Part shown: positions 1 through 50,996 of the stretch, one piece after another
How positions within the stretch are numbered: the first letter of the stretch is position 1
Layout: each line of letters begins with the position of its first letter
Made by a program: the position numbers and the translations under genes
Source of the DNA: Oscillospiraceae bacterium
GTDB taxonomy: Bacteria; Bacillota; Clostridia; Oscillospirales; Oscillospiraceae
Direction of reading: 5' to 3'
Assembly: GCA_017406005.1 (NCBI GenBank)
Contig: JAFQZI010000129.1
Coordinates: forward strand, 1-50,996
Length of the DNA: 50,996 bases
The notes under the pieces: model-generated
The model's database searches: none
Told to the model about the DNA's origin: nothing
Seen by the model: only the letters and a program-made list of their open reading frames with translations

Positions 1-9
1 ATACATCAT
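1..9 (-). CDS. 5' end of a gene leaving the window on the left
   Basis: On the minus strand a GGAGG motif (positions 16-12) is followed by ATG ATG TAT, so a coding sequence starts at 9 or, with better ribosome-binding spacing, at 6, and continues outside the window. It has its own promoter about 55 bases upstream. Only two or three codons are visible, so no product can be named. Confidence 0.5.
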
Positions 10-60
10 GGCCTCCATGTGCAAGATTTTTGATGGTTTTCAAGCATTTCCCTTGCATAT

Positions 61-69
61 ATTATACCA
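61..69 (-). promoter_or_regulatory. Extended -10 promoter facing the left edge
   Basis: Minus strand TGG followed by TATAAT (66-61) is an extended -10 element; no good -35 hexamer lies 17 bases upstream, as is usual for extended -10 promoters. The predicted start of transcription is near 54 and the leader runs to the ATG at 9/6. An exact 12-base direct repeat (39-50 and 104-115) flanks it. Confidence 0.55.
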
Positions 70-154
70 TGTTGCAGCTGAAAAGTCCCTTATTTCTTAG
101 CTATTCAAGCATTTCTTTTGTTTGCAGTAGACACTAATTATCCTTTCATGGACG

Positions 155-180
155 AAGGGAGGGCACGAATGCCCTCCCTT
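155..180 (-). terminator. Strong hairpin downstream of the NSS transporter
   Basis: Bases 155-165 pair perfectly with 170-180 around a 4-base loop (11 bp, GC-rich core). It lies 33 bases after the stop of the minus-strand transporter. The T-tract on the minus strand is short (TT then CGTCC), so termination may be partial or the hairpin may only stabilise the 3' end. Confidence 0.6.
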
Positions 181-212
181 ACTGATTCTATAGGAGTGAA
201 AAGCTGAACGGA

Positions 213-1748
213 TCAGCCATTGCTCTTTTTGCCGCTTGCCGCAAAGATCCAGAAGATTGCAAGCAGGATTGCGGAAACAACGTACCAGATCATCGGGTTG
301 TGGCCGAAGAAGTCAATCATCTGACCGGCCAGAACGAAGGCCATCACGACGGGAACGACAAACTTCACGCAGACACGATAGAAGGACTTGAAGCCCTCAG
401 AAGGATCGCCGTGGGCGACTTCATCCAGCACCAGATCGGGGCTCTTCTCCCAGCCGATCATCAATGCCATGAGCATGGCGCCGAGAGGCATTGCGATACC
501 TTCAGACCAGCAGTCCATGAAGTCGAGGAAGCAGTCAAGGAAGACAGGAGGTGCGGAAATGCCGAGCAGGCTTGCCGGGCTGAAGTTGGAGCCAAGACCG
601 TCAGCTGCAACGACAACAGCCTCGATGAGGATGAGCAGGGAAACGATGAGAACTTTGCTCTTACGGGTATCGCCCTCACCCTTCTGCAGATCCTTGTCGA
701 TCCAGTGGGCTGCGATGGTTTCCATCAGGGAGATAGCAGAGGAGATAGCAGCGATCAGAACGAGGACATAGAAGATAACGCCGAAGAGAGGTCCGATCTT
801 GCCCATGTTGGTGAACACGTCCTGCAGAGTGACGAAGAGGAGGTTCGGGCCGCCGAGCTTGATCTGGCCAACCGGAGTACCGTTTGCGATGCCGTTTGCA
901 ACAGCAGCGGGGATAACAGCGATACCGGCCATCAGAGCGATTGCAGTATCAGAGATAACAATGATAACAGAGTTCTTTACGAGGTTCTCTTCCTTGCTGA
1001 GGTAGGAGCCGTAGGTCAGGATGGCGCCCATTGCCAGAGACAGGGAGAAGAACATCTGGCCGCCGGCCGTACCAAGAACGCTGACGAGATTCGGGGTGGA
1101 CTCAATGAAGCCGCCCTTTACCGCATAGCCGGGAACGAACATGAACTTGAGGCCTTCAACAGCATTCGGAAGGGTCAGGGAACGGACAATGATGATGAGA
1201 AGCATCACTGCCAGAGCCGGCATACCGACTTTATTGAACTTTTCAATACCGCCGGAAACGCCGCCCTGCACGATAACCATGCAGATGACGATAAACAGAG
1301 TGGTGAAGACAACGCATCCGATCGGGGTGGTCAGCATTGCGCCGAAAACTTCACCGCCGGTCATTGCGACAGCTTCATTACCGAAGCTGAGCTTGGTCAT
1401 GTTCAGAGCGATGTACTGCAGGCAGTAGCCGCCGAGAACGGTGTAGAAGCTCATGATAAAGAAAGGTGCGATTGTTGCGAGCCAGCCGATCCATGCGAAC
1501 TTCTCAGATACCTTTTTATAAGCATCAATCGGGCTGAGCTTTGTCTTACGGCCGACGGCCAATTCGGAGCACATGATAATCATGCCGACGAAGATAGCCA
1601 GGAGCAGGTAGACGATCAGGAAGACAAATCCGCCGCACTTACCCATTTTGTACGGGAAGCCCCAGATGTTGCCCAGACCGACCGCGGAACCTATTGCGGC
1701 CATCAGGAAGCCGAAGTTTGAGCCGAAAGAACTACGTTTGTTGTCCAT
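213..1748 (-). CDS. Sodium-dependent transporter, NSS/SNF family
   Basis: A 511-residue integral membrane protein of the neurotransmitter:sodium symporter family (LeuT fold), expected to import an amino acid or related amine with Na+ at the cytoplasmic membrane. The diagnostic start is visible: SAVGLGNIWGFPYKMG about 20 residues in, the unwound TM1 segment that binds Na+ and substrate, followed by about a dozen hydrophobic segments to the C-terminus. The start at 1748 is chosen because AAAGGAG sits just upstream and the protein begins in the family's usual way; a longer reading from 1832 adds 28 unlikely residues. It is monocistronic, between a terminator-like hairpin downstream and the end of the carboxypeptidase gene upstream. 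Substrate cannot be read from sequence. Confidence 0.93.
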   Translation of the reverse strand: MDNKRSSFGSNFGFLMAAIGSAVGLGNIWGFPYKMGKCGGFVFLIVYLLLAIFVGMIIMCSELAVGRKTKLSPIDAYKKVSEKFAWIGWLATIAPFFIMSFYTVLGGYCLQYIALNMTKLSFGNEAVAMTGGEVFGAMLTTPIGCVVFTTLFIVICMVIVQGGVSGGIEKFNKVGMPALAVMLLIIIVRSLTLPNAVEGLKFMFVPGYAVKGGFIESTPNLVSVLGTAGGQMFFSLSLAMGAILTYGSYLSKEENLVKNSVIIVISDTAIALMAGIAVIPAAVANGIANGTPVGQIKLGGPNLLFVTLQDVFTNMGKIGPLFGVIFYVLVLIAAISSAISLMETIAAHWIDKDLQKGEGDTRKSKVLIVSLLILIEAVVVAADGLGSNFSPASLLGISAPPVFLDCFLDFMDCWSEGIAMPLGAMLMALMIGWEKSPDLVLDEVAHGDPSEGFKSFYRVCVKFVVPVVMAFVLAGQMIDFFGHNPMIWYVVSAILLAIFWIFAASGKKSNG

Positions 1749-1775
1749 AGTTTTTTCTCCTTTTCCAATAAATTC

Positions 1776-1796
1776 CGTTTTGGGAAAAACAAAACG
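1776..1796 (-). promoter_or_regulatory. 5' leader hairpin of the NSS transporter
   Basis: CGTTTTG (1776-1782) and CAAAACG (1790-1796) form a 7-bp stem in the untranslated leader, 28 bases before the start codon. Upstream on the minus strand, TAAAAT near 1806-1811 is a plausible -10 with a poor -35. Function unknown. Confidence 0.3.
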
Positions 1797-1848
1797 ATAC
1801 AGGTATTTTAGCACGCGGCGGTGTTTTTGCATACTGAAAAAGACGAAA

Positions 1849-1875
1849 TTATGTATGAGAATTTCTCATACATAA
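1849..1875 (-). terminator. AT-rich palindromic terminator after the carboxypeptidase gene
   Basis: Thirteen base pairs (1849-1860 plus flank with 1864-1875) around a 3-base loop, seven bases past the carboxypeptidase stop, followed on the minus strand by TTTCGTCTTTTT. Best read as an intrinsic terminator; because the arms are so symmetrical, a protein-binding palindrome upstream of the transporter is the alternative. Confidence 0.55.
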
Positions 1876-1881
1876 CTCTTT

Positions 1882-3276
1882 TTACCTCGGAAATCCGTTT
1901 TGCTGATAGTAGTTGCGGGCGAAGCGCAGAAGGATTTCGGCCTCCTGCCCTCTGTCGGCCCCCGTTTCCGCGCCGAGGAGGCAGAGGATGATCTGATGCG
2001 TCTCTTTTCCGACAGTGACGGGAAGAGAGGCGGATATACAGTAGCCTGCGCGGTTGGTGGAGCCTGTCTTGAGGCCTGTAATGCCCGGCATGTTGAAGAG
2101 GAGCGGATTGGAATTCGCCACCGTGTAGGAAAGGGACGGCATGGAGGCAAAGGCCTGAGAGGTGATTTTTGTGATCTCCGGGAAGGACTTCAGCACATAA
2201 GCGGAAAGCCTGAAAAGATCATAGGCAGACATACGGTTCTGCAGCTTGGCAGGGACGGCCGTATCCGTAAAAATCGGAAGGCCGTTCGGCGTATAGAATT
2301 CCGCGGAGTAAAGACCGAGTTCCTGCGCACGGCTGTTCATCAGGGAGACAAACCTTTCCTCCGAACCGGCAACCAGCTCGGCAACGGCAACCGCTGCCTC
2401 ATTGCTGGAAGCAACCAGCATGGCATCGAGCAGTTCCGAAGCGGGAACCTCCTTCCCGGCTTCCATGAAGATCATGCCGTCGGCCGAACGGGATACCTCT
2501 TCGACATGGGGCGAAATCGTGAACACGGTGTCGTATCCGACCTCTCCCCTCTGTTCCGCCTCGGCAAAGAGAAGGTACGTCATCAGTTTGCTCGTGCTGG
2601 CGATGGAGACCTTTTCGTCATGGTTGAGGGCACAGAGGATCACCCCGGTGTCCGCATCGCCGAGGACGAAACTGCTGAGATAGGCAAAATATCCCTCTGC
2701 CTCAAGCGTAAGGTAGTCAGGCGCGAAAGGACGCTCCGGATAAAGGCGAAAGGCGTTCTCGCCGGTTTTCTCCAGTGTGACATCCAGCATGAGCTGCACG
2801 TCAACCAGGCTCATATAGAGATCGTGCCAGCCTTCACGGAAGGTGTAATACTTTCGGTCGGCGCCGTCGACAAAGATCCGGTTGCGGGAGAACGCAAGCC
2901 AGACTTCCTCGCGGGAGGCGGGAGAATCCTGTGTGATTCCGCTGCCGGCTGTCAGGGCCGGCTGGCCCATCCGGAGGGCGTTATACTCGCCGTCCTGCGC
3001 GGTATTGCCGTAGGTAAAGCTGAACTGCTTTGCCGTACCGTCCAGAGCGGAAGAGAGATCCGCCAGGGAGAGGTAGATGTTGTTCTCGTAATTGGCATCA
3101 TAGGCGCGCACGGCAGAAGCCCTGTCCCCGACGTACAACGTGAGGGAAAGCGGACGGAGAAAGTGATAATCCACCGCAAAGGCAGCACCTGAACCGGCAA
3201 CAAGCAGCAGCGCACAGAGCAGAAAGGAAACCGCTGCGCGCACGACAGACCTGCGGGAGTGCAGAGAATGCTTCAT
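1882..3276 (-). CDS. Serine-type D-Ala-D-Ala carboxypeptidase (peptidase S11)
   Basis: A 464-residue exported low-molecular-weight penicillin-binding protein that trims the terminal D-Ala of peptidoglycan stem peptides. It has an N-terminal signal segment (about 13-35, ending near AFA-VDY) and the three S11 active-site motifs in order: S227-T-S-K230, S290-S-N292 and K403-T-G405. It differs from plain DacA/DacF in an extra domain at about 40-190, whose strand pattern resembles the copper-amine-oxidase N-terminal-like modules of Clostridia. The ATG at 3276 overlaps the stop of the FAH-family gene by four bases (ATGA), so translation is coupled; it is the last gene of the rhomboid-FAH-carboxypeptidase operon. 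Confidence 0.93.
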   Translation of the reverse strand: MKHSLHSRRSVVRAAVSFLLCALLLVAGSGAAFAVDYHFLRPLSLTLYVGDRASAVRAYDANYENNIYLSLADLSSALDGTAKQFSFTYGNTAQDGEYNALRMGQPALTAGSGITQDSPASREEVWLAFSRNRIFVDGADRKYYTFREGWHDLYMSLVDVQLMLDVTLEKTGENAFRLYPERPFAPDYLTLEAEGYFAYLSSFVLGDADTGVILCALNHDEKVSIASTSKLMTYLLFAEAEQRGEVGYDTVFTISPHVEEVSRSADGMIFMEAGKEVPASELLDAMLVASSNEAAVAVAELVAGSEERFVSLMNSRAQELGLYSAEFYTPNGLPIFTDTAVPAKLQNRMSAYDLFRLSAYVLKSFPEITKITSQAFASMPSLSYTVANSNPLLFNMPGITGLKTGSTNRAGYCISASLPVTVGKETHQIILCLLGAETGADRGQEAEILLRFARNYYQQNGFPR

Positions 3277-4100
3277 TTCATCCGGTTGGTGAGGCGGCCG
3301 ATGCCCTCTATCTCGACATCGACGACATCTCCTTTTTTCAGCCAGGTCTTCCCGCCTTCGAGAGCAACGCCGCTCGGTGTGCCGGTAAAGATGAGATCTC
3401 CCGGTTCGAGGCAGATATACTTGGAAGCATAGCTGACGATATCGGTGCAGGAGAAGATCATATCAGAGGTTGTGCCGTCCTGGCGGAGTTCTCCGTTAAC
3501 ATAACTCCTGATCTTCTTCCCTTCTTCGGGGTGATAGCCTTCAGCGGTAAGGATGAACGGGCCGCAGGGGCCGAACCCCGGCATGGTCTTGCCGATCAGC
3601 CACTGGCCGCTGCGCATCTGCGGATCACGGCAGGAAACGTCATTCCCGCAGGAATAGCCGAAGATATAGTCCTGCGCCTTTTCCGGAGCCACGCCCCACG
3701 CCTTTTTACCGATGACGATGACAAGCTCGGCCTCATAGTCATACGTTGTCTCCCAGGGAGGGAGCTCAACTTCCGCATCGGCCGGTGCAAGGGCATCGGA
3801 ATATTTGGAAAAGAGGGCCGGCGAATCATAGGTCTTCATATGGGTGTTGTCCGCATGGCGCTGATAATTGAGCCCGACACAGACGATTTTGCACGGGTGG
3901 TTTACCACATTGGCGAAAACAGGATTTTCGACCGTGGGAAGGGCCGGGCAGAGGAACCGGGCAGCCTCTTCAGCGGCGTTTTTTTCAATCAGCTCCTCCA
4001 TGGTAAGGGGAAAGCCGGCTGCGGTGAGGTCTTTAAGGCCGGAACCGTCGTCCGCGGCGAGATGGATGGCGCCGTCGATAAGAATGTTGGCAAATTTCAT
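3273..4100 (-). CDS. Fumarylacetoacetate hydrolase (FAH) family protein
   Basis: A 275-residue cytoplasmic enzyme of the FAH superfamily, whose members hydrolyse, decarboxylate or isomerise 2-oxo/2-hydroxy diene acids with a bound Mg2+/Mn2+. Visible family signatures are CVGLNYQRHA, YDYEAELVIVIG (acidic metal ligands), GNDVSCRD and the C-terminal GDLIFTGTPSGV. Start 4100 is preceded by AAAGGA at good spacing; a longer frame from 4178 would overlap the upstream gene deeply and is rejected. It lies 14 bases after the rhomboid-like gene and shares ATGA with the carboxypeptidase. No pathway genes accompany it, so the substrate is open; annotation as a specific hydratase or isomerase would be over-reading. 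Confidence 0.88.
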   Translation of the reverse strand: MKFANILIDGAIHLAADDGSGLKDLTAAGFPLTMEELIEKNAAEEAARFLCPALPTVENPVFANVVNHPCKIVCVGLNYQRHADNTHMKTYDSPALFSKYSDALAPADAEVELPPWETTYDYEAELVIVIGKKAWGVAPEKAQDYIFGYSCGNDVSCRDPQMRSGQWLIGKTMPGFGPCGPFILTAEGYHPEEGKKIRSYVNGELRQDGTTSDMIFSCTDIVSYASKYICLEPGDLIFTGTPSGVALEGGKTWLKKGDVVDVEIEGIGRLTNRMK

Positions 4101-4114
4101 TTTTCTATCCTTTC

Positions 4115-4939
4115 TCATTCCGTAAAGTGGATATGGCTGTTGATGTGATCCTGGCAGAAGCAATGGTAACCGACGCATTTGGAGCAGTAGCGGAACTCAA
4201 GGTCCGGGTAGTCCGTATCCGTGCGGCCGCAGACCGCACATTTGTGCCGATAAAGGCTGGAGGCCTGTTCGCGGCGGATCTTCTTCGCCGCCCTCTGGAA
4301 GTTGATGGTGGTATTGCTCTTTTTGAAAATCCCGAACATGCGGAGCAGATCATCTCCGCAGAAGAGGAAGAAGTTCAGAATGGCCACCACAGGGATCAGG
4401 TTTGCAGGGAAAGGCAGGGAAAAGACACCGAAGAGGAAGAACACGGCGTCCACCAGAGCAAGCCACTTCATCTTGACAGGGATAATGAAGAACAGCAGCA
4501 CCTGCATATCCGGGAAGAGGGCGGCAAAGGAAAAGAACATGGAGAGATAGATATACTTCGCCGTAAGGCTGATTGGTATGCCGGCTATAAAATACACGAG
4601 AAAGCCGTACAGAACGGTGAGGATGACTCCGGAGAAGAAATAGATATTGAACCTGGCCGTCCCCCACTGTCGCTCGAGTGTGGTGCCGATGAAGTAATAG
4701 AAATAGAACGCGATGAGGGCAAGGAAACTAGTACTCGGCGGGATAAATACAAAGGAGATCAGCCGCCAGACATGCCCGTGGAGAATATAGTAGGGATTGA
4801 AGGTCATATACGGGAGAATGCGCGGATTGACCATATTGAGCAGCCACATAACGGCACTGGCGATCGTCAGATACCGCATCAGGTTCGGGATGCCGAAATC
4901 CGGATGCTTCACACAAAAGATGTCAATCTTTTTTCTCAT
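4115..4939 (-). CDS. Rhomboid-like membrane protein with C-terminal zinc ribbon, catalytic serine motif missing
   Basis: A 274-residue protein with about six hydrophobic segments. HGHVWRLISFVF near residue 55-66 corresponds to the GxxWRLxTxxF loop at the start of rhomboid proteases, followed by the expected TM packing, but where a protease has GxSG the sequence reads YIYLSMFFSF: no catalytic serine dyad is evident. The last ~45 residues hold CAVCG, then YCSKCVGYHCFCQDH, enough Cys/His for a zinc ribbon on the cytoplasmic side. It is therefore probably a pseudo-protease, perhaps a derlin-like membrane-protein handler. AAGGAGG precedes the ATG at 4939; it heads the operon with the FAH enzyme and carboxypeptidase. 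Confidence 0.8.
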   Translation of the reverse strand: MRKKIDIFCVKHPDFGIPNLMRYLTIASAVMWLLNMVNPRILPYMTFNPYYILHGHVWRLISFVFIPPSTSFLALIAFYFYYFIGTTLERQWGTARFNIYFFSGVILTVLYGFLVYFIAGIPISLTAKYIYLSMFFSFAALFPDMQVLLFFIIPVKMKWLALVDAVFFLFGVFSLPFPANLIPVVAILNFFLFCGDDLLRMFGIFKKSNTTINFQRAAKKIRREQASSLYRHKCAVCGRTDTDYPDLEFRYCSKCVGYHCFCQDHINSHIHFTE

Positions 4940-5058
4940 GAATCTTCCTCCTTGAGGGATAAAATCTTATGCTTATCATACTATCTCCGAGAGAATATTT
5001 CTATAAAATATTTGTAAATTAGAGGAAAAAATGCCTTTTCTTTGATCCCGTCTTGTGC

Positions 5059-5064
5059 TACTAT
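5059..5064 (+). promoter_or_regulatory. Candidate -10 element for rlmB
   Basis: TACTAT at 5059-5064 with TTTTCT 17 bases upstream would start transcription at about 5071, two or three bases before the rlmB ATG. No Shine-Dalgarno sequence precedes that ATG, so a leaderless transcript is possible. The -35 match is weak. Confidence 0.35.
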
Positions 5065-5073
5065 TAGAGCACT

Positions 5074-5844
5074 ATGGAAAAGAATGACTATGAACTGAAA
5101 AATGAAATCATAGAAGGCAGAAACGCCGTGATCGAGGCACTGCGTGCTGAGCGGAGCATCGACAAGATCTACATCAACAAAGGGGATGTGGACAAGACAC
5201 TCGGGCACATTGCCTCAAAAGCCAGAGATGCGGGAATCGTTGTGGTGGAGTGCGACAGGCGGAAGCTCGATTTTATGTCCGTCACCAAGGCGCATCAGGG
5301 CGTTATTGCCGTATGCGCGGTGCGTGACTACTGCTCTGTCGACGAGATCCTTGCGCTGGCGAAAGAGCGCGGAGAGGATCCTTTCGTCATCGTCTGCGAT
5401 GAGATCAGCGATCCGCATAACCTGGGTGCGATCATCCGGAGTGCGGAATGCGCCGGGGCACACGGCCTGATCATTCCCAAACGCCGCAGTGCAGGCCTCA
5501 CGGCCATTGTGGACAAGGCATCCGCCGGAGCCGCTGAGCATACAAGAATCGCGCGCGTGGCAAATATCCCCGCAGCGCTGAAAGAACTGAAAGAGCGCGG
5601 CCTCTGGGTGTACGGTACGGCTGCCGACGGCAAAAACGATCTCTGGCACACGGATTTTTCCGGGCCGGTAGCGCTGGTGATCGGCTCTGAGGGGGACGGG
5701 ATGGGCCGCCTTGTGCGGGAGTGCTGCGACTTTATCGTAAGCCTTCCGATGAGGGGGCAGATCAGCTCGCTCAACGCATCGAATGCGGCAGCGATCACCA
5801 TGTATGAGATTTTGAGGCAGAGGATGGAAAAATCGGATGGATAA
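5074..5844 (+). CDS. rlmB: 23S rRNA (guanosine-2'-O-)-methyltransferase, TrmH/SpoU family
   Basis: A 256-residue SPOUT methyltransferase expected to methylate the ribose of a 23S rRNA guanosine (RlmB/TrmH family) using AdoMet. An N-terminal L30e-like substrate domain begins IIEGRNAVIEALRAERSID; the catalytic SPOUT domain shows motif 1 (DPHNLGAIIRSAECAG), motif 2 (VIGSEGDGMGR) and motif 3 (LPMRGQISSLNASNAAAI), which form the AdoMet-binding knot. The ATG at 5074 is the only reasonable start but lacks a ribosome binding site. The stop overlaps the start of the next gene by eight bases, so the two are translated as one unit. Some family members act on tRNA instead; the N-terminal domain favours RlmB. 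Confidence 0.93.
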   Translation: MEKNDYELKNEIIEGRNAVIEALRAERSIDKIYINKGDVDKTLGHIASKARDAGIVVVECDRRKLDFMSVTKAHQGVIAVCAVRDYCSVDEILALAKERGEDPFVIVCDEISDPHNLGAIIRSAECAGAHGLIIPKRRSAGLTAIVDKASAGAAEHTRIARVANIPAALKELKERGLWVYGTAADGKNDLWHTDFSGPVALVIGSEGDGMGRLVRECCDFIVSLPMRGQISSLNASNAAAITMYEILRQRMEKSDG

Positions 5845-8488
5845 CGAACCTTTCAACAATCTGCTGGATCTGGACGATTTTAACGAGATCTATGCCTCTA
5901 TCTACGGGGAACTCAGCGCGGCAGACGAAGATGATCCGGACAGGGCATTCGAAACGGAGGGCACTTCCGTAGATGAGGCGATCCTCGGTCTCAGCAGCGC
6001 TGAACCCGACAGGTTCGCCGACAGAATACCGGCCGCCGTAACAGAAGATGCCCAGAAAACCATGTCTGAGGAGGATCTTTTTGCGAAAGCGGAGGATTCC
6101 TTCGCTGCAAAAGAGGAAGCGCCTGCACCGCAGCCAAAGCCCGCTCCGGAACCGCCGGCAGCGGAGGATATCAGCTTTGACCCGCGCTTCAATATAGACC
6201 GGGATTCCAAAGGCAGAAAACGCAGGGGGTTTTCCTATAACGGGAAGACCGTCAGCTCCGGGCAGGACCCGAATTACCGGCCGCATGAAAACCCGAAATA
6301 CGAAGAGCTGAAAGCCTCGTATACGGAGTATGAGGATGAGGCTTTCAACCGGCTGTTCTCCGAAGCGGAGGCTGCACCGGAGGAGCCGGTTCCCGCGAAG
6401 AAGAGATTCGGGTTTTTCCGCAGAAAAGAAAAGGAACCCGAACCGCCTCCCTTTGAAGGCGTCGATCTGCCGGCCGCAGAAGATTTCTCTGAACCGGCGG
6501 ACAGTGATACTATTGAGCAGGATGAGCCGGAATCGGCAGACGGGATTTCTTTGGAACAGGAAGAACTGTTCCCGGAAAGGGAATCAGCGCTGTATGAACC
6601 CGATGCTCCCGAAGAGGTCGATGCAGAAGCGAGAGCAGGGAAATTCAGATTCCGCTTTCAGCACTTCACAAAGGAAGCTGATGAGCTTACCCCGGAAGAG
6701 GAGGCCTCCTTTGCACAGGATACCGGCGATGAGCCTTCTTCCGCATCCTTCGGCAAATTCCTCACCTCGCGTGTGGCAGGCATTATCCTGAAGCTGAGAG
6801 GGAACGTCCCCTTTATTTCACATGCGGGCACTATGGCCGAAGAGGAAGAAGACCTCGGCGAGGAGCTGCCGGTTATGGCTGCATCCAGCTACTATTCCGC
6901 ACAGATCTATTCGCTGCGTCTCCGGACGAGACTTGCTTTTATCCTCTGGTTTATCCTGACGTATCTGTCCCTCGGGCTGCCGATCCCGGGCATGTTGCAG
7001 TATCTGCCCGTTAAGGTGGCTACCTGCATGGCACTGCAGCTCACGATCATGATCCTCGGGCTCGAACAGGTGACCAATGCCGTCACCAACCTGTTCCGAA
7101 AGAAGTTCGGCGCCGATGCGCTTGCCGTGCTCTCCTGTCTCCTGACGGTTTTCGACGGGGTTGCCGTACTGAATGCAAGGAACGTTTATGCTCATGTTCC
7201 GCTGTTTGCGGTTTCTTCGCTTTCGCTGCTCGGCGTGATGCTTTCTTCGCTGCTCAGCGCGAGAGGCCTGCGCAAGGCGCTGCGCGTGCCGGCAATCGGC
7301 AAACAGGTTTACTGCGTGACAGCGGAGACCAACGTGACCGGACAGGACATCACCATTCTGAAGTCCGCGCGCCCAACCACAGGTTTTGTCAGACGGATCG
7401 AAGAAGCGCCCATTGATGAGACGGTCTTCCGGAAACTCTCCCCGCTCGTTTTCCTGGCCGCACTGGTGCTGAGCATCGTCACCGTTATCGTCAAGAGAAG
7501 CCCGGCGAATATCCTCTATTTCTTCTCCTCAATTCTGGCTCCGGCTGTTCCCTTTACGGCACTGCTCGGCTTCGCGCTTCCTTTCTTTGTCGGATCGAAC
7601 CGCATTTTCGGCAGCGGGGCCGCACTGGCAGGCTGGTCCGGCATCAGTGACATCGGAAACAGCAAAAACCTGATTGTGACAGACCGCGATCTTTTCCCTG
7701 CGGAAAACATTGAAATTGAAAACGTCCGCATTTTTGCGGATTACGATGCAGACAAGGTTATCACCTATGCGGGGAGCCTGATCCTGGTATCCAAATGCGG
7801 ACTTGCGCCGGCCTTTTCCAAGCTGATGATGGAAAACGAGTGCGCCCCGGTGCGGATCGACAATCTTGCTTTCCTCGCGGGCGGCGGCATCAAAGGGATG
7901 GCGGAAGGGCACACGGTGCTGTGCGGCGGCAGCGATGTTATGCGGCTGATGAACGTACGCATCCCCTACCGGCTGGTAAGCCCAACGACCGTTCTGCTGG
8001 CAATTGACGGCGTGCTCTACGGGATTTTCAACATCAAGTACACGCCGGATCCGAAAGTCAGAAAGGCGCTGGTCAGCCTGATGCGCTCCAACCGGCATGC
8101 GATTTTTGCCATCCGGGACTTCAACATTACGCCGGAATTTATCCGGGACTGCTTTGACGTTGCCACGGACGGTTATGACTTCCCGCCCTATACGGAGCGC
8201 TTTCCGATCTCCGAAGCAAAGCCCTCGGAGGACAGCCTGGTTGCTGCAGTGGTCTGCCGCGAGGGGCTGGGACCTTTGACCGACGTGGCGGATACCGGAA
8301 GGAGCATTTTCGTCGTCTCGCGCATCAACACGCTGATTTCAGCCGCGGCTTCAGTGCTCGCTCTGCTGTTCTCCTTCGTCCGCCTGACGGTATACGGTTC
8401 AGCAGGCGTCGGAACAGGCCTTCTGGTCATGCTTCTGTTCGCACTGCCGGTGATGATCCTCGGGCTGTTTACTACTTCTGTGAATTAA
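5837..8488 (+). CDS. Degenerate P-type ATPase-like membrane protein with acidic N-terminal tail
   Basis: An 883-residue protein I cannot match to a named family. Residues 1 to about 350 are acidic, proline-rich and probably disordered. From about 365 there are several hydrophobic helices. The second half follows the plan of a P1-type ATPase: paired helices containing APAVPFTALLGFALPF where metal pumps have the CPC helix, then ISDIGNSKNLIVTDRDLFP, where the phosphorylation loop DKTGT should be (Asp616 kept, KTGT replaced), an N-domain-like GGGIKGMAEGHTVLCGG, and VLLAIDGVLYGIFNIKYTPDPKVRKAL like the actuator/P-domain hinge. TGDN and GDGxND motifs are absent. It should not hydrolyse ATP by the normal cycle. 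It overlaps rlmB by eight bases and ends at a strong terminator. Confidence 0.75.
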   Translation: MDNEPFNNLLDLDDFNEIYASIYGELSAADEDDPDRAFETEGTSVDEAILGLSSAEPDRFADRIPAAVTEDAQKTMSEEDLFAKAEDSFAAKEEAPAPQPKPAPEPPAAEDISFDPRFNIDRDSKGRKRRGFSYNGKTVSSGQDPNYRPHENPKYEELKASYTEYEDEAFNRLFSEAEAAPEEPVPAKKRFGFFRRKEKEPEPPPFEGVDLPAAEDFSEPADSDTIEQDEPESADGISLEQEELFPERESALYEPDAPEEVDAEARAGKFRFRFQHFTKEADELTPEEEASFAQDTGDEPSSASFGKFLTSRVAGIILKLRGNVPFISHAGTMAEEEEDLGEELPVMAASSYYSAQIYSLRLRTRLAFILWFILTYLSLGLPIPGMLQYLPVKVATCMALQLTIMILGLEQVTNAVTNLFRKKFGADALAVLSCLLTVFDGVAVLNARNVYAHVPLFAVSSLSLLGVMLSSLLSARGLRKALRVPAIGKQVYCVTAETNVTGQDITILKSARPTTGFVRRIEEAPIDETVFRKLSPLVFLAALVLSIVTVIVKRSPANILYFFSSILAPAVPFTALLGFALPFFVGSNRIFGSGAALAGWSGISDIGNSKNLIVTDRDLFPAENIEIENVRIFADYDADKVITYAGSLILVSKCGLAPAFSKLMMENECAPVRIDNLAFLAGGGIKGMAEGHTVLCGGSDVMRLMNVRIPYRLVSPTTVLLAIDGVLYGIFNIKYTPDPKVRKALVSLMRSNRHAIFAIRDFNITPEFIRDCFDVATDGYDFPPYTERFPISEAKPSEDSLVAAVVCREGLGPLTDVADTGRSIFVVSRINTLISAAASVLALLFSFVRLTVYGSAGVGTGLLVMLLFALPVMILGLFTTSVN

Positions 8489-8492
8489 AATT

Positions 8493-8521
8493 TCCACCGG
8501 CAACAGCCGGTGGATTTTTTT
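8493..8521 (+). terminator. Intrinsic terminator of the rlmB operon
   Basis: Nine base pairs (8493-8501 with 8506-8514, CCACCGGC core) around AACA, followed by seven T. The T-tract overlaps the stop codon of the converging glycosyltransferase gene, and the opposite strand reads AAATTTT after the stem, so it may work in both directions. Confidence 0.9.
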
Positions 8522-9698
8522 ATTCGCAAATTCTTTTTATAACTTTAATCAGACCCTCCAGGTCTCCTGGATCGACCACGTTTTCGGGGAGGCAGCTCTC
8601 CGGGCTCCCCCCGGAGCGATAGGTGACCACCGGCGTCCCGCAGGCGGCGGCCTCCAGATTCGTCGTCGGGTAGTTTTCCTCATAGCTGAGGTTGACATAG
8701 ACCGATGCCAGAGTATACAGCTCGGCAAGCTCCCGGACGTTATTCGTCTTTGTGAGGCAGAGCAGGTCCGCTTGATCTTCGGAACGGTAGCGGAAAACAT
8801 TCGGCGCTTCGCGTATTCTGTCGCGGTCGGGCAGATTCTTCTGAATCCGGAGGATCTGCTTTTCAAACAGGCCCACCACCATCACGGCGTAATCCGGCGA
8901 AAGCCTTTGGCTGAGCTCAATATAATCACGCAGGCCTTTCCGCCAGTCCCACGAGCTGGCGACACCGAGGATGACCTTCTTCCCTTCCAGGTGAAGCTTC
9001 GAGCGGAACTCGCCCTCCGTCGGCACGAAAGCGGAGAGATCGATTTTGTTGCGGCGAACTTCCACTGGATATTGCCCCATAAAGCTCTGCTTTGTCAGAT
9101 CGGCAAGCCATTCCGAGGGGCAGATGATCGTCATATCCTTCACGCCGGTGAATGCCGCCTTTTTTCTGGCGTAATTATTTTTGCTGTTGTCAAGCCCGAA
9201 ACAGGACGGATATCGCTTCAGAAGCGGGCAATGGCTGCAGCCGGTTTTCCACTTTTCGCAGTTTTCCGCGGAAAAATAACAGCAGTGGCCGGTAAACGCC
9301 CAGCAGTCATGAAACGTCCAGTATACTTTCATGGCCGGCCTGGATTTGATCCAGCGGAAAAGGAGCTCATAGTTCAGATAATATCCGTGGATCACATGAA
9401 GCCAGAGCACATCCGGGTCATATTTCTCTGCCCAGCGGAGGAACTTTTTCGTTGCCCGCACGGAGGCAAGCCCCTGCCTGTCCAGCGCCATAGAGGCAAC
9501 GCCATGCACCGCCAGATTGAGCCGATCGCCGATCTTTACCGCATATTTTTGGTATTTCTCAGGAACATCAAGCCTGCCGTAGGCAATTTTGCACTCCCAG
9601 CCCTGCGCTTCATAGTCTTCCGCTATTTCAGCGGCAATCCTGCCGATACTCCGGATCCCGCAGACCCCGCTGATCTCCAGCAGTCGTTTTTTTTTCAT
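8520..9698 (-). CDS. Glycosyltransferase, GT4 family, WcaC-like
   Basis: A 392-residue cytoplasmic GT-B glycosyltransferase that adds a sugar from a nucleotide donor during exopolysaccharide or surface glycan assembly. It starts LLEISGVCGIRSIGRIA, a glycine-rich acceptor loop, and has a cysteine-rich stretch HDCWAFTGHC-CYF...GCSHCP near residues 128-160 that marks the colanic-acid WcaC-like group. The C-terminal donor domain contains ASSWDWRKGL, and the GT4 signature SYEENYPTTNLEAAACGTPVV with the E-x7-E pair. ACAGGAGAA precedes the ATG at 9698. It stands alone; copy A of the dispersed repeat lies in its leader in sense orientation. Polysaccharide genes elsewhere in the window (27.9-30.6 kb) could belong to the same pathway, but not demonstrably. 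Confidence 0.9.
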   Translation of the reverse strand: MKKKRLLEISGVCGIRSIGRIAAEIAEDYEAQGWECKIAYGRLDVPEKYQKYAVKIGDRLNLAVHGVASMALDRQGLASVRATKKFLRWAEKYDPDVLWLHVIHGYYLNYELLFRWIKSRPAMKVYWTFHDCWAFTGHCCYFSAENCEKWKTGCSHCPLLKRYPSCFGLDNSKNNYARKKAAFTGVKDMTIICPSEWLADLTKQSFMGQYPVEVRRNKIDLSAFVPTEGEFRSKLHLEGKKVILGVASSWDWRKGLRDYIELSQRLSPDYAVMVVGLFEKQILRIQKNLPDRDRIREAPNVFRYRSEDQADLLCLTKTNNVRELAELYTLASVYVNLSYEENYPTTNLEAAACGTPVVTYRSGGSPESCLPENVVDPGDLEGLIKVIKRICE

Positions 9699-9736
9699 TA
9701 TTCTTCTCCTGTAATAGAAAAGCTATCCACCTACCC

Positions 9737-9810
9737 AGCTCGCGATCGAGCACTAAAAAAGAGGAAAAATGTTGTCTTCGCGAGCCATAGTTAGAACCAA
9801 TTACGAAGTA
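9737..9810 (-). repeat. Dispersed hairpin repeat, copy A
   Basis: On the minus strand: CTTCGTaATT, then the arm GCTCGCGA (9785-9778), a loop containing AGACAACATTT and AGTGCTC, and the arm TCGCGAGC (9745-9738). Aligns with copies B (13293-13425) and C (49081-49153). It lies in the leader of the glycosyltransferase gene. A TTGACA (9819-9814) at its edge could be a -35 box, but the -10 is poor. Confidence 0.7.
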
Positions 9811-9816
9811 ATCTGT

Positions 9817-9851
9817 CAAAAAAAGGCGCTGTGCGGTAACACACAGCGCCT
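9817..9851 (-). terminator. Intrinsic terminator of the leucine-rich repeat gene
   Basis: Bases 9824-9833 pair with 9842-9851 (AGGCGCTGTG stem, 10 bp, 8-base loop), followed on the minus strand by TTTTTTG. It lies 17 bases after the stop of the BspA-like gene. Confidence 0.9.
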
Positions 9852-9868
9852 GAAAACTCCTGCTTGTT

Positions 9869-10534
9869 TTATTCTGCCGTAAAGGGGATGCCGGCTTCCT
9901 GTGCATACTGCTCTGCGTAAGAGCCTTCGGCAACGGAGAGCGTGAGGCGCGGACAGTCTTTAAAAGCATCTTCCCCGATTTCAGAAACAGAGGCCGGGAT
10001 GGCCAGAGACTCCAGGGAAGTGCAGAACTGGAACGCCTTGGGGCCGATCTTCTCCAGCGTGGATGGCAGCTTGACAGACTTCAGACCCGGGCAGAACAGG
10101 AATGTGCCGTCTTTCAGCTCGGTAATCCCTTCCGGAATGGCAATCTTTTCCAGGTCATTGCAGCTCTGGAAAGCATTACGCCCGATCGACTGGACACTAT
10201 CGGGAATCGTGATATACATCAGCTCTGTGCAGCCATGGAAAGCATAGTCTCCGATTTCCTTTACACGGCTGGAGAGCCTTATATTGACCAGATCCGTATT
10301 GAACTCAAACGCAGAAGTTCCGACAGATGTGACATACCGATGACCGACAGTAGAGCTCAGATGCAGGTCATGCCCCGGGCCGAAAAAGCCGACAATCGAA
10401 GCTTCCTCATCATTAATAGCTTTAAAGCGATAGCAGCTGCTCGTGAAGACTTCCTCTTCTTCGTCCGCCAGAGCGATAACAGAGCATGCTGCCAGCAGAG
10501 CAAGTGCCAAGAGCACAGCAAAAAACTTTTTCAT
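9869..10534 (-). CDS. Secreted leucine-rich repeat protein, BspA-like
   Basis: A 221-residue exported protein. The N-terminus (MKKFFAVLLALALLAAC) is a signal peptide; LAAC could be a lipobox with Cys17 as the lipid anchor, but an ordinary cleavage at ALA-DEEEE is equally possible. Residues about 85-200 are five LRR_5 (BspA/TpLRR) repeats of 23 residues with the phrase IGDYAFHGC..L..ITIPDSV, as found in adhesion and mucosal-interaction proteins of oral and gut bacteria. The start at 10534 has a strong GGAGGAAAC site and follows a consensus promoter; a longer frame to 10918 is not credible. Monocistronic, divergent from the ParB/BMP gene. Confidence 0.88.
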   Translation of the reverse strand: MKKFFAVLLALALLAACSVIALADEEEEVFTSSCYRFKAINDEEASIVGFFGPGHDLHLSSTVGHRYVTSVGTSAFEFNTDLVNIRLSSRVKEIGDYAFHGCTELMYITIPDSVQSIGRNAFQSCNDLEKIAIPEGITELKDGTFLFCPGLKSVKLPSTLEKIGPKAFQFCTSLESLAIPASVSEIGEDAFKDCPRLTLSVAEGSYAEQYAQEAGIPFTAE

Positions 10535-10577
10535 AGCCGTTTCCTCCGGAAGCGATACTTCGATAATAGATAAATGG

Positions 10578-10606
10578 ATTATAGCACGCACAACAGTAAT
10601 TCGCAA
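10578..10606 (-). promoter_or_regulatory. Sigma-A promoter of the BspA-like gene
   Basis: Minus strand TTGCGA (10606-10601), 17-base spacer, TATAAT (10583-10578); predicted start of transcription about 40 bases before the ATG at 10534. Confidence 0.8.
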
Positions 10607-10668
10607 GGCAGTTTCTGCACTTTCTGCGCATTTTTCCATAAAGCACTTCTTGAGATCTTTATTTTCTC

Positions 10669-10697
10669 TTGTAATAGGGAAAGATTTACGGTAGAAT
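10669..10697 (+). promoter_or_regulatory. Sigma-A promoter of the ParB/BMP operon
   Basis: TTGTAA (10669-10674), 17-base spacer, TAGAAT (10692-10697), leading into a short leader with AGGAG before the ATG at 10747. It is divergent from the BspA-like promoter, 62 bases apart. Confidence 0.75.
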
Positions 10698-10746
10698 AAC
10701 GCAACTGAGCAGATGTCCAGATAATAAATGTGATACAGGAGAAAAA

Positions 10747-12696
10747 ATGAATCGGATAGAAGCGATACAGCAGTATGAAGCCGCGCTGAAGGCGGGGCAG
10801 AAGTATTACAATGATGCGATAAAGAGGAGCATGTACCCGTATCCGCTGGTACTGGATGAGATCCTGGACGAAAGGACGATTGCAGGCCGGACGGAACTCG
10901 GGATGGTAAACATACCATCGGAGCTGATTATCGGGACGAAATCGGCCGGGAGGATTGCCGCACTGGCCGGGAACTTCATGCCAATTCTGCAGGAGAACAC
11001 TGAGTTCGGCGCCAAGTGGATTTCCCTCTGTGCGGCACACCTCAGCGACGAAGGGATCCGCGACCCGATCCAGTGCTATGAGTATCTCGGGAAGTTCTAT
11101 ATTGTAGAAGGCAATAAACGCGCAAGCGTACTGAAGAGCTTCGGTGCAACGGCTATCCCGGGGTATGTAACGAGGCTGATCCCCGAGTATTCGGAGGATC
11201 ATGACATTCAGCTCTATTACGAATTTATGCGCTTTTATTCCCTCGCCGGCGTTTATGGAGTGACTTTCCGCCGGAGCGGACATTATCTCCGATTGCTCGC
11301 GGCACTCGGAATGGGCGAAGACCATGTATGGACAGACCGTGAAAGAAAGAGCTTTACCGCAGGTTTTATTCACTTCCGCGAGGCTTTTGAAAAGCTCAGC
11401 ACAGAAGAGCTGAAAGTTACACCCGCTGAAGCACTGCTGGCCTGGCTGGAAGTATATCCGTTTTCCGACATCAAGGATCTGACCGTAGCTGATCTATCCA
11501 AAAAACTGGAAACTATTTGGCCGGACATCCTTGCGTTGGAGAAAAAGCCAGCGCTCGAAGTGATATCGAGCCCGGACGAAAAGGAAAAGGGCATGCTTTC
11601 ACGCCTGTTGAGCTTTACGAACCCTGACCACGTAAATGCTGCTTTTATCTATGCATACTCCCCCGAGATCAGCGCTTGGAGTCGCGCACATGATCATGGG
11701 CGAGAGTATCTGGAACAGGTACTCGGGAACAAAGTTACGGCAACGGTATACCCTGCCTATGACAGGAATTATGACGGGGCGATGGAGCAGGCTGTGGCGG
11801 ACGGCGCACAGGTTATCTTCGCCACGACACCTCCCATGATTGATGCCTGCCGGCGTGTTGCTGCAGCACACAAGAACGTGAAAGTGCTCAACTGTGCACT
11901 CTCAAGGCCGTACACCGGTGTGAGAATGTATTACAGCAGAATCTACGAATGCAAATTTATCACCGGTGCGATTGCCGGTGCGATGACCGAAAACGACCTG
12001 GTAGGCTATATCTCCAACTACCCGATTATCGGGGACCCGGCAAACATCAATGCTTTTGCCCTTGGGGTACGCATGACAAATCCGCGGGCAAAGGTTTTGC
12101 TACGCTGGTCCTGTCTGCCGGGTGACCCGATCCAGGAACTGTTGGAAGCCGGGGCTTCGGTGATCTCGAACCGGGATGCGACGAATTCCACAAACACACA
12201 CTGGGCCCTGGAATGGGGTACTTACAAGCTTGCAAAGGACAGGACAATGACTCCTCTCGCGGTACCCTGCTGGGACTGGGGACGGTTTTACGAGAAGGTA
12301 GTAAAAAGCATTTTAAACGGGAGCTGGTCAACCCTGAACGGTGACCGCTTGGTGAATTACTGGTGGGGGCTGAACAGTGGTGTTGTAAGCATCCAGTTCA
12401 GCGAACTGCTGCCGCCGGGTGTGGAAAGCCTTGCCAAAATGCTCGAAGGCGGGATCGCCTCCGGATTTGTACGCCCCTTCCGGACGAAGATTACGGATCA
12501 GAACGGTGTGCTTCGCAACGACGGAACGGAAGACTTTTCCTCCGCGGCACTGATTGACATGGACTGGCTCTGCAGCAATGTGGAAGGGCGCATTCCGGCG
12601 TTTGAGGAACTGATCCCCGAGGCAAGAGACACCGTGCGGCTGATCGGGCTGCACCGGGAACAGATCACTCCAGAGAAGGAGAATGAACAACTTTGA
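10747..12696 (+). CDS. ParB-like domain fused to a BMP-type nucleoside-binding domain
   Basis: A 649-residue protein without a signal peptide or membrane segment, so probably cytoplasmic. The N-terminal third contains IQCYEYLGKFYIVEGNKRAS (about 108-127), the ParB/sulfiredoxin-like fold motif (ExNKR) followed by VLKSFGATAIPGYV. From about 295 it reads as a basic membrane protein (BMP/PnrA) type I periplasmic-binding fold: VNAAFIYAYSPEIS, QVIFATTPPMIDACRRVAA, VGYISNYPIIGDPANINAFALG. BMP domains normally sit outside the cell and bind nucleosides for an ABC importer; here no importer genes are nearby and the domain is intracellular, which suggests a ligand sensor. It has its own promoter and shares TTGA with the downstream phosphoesterase. 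Common automatic naming would be 'BMP family substrate-binding protein'. Confidence 0.85.
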   Translation: MNRIEAIQQYEAALKAGQKYYNDAIKRSMYPYPLVLDEILDERTIAGRTELGMVNIPSELIIGTKSAGRIAALAGNFMPILQENTEFGAKWISLCAAHLSDEGIRDPIQCYEYLGKFYIVEGNKRASVLKSFGATAIPGYVTRLIPEYSEDHDIQLYYEFMRFYSLAGVYGVTFRRSGHYLRLLAALGMGEDHVWTDRERKSFTAGFIHFREAFEKLSTEELKVTPAEALLAWLEVYPFSDIKDLTVADLSKKLETIWPDILALEKKPALEVISSPDEKEKGMLSRLLSFTNPDHVNAAFIYAYSPEISAWSRAHDHGREYLEQVLGNKVTATVYPAYDRNYDGAMEQAVADGAQVIFATTPPMIDACRRVAAAHKNVKVLNCALSRPYTGVRMYYSRIYECKFITGAIAGAMTENDLVGYISNYPIIGDPANINAFALGVRMTNPRAKVLLRWSCLPGDPIQELLEAGASVISNRDATNSTNTHWALEWGTYKLAKDRTMTPLAVPCWDWGRFYEKVVKSILNGSWSTLNGDRLVNYWWGLNSGVVSIQFSELLPPGVESLAKMLEGGIASGFVRPFRTKITDQNGVLRNDGTEDFSSAALIDMDWLCSNVEGRIPAFEELIPEARDTVRLIGLHREQITPEKENEQL

Positions 12697-13289
12697 AAAT
12701 ACTGGTTGTGGCGGATGAGGAGAGCTCATATTTGTGGGATCATTACCAACCAGGCAGGCTGTCCGGGATTGATCTGATCCTATCCGCAGGAGATCTCAAA
12801 CCGGAGTATCTCTCATTTTTAGTGACTATGGCAAACCGGCCTCTGCTGTATATTCACGGTAACCACGACGCAGTGTATGAAAAGCGCCCGCCGGAGGGGT
12901 GCGAATGCATAGACGACAAGCTTGTGAGCGTGAATGGAATACACATTCTCGGCCTTGGAGGTGCGAAGCTTTACAACGGAGGGCCATACCAGTACAGTGA
13001 GCGGCAGATGGAACGGCGTATCCGAAAGCTGAAATGGAAGCTGCACCGTACAGGCGGGGTGGACATTGTGCTGACACATGCCGCACCCGAAGGGTTCGGG
13101 GATGCGGAGGATATGGCTCACCGGGGTTTTGAGGCATTTTTGCCGCTGCTGGAGCAATATAAGCCGAAGTATCTGGTGCATGGGCACGTGCACAAGAGTT
13201 ACGGAGTGCATACATTTGAGAGAGAAGTGCAATGCTGGGAGACGAGAGTGATTAACGCAAGCGGAAGAACAATAATAGATTATATATAG
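12693..13289 (+). CDS. Calcineurin-like metallophosphoesterase
   Basis: A 198-residue phosphoesterase with most of the dinuclear-metal motif series: SAGDLKPEY (motif II), IHGNHDAVYE (motif III), LTHAAPEG and VHGHVHKSYG (motifs IV-V). The usual first motif DxH appears as ADEES after the opening LVVADEESS strand, so one metal ligand looks replaced. Translation starts at TTG (12693), which overlaps the stop of the ParB/BMP gene in the tetranucleotide TTGA; an AAGGAG site lies inside that gene. The tight coupling says it works with the ParB/BMP protein; a cyclic or alkyl nucleotide diester is an attractive but unproven substrate. Confidence 0.87.
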   Translation: MKILVVADEESSYLWDHYQPGRLSGIDLILSAGDLKPEYLSFLVTMANRPLLYIHGNHDAVYEKRPPEGCECIDDKLVSVNGIHILGLGGAKLYNGGPYQYSERQMERRIRKLKWKLHRTGGVDIVLTHAAPEGFGDAEDMAHRGFEAFLPLLEQYKPKYLVHGHVHKSYGVHTFEREVQCWETRVINASGRTIIDYI

Positions 13290-13292
13290 TAC

Positions 13293-13425
13293 CTCGTTAT
13301 TAGTGCAAAGCATGTTTCGCGCGAAGACAACACAGTACCACGTACTGAGTGCTCAGTCGCGCGAACAGAAGAGGGAAGCCTGTGTGCATAACGAGTATGT
13401 CACTGCGCGGTCGTGAGCTAATCTT
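13293..13425 (+). repeat. Dispersed hairpin repeat, copy B, with outer inverted ends
   Basis: CTCGTTAT (13294-13301) is inverted as ATAACGAG (13388-13395). Inside, TTCGCGCGA (13316-13324) pairs with TCGCGCGAA (13357-13365), and within that CAGTAC (13333-13338) pairs with GTACTG (13342-13347). A further stretch, 13399-13420, matches the last third of copy C (18 of 22 bases), so this may be a composite or interrupted element. It occupies most of the space between the phosphoesterase and the converging ABC gene. Confidence 0.65.
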
Positions 13426-13528
13426 ATGAGGGCTGAAAGCGTTTAGTGTTTCTCTCGAAAACCAAGAAAAGGAATAATTTGAGGCGCTGTAAATAATCAG
13501 TAATAAGCAATTCGCAATTAAGGCGTGT

Positions 13529-13562
13529 AAAAACCAGGGATGCAAATGCATCCCTGGTTTTT
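13529..13562. terminator. Bidirectional terminator between converging genes
   Basis: Fifteen base pairs (13529-13543 with 13548-13562; core CCAGGGATGC/GCATCCCTGG) around AAAT, with T5 on both strands. It serves the minus-strand ABC ATPase and can also stop transcripts from the ParB/BMP-phosphoesterase operon. Confidence 0.92.
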
Positions 13563-13582
13563 CGATTAAAGGGGAATATAAA

Positions 13583-14767
13583 TCAGAATTCGAGGTTCTT
13601 CTCGGTGTCTTTGGAGAAAACGTGAGCAACAGCACCATTGAAGGTGAAGTGAACCTGCTGGCCCATCTTAAAGGCATCGCTGAGCATCTCGGTGGTGGGG
13701 ACGATAATGATAACATCCTTGCCCTCTGCGGAAACATGGAGATGCACGGAGGAGCCCATCATTTCGGAAACGTCGATCTTTGCGGGAACACCCTTCTCGC
13801 ACAGCTCGGTGTGCTCCGGACGGATGCCGAGGATAACATCCTGCGTCTGTACGTTATTCTTGAGGAGACGCTCTTCCTTATCCTTGCTGAGCTCAACTTT
13901 TACGCCGCCGAGCTCTGCGAAGAACTTGTCACCCTCGCGAACGAGCTTACCATCGAACATGTTCATAACCGGCATGCCGATAAAGCCAGCGACGAAGAGG
14001 TTTGCAGGATGATTGAACACATCCTGAGGAGTGCCGATCTGCTGGATATAACCGTCACGCATGATGACAATTCTGTCACCAAGGGTCATAGCTTCTGTCT
14101 GGTCATGGGTAACGTAGATGAACGTGGTATTGATGCGCTCACGGAGTTTGATGATCTCAGCACGCATCTGGTTACGGAGCTTAGCATCGAGGTTGGAGAG
14201 CGGTTCGTCCATGAGGAAGACTTTCGGGTCACGCACGATAGCACGGCCGATTGCAACACGCTGTCTCTGACCACCGGACAGAGCCTTGGGCTTACGGTCG
14301 AGATACTGGGTGATGTCGAGAATCTCTGCAGCTTCACGGACTTTCTTATCGATGATATCCTTGCTCTCTTTGCGGAGCTTGAGAGAGAATGCCATGTTTT
14401 CATAAACCGTCATATGCGGGTAGAGAGCGTAGTTCTGGAAGACCATTGCGATATCTCTGTCTTTCGGGGCAACATCATTCATGAGTTTGCCGTCGATATA
14501 GAGTTCACCATCAGAGATTTCTTCAAGGCCTGCGACCATACGCAGGGTCGTAGATTTTCCACATCCTGACGGGCCGACAAGAACGATGAATTCTTTGTCT
14601 GCAATGTCAAGGTTGAATGCCTGGACGGCGACAACGCCTTCGTCGGTAATCTGCAGATTAACCTTTTTCTTTTCGGGCTCGTCAGCTTTCTTTTTGTTCT
14701 TTTTCTTGTCCTCTCCGCTTACGAACGGATACACCTTTTTGACGTTTTTTAGTTGAACAGTTGCCAT
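13583..14767 (-). CDS. msmX: Sugar ABC transporter ATP-binding protein, MsmX/UgpC type
   Basis: A 394-residue cytoplasmic ABC ATPase of the carbohydrate-uptake CUT1 type. Walker A GPSGCGKST, Q-loop MVFQNYALYPHMTV, signature LSGGQRQRVA, Walker B VFLMDEPLSNLDAKL and H-loop YVTHDQTEAM are intact, followed by the C-terminal TOBE/regulatory domain. It is a stand-alone gene with its own promoter, as expected for an MsmX-like subunit shared by several sugar importers. Odd is a lysine-rich insert at about residues 20-35 (DKKKNKKKADEPEKKK), between the first two strands, absent from typical homologues. The ribosome site before 14767 is weak (GAGAAAG), while a strong AGGAGGA occurs further up the leader before a 14-residue open frame. 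Confidence 0.93.
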   Translation of the reverse strand: MATVQLKNVKKVYPFVSGEDKKKNKKKADEPEKKKVNLQITDEGVVAVQAFNLDIADKEFIVLVGPSGCGKSTTLRMVAGLEEISDGELYIDGKLMNDVAPKDRDIAMVFQNYALYPHMTVYENMAFSLKLRKESKDIIDKKVREAAEILDITQYLDRKPKALSGGQRQRVAIGRAIVRDPKVFLMDEPLSNLDAKLRNQMRAEIIKLRERINTTFIYVTHDQTEAMTLGDRIVIMRDGYIQQIGTPQDVFNHPANLFVAGFIGMPVMNMFDGKLVREGDKFFAELGGVKVELSKDKEERLLKNNVQTQDVILGIRPEHTELCEKGVPAKIDVSEMMGSSVHLHVSAEGKDVIIIVPTTEMLSDAFKMGQQVHFTFNGAVAHVFSKDTEKNLEF

Positions 14768-14833
14768 ACTTTCTCAGCTCCGACTGGACGGCCTCCGCCA
14801 GATACAGCCTCACAGACGGCTTTGCCGCCTGTA

Positions 14834-14878
14834 TTATGACAGGTCTCCACACTGCCACACCCCGAGCTGCGGGGACAA
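14834..14878 (-). CDS. Possible leader peptide upstream of msmX
   Basis: AGGAGGA (14891-14885) is followed six bases later by TTG (14878) and an open frame of 14 codons ending at TAA (14834), reading MSPQLGVWQCGDLS. The SD is the best in the region, better than that of msmX itself. CCCCG/CGGGG (14861-14875) forms a hairpin inside it. Could be a translated leader or chance. Confidence 0.3.
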   Translation of the reverse strand: MSPQLGVWQCGDLS

Positions 14879-14952
14879 TTTTATTCCTCCTTTTTTTATG
14901 CTATGCATAGCTAAGAGTATGGAGAGCCATGCATGCATATTAATACAGATGT

Positions 14953-14981
14953 ATTATACAGGAAAAGTGCACACTATGCAA
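14953..14981 (-). promoter_or_regulatory. Sigma-A promoter of msmX
   Basis: Minus strand TTGCAT (14981-14976), 17-base spacer, TATAAT (14958-14953). The leader to msmX would be about 180 bases, unusually long for this window. Confidence 0.75.
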
Positions 14982-15011
14982 TTGGCATTATTGCACAAGG
15001 AGAGGGGTGTT

Positions 15012-15035
15012 TTTTTGTACAGTATGTACAAAAAA
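15012..15035. repeat. TGTACA-centred palindrome
   Basis: TTTTTTGTACA and TGTACAAAAAA are perfectly inverted around GTA. It directly follows the enoate-reductase terminator stem, and its T-run doubles as that terminator's tail; on the plus strand it could be a second, weak terminator or a protein-binding site. Confidence 0.4.
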
Positions 15036-15062
15036 CCGACAGCCCTCAAAGAGAACTGCCGG
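15029..15062 (-). terminator. Intrinsic terminator of the enoate-reductase gene
   Basis: Twelve base pairs including G-U pairs (15036-15047 with 15051-15062; minus strand CCGGCAGTTCTC ... GAGGGCTGTCGG), three-base loop, then TTTTTT. It starts 22 bases after the stop at 15084. Confidence 0.88.
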
Positions 15063-15083
15063 TAATGGAGAAAGAGATAGGAA

Positions 15084-17150
15084 TCAGATCTTCATGCAGA
15101 CATCCCAGGCACGCCAAATGGCTGTACGCAGGTTGCCGATTGCAACACAGTCACCAACACGGTGAACGTTGCGCTTTTTCTCACCGATCGGAGTAGGAAC
15201 AAAGCCAATGCCGTTGACAACATCGTCACATTCGATCTTTTCGGTGGAGCCGTCTTTATGACGGACAATGACATAACCGTCACCGATTTCGGTGATGGTG
15301 GATTCGAGATAGACTGGAACATTCTTATATTCCATCATATCACGCAGGAAGGATGCGTTTGCAAGGCAGACGTTCTGCGCAGGGACAAGATCTTTCGCGT
15401 ATTCGACGATCATCGGGTGCTTGCCCTGGAGAATCATTTCATAAGCAGCTTCGCAGGCAGACTGTCCGCCGCCAAAGAACATGACCTTATCGCCGACTTC
15501 CTTCTTCTCACGGAGGAGCTGGGTAAGGGTGATGGTCTTGTCAAAGCCCTTTACGGCAGGCATATTTCTGGGAACAGAGCCGGTCGCAACAATGATTTCA
15601 TCAAAGCCGCGGAGAGTGCCAAGGTCATTCACTTCGGTATTAAAGCGGACGTCAATGCCCTCTCTCTTAATTTCTCTGAGGTACCACTGGACGAGCTCTT
15701 TGTCGTTCTCTTTGAAGCTCATGGCAGAAGCCGTAAGGAACATGCCGCCAAGAACATCCGTCTTCTCAAAGATGGTAGGAATATGGCCGCGCTTTTTCAG
15801 AACGAGAGCGCATTCCATACCACCGATACCGCCACCGACGATAGCGACCTTCTTCGGTTTCTGAGTTGGGACGATTTTGTAGCGGTTATGCTGCATCGTC
15901 GGAGGAGTCAGAGCGCAGCGGGCAAGATGCAGAGAGTCTTCCATGGACTGGATATTTGCGGTGCCTTTGTACTTTGCAAAGTTGAAGCAGCCGTTGTGGC
16001 AGCGGATGCAGGGCTTGATATCCTCCTCTTTGCCGGCAAGGATCTTATCAATCCACTCGGGATCAACAAGGTTCTGACGAGCAATGGCAACTGCATCGAG
16101 ACGGCCGGCAGCAATTTCCTGTGCCGCAAAGACTGGATCCATACGGCCGGCGCAGACAACCGGAGCATTGGTGAAGTTCTTGATATGCTCGACTTCGGTG
16201 ATGTTGCAGTTGTCCGGCATGTACTGAGGCGGATGTGCCCAGTACCAGGCATCGTAAGTGCCGTTGTCGCAGTTGAACATGGCATAGCCGGCTTCTTCGA
16301 GGTATTTGACTGCCTTTTCGGATTCTGCCATGTCACGGCCAAACTCTACGAAATCTTCGCCAGGCATTGCGCCTTTGTACCAGCCCTTCGTCTTGGAGAC
16401 GACGGAGTAACGCAGAGAGACAGGGAAATCATCCCCGGCATACTTGTGGATGCACTGAACAATTTCTACCGGGAAACGGAAACGGTTCTCAAAAGATCCG
16501 CCGTATTCGTCTTTACGGTAGTTCCAGTTGGCAATCGTAAACTGGTCAAGCAGGTAGCCCTCATGGACAGCGTGGATTTCTACACCGTCTACACCGGCAT
16601 CACGGAGTTTTTTTGCAGTCTTGCCGAAGGCTTCGACCATCTCGTGGATCTCTTCGACCGTCATCGGGCGGGAGTTGACACCTTCTACCCAGCGGTTCGG
16701 AGTCTCAGAAGCGGAGGCGCAGCAGTACTCAACATCCAGGAAGGGCCTTGCGAGTTTGCCGAGGGTGGGATTCTTGAGGAGGTTGACCATCATGCCATTG
16801 ACAGCCATGGATCTGCCGAAGCCGGCAGCGAGCTGAATGAACAGCTTTCCGCCGTATTTGTGGAACTCGGGCATCCACTCGGCGAGCTCTTTGAACATAC
16901 GGTCATTCTGATAGAGCCAGCGCTTGCCCATGGTGTCACGCACGCACTGCATGCCGGGGAGCACAAGGCCTACATTGTGTTTGGATCTCTCCAAGAGGTG
17001 ATTTGCTGCTTCCTTATCGAAATGGCAGGGTTCCAGCCAGCCGAAAAGGGAGGTGCCGCCCATAGAACACTGGACAATACGGTTTTTGATTTCCACATTG
17101 CCAATCTTCCACGGGGTGAACAGGGGCTCATATTTTTTGTTCATGCTCAT
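15084..17150 (-). CDS. NADH:flavin oxidoreductase with FeS and NAD domains, enoate-reductase/BaiCD-BaiH type
   Basis: A 688-residue three-domain enzyme of the old-yellow-enzyme/2,4-dienoyl-CoA reductase group. Residues 1 to about 370 form the FMN TIM barrel (KIGNVEIKNRIVQCSMGG at the start; HAVHEGYLLDQF for substrate binding). About residue 380 is CIRCHNGC with a further Cys some 25 residues on (ARCAL), the 4Fe-4S ligands. From about 430, VAIVGGGIGGMECA and later GGGQSACEAA mark FAD and NAD(P) Rossmann folds. Such enzymes reduce activated C=C bonds (enoates, dienoyl-CoA, bile-acid intermediates, plant phenolics) in anaerobes. AAAGGA precedes ATG 17150. It is transcribed alone from a consensus promoter; no bai genes are near, so bile-acid function is not implied. 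Confidence 0.9.
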   Translation of the reverse strand: MSMNKKYEPLFTPWKIGNVEIKNRIVQCSMGGTSLFGWLEPCHFDKEAANHLLERSKHNVGLVLPGMQCVRDTMGKRWLYQNDRMFKELAEWMPEFHKYGGKLFIQLAAGFGRSMAVNGMMVNLLKNPTLGKLARPFLDVEYCCASASETPNRWVEGVNSRPMTVEEIHEMVEAFGKTAKKLRDAGVDGVEIHAVHEGYLLDQFTIANWNYRKDEYGGSFENRFRFPVEIVQCIHKYAGDDFPVSLRYSVVSKTKGWYKGAMPGEDFVEFGRDMAESEKAVKYLEEAGYAMFNCDNGTYDAWYWAHPPQYMPDNCNITEVEHIKNFTNAPVVCAGRMDPVFAAQEIAAGRLDAVAIARQNLVDPEWIDKILAGKEEDIKPCIRCHNGCFNFAKYKGTANIQSMEDSLHLARCALTPPTMQHNRYKIVPTQKPKKVAIVGGGIGGMECALVLKKRGHIPTIFEKTDVLGGMFLTASAMSFKENDKELVQWYLREIKREGIDVRFNTEVNDLGTLRGFDEIIVATGSVPRNMPAVKGFDKTITLTQLLREKKEVGDKVMFFGGGQSACEAAYEMILQGKHPMIVEYAKDLVPAQNVCLANASFLRDMMEYKNVPVYLESTITEIGDGYVIVRHKDGSTEKIECDDVVNGIGFVPTPIGEKKRNVHRVGDCVAIGNLRTAIWRAWDVCMKI

Positions 17151-17214
17151 ACAGTTTTTTCCTTTCGTGTATTTATAGCAGATGGCGTTTTCACGCTCAT
17201 CAGATATTTGATTT

Positions 17215-17243
17215 ATTATAGCACATCAGGAACCTCAGCGCAA
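17215..17243 (-). promoter_or_regulatory. Sigma-A promoter of the enoate-reductase gene
   Basis: Minus strand TTGCGC (17243-17238), 17-base spacer, TATAAT (17220-17215), 65 bases upstream of the start codon. Confidence 0.75.
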
Positions 17244-17294
17244 TGCGAAATCCACCAATTACGTTTCTTTTCCCTTTTCCTTTTATTATTTACC

Positions 17295-18656
17295 TTATTT
17301 ACCAACACAGAAGCGAGCAAAAATCCGCTCGGTGACATCTTCCCTGACTGTTCTGCCGGAAAGTTCTCCGATGGCTTGCATCGCTCCTTCGGCTTCCGTG
17401 AGGACTATATCAGGCGTCTCTCCCATTTCAAGGGCACACAGAGCAGCTTTAATGTATTCCAATGCCATGGAAACTGCCTCTGCCTGGCGCGCATTCGTCA
17501 GAATCTCACCTGCGGGGACGGACGGCAACGGAAATATCTCCTGAATGGCTGCTTCGAGGGCATCGATCCCTTCCCCGGTCTCGGCGCTGATCTCAACCAC
17601 GGGCAATGCGGTCTTGATCGGTGCCGAACTGAAACCGGGCAGATCCTGCTTGGATACGGCGACAATAGCCTTCGGCGCGTTTTCGGCAAAACGGAGGATG
17701 GCGGAATCTTCCTCGGTAAAAGCCACGGAACCATCTACCACGGCGATGACAAGAGAGGCTTCGCTGATCGCCGCATAGGAGCGCTCAACACCGAGCTTCT
17801 CGGCTTCATCTGCCGTTTCACGGATACCTGCGGTGTCAATCAGCCGTAGGATATTCTGCCCGATCCTGATTTTTTCTTCGATGGTATCCCGCGTGGTGCC
17901 AGGGATTGCGGTAACAATAGCCCTGTCATACCCGAGCAGAGCATTGAGAAGCGAGCTTTTGCCTGCATTCGGCCGGCCGATGATTGCTGTAGGAATGCCG
18001 GAATTCATCAGTTTTCCACGTTCATAGGTCTTCTGAAGGGCTGAGAGTGCGGCTTCGGCGTTTTTCAGAATATCCTTATAATTTTCTAACAGGAATGGCT
18101 CGATATCCTCGTCCGGGTAATCCAGCACTGCATGATAATGAGAGCAGATGTCGACAAGAGAAGAATAGATTGCATCGGTTTTGCGGCTGATTGCCCCGGA
18201 AAGCTGACCGGCTGCATTCCCTGCCGCTTCAACCGTCTCGGCATCGATCAAATCCGCTACTGCTTCCGCTGCCGTGAGTTCCAGCCGGCCGTTCAGAAAA
18301 GCCCGCTTGGTAAATTCTCCCGGTCTCGCCTGACGCACACCGAGGGCAAACAACTCCTCCAGCACAGCACGCAGGAGCGTTGGTGAGCCGTGACACTGCA
18401 GCTCTGCCGTATCCTCTCCCGTGTAGGAAGCCGGGGCGTGGCTGATGGTACACAGGCAGAGATCCAGCAGTTTTCCTTTACGACCGGTAAGTCTGCCGTA
18501 AATCAGCTTGCGATCTTCCCGCAGACTCAGCTTTTCTCCGGAGAGCGGTGTGAACAGCCGCTCAGCAGCGGCAATGGCATTTTCGCCGGAAAGACGGACG
18601 ATCCCGATTGCAGAAACAGATGCGCCGGTTGCGATTGCAGCTATGGTGTCACTCAT
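17295..18656 (-). CDS. mnmE: tRNA modification GTPase MnmE
   Basis: A 453-residue G protein that, with MnmG, installs the carboxymethylaminomethyl group on wobble U34 of tRNAs. The N-terminal tetrahydrofolate-binding domain begins DTIAAIATGASVSAIGIVRLSG; the inserted G domain has G1 GRPNAGKSS (about 222), G3 DTAGIRET and NKxD-like VSKQD; the protein ends with the FC(I/V)GK signature (RFCVGK) whose cysteine is needed for activity. Length is normal. AAGGAGGT precedes ATG 18656. It lies 58 bases after rex, with the rex terminator between them, so expression depends on read-through or an unseen promoter. MnmG is not in the window. Confidence 0.97.
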   Translation of the reverse strand: MSDTIAAIATGASVSAIGIVRLSGENAIAAAERLFTPLSGEKLSLREDRKLIYGRLTGRKGKLLDLCLCTISHAPASYTGEDTAELQCHGSPTLLRAVLEELFALGVRQARPGEFTKRAFLNGRLELTAAEAVADLIDAETVEAAGNAAGQLSGAISRKTDAIYSSLVDICSHYHAVLDYPDEDIEPFLLENYKDILKNAEAALSALQKTYERGKLMNSGIPTAIIGRPNAGKSSLLNALLGYDRAIVTAIPGTTRDTIEEKIRIGQNILRLIDTAGIRETADEAEKLGVERSYAAISEASLVIAVVDGSVAFTEEDSAILRFAENAPKAIVAVSKQDLPGFSSAPIKTALPVVEISAETGEGIDALEAAIQEIFPLPSVPAGEILTNARQAEAVSMALEYIKAALCALEMGETPDIVLTEAEGAMQAIGELSGRTVREDVTERIFARFCVGK

Positions 18657-18682
18657 AATGACCTCCTTAGAGAAGGTGGGTG

Positions 18683-18708
18683 TAAAAAAGCTGCCCGTGA
18701 GGACAGCT
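18683..18708 (-). terminator. Intrinsic terminator after rex
   Basis: Eight base pairs (18689-18696 with 18701-18708; AGCTGTCC/GGGCAGCT) around TCAC, followed on the minus strand by TTTTTT. It separates rex from mnmE. Confidence 0.85.
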
Positions 18709-18714
18709 CTTTTT

Positions 18715-19368
18715 TTATTTTTTCAGTTTTTTGGAGTCGTAACCATCTGAGACAAAATAGCTCAGTGCCAATAGACTGTCGGAAAAATGGACATTTTCAA
18801 CGATCACCGGGCTGTCAGGCCCAACAAGCTCTACATTGGTGAAATTCCAAATTGCCTGAACGCCATTGTCGATCAGCATATTGGCTGTGGGCAGAGCTGC
18901 ATCCCGCGGAACTGCAAGAACCACAATATCTACCTTGTTCTTTTTCAGGAAAGCCTGAATTTCATCTACAGATGAAACCGGAACTCCGCTGAATTCTTTT
19001 CCGATCAGATCAGGGTCAACATCAAAGGCATGAATCAGATTAATACCCCATTCCCGGAAGCAGAAGTTATCGATAAGAGCACGCCCAATATGGCCGACAC
19101 CAATAAGAACTGCTTTATAGCCGCGATCCATCCCGAGAATACCGGCGATCTGCTCCCTCAGCAACGGAACATTATAGCCGTAACCCTGCTGACCGAACTC
19201 TCCGAAACAGTTAAAGTCCTGCCTGATCTGAGAGGGAGTAAAGCCTAACTGCTCGCCCAGCTCAGTAGAGGAGATACGATTGACACCGGCATCAATCAGC
19301 TCGTCAAGCTTGCGCAAATATCTCGGCAGACGCCGAATAACATTGTTGGATATCTTTTCTTTTTTCAA
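18715..19368 (-). CDS. rex: Redox-sensing transcriptional repressor Rex
   Basis: A 217-residue homodimeric repressor that senses the NADH/NAD+ ratio and controls fermentative and respiratory genes. The winged helix occupies residues 1-75 (RRLPRYLRKLDELIDAGVNRISS; LGFTPSQIRQDFNCFGEFGQQGYGY), followed by a Rossmann fold with VLIGVGHIGRAL near 88-99 and the domain-swapped C-terminal helix. Its promoter contains a matching operator, so autoregulation is likely. It is followed by its own terminator and then mnmE. All recognised Rex motifs are present and length is standard. Confidence 0.97.
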   Translation of the reverse strand: MKKEKISNNVIRRLPRYLRKLDELIDAGVNRISSTELGEQLGFTPSQIRQDFNCFGEFGQQGYGYNVPLLREQIAGILGMDRGYKAVLIGVGHIGRALIDNFCFREWGINLIHAFDVDPDLIGKEFSGVPVSSVDEIQAFLKKNKVDIVVLAVPRDAALPTANMLIDNGVQAIWNFTNVELVGPDSPVIVENVHFSDSLLALSYFVSDGYDSKKLKK

Positions 19369-19417
19369 GGTAATCTCTCCTTATCACTCTATAATGCTAA
19401 TTGCAGTTATAAAACAC

Positions 19418-19451
19418 TTGTTGATTATACCACAAAAAAAAGACTTTGCAA
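19418..19451 (-). promoter_or_regulatory. rex promoter with embedded Rex operator
   Basis: The 18-base site 19418-19435 reads TTGTTGATTATACCACAA, TTGT and ACAA ends with a central A/T spacer as in Rex boxes. The -10 TATAAT (minus, 19429-19424) lies inside it, with TTGCAA (19451-19446) as -35 at 16 bases. NADH-sensitive autorepression is expected. Confidence 0.7.
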
Positions 19452-19497
19452 GCATTGATTAGCATCTTTTGAGTTTTATTGTCAAAATGTTACATTT

Positions 19498-19658
19498 ATA
19501 CTGATTACTGATAAAACCATTTAATTCTTTTCGGGCAGAATTGTGACATGCTGCGTTATCAGCCTTGAGAATACACAAAGTATTCCCTGCGGCTTCTGCC
19601 TTGCCTGTCGCAATTCTGCTTCGAAAATCTTTTAAAGCGTCTTATCAGTGATCAGTAT
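19498..19658. repeat. 161-bp fold-back element
   Basis: The two halves are imperfect inverted copies along their whole length: outer ATACTGATTACTGATAA against TTATCAGTGATCAGTAT, middle GCAGAATTG against CAATTCTGC, and tip GAATAC-ACAAA-GTATTC (19569-19585) at the exact centre. No open frame. It fills the space between the rex promoter and the dusB stop, where it would form a long 3' hairpin of the dusB transcript. MITE-like in form; TA/TTA flanks on both sides. Confidence 0.6.
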
Positions 19659-19662
19659 TAAT

Positions 19663-20640
19663 TCAACAAAGGTCCCGTTTTATTCCCCTAACCACTGCAT
19701 AAATATCTTCCAATGTTGCAACCTGCACTAGCTTCTGCCGATAATACGCCGCATGGGGCACCCCGTGCAAATACCAGGCCAGCTGGTGCCTGGCCTCCAG
19801 ACAGGCCGATCGCTCACCCCTCTGCACGGCGAGAAGCTCAATCTGCCTCACTGCCGTATCCATTCGTTCGCTGAGGGAAGGGAGTTCCGGAACAGGCTCT
19901 CCGGCGAAAGAGGCATTTGCCTGCCGGAAAAGCCATGGGTTCCCGAAAGTTCCCCTGCCGATCATGGCAAAATCCGCCCCAGTGTAGCGTAGAATGTGAA
20001 CGGCATCTTCCGGGGAAAACACATCACCATTTGCTATAACAGGGATCTGTATGGCGGCTTTTACACTCCGGATGATATCCCAGTCGGCACGGCCAGAATA
20101 CATCTGCACTCTCGTTCTGCCATGAATTGCAACGGCAGAAACCCCGGCGGCTTCGGCTATTCTGGCAAATTCCACTGCATTCACATGACCGTTATCAAAC
20201 CCTTTCCGGAATTTGACTGTAACAGGCACTTTCACAGCGTTGACAACCGAACGCAGAATCTTTTCCGCCAGGTCCGGCTGCAGCATCAGGGCGCTTCCGT
20301 CCCCCGATTTGACGATCTTCCCGACCGGACACCCCATGTTGATATCCAGCACATCGGCACCCGAGAGCTCCAGAGCTCTGACCGCTGCTTCCGCCATGAC
20401 ATCCGGTTCGTGGCCGAAAATCTGCACGGCAGAGGGATGTTCCTCCGAAGGGATATACAGGAGAGAAACCGTTTTCTCATCTCCGTAAACAAGGGCTTTT
20501 GCACTGACCATCTCCGTAACAGTGAAAGCTGCACCGAGCTCCCGGCATATCTTTCGAAAGGCATAATCCGTGACCCCGGCCATCGGCGCAAGAAAAAAAC
20601 GCCCGCAAAAACTAATACTGCTTAAATCTGCCATATTCAT
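19663..20640 (-). CDS. dusB: tRNA-dihydrouridine synthase
   Basis: A 325-residue FMN enzyme that reduces uridines in the tRNA D-loop with NADPH. The TIM barrel starts FLAPMAGVTDYAFRKICREL; the catalytic cysteine sits in DINMGCPVGKIVKSGDGSAL (about residue 101), followed by VTVKFRKGFD and AIHGRTRVQMYSGRADW, and the FMN-phosphate site IPVIANGDVFSPEDA. The C-terminal helical tRNA-binding part is present. Start ATG 20640 directly abuts the trmB stop (TGAATG); the in-frame ATG two codons later is the alternative. DusB is the best subgroup guess for Firmicutes; the exact uridine targeted is not certain. Confidence 0.93.
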   Translation of the reverse strand: MNMADLSSISFCGRFFLAPMAGVTDYAFRKICRELGAAFTVTEMVSAKALVYGDEKTVSLLYIPSEEHPSAVQIFGHEPDVMAEAAVRALELSGADVLDINMGCPVGKIVKSGDGSALMLQPDLAEKILRSVVNAVKVPVTVKFRKGFDNGHVNAVEFARIAEAAGVSAVAIHGRTRVQMYSGRADWDIIRSVKAAIQIPVIANGDVFSPEDAVHILRYTGADFAMIGRGTFGNPWLFRQANASFAGEPVPELPSLSERMDTAVRQIELLAVQRGERSACLEARHQLAWYLHGVPHAAYYRQKLVQVATLEDIYAVVRGIKRDLC

Positions 20641-21351
20641 TCAGCAGTTCCTGGCATCGGAAAGGGCTGCATTGCGAAGCCGCGGCGGAACCCCGGCTGA
20701 AGTGTCTTTGGTTAATTCCGTTTTGACCGCTTCCAGCCTTTTGATGGGAACTCCTTCAGCATAAAACTTAGATTCATAGTCTGTCATAATACCGACAGGG
20801 CCGTTTTCATGCAGATTCATGGTAACTGCCTGCAGACTCCAGCCTTCGTTTTCAAACATGGACTTCGACCACTCAAAGAGAGGCAGATTATCTGTTTTAA
20901 AGTGGATTGCTCCGCCGATCAGAAGTATGTCTGCATAGGAACGAAGGAAGGAAGGCGCCGTCAAGCGGAACTTTGCATCCCGGCTTTTAGGCCAGGGATC
21001 ACAGAAATTAAGATAAACCCTCGCGATTTCTCCATTTGCAAACATTTCTCCAAGGCCGACAGCATCCGCATCGATAAAACGGACGTTTTTGAGGCCGGCA
21101 TTTTGTACACGCTCCATCGCCATCACCATTGCACTCTGCACTTTTTCTATGGCAAGAATAAGCACCCGGGTATTCTTCTCCGCCACTTCGGCTGTGAAGC
21201 GCCCTTTTCCGCATCCGATTTCAAGATGGATCTCTTCATAGCCCGGATAGAGTTCTCGCCATCTGCCACAGTTCTCTTTCGGGTCTGATACCAGAAGCTC
21301 TGAACAGTTTTCCAACCGCAAATCGAGATTCGGTTTTTTTCTCATTCTCAT
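20641..21351 (-). CDS. trmB: tRNA (guanine-N7)-methyltransferase
   Basis: A 236-residue AdoMet-dependent enzyme forming m7G46 in tRNA variable loops. HLEIGCGKGRF is the AdoMet-binding motif I, LAIEKVQSA motif II, and LNFCDPWPKSRDAKFRLT the family's catalytic DPWPK loop; HFKTDN follows. The extra ~20 C-terminal residues are ordinary. ATG at 21351 or two codons on; a GCAGGTG site lies upstream. It is immediately followed by dusB, making a two-gene tRNA-modification operon that diverges from the tRNA-Pro gene. Confidence 0.95.
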   Translation of the reverse strand: MRMRKKPNLDLRLENCSELLVSDPKENCGRWRELYPGYEEIHLEIGCGKGRFTAEVAEKNTRVLILAIEKVQSAMVMAMERVQNAGLKNVRFIDADAVGLGEMFANGEIARVYLNFCDPWPKSRDAKFRLTAPSFLRSYADILLIGGAIHFKTDNLPLFEWSKSMFENEGWSLQAVTMNLHENGPVGIMTDYESKFYAEGVPIKRLEAVKTELTKDTSAGVPPRLRNAALSDARNC

Positions 21352-21377
21352 TGTCAGTCACCTGCAGATTTGAAATC

Positions 21378-21405
21378 AGTATAGTATTAAACATCAAAAA
21401 TCCAA
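21378..21405 (-). promoter_or_regulatory. Promoter of the trmB-dusB operon
   Basis: Minus strand TTGGAT (21405-21400), 16-base spacer, TATACT (21383-21378), 26 bases before the trmB start. Confidence 0.55.
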
Positions 21406-21421
21406 AAAGTGCAATATAATT

Positions 21422-21450
21422 ATTGCTAAATTCAGTTTCATCGTGTATAA
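21422..21450 (+). promoter_or_regulatory. Promoter of tRNA-Pro
   Basis: TTGCTA (21422-21427), 17-base spacer, TATAAT (21445-21450); the 5' leader before the mature tRNA would be about 33 bases. Confidence 0.8.
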
Positions 21451-21489
21451 TACCGTTTGCTCAGATTTCGGATAATGATGTCTGTTTGT

Positions 21490-21562
21490 TTCCGGGTGTA
21501 GCGCAGCTGGTAGCGCGCCTGATTTGGGATCAGGAGGCCGCTGGTTCAAGTCCAGTCACTCG
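21490..21562 (+). tRNA. tRNA-Pro (anticodon UGG)
   Basis: A complete 73-base cloverleaf: acceptor CCGGGTG/CACTCGG (one G-U), D arm GCGC/GCGC, anticodon arm CCTGA-TTTGGGA-TCAGG with anticodon TGG, variable AGGCC, T arm GCTGG-TTCAAGT-CCAGT, discriminator A. CCA is not encoded. It stands alone, with its own promoter and terminator. Confidence 0.97.
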
Positions 21563-21566
21563 GATT

Positions 21567-21606
21567 TTCCGTCAAAATCAACCTGATTTTGACGGTTTTC
21601 TTTTTT
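21567..21606 (+). terminator. Terminator of tRNA-Pro
   Basis: CCGTCAAAATCA (21567-21578) pairs with TGATTTTGACGG (21582-21593), then TTTTCTTTTTTC. The same TTTTCTTTTTTCT-TTATC tail recurs behind the tRNA remnant near 25.64 kb. Confidence 0.9.
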
Positions 21607-21637
21607 CTCTTATCTCCTATAAAACTAATGAAACTGT

Positions 21638-23131
21638 TTATATCTTCCCGGTAATTTTGTCGAGAATACTCTGGCGTGTAACATCGAACAGGAGTTCCCG
21701 GTTGTCACGGAAATAAGCGTCACAGCCGAATTCCCCCACATACCAGGAGGTGTCGTAACCTGCCGTGATCTCGGTCACAAACAGAACAAGCTCCTGGCTT
21801 GGGCCGACGGCATCCTCCAGAAAGCGGAAGGCATTGTCAAACATCAGGCCTGTCTCGTCTGCAAGATGCTCGCGCCGCGCAGTATCCTCGGAAAAGAGCG
21901 TTCGCACGGTGTCCATCTGTTCTCCGCTTTCCGGGATCTCATCAACAGCTTTGATATATTCCTCGAGACGGTTGATCTCCGCCTGGCGGAGCGTTTTCTG
22001 TTCCCGGTCTTCCTGACCGGCATTGGCGGCACGTTTGAGCGTCGCACGGCGGACCGAAATAATGTCGCGCAGGCTCTCGACAGGCGGCTCCGGAAGACCA
22101 TCCCTGACGGCGGTTAACCCGTCATAGAGCGCCGTAGTGAGTGCGTCCTGCCGCCTGGTTTCCCGGGCAGCCTCACCGAGTCGTGAAAGCAGAAGGCCCA
22201 TGACCGCAAGCTTTTCATCAAAAGGTGCGGCAGCAAACTCTGACACAGATACTTTCGGGACTTGCCCGTGAAGAATGTCATCGATATGATAGACCTGGCG
22301 GTACTTGTTATACAAGGCGTAATAATTACTGAAATCCCGTGCGACGGACGGCATCTGCACATACTGCACTGCAAGCTCCGTATCCGGTGTGATGCCCAAG
22401 GCCTCGTAGGCATACAGAATTTCACTCAGATCCTCCCAGCCACGTGCCGTGACAAACTGCATGCCGTCAGCACTGTTTTCGATACGGTAGAAGTTCTCCT
22501 TCTTGAGATCGATATAGGAGATCACTGCTCCATGCAGGCCTTTGCGCATGGCGTACTCTTTCCAGACCGGGAAATCCTCCTCTACTGCAATATATTTGAC
22601 ACGGTCGAGAGTGACCACGTCAAAATCGCGCACGGAGCGGTTGTATTCCGGAGGATTTCCAGCCGCAACGATCAGCCACCCCTCCGGAAGCTTCCGGTTG
22701 CCGAAGGTCTTGCACTGCAGGAACTGCAGCATCATAGGCGCCAGTGTCTCGGATACACAGTTGATCTCATCCAGAAAGAGAATACCCTCACGGAGGCCGG
22801 TTTTTTCCATAAGCTCGTAAACCGAGCCGAGGATTTCACTCATCGTGTACTCAGTGACGGTCTGCTCTGCCCCGTCATAGACCCGTTTTTCAATGAAAGG
22901 CAGGCCAATGGCACTCTGGCGGGTATGGTGCGTGATGGTGTAGGAGACGAGGCCGACGTTTTCCTCGGCGGCGATCTGTTCCATAATCTGGGTCTTGCCG
23001 ATGCCTGGCGGGCCGATCAGCAGGACAGGCCGCTGCCGGACAGCAGGGATACGATAGTTTCCCATCTCGTCCCGGCTTAAGTAGGCACGCAGCGTATTTC
23101 GGATCTGTTCTTTGGCTTGCTTGATGTTCAT
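21638..23131 (-). CDS. MoxR-type AAA+ ATPase
   Basis: A 497-residue cytoplasmic AAA+ ATPase. Walker A is G40-PPGIGKT47, Walker B ILFLDEIN near 117-124, with sensor-1 IVAAGNPPEYNRS and a long C-terminal helical part (about 330-497) beyond the usual MoxR length. MoxR ATPases act with VWA-domain partners as chaperones that insert cofactors or remodel complexes. Here the VWA partner lies ten bases upstream in the same operon, preceded by a leucine-rich protein. Start ATG 23131 follows a modest ribosome site inside the VWA stop region (CAATTGTGAGGTATCGAA...). It is the last gene of the cassette and ends close to the tRNA-Pro terminator on the opposite strand. The client is unknown. Confidence 0.87.
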   Translation of the reverse strand: MNIKQAKEQIRNTLRAYLSRDEMGNYRIPAVRQRPVLLIGPPGIGKTQIMEQIAAEENVGLVSYTITHHTRQSAIGLPFIEKRVYDGAEQTVTEYTMSEILGSVYELMEKTGLREGILFLDEINCVSETLAPMMLQFLQCKTFGNRKLPEGWLIVAAGNPPEYNRSVRDFDVVTLDRVKYIAVEEDFPVWKEYAMRKGLHGAVISYIDLKKENFYRIENSADGMQFVTARGWEDLSEILYAYEALGITPDTELAVQYVQMPSVARDFSNYYALYNKYRQVYHIDDILHGQVPKVSVSEFAAAPFDEKLAVMGLLLSRLGEAARETRRQDALTTALYDGLTAVRDGLPEPPVESLRDIISVRRATLKRAANAGQEDREQKTLRQAEINRLEEYIKAVDEIPESGEQMDTVRTLFSEDTARREHLADETGLMFDNAFRFLEDAVGPSQELVLFVTEITAGYDTSWYVGEFGCDAYFRDNRELLFDVTRQSILDKITGKI

Positions 23132-23140
23132 TTCGATACC

Positions 23141-24517
23141 TCACAATTCGGGTAGTTCCTGCAGAATCTCTTCCTGCCAGAAATTGTCGAAGCTGTCATG
23201 CAGCCTTCTCCAAGGCAGGGACGGAATGATGCGGATAGCCCAGGGCGGTATTTTGACAGAGAGCGGCGGTTCCTCCAGCAGGATAAATGCCGTTTCGTAA
23301 TTTGGGCGCTGTGTCGGATAGATTCCCATGCCGTCGGTAAAGTACAGGAGACCCCGCAGATTGGTGAAGCTCCCGGAAGCGACCAGATTATCCACATACT
23401 CAAACACGGGACGGAAATCCGTTGCACTGCCGCCGGAAAGAGTAAAATCCTCCATGTAACGCCGCAGTTCGTCCAGACTTGTAATCTTCTGATCGGAGCG
23501 GAGCTGATCATCGCACTGCAGGATATGGACGTTCAGCCTGCGGGTGAACGTGTCAGAGGAGCGCAGAATGGTATAGGTGCTTGCCAGGAACTCCCGCACC
23601 AGCGTACCGGAGGTGGACATGGAAGTGTCGATAGCTATAACAAAATCCTCAATGCGTTTTTCTTCACGGGTCTCAGGCGGCTCAATGAGCGGCATATTGC
23701 CGTAATGCTGCAACCCGTAAGTGTAATAAATATAGTCAAACGCGTTTGTGTCTGCATGGAGGACCTCCCGCCGGGTGGCAAAGCGTCGAAGGAATTTTCG
23801 GTAATCCACATCATCCCGGGCCGCAACGGAAAGCTGTTCCATCACATTTTCACCTCCCGAACCGCGCTCGGTCAGGAGACTATCCATTGCAGTCTGAGAA
23901 CGGGAAGCCGCATCCTGCCAGTGCTGATCCTGACGTTCGCTGCGCTCCTGCTCCTGTTTGTCCTCCAGATCCCATAAACTGTGCTCATCCATAGCAAAAA
24001 GGCGCTGCAAGTTTGCGATTTTGTATTCGGGCAGACGTTCCCGGAGGAGCATGCGGTAGATACCCTCAGCGCTCAAAACCTTCATCTCGCGGCGGCATTC
24101 GGTCAGAAAAAGCTCTCGTGCAGGGACCGAACGACGGGTTAGACAAGGGTAAGGAAGCGAATCAATCACACTCTCCACCGCAGCATCGCAGGCCAGATCC
24201 CAGAGAACCGCATCCCGGCCACGGCGCTTGGCCAGATGTCGGAACAGACAATGGAGCACCATATGCAGATTCAGGCGGGGTGAAAAACATGTGCTTTTCA
24301 GAAAACCTGCTGTGAGGAAAGAGGCGTTATAGTAAAGCATTTCCCCGTCAGTGGCTGCGCTTATGGTCATCTCATCTCCCGGCATGGGAACGAGGGTACA
24401 TAGCGGCCCGTTCAGATAGGGCAGAGCAAGGCATAGCTGCGTCCTGCCCGACAGCAGAATATCCTGCCCGACAGAGGATAGATTGTCGTTATTCATGGTG
24501 CCACTTTTACCATTCAT
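23141..24517 (-). CDS. VWA-domain protein with DUF2201-type putative metallopeptidase domain
   Basis: A 458-residue protein. The N-terminal half matches the DUF2201 'putative metallopeptidase' layout: NLHMVLHCLFRHLAKR, then WDLACDAAVESVIDSLPYP. The expected HExxH reads HMVLH, i.e. the catalytic glutamate is replaced by Met, so peptidase activity is doubtful. The C-terminal VWA domain has an intact MIDAS start, VIAIDTSMSTSG (about 294-305), and a later YFTDGMG. It forms the usual MoxR-VWA pair with the downstream ATPase. ATG 24517 is chosen; a TTG one codon earlier is possible. The ribosome site is poor, which fits expression by coupling from the upstream leucine-rich gene. Confidence 0.82.
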   Translation of the reverse strand: MNGKSGTMNNDNLSSVGQDILLSGRTQLCLALPYLNGPLCTLVPMPGDEMTISAATDGEMLYYNASFLTAGFLKSTCFSPRLNLHMVLHCLFRHLAKRRGRDAVLWDLACDAAVESVIDSLPYPCLTRRSVPARELFLTECRREMKVLSAEGIYRMLLRERLPEYKIANLQRLFAMDEHSLWDLEDKQEQERSERQDQHWQDAASRSQTAMDSLLTERGSGGENVMEQLSVAARDDVDYRKFLRRFATRREVLHADTNAFDYIYYTYGLQHYGNMPLIEPPETREEKRIEDFVIAIDTSMSTSGTLVREFLASTYTILRSSDTFTRRLNVHILQCDDQLRSDQKITSLDELRRYMEDFTLSGGSATDFRPVFEYVDNLVASGSFTNLRGLLYFTDGMGIYPTQRPNYETAFILLEEPPLSVKIPPWAIRIIPSLPWRRLHDSFDNFWQEEILQELPEL

Positions 24518-24560
24518 CAAGTTCTTTTACTACTCTTTCATCAGAAGGCATACCCGTTTT

Positions 24561-25535
24561 TTACAATTCAAAGGTTTTCGTTCTGCCCGCAGCAGGCCGT
24601 GTATGGCGCTTTTCCAGGAGGATAGCTGTGGCTTCGGTCATCTGCTGGATGCGAGACTCTTTGAGCGCCGAGTCCAGTGTTTCCATTTCAATTGTGCCAA
24701 GATCCAAAAGCATCCGCAGGCCGTCCATGTCTTTTCCCCGTAATGCCAGGGAGAGTGCTCTGCCGATATTTGCACACAGATACCCGGTATACTGCTCCCC
24801 TGCCTGTCTGCTCAGCCGGGTCGGATACCGGAGGCGATAATAAGCAAGATGCAACGCGCTTTCCTCCTCATGCTCATGAGCAATATAAGCAGGCCATAAC
24901 GCATCATAGTCCAAAGTCGACAGGGTCTTGTTACGAAAGACGCTGTGATAGGCATAGCCCCCGCCATTGATCTTGAGCTCGAAATGGTGTGCAGCGTTGT
25001 TCTCGATATAGTTTTCGATATATTCGGGAAAGATGAGACGAAGGATGCTCCCATCCGCTTCAAGGACAGTCGCGTCCAGCTCCTGCTGGAGGCTGCGCAC
25101 GATACAGGCAAGTGCCGGGCCCTGGCCCGGGCCGGTACGTCTGAGCTCCAGCCGGGAAAAGCTGCGGCAGTTCATGAAACTCGCACTGCCAGTGGAACAC
25201 AGATCATCGGAAAAATACAGTGTTTCCATAGATCGGAGATTCATAAAAGCATAATCGCCGATGTGCTGAAGCAAACGCGGCAGGGTCAGCTCTGTAATGT
25301 TTCTGTTATCCCAATCCCGGGATTCCGTACCGCCGAGGATACGCAATTCCTCTCCCTCCACAGGAGCTGCCCCTGCGGCAAGCGCACGATCCTGCAGCTT
25401 TGTGACGGGAAGGCCGAAGAGTTCGTCCGGCAGAGCAACTTTTCTATCGCAGGTCAAAGCCCGCAGGATGGTGATGCTATCCTTTTCACGCCGAATGGTG
25501 AGCCGCCAGTTTGTTAGTCCGCTGATTGTTTCCAA
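24561..25535 (-). CDS. Leucine-rich repeat (LRR_5-like) cytoplasmic protein of the MoxR-VWA cassette
   Basis: About 324 residues, no signal peptide. Residues roughly 35-140 carry LRR_5/BspA-like repeats (ITELTLPRLLQHIGDYAFMN...METLYFSDDL...ASFMNC), while the second half (about 160-300) is helical, with no family I recognise; SLALRGKDMDGLRMLLDLG looks ankyrin-like. Start: GGGAGAA sits nine bases before TTG 25535; an in-frame GTG at 25571 would add twelve residues but runs into the tRNA remnant and is less likely. It opens the three-gene cassette, 43 bases before the VWA gene. A target-recognition or scaffold role for the MoxR/VWA machine is inference only. Confidence 0.75.
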   Translation of the reverse strand: METISGLTNWRLTIRREKDSITILRALTCDRKVALPDELFGLPVTKLQDRALAAGAAPVEGEELRILGGTESRDWDNRNITELTLPRLLQHIGDYAFMNLRSMETLYFSDDLCSTGSASFMNCRSFSRLELRRTGPGQGPALACIVRSLQQELDATVLEADGSILRLIFPEYIENYIENNAAHHFELKINGGGYAYHSVFRNKTLSTLDYDALWPAYIAHEHEEESALHLAYYRLRYPTRLSRQAGEQYTGYLCANIGRALSLALRGKDMDGLRMLLDLGTIEMETLDSALKESRIQQMTEATAILLEKRHTRPAAGRTKTFEL

Positions 25536-25558
25536 GACATTCTTCTCCCGTAGACAAT

Positions 25559-25602
25559 AATCTGGAATCACGAGGCCTCTGGTTCAAGCATAGCCTCTCA
25601 AA
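25559..25602 (+). pseudogene. Decayed 3' half of a tRNA-Pro
   Basis: Bases 25561-25600 align without gaps to 21521-21560 of the tRNA-Pro gene from the anticodon loop to the acceptor end, 30 of 40 identical, including CTGG-ATCA, GAGGCC and CTGGTTCAAG. The 5' half is missing and the acceptor and T stems no longer pair well. Same orientation as the intact gene, 4.04 kb away. Confidence 0.6.
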
Positions 25603-25607
25603 TCCGG

Positions 25608-25651
25608 AAAAAGCCCTTAAGCCGCAGAGGCTTAAGAGCTTTTCTTTTTTC
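25608..25651 (+). terminator. Terminator behind the tRNA remnant
   Basis: AAGCCCTTAAGCC and GGCTTAAGAGCTT are inverted with one mismatch around GCAGA, followed by TTTCTTTTTTC. The tail matches that of the tRNA-Pro terminator. On the opposite strand it lies just beyond the stop of the zinc-ribbon membrane protein gene (25660), but lacks a T-tract there. Confidence 0.7.
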
Positions 25652-25659
25652 TTATCCGA

Positions 25660-27669
25660 TTATTCGGCAGGCTGGTATTCGCAAATCGTAAGCTCTGTGC
25701 CGTCAGCCACATAACGATAACTGTATATAAAATGATTGTTGATCTGGTTGATATACACGGTGAAATAGGTAGCGTCATCCGGCTGATAAATAAAATCGGT
25801 ACTGCCGAGGTCGGCTTTCAGCTCTACGGAATAGGTGCCATCATCATCGCCGAGGTGCAATGTTGCTTCATCCCCTTCGATTGTAATCTTCGGCGTAAAG
25901 GCCAGAAGATATTTATCATCCATAATACCTGCAGAATAAGGAATCAGCAGAGCATCCCCGCCGGTGAGCTCCCATCTTCTGCAATATGTGTAGTAAGTCA
26001 CAATCCAATCGGCATAGTTTTCCCGATTTGGAATCGGATCATCATAATCCTGAAGCCACCGATGGGCTTCTTCCAGTTTTCCAGCCGCCAGCAACTGATA
26101 AAACTCATATGTATAGTCCCCCGCTTCTCTCGCCCGGACAGCAAGATCCTTGCTGTCTTTATAGCCGCCAAGGGCTTCAAACTCCGCAGCTACAGCTTCG
26201 CACACCGGAATAAAGCCTTCCTGTGACGGGGCTTCTTCATATGTAAACTCAACACCGTCTCTCACAAAACACTGCTTAAGCTGATAGACGTTGTCACTGC
26301 CAAGAGCCGTAAGCACAGAGCCCGGCATGGAAACCTGTGATTTAACGGCTCTGTCGTTGCTGGGAATAATGAATATCCCTCTGGTTTTGTTTTCTTCACA
26401 GAAAGCAAGGGCTTCGGAAGCACGCCTGTAAAGGGCTTCTTTTGCCATTTCGGCAGAGTCTTTATATGTTCCGAGTGCAAGAAATGCATCCCTTGCGCCG
26501 AGGTACTCTCCCTCATCAAGAAGCTTGACCGCATCATTGTAGCGGCTGAGAATCTTTTTCTCTTCAAATTCCTCGAAAGCAGTGTTGATTTCTTTTACGC
26601 TCTCTTCCGCTGCCTGATAACTGCCGAGAGGTTCGAGCAGTTCCTTTGCTTTGCCATAAAGAAACATGCCGAGGTCTTCCGTATCGGGAACATCATTCCT
26701 GTTGAGGCCGATGAGAGGCAGCACGGAAGGATCCGATTTCTTTGCTCCTTCAAAAACCGCCATCGCTTTCTGATACTGCACACCCTTTTCCGCAAGCTCT
26801 TTCGCATCCAGATAGTCACCGAGCTGTAAAAACATCTCCTGCGCCTCATCATATTTGCCGGCTGAAAGAAGCGTCTGCGCATTGGAATAGGCCTCTCTCC
26901 TTGCGAGGAACGGAGGAACCGTAGAAAAGATCAATGCAGCGGCAAGCAAAATCGGCAGAATGATCATTGCTATTTTCAAAAGAAACCGGCCTTTATCCTT
27001 CTTCTTTTTCTGGGCATTCTCCTCTTCCTGCTTTTCTGCATCGGCACGCTTTCTGGCATCAGCCTTCAGTGTATCATAATTTACCTTCTGGAATGCATCC
27101 CTGTTGCGGCGGCAATTGTAGCATTTTTCTTTGTCATTGCGGTTGATGGCACCGCACGTACAGTACCAGATCTCCTTTTCAAGAAGAGGCATTACACAGC
27201 TGTCGCTTCCATAACGAGCGGTGAACATCTTTGCCGCTTCTTCTCCACCGAGGGCATCTTCCAGCGGTTTTGCACGACCGATCGGTTCAAAAGCCTTTTC
27301 GTTGTGCCAGCTGCTGTAGTCACCGAATGTCACTTCCGAGACAAACACCTGAAAAGAACGGACGTTATTATCCGGCATCGGGATCAGCTTTTTCCCTCCG
27401 AATTCCTGGTCATGAGCTACTTTCAGAGAATTGTACCGATAGATAACCTCCTGCGGATACGGCTCTCCCCATGGCCCATATGGCTGGATATAAACGGTTG
27501 CTGCAATGACTTCCCGCTCATCCAGATTGCGAAGGCGGAGATTAACAGACACCTTTTCCGAAAATCTGTCCATCACGAGAGTGCCTGCATAAACCAGCAC
27601 GGGAGCATCTTCCGTATAGAACGCTGTAGGCAATGCATAGAGTTCAATCTTTTTATTGTTGTCAGCCAT
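25660..27669 (-). CDS. Zinc-ribbon, single-pass membrane protein with TPR-like repeats
   Basis: A 669-residue protein of unrecognised family. Residues 1 to about 170 form a beta-rich domain (VNLRLRNLDEREVIAATVYIQPYGPWG). A RanBP2/zinc-ribbon motif WYCTCGAINRNDKEKCYNCR lies near 176-195, followed by a highly charged stretch and one membrane helix (about 228-250: FLLKIAMIILPILLAAALIF). Outside are repeats of the form A..LL..GKYDEAQEMFLQLGDYLDA and AVKLLDEGEYLGARDAFLALGTYKDS, TPR/SEL1-like, then a C-terminal beta domain (from about 590). AGAGGACGG precedes ATG 27669. Zinc-ribbon plus TM plus repeats is a common Clostridial architecture for sensors or scaffolds of envelope stress; function here unknown. 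It diverges from the polysaccharide genes. Confidence 0.72.
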   Translation of the reverse strand: MADNNKKIELYALPTAFYTEDAPVLVYAGTLVMDRFSEKVSVNLRLRNLDEREVIAATVYIQPYGPWGEPYPQEVIYRYNSLKVAHDQEFGGKKLIPMPDNNVRSFQVFVSEVTFGDYSSWHNEKAFEPIGRAKPLEDALGGEEAAKMFTARYGSDSCVMPLLEKEIWYCTCGAINRNDKEKCYNCRRNRDAFQKVNYDTLKADARKRADAEKQEEENAQKKKKDKGRFLLKIAMIILPILLAAALIFSTVPPFLARREAYSNAQTLLSAGKYDEAQEMFLQLGDYLDAKELAEKGVQYQKAMAVFEGAKKSDPSVLPLIGLNRNDVPDTEDLGMFLYGKAKELLEPLGSYQAAEESVKEINTAFEEFEEKKILSRYNDAVKLLDEGEYLGARDAFLALGTYKDSAEMAKEALYRRASEALAFCEENKTRGIFIIPSNDRAVKSQVSMPGSVLTALGSDNVYQLKQCFVRDGVEFTYEEAPSQEGFIPVCEAVAAEFEALGGYKDSKDLAVRAREAGDYTYEFYQLLAAGKLEEAHRWLQDYDDPIPNRENYADWIVTYYTYCRRWELTGGDALLIPYSAGIMDDKYLLAFTPKITIEGDEATLHLGDDDGTYSVELKADLGSTDFIYQPDDATYFTVYINQINNHFIYSYRYVADGTELTICEYQPAE

Positions 27670-27729
27670 TTAAAAACCGTCCTCTCTTCGTCAGTTCAAT
27701 TCCTGTGACAGCTTTTTTCTGTAGTTGAC

Positions 27730-27758
27730 ATAATAACACTTTTTGGTAAAGATTTCAA
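27730..27758 (-). promoter_or_regulatory. Sigma-A promoter of the zinc-ribbon membrane protein gene
   Basis: Minus strand TTGAAA (27758-27753), 17-base spacer, TATTAT (27735-27730), about 60 bases before the start. Confidence 0.75.
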
Positions 27759-27786
27759 CAGGGAACTTTAAAAGAATCGAAACAAA

Positions 27787-27817
27787 TTGACGATTGGCAA
27801 GGAAAAGGAATTATGAT
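27787..27817 (+). promoter_or_regulatory. Probable promoter of the O-antigen-ligase-like operon
   Basis: TTGACG (27787-27792) with TATGAT (27812-27817) at a long 19-base spacing, followed by an A/T-rich stretch; the start codon is at 27878 behind GTGGAGG. A second -10 (TATATT, 27817-27822) is possible. Confidence 0.5.
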
Positions 27818-27877
27818 ATATTATCAAAGGATAGTCCTCGGTTTTTTATTTCGGTATTCTGACGTGGAGGCAGCCTG

Positions 27878-29146
27878 ATGACAACCGTTTCAGTAAAACA
27901 CAGCTCCGGATGGGGAATCCTGAAAGAGTTTGTCATATGCATATTTATTGCGGGTGTTCTGCTGACGATGGATCGTTGTCTGGAGAATCTTTACTTCTAT
28001 TTCCTCTATGACACCGGGAAGCGTATTCTGGACCTCTTCATGGCTTTATATCTTCACGCTCACCGTTGGTTTACCATAATCATTCCTGTTTCTTTTCTCC
28101 TATGGGTATGTTACTGGAGATTTCATGTACGATATGGTTTACTATTACCCATAGGCATTTATTATATACTCAGTCTGCTTACTTCCCTCTCAGGAGAAGG
28201 ATTTCCCCCACGATGGCTCAACACGATGTTGTATCCTATGGCCATGATTTTGTTTGCGACGATTATGTGTTCCACTGAGCGAGGAGTAAGACGTTTTTGC
28301 CGTGTCGGATGTGATTTATATATTGTGTTGCTGGTACTCAACATGGCTTTCACACTCTTCCCACAACTCTATCACCTTTTCACGGACTGGGAGCCAGATT
28401 ATTTCATTTCTGCCGATAACCTGACAGGGTTTCCACTTCTCTTCGGGGCAATGTTAGCCCTGCTGGACCGGCATTTCAACCATAACAATGTACGGTGTGC
28501 GATCTATCTGGTGCTGTTTTTTGTGAATCAAGTGCTGATTCACTGCGGGAGTGCACTGATTGCAGGTGTGATTCTGGCAGGATATCTTGCTATTCCACAA
28601 GTAAAAAGGTGGGCACAGAACAAACCACTTTCCCTATTAATTGCAGTTTCAGTAGTTCTGTGTTTGCTGTTATGCGGGTTTGCAATCATTTACTGCAACT
28701 TCATCAGAGTGGAAGAGACCGTCGATGTATTTCTGCATCTGATCCATAAAGAATCCGTCTATGTACGGTTTATCATCTGGAACGGGACAGCAGCCCTTAT
28801 TGCCAGAAAGCCTCTGTTCGGATACGGGCTGGGCGAAAAAGCAGAGTTTTTCAACAGGCCGAAGACAACCCTCAGCTATAATGCACACAACGCCTATCTT
28901 CAGACGCTGTATGAGGGCGGACTGGTCACGACGTGTGCAGCGCTGGCAGTGTTGTTTTTGACATCGAGATTTCTGAAAAAGTGCAGGGACAGGGAACTAT
29001 CCGGATTATTCACAGTTCTGATTTTTGCGGAACTGATTATGATGGAGTCATCCATCACAAGCTGGTTTACCTGGTATCCTGTTTTTCTGATTGCACAGAT
29101 CGGCACTTTGCTGTGTTCTCTCCCAAGAGAAGGAGAAACAACATGA
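27878..29146 (+). CDS. O-antigen ligase/polymerase (Wzy)-like membrane protein
   Basis: A 422-residue protein with about ten membrane helices. The diagnostic region is near residues 305-345: ARKPLFGYGLGEKAEFF followed by YNAHNAYLQTLYEGGLV, the periplasmic loop of the O-antigen ligase/polymerase superfamily, whose His and Arg act in joining polyprenyl-linked glycans. Firmicute members polymerise or ligate exopolysaccharide, teichuronic or S-layer-type glycans on the outer face of the membrane. TGGAGG precedes ATG 27878. The stop overlaps the next gene's start (ATGA), so it works with the DUF6056-like protein. No flippase or other glycosyltransferases are adjacent. Confidence 0.85.
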   Translation: MTTVSVKHSSGWGILKEFVICIFIAGVLLTMDRCLENLYFYFLYDTGKRILDLFMALYLHAHRWFTIIIPVSFLLWVCYWRFHVRYGLLLPIGIYYILSLLTSLSGEGFPPRWLNTMLYPMAMILFATIMCSTERGVRRFCRVGCDLYIVLLVLNMAFTLFPQLYHLFTDWEPDYFISADNLTGFPLLFGAMLALLDRHFNHNNVRCAIYLVLFFVNQVLIHCGSALIAGVILAGYLAIPQVKRWAQNKPLSLLIAVSVVLCLLLCGFAIIYCNFIRVEETVDVFLHLIHKESVYVRFIIWNGTAALIARKPLFGYGLGEKAEFFNRPKTTLSYNAHNAYLQTLYEGGLVTTCAALAVLFLTSRFLKKCRDRELSGLFTVLIFAELIMMESSITSWFTWYPVFLIAQIGTLLCSLPREGETT

Positions 29147-30603
29147 AAAAGAATGCATTAGGGGCGAGAATCCCAAGCTGGGCCATTCTAATCGCTATGC
29201 TGGCAATACTAGGGATGATACTGATCCCTATGCTTGTGATAGCACACTACGATGTGCCTGCAGCAGACGACTTCAGCTTCAGCTGTGAGACGCATGCAGC
29301 TGTTATGTCAGGAGGATCGATTTTCGACGTAATAGCCGGGGCTGTGGAAAAAGCGGGAAAAGTATACTACACCTGGCAGGGCTCCTTCTCAGCGATTTTC
29401 CTGATGGCGTTTCAGCCGGCCGTATGGGGCCTTAGGCATTATGCACTTACCACGTGGATTATGGTATTTTCACTTCTGGGTAGTCTTTTCTATTTCTATG
29501 ACAGACTGCTACACGGAGTATTCGGGACATCAAAAAGCATTGCAGGAATCATCGCAGCCGTGACAAGCACTGCATGCACACAGTTTCTCCCCTCCCCGAA
29601 TCAGAGTTTTTACTGGTATAACGGAGCAGTATATTACACGTTTACTTTCGCTGTGATGCTCGTTTTGTTTGGCATCATGATCGGATATATGTTGCATGAT
29701 GGGGCACTGCGGATTGTGGCAGCCGCTTGTCTATGTGTAATTATCGGCGGCAGCAACTATATTACAGCGTTGTTTACAAGCATTTGCGGAACGCTGCTGA
29801 TTACCATTCTGATCTTGAAAAAAGATAAACGATTTCTTTGTCTTCTGATCCCTTACACAATTCTGCTTGCAGCGTTTGCCATAAGTATTATTGCTCCAGG
29901 GAATGCCGTGCGCCAAGAAAATTTCTCTGATCATCCGGGGGCAGTTGAGGCGGTTTTGCTTTCGTTTCACGCCGCAGGAAGAAATGCACTACATTGGGCA
30001 GATCTTCGGTTTGCGGCTTTTATGACTTTCCTGATTCCTATTTTATGGGAAGGTGCAGGGCAGAGCAATTTCTCCTTCCGTTTTCCGGGTGCTGCAAGTG
30101 CTTTCAGCTTCTGTCTTTTTGCCTCTCTCTTCACCCCACATCTCTTTGCAACGGGGAGTGACGGGCCAGAGCGGCTGAAAAACATTCTCTATTTTGCCTT
30201 TCTGATGTTCAGTGTTCTGAACCTTTTCTGGTGGCTCGGCTGGATGAAAGGAAAACGAAAAAGATCCCGCAGCACAAAGAACGGGATCTCTTTCGGGACG
30301 TTGGCTGGGTTTTCCACCGGGGCGTTGCTATGCCTTGGATGCGCCATGGTTTTCTTTCATGGAACGGCGACATCCGTTGCCGCATTGAGCGAGTTGAGAA
30401 GCGGTGAAGCAGGAGGCTATTTTACACAGGCATTGGAACGGCAGGAAATACTTGAAAACCCGGAGATAAAAGACTGTGAATTCTCTCCCTACACCAACAT
30501 GCCATATATTCTTTACTTTACGGACATGACCGAAGACCCGGCAGCTTACGAGAATCAGGACACAGCAAACTTTTACAGTAAGAACTCGATTGTTGTTCGA
30601 TAA
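29143..30603 (+). CDS. DUF6056-like polytopic membrane protein
   Basis: A 486-residue membrane protein with about eleven hydrophobic segments. After TM1 comes HYDVPAADDFSFSC, an acidic DD motif on the outer face like that of GT-C glycosyltransferases, and then YYTWQGSFSAIFLMAF, as in proteins gathered under DUF6056 (Gtr/GT-C-like, polyprenyl-phosphate sugar donors). From memory of the family, not from a search. Start ATG 29143 has AAGGAG at proper spacing and overlaps the upstream stop by four bases; a longer frame from 28933 runs inside the ligase gene and is rejected. Likely role: modifying a glycan made with the upstream ligase/polymerase. Ends in a terminator. Confidence 0.72.
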   Translation: MKKNALGARIPSWAILIAMLAILGMILIPMLVIAHYDVPAADDFSFSCETHAAVMSGGSIFDVIAGAVEKAGKVYYTWQGSFSAIFLMAFQPAVWGLRHYALTTWIMVFSLLGSLFYFYDRLLHGVFGTSKSIAGIIAAVTSTACTQFLPSPNQSFYWYNGAVYYTFTFAVMLVLFGIMIGYMLHDGALRIVAAACLCVIIGGSNYITALFTSICGTLLITILILKKDKRFLCLLIPYTILLAAFAISIIAPGNAVRQENFSDHPGAVEAVLLSFHAAGRNALHWADLRFAAFMTFLIPILWEGAGQSNFSFRFPGAASAFSFCLFASLFTPHLFATGSDGPERLKNILYFAFLMFSVLNLFWWLGWMKGKRKRSRSTKNGISFGTLAGFSTGALLCLGCAMVFFHGTATSVAALSELRSGEAGGYFTQALERQEILENPEIKDCEFSPYTNMPYILYFTDMTEDPAAYENQDTANFYSKNSIVVR

Positions 30604-30636
30604 GCGGTCATCAGCTTTTTTTCAAATACTTTTTTG

Positions 30637-30663
30637 CCTGCAGGTCATCTGCAGGTTCTTTTT
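30637..30663 (+). terminator. Terminator of the ligase/DUF6056 operon
   Basis: CCTGCAG (30637-30643) pairs with CTGCAGG (30649-30655), then TTCTTTTT. It overlaps the 3' end of the converging permease gene. Confidence 0.82.
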
Positions 30664-32237
30664 ATGCGGTAGATTCCTAACTTCATTATCACATTCACGA
30701 CAAGAATCAAAAGTGATATAAAGGCTGCACACTCCAGCTGCATCTGTCCTTCAAACTGGGGAATCATTAAGGATACCGGTTTATTGGATACATTTGCCAG
30801 AAAAGAGACTGCAGAGATCGTCATCATGCAGTTCACAAAAAAGTAACTGACCATTTCAAGAATGGTGCCCATCGACTGGGGAAGAATGATATCGAATATG
30901 ATCCTTGATCGGCGGATCCCCATGGTTGAGCCGACGTCTTCCAGATTCTCATTGATTTTCCCGAAGGTATTATAAATCATGAGATAGGGAGAGGCGAAAA
31001 AGTGTATTGAATTAACAAAAACAAGAATCGTAAATGTGCCATAAAGCAACGTGCCCTTGAAAAACATGATATAGGACAAGCCAAGCACTATCCCTGGGAT
31101 TGCAAGGGATGTGATTGACATCAGATGAAGAACATAAGATATCCTTGTCTTTTTTCTCGCTACCAGATATGCATTCATCACGGCAAGTATACTCCCCAGC
31201 ACCGATACAAGTACGGCTATAATCAGGGAATTTTTCAGATATCTCCATGCCCCCATTTGAACGGCTTGCCAAATGTTTTCCAACGAGAAAGAATTATCGA
31301 TCGGATATTTCTTTACAAAGCCAAGCACCGTAAATGAACCGATCGGAAGGAAAATGCACAGAATCACTAGGAAAATTACTATATAGGCAAACTTGTCACG
31401 CAATGGGTTTTCTTTGATGGAAAAGGGTTTACCTACATAGCCGGACCTGCCTTTTTCTCTCCCGGCAATGTCGAGAACACAGGCAACTATTGCAGGCGTC
31501 AGGAGGATCATGCCTATGACACTGCCTTTTCCGAAATCCAGCATGCCAATGACATCCTGATACATCATTACAGGCAAAGTGATGTACTTCCCTCCAATCA
31601 TAAGAGGGACTCCGTAATCTGTGACAATCATCGTAAATATCGCAAAAAACACAGAAATCAAAGGTTTTTTCAGGTAAGGCAGCGTTATAGCAAACAATTT
31701 GTCCTTTGATGACATACCCATCGTGGCAGCTGCTTCATAGGGAGTTCCGTCTTCATACTGCAAGACATCATACAGCATCAGATAGGCAACGGGAAAAGAA
31801 TAAAGCACCGACCCCATCACAATGCCAGGGAAGCCATAAATTCCTCCCTGCATTCCAAGTAGTCTGGCAATCCATCCATTCACGCCAAGGATAATGATAA
31901 GACCCATACCGTGAGAAATTGAAGGAATCAGCATGGGAACACATAACAGCGTATTGATCACTGTCTTGTGCCTGACGTTTGTTCTTGCCACACACCAGGA
32001 AAGTATGCCTGCCAAGCCGACGGATATCAACGTGGCACAGGAAGAAGCAGACAAAGACTGGAGCAGAGCCTTTTTAAATTTTCTCGCAGAAAGGATCGCA
32101 GATACATTCACTGTTGTCATAGTTGACAACATTTTCCCAAGCGGAAAGATAATAAATAACAGCCAGAAAACACATAGAAGGATTTTTAACCCTTCTGAGA
32201 ACTGCCATGTTCTCCTTTTCAATACCAGGTTATTCAT
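30645..32237 (-). CDS. ABC transporter permease, double-domain (Fe3+/phosphonate/polyamine type)
   Basis: A 530-residue permease with about twelve membrane helices and two complete inner-membrane-component domains in one chain. The EAA loops that contact the ATPase are visible: YEAAATMGMSSKDKLFAITLPYLKKP in the first half and NLEDVGSTMGIRRSRIIFDIILPQ in the second. Such fused permeases belong to FbpB-like ferric, or PhnU/PhnV-like 2-aminoethylphosphonate systems. The start overlaps the ATPase stop by four bases (ATGA at 32237-32234). Third gene of the substrate-binding protein, ATPase, permease operon. Confidence 0.9.
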   Translation of the reverse strand: MNNLVLKRRTWQFSEGLKILLCVFWLLFIIFPLGKMLSTMTTVNVSAILSARKFKKALLQSLSASSCATLISVGLAGILSWCVARTNVRHKTVINTLLCVPMLIPSISHGMGLIIILGVNGWIARLLGMQGGIYGFPGIVMGSVLYSFPVAYLMLYDVLQYEDGTPYEAAATMGMSSKDKLFAITLPYLKKPLISVFFAIFTMIVTDYGVPLMIGGKYITLPVMMYQDVIGMLDFGKGSVIGMILLTPAIVACVLDIAGREKGRSGYVGKPFSIKENPLRDKFAYIVIFLVILCIFLPIGSFTVLGFVKKYPIDNSFSLENIWQAVQMGAWRYLKNSLIIAVLVSVLGSILAVMNAYLVARKKTRISYVLHLMSITSLAIPGIVLGLSYIMFFKGTLLYGTFTILVFVNSIHFFASPYLMIYNTFGKINENLEDVGSTMGIRRSRIIFDIILPQSMGTILEMVSYFFVNCMMTISAVSFLANVSNKPVSLMIPQFEGQMQLECAAFISLLILVVNVIMKLGIYRIKRTCR

Positions 32238-33025
32238 AATCGCATTCCCTCTGTTTTATGTCTTGCGAATCGGACCAGAGAATCGATTTTTATGTTGATA
32301 TTATTGATCACAAAGTTTACAACAAACTCATCAGCAGGATGGTCAATGATATGATCAGGCGTGTCGATCTGGTGGATACAACCTTCCTTCATAACCATAA
32401 TCCTGTCAGATAAGGAAAAAGCTTCCTCCTGATCATGTGTTATATAAATCATTGTGGTGCCGAATTTTCGCTGCAGATCTTTCAGTTCACTTCTGAGAGT
32501 TAGACGCGTATCGACATCCAGAGCCGACATGGGTTCGTCAAGGAGAATAACATCAGGATTCAATGCAAGAGTACGGGCAATTGCAACTCTCTGCTGCTGA
32601 CCACCGGACAACTCACACGGTTTTTTATCCTGATGATCTGACAGTCCTACTAGATCAAGCATCTCTTTCGCTTTCCGATTTGCATTTCCTTTCGTATATA
32701 ATCCCTTTGTCGCAGAACTTTTTCTTAAAGCATATTCTACATTTTTCAAAGCCGACATATTTTCAAACAAAGCATAATTCTGAAAAACAAAACCCATATT
32801 TCTTTTTTCAGGGGCGAGCGCAGTAATATTTTTCCCGTCTTTCAAAATTGTTCCACATTCCGGAGATTCAAGTCCGATCAAAATCCTCAGGAGTGATGTC
32901 TTCCCGCATCCTGATGAACCCAAAACAGATAAGAACTCTCCTGTATGGACTGTAAAACTGACATCATGCAGCACCTGCAGTTTATCAAAAGCTTTACTCA
33001 GGTGTTTCACTTCAAGCTTTTCCAT
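32234..33025 (-). CDS. ABC transporter ATP-binding protein (PotA/FbpC/PhnT-like)
   Basis: A 263-residue ATPase: Walker A GSSGCGKTS, Q-loop FVFQNYALFENMSA, signature LSGGQQQRVAIA, Walker B VILLDEPMSALDVDTR, H-loop YITHDQEEAFS. The long C-terminal TOBE domain of PotA/FbpC types is reduced to about 30 residues. ATG 33025 is chosen for its CAGGAG site; an upstream ATG (33085) would extend into the terminator hairpin that separates this gene from the substrate-binding protein gene. Coupled to the permease by an ATGA overlap. Confidence 0.92.
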   Translation of the reverse strand: MEKLEVKHLSKAFDKLQVLHDVSFTVHTGEFLSVLGSSGCGKTSLLRILIGLESPECGTILKDGKNITALAPEKRNMGFVFQNYALFENMSALKNVEYALRKSSATKGLYTKGNANRKAKEMLDLVGLSDHQDKKPCELSGGQQQRVAIARTLALNPDVILLDEPMSALDVDTRLTLRSELKDLQRKFGTTMIYITHDQEEAFSLSDRIMVMKEGCIHQIDTPDHIIDHPADEFVVNFVINNINIKIDSLVRFARHKTEGMRL

Positions 33026-33049
33026 TTTTTTCTCCTGAATCATACTACT

Positions 33050-33080
33050 AAAAAAGGAGGAAGGGATCCCCTTCCTTCTT
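33050..33080 (-). terminator. Intra-operon terminator/attenuator after the substrate-binding protein gene
   Basis: Twelve pairs with one G-U (33054-33065 with 33069-33080; AAGAAGGAAGGG/CCCTTCCTCCTT) around a 3-base loop, followed on the minus strand by TTTTTT. Two bases after the stop at 33082 and 25 bases before the ATPase start, so it should make the binding protein more abundant than the membrane parts. Confidence 0.85.
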
Positions 33081-33081
33081 C

Positions 33082-34077
33082 TCAATACTCCCAGTTATCC
33101 AGCAACCTTGTTTTTTCTTCCGTGGTATTGCCGGACATATCCGCATAAGGAATGTCCTTTGGATAATTGGGCACATCATTTTCCTGCTCTATGAAGACCT
33201 GTTCCGGATAGAAGAGGGCTTTGTCTTCCGCAACCAGTGTACTGTAGAAGAAATCAAACACTTCCCTGACCGCTTTACGTTCCTGCTTTCCCTCCGGCAT
33301 CGCATATCCATAAAGAGAATATGGTGAACCTTCCTCAAAGAAAACTATCTTCAGATCTGCACCATCATTCACGGCTGTAACAGCCTGAGCCGTCATCCCA
33401 AGGCCTATCCCGACTTCTCCCTGGACAAGAGCATTCACCGGACCTGAACCGGAAGAAGTGAACTGCAGAACATTTTCTGCAAGACCATCAAAATAGTCAA
33501 ACGCCTCATCTTCGCCCCATGCATTCACAAGCATCTTAACAAACATATATCCGGTTCCAGAAGATTTCGGATTCGGCATAGAAATAAGATTCTTATACTC
33601 CGGTTTCAGAAGATCCTGAAAAGTCTCCGGTTCTTCAAGGCCTTTTTCCTCCAGCACTTTCGAATTGATGATTATTGCACCACCGTTTCTGGTCGCTGCG
33701 AGATATTTCCCGCACGCGACTTTACAGTCCTCCACATAGACAGACTGGTCATACGAAGAAACATCTGCCAGATACTGCTCCACAAGCCCGGCATAACTAA
33801 AATCCAGATCATAAAAGATATCCATATCTGTATCCGTGCCTTCAGCTGCGAGCTTTGCAGCAAGGTTTCCTGTGGGCATGTATTCAATCGTAATGGAATA
33901 TTCCGGGAACTCCTCCTGCAGGCGCTTCATAAAATATTCATTCCGGTACTCCTCAGCTCCCGAATAGATCACAACCCTCGTATCGTCATCAGCGAAGGCA
34001 CCACTTACGAGAGTGGAAGACAGCAAAGCGATCATTATCACAAGTAGACAAAGCTTTTCCCATTTCATAGTTTTCAT
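33082..34077 (-). CDS. ABC transporter substrate-binding protein, family 1/AfuA-PhnS-like
   Basis: A 331-residue exported binding protein. The signal peptide (1 to about 29, cleavage near AFA-DDD) has no lipobox cysteine. The mature protein begins RVVIYSGAEEYRNEYFMKRLQEEFP, as in the ferric/AEP/polyamine-binding group, and later has AATRNGGAIIINSKVLEE and LISMPNPKSSGTGYMFV. GTGY and the absence of the paired tyrosines typical of ferric-binding proteins are more in keeping with phosphonate or other small anion/zwitterion ligands, but that is not decisive. GGAGG lies eight bases before ATG 34077. First gene of the importer operon, with a strong promoter set in a palindrome. Confidence 0.88.
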   Translation of the reverse strand: MKTMKWEKLCLLVIMIALLSSTLVSGAFADDDTRVVIYSGAEEYRNEYFMKRLQEEFPEYSITIEYMPTGNLAAKLAAEGTDTDMDIFYDLDFSYAGLVEQYLADVSSYDQSVYVEDCKVACGKYLAATRNGGAIIINSKVLEEKGLEEPETFQDLLKPEYKNLISMPNPKSSGTGYMFVKMLVNAWGEDEAFDYFDGLAENVLQFTSSGSGPVNALVQGEVGIGLGMTAQAVTAVNDGADLKIVFFEEGSPYSLYGYAMPEGKQERKAVREVFDFFYSTLVAEDKALFYPEQVFIEQENDVPNYPKDIPYADMSGNTTEEKTRLLDNWEY

Positions 34078-34091
34078 TTACAAAACCTCCA

Positions 34092-34138
34092 TTTGTTCAT
34101 TTTAAGCTAATTATACTTAATATTTGAACAAAAGTCAA
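34092..34138 (-). promoter_or_regulatory. Importer promoter embedded in a long palindrome (candidate operator)
   Basis: Minus strand TTGACT (34138-34133), 17-base spacer, TATAAT (34115-34110). The -10 lies in the 9-base centre of an inverted repeat: TTTGTTCATTTTAAG (34092-34106) against CTTAATATTTGAACAAA (34116-34132). TTTGTTCA/TGAACAAA and TTAAG/CTTAA are exact. A repressor bound here would block the promoter. Confidence 0.72.
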
Positions 34139-34160
34139 TGTCAAAAACATCTGATTTCTT

Positions 34161-34199
34161 AAATAAAGAGAATGCCACTCCCAAAAAGCGGCATTCTCT
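34161..34199 (-). terminator. Terminator of the SGNH/YidC-transferase/cytidylyltransferase operon
   Basis: Ten perfect pairs (34167-34176 with 34190-34199; AGAGAATGCC/GGCATTCTCT), 13-base loop, then TTTATTT on the minus strand, seven bases after the stop at 34206. Confidence 0.85.
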
Positions 34200-34205
34200 G
34201 AACAA

Positions 34206-35096
34206 TTACACATTATAGGTCGGATCAACAGCCTTTAGTTCCTTAAATGTATCAATTTCAACGATATCTTCCTGTGTACATTCCCGTATGCTAATCTGAT
34301 AGTGATCCTTAAAGACGCTGAAAACTGTCTGATCCCAGTAAAGCTCTTTCCCGCCGGGCATCTCGTAAGCGCGCTTCAGATCATCTGCCAGCCGTGCACC
34401 GTCTTTGGGACTCCAGAAGGAAATCCCTATTTCCTGATAACAATTCATACCACCAATTTTCTGTTCACGAATCAGGCCGTCTTTCACGATGAAGCACCAG
34501 TCATCCGTACGTTCCCGATAAATACCAAGATAGTTGGACTGATACTGATATTTCTTTACTAACTCTTTGCGATAGAGAAGCAGGTCCGCCTCAAAAACAT
34601 AAGCTCCCTGAAGCAGATACCTTGCGCACATAGCAGATGAAATATTATTGGCATCATTATAGGCTATGTTTTCCAAGAATTTCAGCATGGGATATTTGTA
34701 CAATAGCTGATCAAACTGTTCGGCAAGATATCCTCGCACAATATAGATTTCATCAATGCCAGCCTGGAGGCAGGCATCGATCAGCCCATCTATTATTCTT
34801 TCTCCGTGGACACGGATCAATGGTTTCGGCGTATTAAATGTCAGCGGGACCATCCGTGTTCCAAATCCTGCAGCAATAAAAACCGCTCTTCTAACCTTGT
34901 ATGGTTCCAACAGCTCATACCCTAACGGGGTAACCCTGCCCTCCGAAAGAGCTTTCATTTCTACCAGTTCTTTTACCGTTCTATTAATCAGGCCCAAAGA
35001 ATAGTCCGTCCGCTGTTCCATCTGACGCTGCGTCATCACTTTTTCTTCTGCGGCAAGCAATTCCAGGATATCAAATTGTCTCTTTGTCAATGCCAA
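34206..35096 (-). CDS. Winged-helix/LicC-like cytidylyltransferase fusion
   Basis: A 296-residue cytoplasmic protein in two parts. Residues 1-65 are a winged helix (TKRQFDILELLAAEEKVMTQRQMEQ, then a recognition helix SLGLINRTVKELVEM). From 69 comes a nucleotidyltransferase domain: FIAAGFGTRMVPLTFNTPKPL (NTP loop and metal site), DEIYIVRGY, YNDANNISSAMCARYLL and FEADLLL. This is the LicC pattern, CTP:phosphocholine cytidylyltransferase; related PntC enzymes use 2-aminoethylphosphonate. It would supply a CDP/CMP-activated headgroup to the transferase encoded six bases upstream. The fused DNA-binding domain suggests it also senses substrate and could regulate the neighbouring importer. Weak ribosome site, likely translated by coupling. 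Confidence 0.85.
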   Translation of the reverse strand: MALTKRQFDILELLAAEEKVMTQRQMEQRTDYSLGLINRTVKELVEMKALSEGRVTPLGYELLEPYKVRRAVFIAAGFGTRMVPLTFNTPKPLIRVHGERIIDGLIDACLQAGIDEIYIVRGYLAEQFDQLLYKYPMLKFLENIAYNDANNISSAMCARYLLQGAYVFEADLLLYRKELVKKYQYQSNYLGIYRERTDDWCFIVKDGLIREQKIGGMNCYQEIGISFWSPKDGARLADDLKRAYEMPGGKELYWDQTVFSVFKDHYQISIRECTQEDIVEIDTFKELKAVDPTYNV

Positions 35097-35102
35097 CTTT
35101 TT

Positions 35103-36923
35103 TCACCCCTGTTTCGTCATCTCTATTAATCTTCGAATCAAATAATCTGAGCCGACTAAAGCTGATCTTCCAATATTGTAAAGAGACTGCTCTCTCAGCA
35201 CGGCAATACTCTCAGGTGAAAAGGTGCTCTCATGCAGAAGCCTGTCCACTGAGGGAATCAGTTTTTCCATATCATCCGGCTGCAGTGAAATTCCTATTTT
35301 ATCACGTATCAAAATATCAAACGGCTCAACCGGAATATCCCGATAATCCGGATTCATCACTTTCATCGGTGTGTTGACGAACAGGCATGGCTTCAATGTC
35401 GTAAAAGAATACTCATAGGCGATCCCTGACCAGTCCGTTATCAGAATATCAGCATTGAAAACCGTACTGTTTGATGAGAAATCTTCCTGAAGGAGAAAAT
35501 TATCAGAAGAAGAATACCGTACTCGCAAGGCTCTTATCTTTTCCTTATTATGACGTACGTACTGAGGATGAGGCCGCACAACAATCCTTAATCGCTGTGG
35601 AAGCAAATATTCAAGCATTTCATCCAGACAGGAGTCCATAATATTGTCTTCCTGCCAGGATGGAGCAATCAGGATTACGGGTGGGTCATTGATGACAGGA
35701 TGTTGTTCGGAATAGGCACGAATCATATTATCGATCAAAGCATAGCCGTACTTTACCAGCACCTTTTCCTTCAGGCCGTATACCCTCTCCTGAGCACGAA
35801 TCTCTTCATAGACAAAGTCATTGGTGCAGAACACTGTATCAAATGCATCAAGCGCCCCCTTCTGATACATCAGATTGATGCTGCCCATCCCATGATCCAT
35901 ATACACATACTCAACAGTATTCCGCACCATGGAGCGTTTGATATAATACTTCTGCAGGTCCGGGGTCGTCATCACAACGATGTCCGCATCCATGCGCATC
36001 ATCAGAACCATCAGTTTTTCTTCGATGTAGTAGGTATGGAAGCTGTCACTTTCCAGCGAAAAAACCTCATCCTCAGTGTCTGACGAAATGTAGTGGATGA
36101 TAATATCCGTACGCCGCAAGATGGTCTCTATCACATCACGAAAATACTTATAAAAGCCGTTTTTCTCGGAATAGAATACAATCTGCTTATTCGGGAATGC
36201 AAGGAACCGCTTATAGTCTGCCTTCTCTCGTCGCACAAGCTCTTTTGACCGCTTGTGTTTCGTGACGGTAGACATTTTTTCAACCTTTTCCAGCTCTTCC
36301 CTGCTCTCGGCAAGTGCTTCATAATCAATATACTTTTTCGGGCTTATCCAGGCATTGAGCAGATACATCTGGGCAGTTGCCATCAAATTGCTGCAAATCC
36401 AGTAAAAAGCAACCCCCTTTGAGACAAACAGCCCAAGATAGAGTGATAGTGAGACAGAAAACACGAGCGTTCCCCACTGGTTTGCCTTACTCTGTTCTGA
36501 CTGCAATACATTCGATCTGTTCTGTGCAAGGCACATTATCAGAGCCGATAACGCCGCCAGAACAGGCATATAGAGCGGAGAACCCTCTTCCGATGCCGGG
36601 ATTGCCTTCACCACGCCCATCAGGATAACAAGCTGGAGAAGCGTTGGGATCAGATCGAGCATCGGGTGGTAGTTTTCCCGCTTGTACAGGTGGTACTGTT
36701 CTTCCGAAATCTTATCTTTGTTGCCAAAGTATTTTGCCTTGATGCGGTTCATCTCCGGGTACATCTTCACCATTTTAATGGAGTTTTTCTGTACCAGCAC
36801 AGAGACCGGCAAGAGGAGAATCTTCGTAAGCAGCGTAAAGGCGACAATGGCCCACCAGAAGTTACCGGTAAGGCCATTGCACCAATTCAGCAGGATGCCG
36901 AAAAATCTTCCCAGATATTCCAT
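35103..36923 (-). CDS. YidC/Oxa1-like domain fused to a CDP-glycerol glycerophosphotransferase-type (TagB/TagF) domain
   Basis: A 606-residue bifunctional-looking protein. Residues 1 to about 200 follow YidC: WWAIVAFTLLTKILLLPVS, a charged cytoplasmic hairpin (MVKMYPEMNRIKAKYFGNKD), YHPMLDLIPTLLQLVILMGVV and two further helices ending FYWICSNLMATAQMYLL. The groove arginine of canonical YidC appears as Lys34. A charged linker leads to a GT-B-like transferase from about 245: YVYMDHGMGSIN, ILIAPSWQEDN, RIVVRPHPQYVRH, LITDWSGIAYEYSF, as in enzymes moving glycerol- or ribitol-phosphate from CDP donors. It sits three bases after the SGNH gene and six before the cytidylyltransferase, so donor synthesis and transfer are encoded together. 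Not a housekeeping insertase. Confidence 0.88.
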   Translation of the reverse strand: MEYLGRFFGILLNWCNGLTGNFWWAIVAFTLLTKILLLPVSVLVQKNSIKMVKMYPEMNRIKAKYFGNKDKISEEQYHLYKRENYHPMLDLIPTLLQLVILMGVVKAIPASEEGSPLYMPVLAALSALIMCLAQNRSNVLQSEQSKANQWGTLVFSVSLSLYLGLFVSKGVAFYWICSNLMATAQMYLLNAWISPKKYIDYEALAESREELEKVEKMSTVTKHKRSKELVRREKADYKRFLAFPNKQIVFYSEKNGFYKYFRDVIETILRRTDIIIHYISSDTEDEVFSLESDSFHTYYIEEKLMVLMMRMDADIVVMTTPDLQKYYIKRSMVRNTVEYVYMDHGMGSINLMYQKGALDAFDTVFCTNDFVYEEIRAQERVYGLKEKVLVKYGYALIDNMIRAYSEQHPVINDPPVILIAPSWQEDNIMDSCLDEMLEYLLPQRLRIVVRPHPQYVRHNKEKIRALRVRYSSSDNFLLQEDFSSNSTVFNADILITDWSGIAYEYSFTTLKPCLFVNTPMKVMNPDYRDIPVEPFDILIRDKIGISLQPDDMEKLIPSVDRLLHESTFSPESIAVLREQSLYNIGRSALVGSDYLIRRLIEMTKQG

Positions 36924-36926
36924 AAA

Positions 36927-38177
36927 TCAATTTTCTTCCTTATAGTCTGTAAAAAGTATTCCGAAAAAGCTGTCTGCATGTTCCTTCTGCAGAAACCGGA
37001 TCCGGAGATCGCCCCGGAATGTGTCCGGAGATTCAGATACTCTGCTGATTTTCATCAGGTTAAAACCGATGCTCATATAATCTTCTTCCGAATAGTAAAG
37101 TTCATCGTTACGGAATATTTCAAAAAGGTTTTCTCCCGGACAACGGCTGCGGTTGATGCCGAGAATACCTTTCTGAGGCCGATCGAAGTGAATCGTCCAC
37201 TCCGTATCGCTGACCCTTGTAAAGTCACTCGACGGAAAATACCGGAAACTCTCATAGGGTAAAATGCCCTCTGTATCAAGCGGATCCGGCAATTCTCTGT
37301 CATAACGGTAGATTCGGCTGTCAAATATCTCACCGTTCTGCAAGACGTCGCGGATCATTCCGATTTTCCGGTTGAATTCCTCCGCCGTGCTGGTACGAAT
37401 CACTTCCTCCACCGTGCAGGCATAAATATCCTGGCCGATACCGTTCGGGTGGACTCCGTCAGCGGAGAGAGCCTCATATGAATAGCCGCTGTCTTCAAAA
37501 GCTTTGATGGTATCGGCAAGCTGGAGACCATAATGCCCGGATATTTTTATGATATCCTGCATTTTTTCGGTATACTCGCGCTGGGAACTCTCCACTACAG
37601 CAATAACTGACGGAAGCTCATTTTTGATCAGGATTTCCCGGATCAGCGCTTCATAATCCGCTGCAAACCCCTGAGGGACATCATTCTGCCCGTAGCAGAC
37701 GATGACAAGGTCATAGGCAATACCGTCCTCCAGAAGCTTTTCGCTGACGAACCCGCTGTAGCTGGTATTGCTCCCTAGAGAAATATTCCTGATGGTACAG
37801 CTGACCAGATAGTTATCTTCGATCCATGCCGCAACATCGTTTGTCCACGGCATGGCGCCGATAGAATCTCCAACGACGAGAAGACGGATATCTTCCCCAC
37901 AGGCAAGCTTCTGATAGGCATTCAGCCCTCCCCCGGAAGCGACAACACTGTCAAGCTCCTTTAACAGGTCTTCCCGAAGCGCCGCAATTTCCGGCTGAGG
38001 GTCTGGTTCTTTCATCATCCATGCCCCGGAAAGATTCTGAAGAGCCTCAATATCATCGTTCTGGCGTTTTTCATGGTGAAGCCATTTATAGCCGGCCGCT
38101 GCAGCGCCTGCGAGAAAAACAAGCACCAGAAACACCGCAAGAACAATCGCGAGGGATCTATTCCCAGCTTTTTTCAT
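36927..38177 (-). CDS. Membrane-anchored SGNH/GDSL hydrolase
   Basis: About 416 residues: a short cytoplasmic N-terminus, one membrane anchor (SLAIVLAVFLVLVFLAG), then an extracellular esterase. SGNH blocks: block I LLVVGDSIGAMPW, block II around ISLGSNTSYSG, block III VIVCYGQNDVP and block V GVHPNGIGQDIYA, so Ser, Gly, Asn and His are present. About 150 C-terminal residues form a separate beta domain. Such enzymes deacetylate or de-esterify surface polysaccharides and teichoic polymers. The start is uncertain: ATG 38177 follows the small gene by seven bases, ATG 38222 would overlap it by 38; neither has a good ribosome site. Three bases before the YidC/transferase gene. Confidence 0.82.
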   Translation of the reverse strand: MKKAGNRSLAIVLAVFLVLVFLAGAAAAGYKWLHHEKRQNDDIEALQNLSGAWMMKEPDPQPEIAALREDLLKELDSVVASGGGLNAYQKLACGEDIRLLVVGDSIGAMPWTNDVAAWIEDNYLVSCTIRNISLGSNTSYSGFVSEKLLEDGIAYDLVIVCYGQNDVPQGFAADYEALIREILIKNELPSVIAVVESSQREYTEKMQDIIKISGHYGLQLADTIKAFEDSGYSYEALSADGVHPNGIGQDIYACTVEEVIRTSTAEEFNRKIGMIRDVLQNGEIFDSRIYRYDRELPDPLDTEGILPYESFRYFPSSDFTRVSDTEWTIHFDRPQKGILGINRSRCPGENLFEIFRNDELYYSEEDYMSIGFNLMKISRVSESPDTFRGDLRIRFLQKEHADSFFGILFTDYKEEN

Positions 38178-38184
38178 AACAGGA

Positions 38185-38442
38185 TCAGAGATTTTCTTTC
38201 TGAGAAGCTTCCTGCTCCTCATCCTTCAGGTGAATTTCGCGCTTCGTGCCCTCTCCCTGTTCTTTTTTAAAAAAAGCCGCAATTTTATGACGAAAAACCG
38301 TGGCCAGCGCCCCGATTGCAACGACCACCGCCGCTATTGCCTGCGCCGTATACGTCACGGCAGAGGGATCAATATACTCTGCCGATGCACTGACAGTACA
38401 GATCACTGCAAAGCATACAAAATAGAAAATAAAACCGAACAT
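38185..38442 (-). CDS. Small membrane protein opening the transferase operon
   Basis: 85 residues: an N-terminal hydrophobic segment that may be a signal peptide (MFGFIFYFVCFAVICTVSASA), the phrase EYIDPSAVTYTAQAIAAVVVAIGALATVF forming a second helix, and a charged tail (KKEQGEGTKREIH). The YIDPSxxTY-plus-helix arrangement is one I recall from small Clostridial proteins near envelope phosphotransferase/sulfatase genes; function unknown. It is the first gene after a near-perfect promoter. Confidence 0.68.
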   Translation of the reverse strand: MFGFIFYFVCFAVICTVSASAEYIDPSAVTYTAQAIAAVVVAIGALATVFRHKIAAFFKKEQGEGTKREIHLKDEEQEASQKENL

Positions 38443-38478
38443 TTCCCCGTCCCCGCTTTTCTTTTCAAAATTGAAATC

Positions 38479-38507
38479 ATTTTACACATCTCCGTACCTT
38501 CTGTCAA
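38479..38507 (-). promoter_or_regulatory. Sigma-A promoter of the SGNH/YidC-transferase/cytidylyltransferase operon
   Basis: Minus strand TTGACA (38507-38502), 17-base spacer, TAAAAT (38484-38479), 36 bases before ATG 38442. One of the best promoters in the window, so this operon does not rely on read-through from polC. Confidence 0.82.
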
Positions 38508-38512
38508 GGCTG

Positions 38513-38560
38513 CTTCTTTTCTGAAGTCAGAAGAAACTTCTTTTCTGAAATCAGAAGAAA
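38513..38560. repeat. Two tandem 24-bp palindromic repeats
   Basis: Unit CTTCTTTTCTGAARTCAGAAGAAA occurs twice head to tail (38513-38536 and 38537-38560) with one base different, and each unit is itself near-palindromic (TTCTTTTCTGA / TCAGAAGAA). They lie between the sulfatase stop (38568) and the next promoter, as two successive small hairpins or a double binding site. Confidence 0.75.
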
Positions 38561-38567
38561 CCGGCTG

Positions 38568-40295
38568 TCAGCTCCTCGGGAGCCGCTCTTTCGAGACAGC
38601 GTTGCCGGAATAAAGAATATCCCAGTCATTACCCGTGAGCGTCCAGTTGGAGAGATCGGCAGCATCGCCCCGGATGCTGTATTCACGAAGGGCAATTTCT
38701 CCATCGCCCCAGGATCGCTGCGCAGTATAGTAATAGATCCTCTCACGCTCTTCCCCTTCTTCGTGCGTGTATAGGGCAGGTGCATAGGAAGAGCTGTCAA
38801 TCCCAAGCTGCTCCAGAACCGTTGCAAACAGATCGTCATGACATACAGGGGCATCGGAGGTCTCTATCGGCTTGCTGCTGTCTGCCGCAACAGGTTTGAA
38901 AAGCATCACGCAGCAGGGAGGACTGTGAAGGACAAGATCCTCCGCTTCATTCTGGTTGCCGTGGTCCGCTGTCACAATGATGGCGGTATTATCATAGATC
39001 CCGCACTCTTTCAGGAAGCGGATATAGGCACTGAGGATCAGAAAATCGCCGCGGGCGGCGTCCGTCTGGGAAGCGTTGGGATCATATTCCGCTTTCTCAT
39101 TCATATAGCATCCGGGATGCGGGCCAAACAGATGATAAAGGCGAAATGTTGATGGATAGCTTTCATTCACCGTAACCTGTTCGCTGAGGAGCCTGTCGTA
39201 AAACTCAAAATCGTTGTTGGTCATCGTAAAGTAATGGTCTGGGAGCACTTTCATCACATTCCGGTTGATCGGATCCGGTGTGTAATAGAAAAGCGGCTTC
39301 AGCAGATAGGGCATTTCCCTGTACCCACCCAGGCGGATCATGGCTTTCACGAGATTTTTCACCGACAGGATCGAAAACGCACCGCTATCATACGATGTTA
39401 CATTATCGACCTTCGAATACGCATCTCTATCCAGATAATTCAGGGATGTATAAAGACGGATATCCGTTTCGGCATCATCCATCGCTGGGAGAAACGTTCC
39501 GTTCTCATAGGCCTGGCGGATGTATTCCCGTTCCGGAAGATCAAAATAGCACTTTTCCTCTGTCAGAAGATACGGGAGAGCTGGATACGTCCGGCTGTAT
39601 TTGGATGTGCAGTTCCGGTAATTGGTAAAACCGGTATACTCTTTGAACAGATCCGGATCCGCTTCAAGCGCTGCATCGACATATTCACGGTCACAGGTGT
39701 CGAGAATAAAATAGAGAACATTCCTTCCGGGAGAAAGCTCAAATTCGCCCTGTGTGGAAAGATACAGATCCTTGTTCAGATCTTCTTTGGCAAGAGACAT
39801 TCTTGTGGAAATAAGCCCGGTACCCTGGATAATCAGCAGTGCTGCCGACACGAGGAGCAGCACCTCCCGCAGTTTTGCTTCCCCTGCATGACATTTCAGA
39901 AAGACGCAGAACAGCAGAAAGCAGACTGCAATCCCTGCCCACACGGCCAGATTCTTCAGTACTGTTTCTTGTGTGAAGGGGACATTCTCCCCCATCATCT
40001 CCATCATCTGGCCATTCAAAAAGAGCATCTGCACATAAAAGCAGATTCCCCCCAGCGTTGTAATCGCCGCAATCCAGAGCACCGCTTTCCCGGGGAGCAG
40101 CGCCTCGATCGCAGAAATTACCACCGCTATCCCGATTGCAACCGCAAGCATAATCCACCAGACATGGCGGACAGGAAACGTGAACTCTTCCAGGTTACGG
40201 AAAAAAACCTCCAGTGAGGAGAAGAACAACGCGGTCAACCAGAACAGGAGATTGGCTGACAGAGCTGTCAGAACTTTTTGGCTGTATTTTTTCAT
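38568..40295 (-). CDS. Membrane-bound sulfatase/alkaline-phosphatase superfamily protein (LtaS-like layout)
   Basis: A 575-residue protein with five N-terminal membrane helices (to about residue 165) and an extracellular hydrolase domain. ILDTCDREYVDAAL gives the first metal-binding Asp, NCTSKYSRTYPALPYLLT is where the nucleophile Thr/Ser should be, and VTADHGNQNEAED is the C-terminal Asp-His metal site. The layout is that of polyglycerol-phosphate synthases and phosphoethanolamine transferases, but sequence alone does not separate these. It starts 39 bases after polC without an intervening terminator, so it may share the polC transcript. Context suggests a role with the downstream polymer-modifying genes. 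Confidence 0.82.
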   Translation of the reverse strand: MKKYSQKVLTALSANLLFWLTALFFSSLEVFFRNLEEFTFPVRHVWWIMLAVAIGIAVVISAIEALLPGKAVLWIAAITTLGGICFYVQMLFLNGQMMEMMGENVPFTQETVLKNLAVWAGIAVCFLLFCVFLKCHAGEAKLREVLLLVSAALLIIQGTGLISTRMSLAKEDLNKDLYLSTQGEFELSPGRNVLYFILDTCDREYVDAALEADPDLFKEYTGFTNYRNCTSKYSRTYPALPYLLTEEKCYFDLPEREYIRQAYENGTFLPAMDDAETDIRLYTSLNYLDRDAYSKVDNVTSYDSGAFSILSVKNLVKAMIRLGGYREMPYLLKPLFYYTPDPINRNVMKVLPDHYFTMTNNDFEFYDRLLSEQVTVNESYPSTFRLYHLFGPHPGCYMNEKAEYDPNASQTDAARGDFLILSAYIRFLKECGIYDNTAIIVTADHGNQNEAEDLVLHSPPCCVMLFKPVAADSSKPIETSDAPVCHDDLFATVLEQLGIDSSSYAPALYTHEEGEERERIYYYTAQRSWGDGEIALREYSIRGDAADLSNWTLTGNDWDILYSGNAVSKERLPRS

Positions 40296-40334
40296 AGCAG
40301 GAACCTCACTTTTGTGCTGAACGAAGGAATCTCC

Positions 40335-43300
40335 TCAAAAATCAAAGAGTGTGATCTGGCTGGTCTCCGGAAGAGAGCCCAGCGCACCAAGATCCTTCAG
40401 AATTTCAATATGCGTCTGGCTGACTTTGGGGCAAGCTGCAGCGACCTCTTCAATAGATACGAAATCCTTTCCCGACTCTCTGCACCGCACAAGATCAAGC
40501 GCCGCAGATTCTCCCAGGCCGGAGATCGATACGAACGGCGGCAGGAGCTTTCCGTCATCCGTGATGAGAAAATGTGTGGCATCGGAACGATAGAAATCGA
40601 TCGGAGCAAAAACAAGACCGCGCAAATTGAATTCATAGACTGCTTCCAGTGTGACGAGGAGATCCTCCTCATTTGCTGTGAGCTCGGATTTGCGGCGAAA
40701 TTCATTGATTTTCTTCCGCACGCTGTCGGTACCGCCTGTCATCATCTCCGCGTCAAACCCACCTTTCTGGCTACGGCGATAGAAGTAGGCACTGTAGAAA
40801 GCAAGAGGTTTATGCACTTTGAACCAGGCGATGCGGAAAGCCATCATGACATAAGCAACAGCATGTGCCTTCGGGAAGAGGTAGGCAATTTTACGAGCAG
40901 ACTCTATCCACCATTCAGGCACCTGCATGGAATGCATCTGCTCCTCGGCATCCCCGGGGAATTTGCCGCTCCTTTTTACCTTCCCTTTGCGGACATCTTC
41001 CATGGTTTTAAAAGCGAGAGCGGGTTCCATGCCTTTGCTCATAAGATAGATCATGATATCGTCACGGCAGCCAATGGTTTCGTTTACCGATGCGATACCG
41101 CCGGTGACAAGGTCGCGGATATTGCCCGCCCATACATCTGTACCGTGTGAAAAGCCTGAAAGCCTGACCAGCGTGTCAAACTGCCTCGGCTGTGTATCCA
41201 CCAGCATCTGGCGAGTAAAGGGCGTACCGAATTCCGGGACTCCGATAGAGCCGGTTTTTCCGATGATGGGATCGTCATCCGGAAGGCCGAGCGCCGAGGG
41301 CGAAGTGAAAATCGACATCGTCTCCGGATCAGAGAGGGAGATCGTCTTTGCATCGACCCCGGTCATATCCTCCATCATGCGAATCATCGTCGGGTCATCG
41401 TGGCCAAGTTCATCGAGTTTGAGAAGGTTGGCTTCCATGCAGTGGTATTCAAAATGCGTCGTGATGATATCAGAATTCGGGTCATCCGCAGGATGCTGCA
41501 CCGGGCAGAAATCCGTCACATCCATATCCTGCGGAACGACAACAAGACCGCCGGGATGCTGGCCGGTCGTGCGCTTGACCCCGACGAGGCCGAGCGCGAG
41601 CCTGTTTTCTTCCGCTTTGGTAGCTTTGATGTCACGCTCTTCCAGATACTTTTTCACATAGCCATAAGCCGTCTTCTCCGCGAGCGTGCCGATGGTTCCA
41701 GCGCGGAAAACATGGTCGGACCCGAAAAGTTTTTCCGTGTATTTATGCGCCTGTGCCTGGTATTCTCCGGAGAAGTTCAGGTCGATATCCGGGGTTTTTT
41801 CATTGCCCGGGAAGCCGAGGAAGGTTTCAAACGGGATATCAAAGCCGTCCCGATTCATTGGAACTCCACATTCGGGGCAGTTTTTTTCGGGCATATCTGC
41901 CCCGCACCCATAGGAGTGGTCCGTTACAAACTCACTGTGGCAGCATTTCGGGCATACGTAATGAGGTGGAAGGGAATTGACCTCCGTGATGCCGGACATA
42001 AAGGCGACGATCGAAGAGCCCACACTGCCCCGGCTACCGACCAGATAGCCGTGCTCCAGCGAATTTTCCACCAGCTTCTGTGCTGACATATAGATCACAT
42101 CATAATGATGGTCAAGAATAGTCTCCAGCTCGGTATCGACACGGCTCTGGACAATATCCGGAGGATTCTCGCCGTAAATCCGGTGCATCTTTTCATAGAC
42201 GAGATCTCGGAGCTGCTCAGCGGAATGATCAATTTTAGGCGGAAAAAGATCCTTCGGCAGAAGTTCAATTTCTTCACACGTATCGGCGATGGCGCACGGA
42301 GCATCGATCACGATTTCTTTTGCAATCTCTTCTCCGAGATACCGGAACTCCTCCAGCATCTCACCGGTGGTGCGGAAGAAGAGAGGATTGGAACGGTCAC
42401 AGTCAGGATACTTCTGCGCAGCAAGCAGAATATGGCGGTACTGTTCATCTTCCGCGTCAAGGAAGTGCACATCAGACGCTGCAACGATGGGTTTGCCGAG
42501 GCGCTTGCCGAGGTCATAGATCCTGCGGTTCCAGGCCTGCAGCTCCCCCTCATCCCTTGCCTTTCCGTTTTCTATCAGATACGCGTTGTTGCAGAGCGGC
42601 TGGATTTCAAGATAGTCATAATCCGCCGCTATCTTTTCCAGATGTTCATCGCTCTCCCCTCGTATGATCGCATCATACAGCTCTCCCATTGCACAGGCAG
42701 AACCGACAATCAGCCCCTCACGACAGCGCATCAGCATGCTTTTGGGCACGATCGGCGTGCGATGGTAATACTTGAGATAAGATTGGGATATCAGCTCATA
42801 AAGGTTTTTGAGCCCACGCTTGTTCTTCACCAGAAGAATCATATGATGGCTTCTGCCGGATTCCATTCTCTGCATAGAGCGGCAGACACCTTCAATATCA
42901 TCGATGGTTTTTGCGCCTCGCGCACGGAGCATGGGGATAAACTTCCCCATGATGCGCTGCACCACCGTGGCATCATCGCTCGCACGATGGTGGTTGAATT
43001 TGGGAAGATCCAGATGTTTTGACACAACATCGAGCTTATGGGTTTTCAGTTCCGGCAGGAGTGCGCGGGACATGGCCAGGGTGTCCAGCACAACGGGTGT
43101 ATAACGAATGCCGTGCCTGGAGGCAGCCGCCCCGAGAAAACTCATATCAAAAGAGGCATTATGGGCAATTACCGGTCGGTCACCGGCAAAGGCAATAAAT
43201 GCTCGCAAGGCCTCCTCTTCCGAAAGGGCAGAAGCAACGTCGGAATCCCGAATCCCGGTAAGCTCCGTGATTCTTTCGGGGATATGCATCCCGGGGTTGA

Positions 43301-44369
43301 CAAAGGTGTTGAATACCTCTTTAACTTTCCCACCCGCAAAAATGCAGGCGCCAATCTCCGTAAGCCGTTCCGACTGGGCATTGAGGCCGGTCGTCTCCGT
43401 GTCAAAGGCAACGAATTCGGTATCCAGCGAAAGCTGGCTCCTGCCTGAAACGGCGCTGGAGCCGTCCATGTCGTTAACATAATATGCCTCAAGACCATAG
43501 ATGATCTTAACTTTATGCTTCTTCCCGGCTTTCCACATATCCGGAAAAGCCTGTGCCACACCGTGATCCGTCACGGCAATGGCCGGCATACCCCAATAAG
43601 CAGCCCGCTCCACCACAGCGGCAGGATCCGTCAATGCATCAAGGTTGGAAAACCTCGTATGCAGATGAAGCTCCACACGCTTGACTTCAGCATCATCCCT
43701 ACGAATCGTTTTCTTTCCCCGGACAATACACTTCGGGTCGAGCACCATATCATCGTCATACTTGGAATATGTTACATCTCCATAAACAGTGAGATGATCG
43801 CCGATGTTAATGGCCTCTATGATGCTCTGATCATCGGATTCACGGAGAAATTTGCTCACGCGAATGGAATTGGTGCGGTCGGTAATGTCAAAAGACAGGA
43901 CTGCATTGCCGCGTTTTGCAAGCGTTCGGGAGGTGACATCTATAACATCCCCTTCCACGGCGACTTTGCCGGACTCCAGAGTGAGCGTGCTCATAGGGAC
44001 CGGCTTCAGTTTCAGGGGGCGGCCCATTAGCACCTTTCCCGCAGGGGCAGAAGTTTTCGGCGGATTAGGGCCGGCCGAAGCAGACGGAGCCGGGGCAGGA
44101 GCCTCTGAACCCGCGGCAGAAACAGCATCCGGCACCGGCGCATCGGCCTGTATCGAACAGCCGGACAACGCGAATTCCGCTCTGATCCGAGCTTCCAGAA
44201 TCCTGACATCTGACAACGAAGGCGCGGCAGCAAAATGCACACGCATGTTCAACATGCGTGCGTTTTCGTCTACCTGCGCATCGAGCAGGTATGCTTTATG
44301 CAACCCTCCCGCCATGGTGACTTTATCCGAGAAGAAGGGAAACATTGTCAGAAAGGGTGTATTGGCCAA
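40335..44369 (-). CDS. polC: DNA polymerase III alpha subunit, Gram-positive PolC
   Basis: A 1344-residue replicative polymerase with built-in proofreading. In order: OB fold (about 135-215), PHP domain (VELHLHTRFSNLDALTDP), 3'-5' exonuclease (FDTETTGL near 320; HNASFDMSFL), zinc site (YVCPKCCHSEF...CPECG, about 805-830) and the palm motif PDIDLNFSGEYQ. It is some 90 residues shorter than typical PolC, the loss being at the N-terminus. TTG 44369 is chosen because GGAGG lies eight bases upstream; a TTG at 44402 lacks a site. Last core gene of the pyrH-to-polC operon. Confidence 0.96.
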   Translation of the reverse strand: MANTPFLTMFPFFSDKVTMAGGLHKAYLLDAQVDENARMLNMRVHFAAAPSLSDVRILEARIRAEFALSGCSIQADAPVPDAVSAAGSEAPAPAPSASAGPNPPKTSAPAGKVLMGRPLKLKPVPMSTLTLESGKVAVEGDVIDVTSRTLAKRGNAVLSFDITDRTNSIRVSKFLRESDDQSIIEAINIGDHLTVYGDVTYSKYDDDMVLDPKCIVRGKKTIRRDDAEVKRVELHLHTRFSNLDALTDPAAVVERAAYWGMPAIAVTDHGVAQAFPDMWKAGKKHKVKIIYGLEAYYVNDMDGSSAVSGRSQLSLDTEFVAFDTETTGLNAQSERLTEIGACIFAGGKVKEVFNTFVNPGMHIPERITELTGIRDSDVASALSEEEALRAFIAFAGDRPVIAHNASFDMSFLGAAASRHGIRYTPVVLDTLAMSRALLPELKTHKLDVVSKHLDLPKFNHHRASDDATVVQRIMGKFIPMLRARGAKTIDDIEGVCRSMQRMESGRSHHMILLVKNKRGLKNLYELISQSYLKYYHRTPIVPKSMLMRCREGLIVGSACAMGELYDAIIRGESDEHLEKIAADYDYLEIQPLCNNAYLIENGKARDEGELQAWNRRIYDLGKRLGKPIVAASDVHFLDAEDEQYRHILLAAQKYPDCDRSNPLFFRTTGEMLEEFRYLGEEIAKEIVIDAPCAIADTCEEIELLPKDLFPPKIDHSAEQLRDLVYEKMHRIYGENPPDIVQSRVDTELETILDHHYDVIYMSAQKLVENSLEHGYLVGSRGSVGSSIVAFMSGITEVNSLPPHYVCPKCCHSEFVTDHSYGCGADMPEKNCPECGVPMNRDGFDIPFETFLGFPGNEKTPDIDLNFSGEYQAQAHKYTEKLFGSDHVFRAGTIGTLAEKTAYGYVKKYLEERDIKATKAEENRLALGLVGVKRTTGQHPGGLVVVPQDMDVTDFCPVQHPADDPNSDIITTHFEYHCMEANLLKLDELGHDDPTMIRMMEDMTGVDAKTISLSDPETMSIFTSPSALGLPDDDPIIGKTGSIGVPEFGTPFTRQMLVDTQPRQFDTLVRLSGFSHGTDVWAGNIRDLVTGGIASVNETIGCRDDIMIYLMSKGMEPALAFKTMEDVRKGKVKRSGKFPGDAEEQMHSMQVPEWWIESARKIAYLFPKAHAVAYVMMAFRIAWFKVHKPLAFYSAYFYRRSQKGGFDAEMMTGGTDSVRKKINEFRRKSELTANEEDLLVTLEAVYEFNLRGLVFAPIDFYRSDATHFLITDDGKLLPPFVSISGLGESAALDLVRCRESGKDFVSIEEVAAACPKVSQTHIEILKDLGALGSLPETSQITLFDF

Positions 44370-44447
44370 AATCAAAACCTCCGCCGGAGAATAGGCATCC
44401 AAATGCGAAACTGCCTCTGCATTTATGGTAAGTTTTTTGCGTGAAAT

Positions 44448-44483
44448 GCGGAATAATGGTTTGCCTATAAACTATTATTCCGC
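44448..44483 (-). other. 14-bp RNA hairpin across the ispG stop codon
   Basis: GCGGAATAATGGTT (44448-44461) pairs completely with AACTATTATTCCGC (44470-44483), one G-U. The ispG TAA is inside the stem. No T-tract follows, so it is not an ordinary terminator; a processing or stability element between ispG and polC is more likely. Confidence 0.6.
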
Positions 44484-45539
44484 GCTGTCGTTTTCAATCA
44501 TGTCCATAAGAACGTCGAGCAAGCGATCATACCGATACGTGCCGACGACTTCGCCTTTTTTGAAGATCAAACCTCTGTCCACACCGCCGGCAATACCATA
44601 GTCCGCCTCGCGGGCTTCACCGGGGCCGTTGACTACACAGCCCATCACGGCAACCGTGATTTCCCGGTCTATACCGGCAACACGCTTTTCCACCTCAGTG
44701 GCAAGCCCGATCAGATCGATCTCCGTGCGGCCGCACGTCGGGCAGGAGACGAACTTTACACCGCCTTTACGCAGCCCGGCGGCTTTCAGGATAGCAATGC
44801 CTGCCGTAACTTCTTTTACCGGATCCGCAGTCAGAGAGACACGGATGGTGTTGCCGATGCCCTCGCAGAGAAGCGTGCCGATCCCGACAGCCGACTGGAT
44901 GGTGCCGTTATACTCGGTGCCTGTTTCCGTGACGCCGAGATGGAGCGGATAGTCAAACGTCTCCGCAGCAAGGCGGTAGCTTGCTATTGTCAGAGGAACG
45001 GATGACGTTTTGAGAGAGAGGCAGATATCCCCAAAATCAACTTTTTCCAGCATCTGAGCATGGCTGCGGGCACTCTCTACCATAGCTTCCGGGCAGGGAT
45101 GGCCGTACTTCTCCAGAAGCTTTTTTTCGAGGCTTCCGGCATTTACTCCGATACGGATGGGGATGTTTCTCGCCCGGCAGGCATCCGCCACGGCTTTGAC
45201 GTGCTCTTCGCCGCCGATGTTGCCCGGATTGATGCGGATTTTATCAATCCCCCGCTCAGCTGCCATCAGGGCGAGCTTATAATCAAAGTGAATATCGGCG
45301 ACAAGAGGCATGTCGGTACCTTCGCGAATGGCAGAAAGCGCTTCCGCAGAGCTAATATCCGGCACAGCAAGGCGCACAATGTCACACCCGGCTGCCTGAA
45401 AGGCGCGGATCTGCTTCAGAGTTGCCTCCACATCCCAGGTTTTGGTGTTGCACATGCTCTGCACAGTAACCGGTACCTGCCCGCCGATTTTCAGGCCGCG
45501 GACAGCGATCTCCCTGGTCTGTTTTCTCTTCTCCACCAT
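44475..45539 (-). CDS. ispG: 4-hydroxy-3-methylbut-2-en-1-yl diphosphate synthase (GcpE)
   Basis: A 354-residue 4Fe-4S enzyme of the MEP isoprenoid pathway that converts MEcPP to HMBPP. The TIM barrel starts VQSMCNTKTWDVEATLKQI; RINPGNIGGEEHV and GVTETGTEYNG follow; the cluster ligands are in CPTCGRTEIDL and GCVVNGPGEAREAD. ATG 45539 has AGAAGG at correct spacing; a GTG fifteen bases upstream is possible. It follows rseP by 18 bases. Dxr, of the same pathway, is two genes upstream in the operon. Confidence 0.96.
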   Translation of the reverse strand: MVEKRKQTREIAVRGLKIGGQVPVTVQSMCNTKTWDVEATLKQIRAFQAAGCDIVRLAVPDISSAEALSAIREGTDMPLVADIHFDYKLALMAAERGIDKIRINPGNIGGEEHVKAVADACRARNIPIRIGVNAGSLEKKLLEKYGHPCPEAMVESARSHAQMLEKVDFGDICLSLKTSSVPLTIASYRLAAETFDYPLHLGVTETGTEYNGTIQSAVGIGTLLCEGIGNTIRVSLTADPVKEVTAGIAILKAAGLRKGGVKFVSCPTCGRTEIDLIGLATEVEKRVAGIDREITVAVMGCVVNGPGEAREADYGIAGGVDRGLIFKKGEVVGTYRYDRLLDVLMDMIENDSAE

Positions 45540-45557
45540 CTCCACCTTCTTCACCTC

Positions 45558-46616
45558 TTAACCTCTTACGAGCTTTACAATATCATTCAGAAGGACGAAC
45601 CCCATCAGGCCGAGCAGCAGAATCATGCCCGCACCGTGGATATAGCCTTCGTATTTCGGATCCAGCTTTTTGTGCGTCAGCGATTCAATGACCCACGCAA
45701 CGAGCAGGAAGAAAACCCGTCCGCCATCCAGAGCGGGAATCGGCAGCATATTCATCACGGCAAGGTTCACCGCGATAAAGGCGCCGAGATAAGCGATGTT
45801 GAAGGCTGCATCCGCAGCCGACTCGGCATTTTCACCGGTTTCCGCCATCATGTCCACAATACCGACCGGACCGGAAAGATCCGTCACTTTCGCTTCACCA
45901 CTAAGAAGCTGCTTGAGGCTCATCCAGACAAGGCGGACAAATTCCATCGTCTGATCCCAGCTCGCCTGCAGATGGTTCGCAAAGGTCGGTTCCTTATAGT
46001 CATAGCCGAGACGGAAGCCGAAATATTTTTCCTCGCTGCCCTCATAGGCTAGCTTTTCCATCCGGAAGTCACGCAGAACGACTTTCTGCCCATCACGCAC
46101 GAGCACAAAATCCTGCGGGGTATTTTCACGAAGAAACTGAGAAACATCTCCCGTGGAATAGATCCGGTGCCCGTCGATGCTGATGATCCAGTCTCCCGGA
46201 AGGAAAGCTTCTTCCGACTCGTAAGGGCAGCCGTCCATAAAGGAAGCGATTGCTGGGACAGCGTAACCGGACGCGCCGGAATAAAGGACAAATACAATCA
46301 CAAACCCCAGAAGGAAGTTCATAAACGCCCCGGCTACCAGCACGAGAAGGCGCTTCCAGACTTTCTGGTTGACAAAAGCACGGGGATCTTCGGACTCGCC
46401 GTCTTCCCCCGTCATGGCGCAATATCCGCCGAAAGGGATACAGCGGAGAGAATACAGTGTTTCCCCTTTCTGTTTTTTGAAGATGGCAGGGCCCATCCCG
46501 ATGGCAAACTCTTCCACCCGGATGCCGCAAAGCTTGGCTACCGCAAAGTGGCCGAACTCATGGATACCGACAAGAATACCAAAAAATAAAACCGCAATAA
46601 TGATATAGACAATCAT
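45558..46616 (-). CDS. rseP: RIP site-2 zinc metalloprotease RseP
   Basis: A 352-residue intramembrane protease for regulated cleavage of anti-sigma factors and cleared signal peptides. HEFGHFAVAKLCGI in TM1 holds the zinc ligands and catalytic Glu; a single PDZ domain lies in the middle (PGDWIISIDGHRIYS); NMLPIPALDGGRVFF supplies the third ligand, Asp. Four membrane helices. The start overlaps the dxr stop (ATGA) and has no clear ribosome site, so it relies on coupling. Confidence 0.95.
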   Translation of the reverse strand: MIVYIIIAVLFFGILVGIHEFGHFAVAKLCGIRVEEFAIGMGPAIFKKQKGETLYSLRCIPFGGYCAMTGEDGESEDPRAFVNQKVWKRLLVLVAGAFMNFLLGFVIVFVLYSGASGYAVPAIASFMDGCPYESEEAFLPGDWIISIDGHRIYSTGDVSQFLRENTPQDFVLVRDGQKVVLRDFRMEKLAYEGSEEKYFGFRLGYDYKEPTFANHLQASWDQTMEFVRLVWMSLKQLLSGEAKVTDLSGPVGIVDMMAETGENAESAADAAFNIAYLGAFIAVNLAVMNMLPIPALDGGRVFFLLVAWVIESLTHKKLDPKYEGYIHGAGMILLLGLMGFVLLNDIVKLVRG

Positions 46617-47758
46617 GCAAAATACTTCTTTACAAAATTTCTTGCTTCCAGATCTGCCGCGATGATTTCATCCAGATCATCGGTATACACCGCAGGAACC
46701 GCAGCTACGGCTGCCGCTGCCGCGTCATAGATCCTGTTGTAGCCGATTTCACCGCGCAGGAACATATGCACCGCCACCTCGTTGGCAGCACTCATCACGC
46801 AGGGAGCCGTTCCGCCGGTGCGGGCACAGGCCATGGCAAGGGCAAGGCAGGGCGTTTTTTCCAGATCAGGCGCCTCAAAAGTGAGCCCCTGTAGCTTCGT
46901 GAAATCCAGATGCTCAAACATGGACCTTTTCCGCTCGGGATAAGTCAGAGCGAGCTGGATGGGCAGACCCATATCCGGAACGCCGAGCTGGGCGATTACG
47001 GTGCCGTCGATGAGCTCTACCATAGAATGAATCACGCTCTGCGGATGGACAATGACCTGAATCTCATCCGGTGTGACAGAGAAGAGATGCATAGCCTCGA
47101 TAAACTCCAGACCTTTGTTCATCATCGTGGCGCTGTCCACCGAGATTTTGGCACCCATATTCCAGTTCGGATGCCTGACTGCCTGCTGCGGTGTGATATC
47201 CTCCAACGCTTCCCTGGGCATCCCGCGGAAAGGCCCGCCGGAACCGGTGAGAAGGATTTTTTTCAATTCTCCCTTTTCCCTGCCCATCAGGCACTGGAAA
47301 ATGGCGGAATGCTCACTGTCCACCGGGATGATTTCAGCACCTTCCTCTGCCGCGGTGCGCATGACAAGGCTGCCGGCACAGACAAGCGTCTCCTTATTGG
47401 CAAGGGCGATACGCTTCTTCGCATGGATGGCGGCAAGCGTCGGTTTGAGACCGACGGAACCGGAAACCGCCGTAACCACACAACGGCTCTCCGGGAGTAC
47501 GGCTGCCTCGATCAACCCTTCCATACCGGAGACGACACGGATATCCAGATCCGCTACTGCCGTGCGGAACTGCTTTGCAGCATCCTCGTCGAAGACGGCG
47601 ACAAGTTTCGGGTGAAGACGCCTGGTCTGTTCTTCGAGAAGATCGATTTTCCGATTCGCTGTGAGCGCGACCACCGGAATCCCGGTATGCTCCGCCACAG
47701 CGATGGTCTGTCTGCCGATGGAACCCGTACAGCCGAGCACAGAGATAGAATCAACCAT
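46613..47758 (-). CDS. dxr: 1-deoxy-D-xylulose 5-phosphate reductoisomerase
   Basis: A 381-residue NADPH-dependent enzyme converting DXP to MEP, the committed isoprenoid step. VLGCTGSIGRQT is the NADPH fold, IALANKETLVCAGSLV and IIPVDSEHSAIFQ carry the catalytic metal ligands, and NMGAKISVDSATMMNKGLEFIEA the substrate loop. TGGAGG precedes ATG 47758. Its start overlaps the end of uppS by eight bases, leaving no room for cdsA, which normally sits here. Confidence 0.97.
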   Translation of the reverse strand: MVDSISVLGCTGSIGRQTIAVAEHTGIPVVALTANRKIDLLEEQTRRLHPKLVAVFDEDAAKQFRTAVADLDIRVVSGMEGLIEAAVLPESRCVVTAVSGSVGLKPTLAAIHAKKRIALANKETLVCAGSLVMRTAAEEGAEIIPVDSEHSAIFQCLMGREKGELKKILLTGSGGPFRGMPREALEDITPQQAVRHPNWNMGAKISVDSATMMNKGLEFIEAMHLFSVTPDEIQVIVHPQSVIHSMVELIDGTVIAQLGVPDMGLPIQLALTYPERKRSMFEHLDFTKLQGLTFEAPDLEKTPCLALAMACARTGGTAPCVMSAANEVAVHMFLRGEIGYNRIYDAAAAAVAAVPAVYTDDLDEIIAADLEARNFVKKYFA

Positions 47759-48491
47759 TTTTTACGCCTCCAAACCGACGGTCTCTCCTGCTGAACTCCG
47801 CAATCGCTTTGTCCAACTCCTCTGGAGTGAAATCCGGCCAGAGGACATCGGTAAAATAAAACTCGCTGTAGGCACACTGCCACAGCAGAAAGTTGGAAAT
47901 TCGCTTTTCCCCGCCCGGGCGAATTAACAGGTCGGGATCCGGGATCCCTGCGGAATAGAAATAGGAAGAAAAAGCGTCCTCGGTAAGGTCCGCCGGGGCT
48001 CTGCCTTCCGCAGCGTCAAGGGCATACCGCTTTGCAGCCTGCAGTATTTCCGCTCTGCCGCCGTAATTCAAGCATATATTTGCCTGAAAGCCCTCATAGC
48101 GGGACGAGATTTCGTTGGTCTCCTCAATTTCAGAACGAAGGGACGGAGAAAGGATCGAAACATCACCCAGAACCTTCATTTTGATGTGGTCCCGCTCCAT
48201 GGTAGCAATCGCTTCCCGCAGATATCTGTCAAGTAATTTCATGATCGATTTGACTTCTTCTTCCGGCCGGGACCAGTTCTCCGTTGAAAACGCATAGACC
48301 GTGAGATAATTCACGCCGATGTTTTTGCAGTACGTCGCGATCCGGCGGAAAGTCTCCGCGCCGGCAGCATGGCCGGCCGTACGAGGCAGTCCGCGTTTTT
48401 TTGCCCAGCGGCCGTTTCCATCAAGGATAATTGCAATATGACGGGGGATGGTATATTTCCCCTCCCCCGTAATCTGTTCCGATACTGCCAT
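47751..48491 (-). CDS. uppS: Isoprenyl (undecaprenyl) diphosphate synthase
   Basis: A 246-residue cis-prenyltransferase that makes the C55 carrier lipid for peptidoglycan and surface glycans. HIAIILDGNGRWAKKRGLPRTAGH is the catalytic Asp/P-loop region; TVYAFSTENWSRP and the C-terminal DLLIRPGGEKRISNFLLWQCAYSE are family hallmarks. ATG 48491 abuts the frr stop (TAAATG), and the 3' end overlaps dxr. Confidence 0.97.
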   Translation of the reverse strand: MAVSEQITGEGKYTIPRHIAIILDGNGRWAKKRGLPRTAGHAAGAETFRRIATYCKNIGVNYLTVYAFSTENWSRPEEEVKSIMKLLDRYLREAIATMERDHIKMKVLGDVSILSPSLRSEIEETNEISSRYEGFQANICLNYGGRAEILQAAKRYALDAAEGRAPADLTEDAFSSYFYSAGIPDPDLLIRPGGEKRISNFLLWQCAYSEFYFTDVLWPDFTPEELDKAIAEFSRRDRRFGGVKNG

Positions 48492-49043
48492 TTAGATTTC
48501 TTTCAGCTCTTTCTCTTTGTTGCTCATAATCTTGTCGATTTCCTTGGTGAAATCGTCCGTGAGCTTCTGAATGTCCTTTTCAACATTCTTATAGTCATCT
48601 TCCGTGATTTCGGAAGCCTTCTGCTGCTTCTTAAATTTTTCAATCGCATCACGGCGGATGTTGCGGATAGCCACCTTGGCTTCTTCTCCGTATTTTCTCG
48701 TCTGCTTGACGAGATCCAGACGGCGCTCTTCCGTCAGCGGCGGGAATACAAGGCGAATCATTCTGCCGTCATTCTGCGGGTGAATACCCAGATCAGAGGT
48801 GAGAATCGCTTTCTCGATCCCCTTCAGGATGGAACCGTCCCACGGCTGAATCAGCAGGGAGCGGGCGTCCGGTGTGGCAATCGAAGCCACCTGGTTGATG
48901 GGGGTCGGAGAACCGTAATAATCTACCGTGATCTGGTCCAGCACGGCTGCATTAGCACGGCCGGCCCGGATGGTTGCGAACTGCGCTTCGAGCGCTTCGC
49001 AGGTCTTTTTCATTTTCTTCTCAAATTCCTGATACTCAGACAT
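48492..49043 (-). CDS. frr: Ribosome recycling factor
   Basis: A 183-residue factor that splits post-termination ribosomes with EF-G. The three-helix bundle and hinge are recognisable: RAGRANAAVLDQITVDYYGSPTPINQ, VFPPLTEERRLDLVKQ, and the helical C-terminus. ATG 49043 has AGGAGG at good spacing; a longer frame to 49103 begins in the dispersed repeat and is rejected. The gap to pyrH (134 bases) holds repeat copy C. Confidence 0.97.
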   Translation of the reverse strand: MSEYQEFEKKMKKTCEALEAQFATIRAGRANAAVLDQITVDYYGSPTPINQVASIATPDARSLLIQPWDGSILKGIEKAILTSDLGIHPQNDGRMIRLVFPPLTEERRLDLVKQTRKYGEEAKVAIRNIRRDAIEKFKKQQKASEITEDDYKNVEKDIQKLTDDFTKEIDKIMSNKEKELKEI

Positions 49044-49080
49044 GGATGTTTCCTCCTGTTTATGAATGGTTTTTTTGATC

Positions 49081-49153
49081 ACTTCGTTATTAGTGCACGG
49101 CAAGCTGCTCGCGAAACAAACATTTCCCTCGTTTTCAGTGCTCTGTCGCGAGC
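49081..49153 (+). repeat. Dispersed hairpin repeat, copy C
   Basis: CTTCGTTATTAGTGCA, then GCTCGCGA (49107-49114), a loop with CATTTCCCTCGTTTT and AGTGCTC, then TCGCGAGC (49146-49153). It lies between pyrH and frr, antisense to both, so the operon mRNA carries its complement as a hairpin. Tail GAGCTAAAAGAGG resembles copy A's context. Confidence 0.7.
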
Positions 49154-49177
49154 TAAAAGAGGGGGAATAATTCTATT

Positions 49178-49885
49178 TTAAACTGTCACAAGGGTGCCGA
49201 GCTTTTCTCCGTTGAGAACGCGGCAGATGTTTTCCGGATCGGCCAGGGCAAACACTACAGAGGGGATGTTGTTGTCCATTGCCATGGAAGTCGCCGTGCT
49301 GTCCATCACCTGCAGCCTGCGTTCCAAAACCTCACCGTAGGAGATTTCACTGAAGCGGATTGCAGAGGGATCCTTTCTCGGATCGGCAGAATAAACGGCG
49401 TCAATGTTTTTGGCAAGCAGAATCGCATCGGAATGCGTCTCCAGTGCACGAAGAACAACCGCAGTGTCCGTTGAAACGAACGGGAGGCCCGTTCCTCCGG
49501 CAAAGAGCACTACGTTGCCTTCTTCCAGAAGGCGGATGCTCTTCAGTGTGTCATATCGCTCGCCGACACCCTGGATATCCACAGAGGTCTGCACAGAAGC
49601 CGGAACACCGTTCTGGCGGAAGACATCCGCCACGGCAAGGCAATTCATACAGGTAGCCAGCATACCCATCCTGTCCGCACTGACACGCTCGACATGCCCG
49701 GCACCGTCCTTCACACCGCGCCAGAAATTCCCGCCGCCGATCACAATGCCGACCTGAACCCCTTCCGCCATGCACTTCTTTACTGCCTGAACAACGGATG
49801 TAACAAAATCAAAATCGTAACCGGTGTGCTTCCCTCCGGCGAGAGCTTCCCCGCTGATCTTCAAAACAACTCTTTTAAACTTCAT
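49178..49885 (-). CDS. pyrH: UMP kinase
   Basis: A 235-residue hexameric kinase phosphorylating UMP to UDP. RVVLKISGEALAG is the N-terminal nucleotide motif, VGIVIGGGNFWRG the UMP/Mg loop, and FAGGTGLPFVSTDTAVVLRALE the catalytic segment. GGAGTG precedes ATG 49885. First gene of the pyrH-frr-uppS-dxr-rseP-ispG-polC operon. Confidence 0.97.
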   Translation of the reverse strand: MKFKRVVLKISGEALAGGKHTGYDFDFVTSVVQAVKKCMAEGVQVGIVIGGGNFWRGVKDGAGHVERVSADRMGMLATCMNCLAVADVFRQNGVPASVQTSVDIQGVGERYDTLKSIRLLEEGNVVLFAGGTGLPFVSTDTAVVLRALETHSDAILLAKNIDAVYSADPRKDPSAIRFSEISYGEVLERRLQVMDSTATSMAMDNNIPSVVFALADPENICRVLNGEKLGTLVTV

Positions 49886-49926
49886 TGTTCTTCACTCCTC
49901 AGGGTCATTATCATTAAAACCAAGTT

Positions 49927-49955
49927 ATTTTACCATATGCTCCCGCTTTTAGCAA
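49927..49955 (-). promoter_or_regulatory. Promoter of the pyrH-to-polC operon
   Basis: Minus strand TTGCTA (49955-49950), 17-base spacer, TAAAAT (49932-49927), about 42 bases before pyrH. Confidence 0.72.
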
Positions 49956-49974
49956 TTAAGAAATCATGAATAAA

Positions 49975-50002
49975 CCGGAAAGATGACAGGAATCCTTTCC
50001 GG
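49975..50002. other. Hairpin between divergent promoters
   Basis: CCGGAAAG (49975-49982) pairs with CTTTCCGG (49995-50002), 12-base loop. It lies between the pyrH promoter and the next plus-strand promoter and follows no gene end, so a terminator role is hard to see; possibly a protein site. Confidence 0.4.
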
Positions 50003-50007
50003 GAGGC

Positions 50008-50037
50008 TTGCTTTTTTCCTGCCAAATCCTGTATAAT
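50008..50037 (+). promoter_or_regulatory. Promoter of the small protein/MBL hydrolase operon
   Basis: TTGCTT (50008-50013), 18-base spacer, TATAAT (50032-50037), 31 bases before ATG 50069. Confidence 0.72.
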
Positions 50038-50068
50038 GCAATCAGTTGAGAATGGAAGGTGACTGGAT

Positions 50069-50302
50069 ATGCTGCATTTTTTCCGACGTGAAAAGAAAAA
50101 GAATGATGCTCCCGCATTTTCCCTGACAGAATATGAACCGGTCATCCGCGCAAGCATCTGCACGGGGGAGCGTGTGGCCTGCATGCGAAACCTCGATACC
50201 GGAAAGCTGCATGAGGTGATGCTGATCCGGTCGGACGCGGATCTGGAAGAATTCTGTGAGACTTACGGCCTGCAAAAAAGTGCCGTCAAAACGATTTATT
50301 AA
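50069..50302 (+). CDS. Small protein upstream of the MBL hydrolase, unknown function
   Basis: 77 residues, basic N-terminus (MLHFFRREKKK) then a compact alpha/beta region YEPVIRASICTGERVACMRNLDTGKLHEVMLI. No membrane segment. A proper promoter, AAGGTGA ribosome site and 24-base spacing to the hydrolase gene support it as real. The wording CTGE..A...D..TGK.HEVMLI looks like a conserved family, but I cannot name it. Confidence 0.72.
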   Translation: MLHFFRREKKKNDAPAFSLTEYEPVIRASICTGERVACMRNLDTGKLHEVMLIRSDADLEEFCETYGLQKSAVKTIY

Positions 50303-50326
50303 ACGAAATACAAGGAGGAACATAGC

Positions 50327-50935
50327 ATGGAACTGATCTGGAACGGACATTCCTGTTTTACCGTAAAAACGAAAGACGGAACAGTAGTCCTGGACCCCTT
50401 CGAAGACGGAAAGGTACCCGGTTACAAACCGCTCAGGCTGGAAGCAGACCTCGTGCTGTGCAGCCACGAACACGCTGATCACAACGCCCGCAAGTGCGTA
50501 ACCCTCAGCGGAAAGCCCTGTAGAGTTGCAGTAGAAACGGTTGCCTCCTGGCACGACGATGTGCAAGGGGCAAAACGCGGACCAAACACTATCCATATTC
50601 TGGGTGCGGAAGGCATGCGGATTGCGCATCTCGGCGATCTCGGATGTGCGCTCGATGAGGCACAGGCAGAGGCTCTGAAAGGGCTTGATGCCCTGCTGAT
50701 TCCTGTGGGCGGGTTTTATACCATCAGTGCAGAACGGGCATACGAAATCGTGCAACAGCTGCAGCCTCGTGTCGTCATTCCCATGCATTACAGGGACGCT
50801 ACATACGGATATGACGTTCTTTCAACAAAGGAAGACTACCGGCGTCTCTGCAGCGATGCGGTGGATTACGACACCAATCGGTTGACTCTTACCGCAGATA
50901 CACTGGCGCAGACAGCTTTCCTCCACCAGCCGTAA
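50327..50935 (+). CDS. Metallo-beta-lactamase-fold hydrolase, UlaG-like
   Basis: A 202-residue cytoplasmic metal-dependent hydrolase. WNGHSCFTVKT opens the fold, CSHEHADHNA is the HxHxDH metal motif, AHLGDLG supplies the next Asp/His, and VIPMHYRDATYG the last His. It is near the UlaG/UPF0173 group (lactonases and phosphodiesterase relatives) with no specific substrate evident. AAGGAGG precedes ATG 50327. Second gene after the 77-residue protein. Confidence 0.88.
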   Translation: MELIWNGHSCFTVKTKDGTVVLDPFEDGKVPGYKPLRLEADLVLCSHEHADHNARKCVTLSGKPCRVAVETVASWHDDVQGAKRGPNTIHILGAEGMRIAHLGDLGCALDEAQAEALKGLDALLIPVGGFYTISAERAYEIVQQLQPRVVIPMHYRDATYGYDVLSTKEDYRRLCSDAVDYDTNRLTLTADTLAQTAFLHQP

Positions 50936-50957
50936 ATCCCTCAAAACAGGTAAAGGC

Positions 50958-50996
50958 GTTGTCTCAAAACAGCAAAATAAGCTGAATTGAGGCAAC
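50958..50996. repeat. Inverted repeat at the right edge
   Basis: GTTGTCTCAA (50958-50967) pairs with TTGAGGCAAC (50987-50996), one G-U, with an inner CAGC/GCTG stem (50970-50973 with 50981-50984). No T-tract is visible before the window ends. It may be a 3' hairpin of the MBL gene or one end of a mobile element outside the window. Confidence 0.5.

Follow-up and report, generated by a model that had tools for sequence, protein, structure and literature searches.

Phosphonyl tailoring of surface glycans by the Pnt system is the closest described counterpart of the locus analysed here. As described by Rice et al. 2019 (PMC6697681), it uses a LicC-type nucleotidyltransferase (NTase), PntC, to provide CMP-phosphonate for surface glycans, and residues E104 and E196 of the T. 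denticola enzyme contact the amine of 2-aminoethylphosphonate (AEP); the same account calls the tailoring steps that follow Ppm enigmatic and supplies PntC, and the words "transporter" and "YidC" are absent from its main text. AEP uptake is represented by AepXVW, or PhnS2-T2-U2, which PMC8316502 describes as a substrate-binding protein (SBP) of the SBP_bac_6 family, an ATPase and a single fused permease. In the Lic-1 pathway (LicA-LicB-LicC-LicD), import, activation with CTP and transfer are likewise combined.

The locus lies in a window of 50,996 nucleotides (the whole stretch analysed, contig JAFQZI010000129.1 of assembly GCA_017406005.1, from an Oscillospiraceae bacterium) and resembles each of these systems in part. 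It shares with Pnt a LicC-type NTase with glutamate at the first amine site, and relatives of its proteins adjoin Ppm, Ppd and AEPT; unlike in Pnt, the genome has no Ppm match, import of the headgroup is proposed, and the candidate transferase is a YidC-TagF protein rather than LicD. The window importer has the SBP-ATPase-fused permease composition and the gene order of the AEP-catabolic operons of S. medicae, S. meliloti and Shinella, to which its SBP is 27-28%, its permease 30-31% and its ATPase 46-48% identical, but it adjoins a cytidylyltransferase, not AEP catabolism, and falls below the NCBIfam cut-offs. The likeness to Lic-1 extends to the overall logic and the LicC-like enzyme, whereas the importer is an ABC system that would carry a phosphorus-bearing headgroup, and neither LicD (PF04991) nor choline kinase (PF01633) has a match anywhere in the assembly, so that the lack of both genes noted in a preliminary description of this DNA extends beyond the window.

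Our best reading is that the locus is a variant of known phosphonyl tailoring in which the new element is a headgroup that is imported rather than self-made; on balance, we consider it probable that this salvage form leads from AEP import through CMP-AEP to the cell surface. The ABC importer would take up a zwitterionic headgroup already bearing phosphorus, most likely AEP or else a close aminophosphonate, and, because such a substrate brings its own phosphorus, a kinase would be unnecessary. The winged-helix cytidylyltransferase would couple AEP with CTP to yield CMP-AEP; the TagF-like domain, which the YidC-like domain would anchor to the membrane, would move the headgroup onto a lipid or lipid-linked glycan; and the alkaline-phosphatase-superfamily enzyme, putatively on the outer face, may either hand the headgroup to the final polymer or remove it.

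Layout of the locus

All eight genes, every one of those named in the preliminary description among them, were confirmed on the minus strand, the small membrane protein, previously given without coordinates, being an 85-aa open reading frame at 38442-38185. They are arranged as two conserved blocks: block 1 comprises the YidC-TagF transferase, the small membrane protein, the alkaline-phosphatase-superfamily enzyme, the SGNH hydrolase and the LicC/PntC-type cytidylyltransferase, and block 2 comprises the SBP, ATPase and fused permease of the ABC importer. The features, all on the minus strand, are as follows.

38568..40295, minus: membrane alkaline-phosphatase-superfamily ("sulfatase"-type) enzyme (Pfam Sulfatase E 5e-4, below cut-off)
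38479..38507, minus: promoter-like site, 11/12, preceding the small protein-SGNH-transferase-NTase genes (consensus match only)
38185..38442, minus: small protein, 85 aa, two hydrophobic segments by hydropathy; conserved neighbour of the transferase
36927..38222, minus: SGNH/GDSL hydrolase (Pfam Lipase_GDSL_2; a start at about 38177 is likelier)
35103..36923, minus: YidC-like + TagF-like transferase (Pfam 60KD_IMP + Glyphos_transf); candidate CMP-AEP transferase
34206..35096, minus: winged-helix + LicC/PntC-type cytidylyltransferase (Pfam NTP_transferase; alignments)
34167..34199, minus: terminator-like hairpin, 15 pairs, 3' of the cytidylyltransferase
34110..34138, minus: promoter-like site, 11/12, preceding the importer genes (consensus match only)
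33082..34077, minus: SBP, organophosphate/phosphonate class, PhnS2-like (NCBIfam TIGR03261 E 2e-48, below cut-off)
about 32234..33025, minus: ABC ATPase, PhnT2-like (TIGR03265 E 7e-95, below cut-off; an upstream TTG start at 33085 is possible)
30645..32237, minus: ABC permease with both domains fused in one chain, PhnU2-like (TIGR03262, below cut-off at E 1.5e-107)

The eight genes are probably not a single operon, and the importer resembles a transcription unit of its own, because the hairpin at 34199-34167 and the promoter match at 34138 part it from the cytidylyltransferase; the promoter-like sites come from consensus scans and are no more frequent in the region than in shuffles (20 vs 16.5 +/- 3.9). 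The relatives of the source bacterium are animal-gut dwellers.

Identity of the headgroup

For each importer subunit, the best-scoring model is that of the putative AEP transporter, all three below the equivalog cut-off (165.1 bits against 392.75 for the SBP, TIGR03261; 318.2 against 457.7 for the ATPase, TIGR03265; 360.5 against 593.25 for the permease, TIGR03262). The permease scores 220-232 bits against the permeases of the three AEP operons vs 120 against a single permease of the AfuB type, a ranking shared by the four further importer-linked permeases that were tested. For the ATPase, the values are 228-231 bits vs 217 for the one AfuABC-type set compared, and the SBP reaches 112-121 bits with the AEP-operon SBPs, 133 with a further phn-linked SBP and 116 with a single AfuA-type SBP. 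In a fold search, the closest relatives of the SBP are the phosphate-ester binders AfuA, P5PA and VcA0625, and the solved AEP binder 4r6y ranks 33rd. The sub-threshold model scores, an SBP no nearer to the AEP-operon type than to AfuA, and this low rank all speak against AEP as the imported substrate.

The window NTase carries the nucleotidyltransferase signature GXG(T/S)RX4-8PK as GFGTRMVPLTFNTPK. In a trimmed FastTree phylogeny, built with the NTases of L048, L052, L068, L077 and L193-L200 left out, it belongs to a 22-member clade (support 0.945) that mixes ppm-linked (L027, L050, L176-L178), ABC-importer-linked and APC-permease-linked enzymes, the neighbours having been typed with Pfam on single examples (APC permease at L128, amidohydrolase at L172). 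Its sister branch within the clade has a support of just 0.55-0.67; choline-kinase-fused NTases are placed elsewhere in the tree, and the CobD-labelled row L065_843 forms a very long branch and is probably misplaced. The nearest NTases that have a clear supply route adjoin PepM, Ppd and AEPT.

Residue E169 of the window NTase aligns with E104 of T. denticola PntC, at the first amine site. This position is Glu in all 22 clade members, in each of the 44 rows labelled PEPM or AEPT_PepM and in 9/10 CobD-fused NTases, and in none of the nine choline-kinase-fused rows, where P, S, V, C or A is found; among the five BCCT-linked NTases, four have Asp and one (L077) has Ser. The second site (LicC D192 / PntC E196) is Asp in the window NTase, as in LicC, as well as in most ppm-linked NTases outside the clade; among the seven importer-linked genomes it is Asp in four and Gly in one, and the ppm-linked members of the clade have Glu. 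Such residues may reflect another substrate, or one of larger size, a reading tempered by the Asp of the ppm-linked enzymes outside the clade.

PEP mutase (TIGR02320) has no match in the source assembly, a draft that is 93% complete with 6.6% contamination, or in the six other importer-linked genomes, vs 11/17 matches among the other NTase genomes tested, several of which were picked in the knowledge that PepM adjoined the NTase. This contrast fits the replacement of AEP synthesis.

These observations bear on the main competing substrate, phosphoethanolamine (or another phospho-amino-alcohol), which would be imported, converted to CDP-ethanolamine and placed as phosphoethanolamine on the acceptor. 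We regard this route as unlikely, if still worth weighing: the phosphate-ester binders nearest to the SBP fold would suit it, the first-site Glu is common to the NTase-CobD fusions, which are read as CDP-ethanolamine makers, and two NTases of the clade (L173, L180) adjoin a choline/ethanolamine-type kinase, which therefore makes phosphoethanolamine possible. Against it stand the closer similarity of the permease to those of AEP operons, the PepM, Ppd and AEPT genes beside the nearest NTases with a clear supply route, and the PEP mutase contrast. Import of phosphocholine (or glycerophosphocholine), with phosphocholine decoration by what would be a kinase-less lic pathway, appears improbable. 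Over the full domain, the closest solved relative of the window NTase is choline-type LicC, with which it shares aligned aromatic residues, some of them from the choline box, and loci L022 and L023, whose transferases come nearest to that of the window, carry a choline-kinase-fused NTase instead, but the window NTase has Glu169, not the Asp or the other residues of BCCT-linked and choline-kinase-fused enzymes, lies outside the clade of the latter, and is accompanied by a permease closer to those of AEP operons.

Thus, among choline, ethanolamine and AEP, the headgroups put forward in the preliminary description, AEP is favoured because of the linkage of transferase relatives to PEP mutase (see below), the clade and Glu of the NTase, and the permease similarity.

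Proposed link of import to activation

The importer adjoins an NTase 53-63% identical to that of the window in six other genomes, so that, including the window, the two share a cluster in seven genomes from five genera and two families; two of the six, G004 and G363, encode a permease that itself continues into an additional cytidylyltransferase domain, and both of these fused copies have GFGQR and fail the strict signature. Of 400 genomes of the family, 12 contain the SBP (E<=1e-30), 37 contain the NTase (E<=1e-40) and 7 contain both, a co-occurrence with a hypergeometric P of 1.9e-5 when relatedness is ignored and both searches are assumed, from coinciding handles, to cover the same 400 genomes; in six of these seven genomes, SBP and NTase lie in one gene cluster. 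NTase flanks were examined at 20 places and in G004, G363, G279 and G281, the low-identity remainder being left out. The clusters and fusions support the import, CTP activation and TagF-type transfer proposed in the preliminary description. Conservation of the gene order, for which a check was suggested there, holds for the sub-blocks, whereas the full eight-gene order occurs in the window only: the importer was not found in any of the 80 loci of transferase relatives, and in G008 and G176 importer and transferase are both present on different contigs, which makes the window the sole place with both blocks together.

That the importer is a mere phosphorus or nitrogen nutrient scavenger, by chance beside a surface-decoration locus, would agree with its own terminator- and promoter-like sites and with the 6/12 SBP genomes that have no NTase next door, but has little probability given the contiguity of importer and NTase kept in several genera, the permease-NTase fusions, and the lack of PhnJ in all six importer-linked genomes tested and of any PhnW above cut-off in the source genome, the catabolic routes covered being those of PhnJ and PhnW.

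Our searches of the accessible literature (most subscription journals and bioRxiv were outside reach) yielded neither a description of AEP uptake that feeds the making of CMP-AEP nor one of a transferase with YidC-TagF architecture. The permease-cytidylyltransferase fusions offer a link between import and activation that is open to direct testing. AEP salvage would give organisms without PEP mutase a route to phosphonate display and, if it is true, a genome that lacks PEP mutase need not imply a phosphonate-free surface.

Transferase and its partners

The transferase combines a YidC-like membrane domain (residues 1 to about 200; Pfam 60KD_IMP, E 2e-29) with a Glyphos_transf domain (E 5e-13, 49.3 bits vs gathering 22.1). 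Its AlphaFold model (pLDDT 83, pTM 0.63) has TagF 3l7k as the best PDB match in Foldseek (E 8e-9, TM 0.41/0.59); the YidC assignment comes from Pfam, and no YidC structure is among the 50 matches listed. The protein thus resembles the CDP-glycerol glycerophosphotransferases TagB and TagF in domain and fold, but differs from them in the N-terminal YidC-like domain, in the predicted CMP-AEP donor, for which the neighbouring NTase argues, and in the sulfatase-type region fused to it in six relatives. PEP mutase and a cytidylyltransferase, a pairing that constitutes a signature of AEP synthesis, occur within the fetched stretch of 44/80 loci of transferase relatives, where PEP mutase, Ppd and AEP transaminase are frequent companions; in the cluster checked, L050, PepM, Ppd and AEPT all exceed the curated cut-offs. 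Many relatives with the same transferase, it appears, make or phosphorylate their own headgroup. In 66 of the 80 loci, the gene immediately preceding that of the transferase encodes a homologue of the small protein.

The sulfatase-type enzyme consists, by hydropathy, of about five hydrophobic segments followed by a soluble domain, and its residues D199, T236, D444 and H445 (a threonine and a metal-ligand motif) are conserved in alignment A3. Its profile matches, over 70-130 residues, are to LtaS (weak) and to phosphonate monoester hydrolase chains. Extracellular phosphotransferases of the LtaS/EptA type share with it the alkaline-phosphatase superfamily, the conserved threonine and N-terminal hydrophobic segments, whereas the window enzyme is very divergent and regions homologous to it are fused to YidC or YidC-TagF. 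YidC-TagF-sulfatase-type triple fusions occur in six relatives (three of them checked with Pfam), and others have YidC-sulfatase fusions adjoining a separate TagF-like gene; such fusions suggest that the sulfatase-type enzyme and the transferase act as partners.

We know of no characterised CMP-AEP transferase, and the YidC-TagF protein, often with its sulfatase-type partner fused or adjoining, is a concrete and widespread candidate. A broader scenario, which we offer tentatively, is that bacteria wear the AEP of others, for instance in the rumen: the importer, sometimes fused to an NTase, would lead to CMP-AEP, the inner TagF-like domain would load a lipid carrier, passage through a YidC-like groove would cross the membrane, and the outer alkaline-phosphatase-superfamily domain would deliver the headgroup to a glycan, with a constant machine served by swapped supply modules (de novo AEP synthesis, salvage, choline kinase or CobD-like decarboxylase).

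The SGNH hydrolase, homologues of which are present among the 80 transferase loci in L022 and L023 only, matches Lipase_GDSL_2 (E 3e-8, 34.7 bits vs 32.9) and has one N-terminal hydrophobic segment.

Gene set and transferase family

All the genes that the preliminary description had read as an import, activation and transfer system were found in place by gene calls and domain searches, on the minus strand and in the order sulfatase-type enzyme (a membrane protein of the alkaline phosphatase superfamily), 85-aa membrane protein, SGNH hydrolase, YidC-TagF transferase, winged-helix cytidylyltransferase (NTase), substrate-binding protein (SBP), ATPase and fused permease. That reading is largely right, with the substrate and the acceptor as candidates only, and can be sharpened to a salvage version of phosphonyl tailoring, in which predicted 2-aminoethylphosphonate (AEP) would be handled by an unusual YidC-TagF transferase. 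Because the stretch between the NTase and the importer contains, by consensus scans, a hairpin resembling a terminator (34199-34167) and a promoter match of 11/12 (34138), the two are probably separate transcription units. Convergent with the importer genes are O-antigen-ligase-like (Wzy_C) and DUF6056 membrane proteins (27878-30603, plus strand), and Wzy_C homologues also lie near the L022 and L023 loci of relatives. Directly upstream of the cluster is a 1355-aa protein (40335-44402, minus strand), by its look presumably a PolC DNA polymerase; a similar-looking 1350-aa protein occupies this position in L022.

A search of genome_contigs (84,980 species, one genome each) with the YidC-TagF protein as query produced 137 pattern matches; 124 were confirmed, and the best 80, mostly titled Lachnospiraceae, were kept. 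Neighbor counts over these 80 loci, taken in fetched stretches many of which end at contig ends, make de novo AEP synthesis together with a PntC-like enzyme (an NTase resembling PntC, which makes CMP-AEP) the commonest partner of the family: PEP mutase and NTase occur in 44 of the 80, PEP mutase without NTase in one, AEP transaminase (AEPT) or Ppd only in four, an NTase fused to choline kinase or CobD in 10, NTase only in two, and none of these in 19. In L050, the one cluster checked, PepM (PEP mutase), Ppd and AEPT all exceed NCBIfam cut-offs. A homologue of the window's small membrane protein is encoded directly upstream of the YidC-TagF gene in 66 of the 80 loci.

The transferase seems to stay constant while the headgroup supply changes. 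Among the best 80, the closest relatives of the window transferase (L022, 84%; L023, 80%) show no ABC importer at their loci, its place being taken by a winged-helix-NTase-choline kinase fusion and an NCS1-type permease (L022:11888-15139, families checked; L023:12249-15492). At some other loci the NTase is fused, near the YidC-TagF gene, to a CobD-like (threonine-phosphate decarboxylase-like) domain (L025:11883-13694, family checked; similarly L026, L028, L032, L044, L097); we infer a route from phosphoserine to ethanolamine-phosphate, and the L025-type fusion would perhaps yield CDP-ethanolamine.

Identity of the headgroup

The best NCBIfam models for all three importer subunits are putative AEP transporters, with scores below cut-off. 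Permeases encoded in three operons for AEP catabolism (phnW-phnA-phnY in L201 and L202, phnA-phnY in L203) match the window permease at 220-232 bits, compared with 120 bits for one AfuB-type permease. The SBP scores do not separate the AEP-operon type from the AfuA type; in a fold search, AfuA, P5PA and VcA0625, titled sugar-phosphate or pyridoxal-phosphate binders, come closest, and the AEP binder 4r6y ranks 33rd. AepX, of the same Pfam family, is described as binding AEP with a Kd of 23 nM (PMC8316502).

In the account of Rice 2019 (PMC6697681), PntC E104 and E196 are placed by the AEP amine, LicC D105 and D192 are equivalent, and the aromatic box is present also in the AEP-specific Ari-PntC. 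By alignment, the window NTase has Glu at the first amine site and Asp at the second. Glu occupies the first site in 44/44 rows linked to ppm (PEP mutase) or AEPT, 15/15 linked to ABC or APC permeases and 9/10 CobD-fused rows, and in 0/9 choline-kinase-fused rows. Five importer-linked NTases carry Asp or Gly at the second site, where Glu is found in the ppm-linked NTases of the same clade; nevertheless, Asp is compatible with AEP, because most ppm-linked NTases outside the clade of the window NTase carry it. Two members of that clade adjoin a choline/ethanolamine-type kinase. We conclude that AEP or a close aminophosphonate is the first candidate, phosphoethanolamine the second and choline the third.

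Within the window's own assembly (completeness 93%, contamination 6.6%), a profile search gave no PEP mutase match, and no AEPT exceeded the cut-off (best, 56 of 360.8 bits). LicD and choline kinase, already noted as missing from the locus, have zero matches assembly-wide. The NTase is the single one of its kind, two further matches spanning 53 and 39 residues (E ~1e-6).

The L022 title names roe deer omasum, and several others name rumen. AEP is described as a marker of rumen protozoa that is present also in bacteria and feed (PMC4659874), so free AEP in the rumen is plausible, as context rather than evidence.

The proposed membrane machinery

The AlphaFold model of the YidC-TagF protein (pLDDT 83, pTM 0.63) has TagF as its best PDB match. 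YidC structures are absent from the 50 listed matches, which leaves Pfam (E 2e-29) as the basis of the YidC assignment. YidC-TagF-sulfatase triple fusions occur in six relatives (three checked by Pfam), and YidC is fused to a sulfatase-type region at three further loci (L166:11400-14054 and L195:4623-7361, Pfam Sulfatase over cut-off; L182, below). L174 encodes a similar long YidC protein with no second Pfam match, and a separate TagF-like gene adjoins each of these four. Asp199, Thr236, Asp444 and His445 of the window sulfatase-type protein are conserved across the nine full-length rows of the alignment; LtaS/EptA-type transferases typically use a threonine as nucleophile. The fusions and conserved residues suggest that a transferase on the inner face, a membrane domain and an enzyme on the outer face act together; speculatively, the YidC domain might carry a lipid-linked headgroup across the membrane.

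The importer-NTase block across genomes

Among 400 genomes of the family, 12 have the SBP (E<=1e-30) and 37 the NTase (E<=1e-40). Seven have both, an overlap with P 1.9e-5 if relatedness is disregarded; at the NTase threshold, the remaining five SBP genomes have no match. In six of the seven, the window's included, the SBP and NTase genes lie together in one cluster, ordered NTase-SBP-ATPase-permease in L184 (G156) and L126 (G279), SBP-ATPase-permease-NTase in L124 (G281), and with an intervening APC permease in L127 and L128 (G363, G004); in G084 the two genes lie on different contigs. In G363 and G004 the importer permease gene runs on into an NTase domain; the products, of 858 and 863 aa, match Pfam BPD_transp_1, in two parts, and NTP_transferase. 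These fusions (L127:4680-7256, L128:10561-13152) have the loop GFGQR, as opposed to GFG(T/S)R.

A class-level draw (391 genomes, NTase E<=1e-60) added eight NTase genomes. In L194 (G475), from another family, the order is SBP-ATPase-permease-NTase and a LicD gene adjoins it. Genes of AEP synthesis occur in three: the fetched stretches of L193 and L195 include PepM, and that of L198 includes AEPT and Ppd, with PepM elsewhere on the same contig. A choline-kinase-fused NTase is close by in L199 and L200, and no supply route was seen at L196 and L197. PEP mutase is present in 0/7 importer-linked genomes versus 11/17 other NTase genomes tested (Fisher 0.006), several of these 17 being already known to have PepM. 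PhnJ was found in 0/6 importer-linked genomes (the set without G475).

In nine genomes, two of them also with the ABC importer, the NTase adjoins an APC-type permease, possibly a second route of headgroup uptake (L165-L167, L169, L172, L174, L175, L127, L128; PF13520 checked in L128). A ~500-aa protein also recurs beside such NTases (L172:11536-13035, L173:6453-8030, L180:10732-12309, L199:3465-5033); it matches Pfam Amidohydro_3 in L172, and the other three copies are alike by eye.
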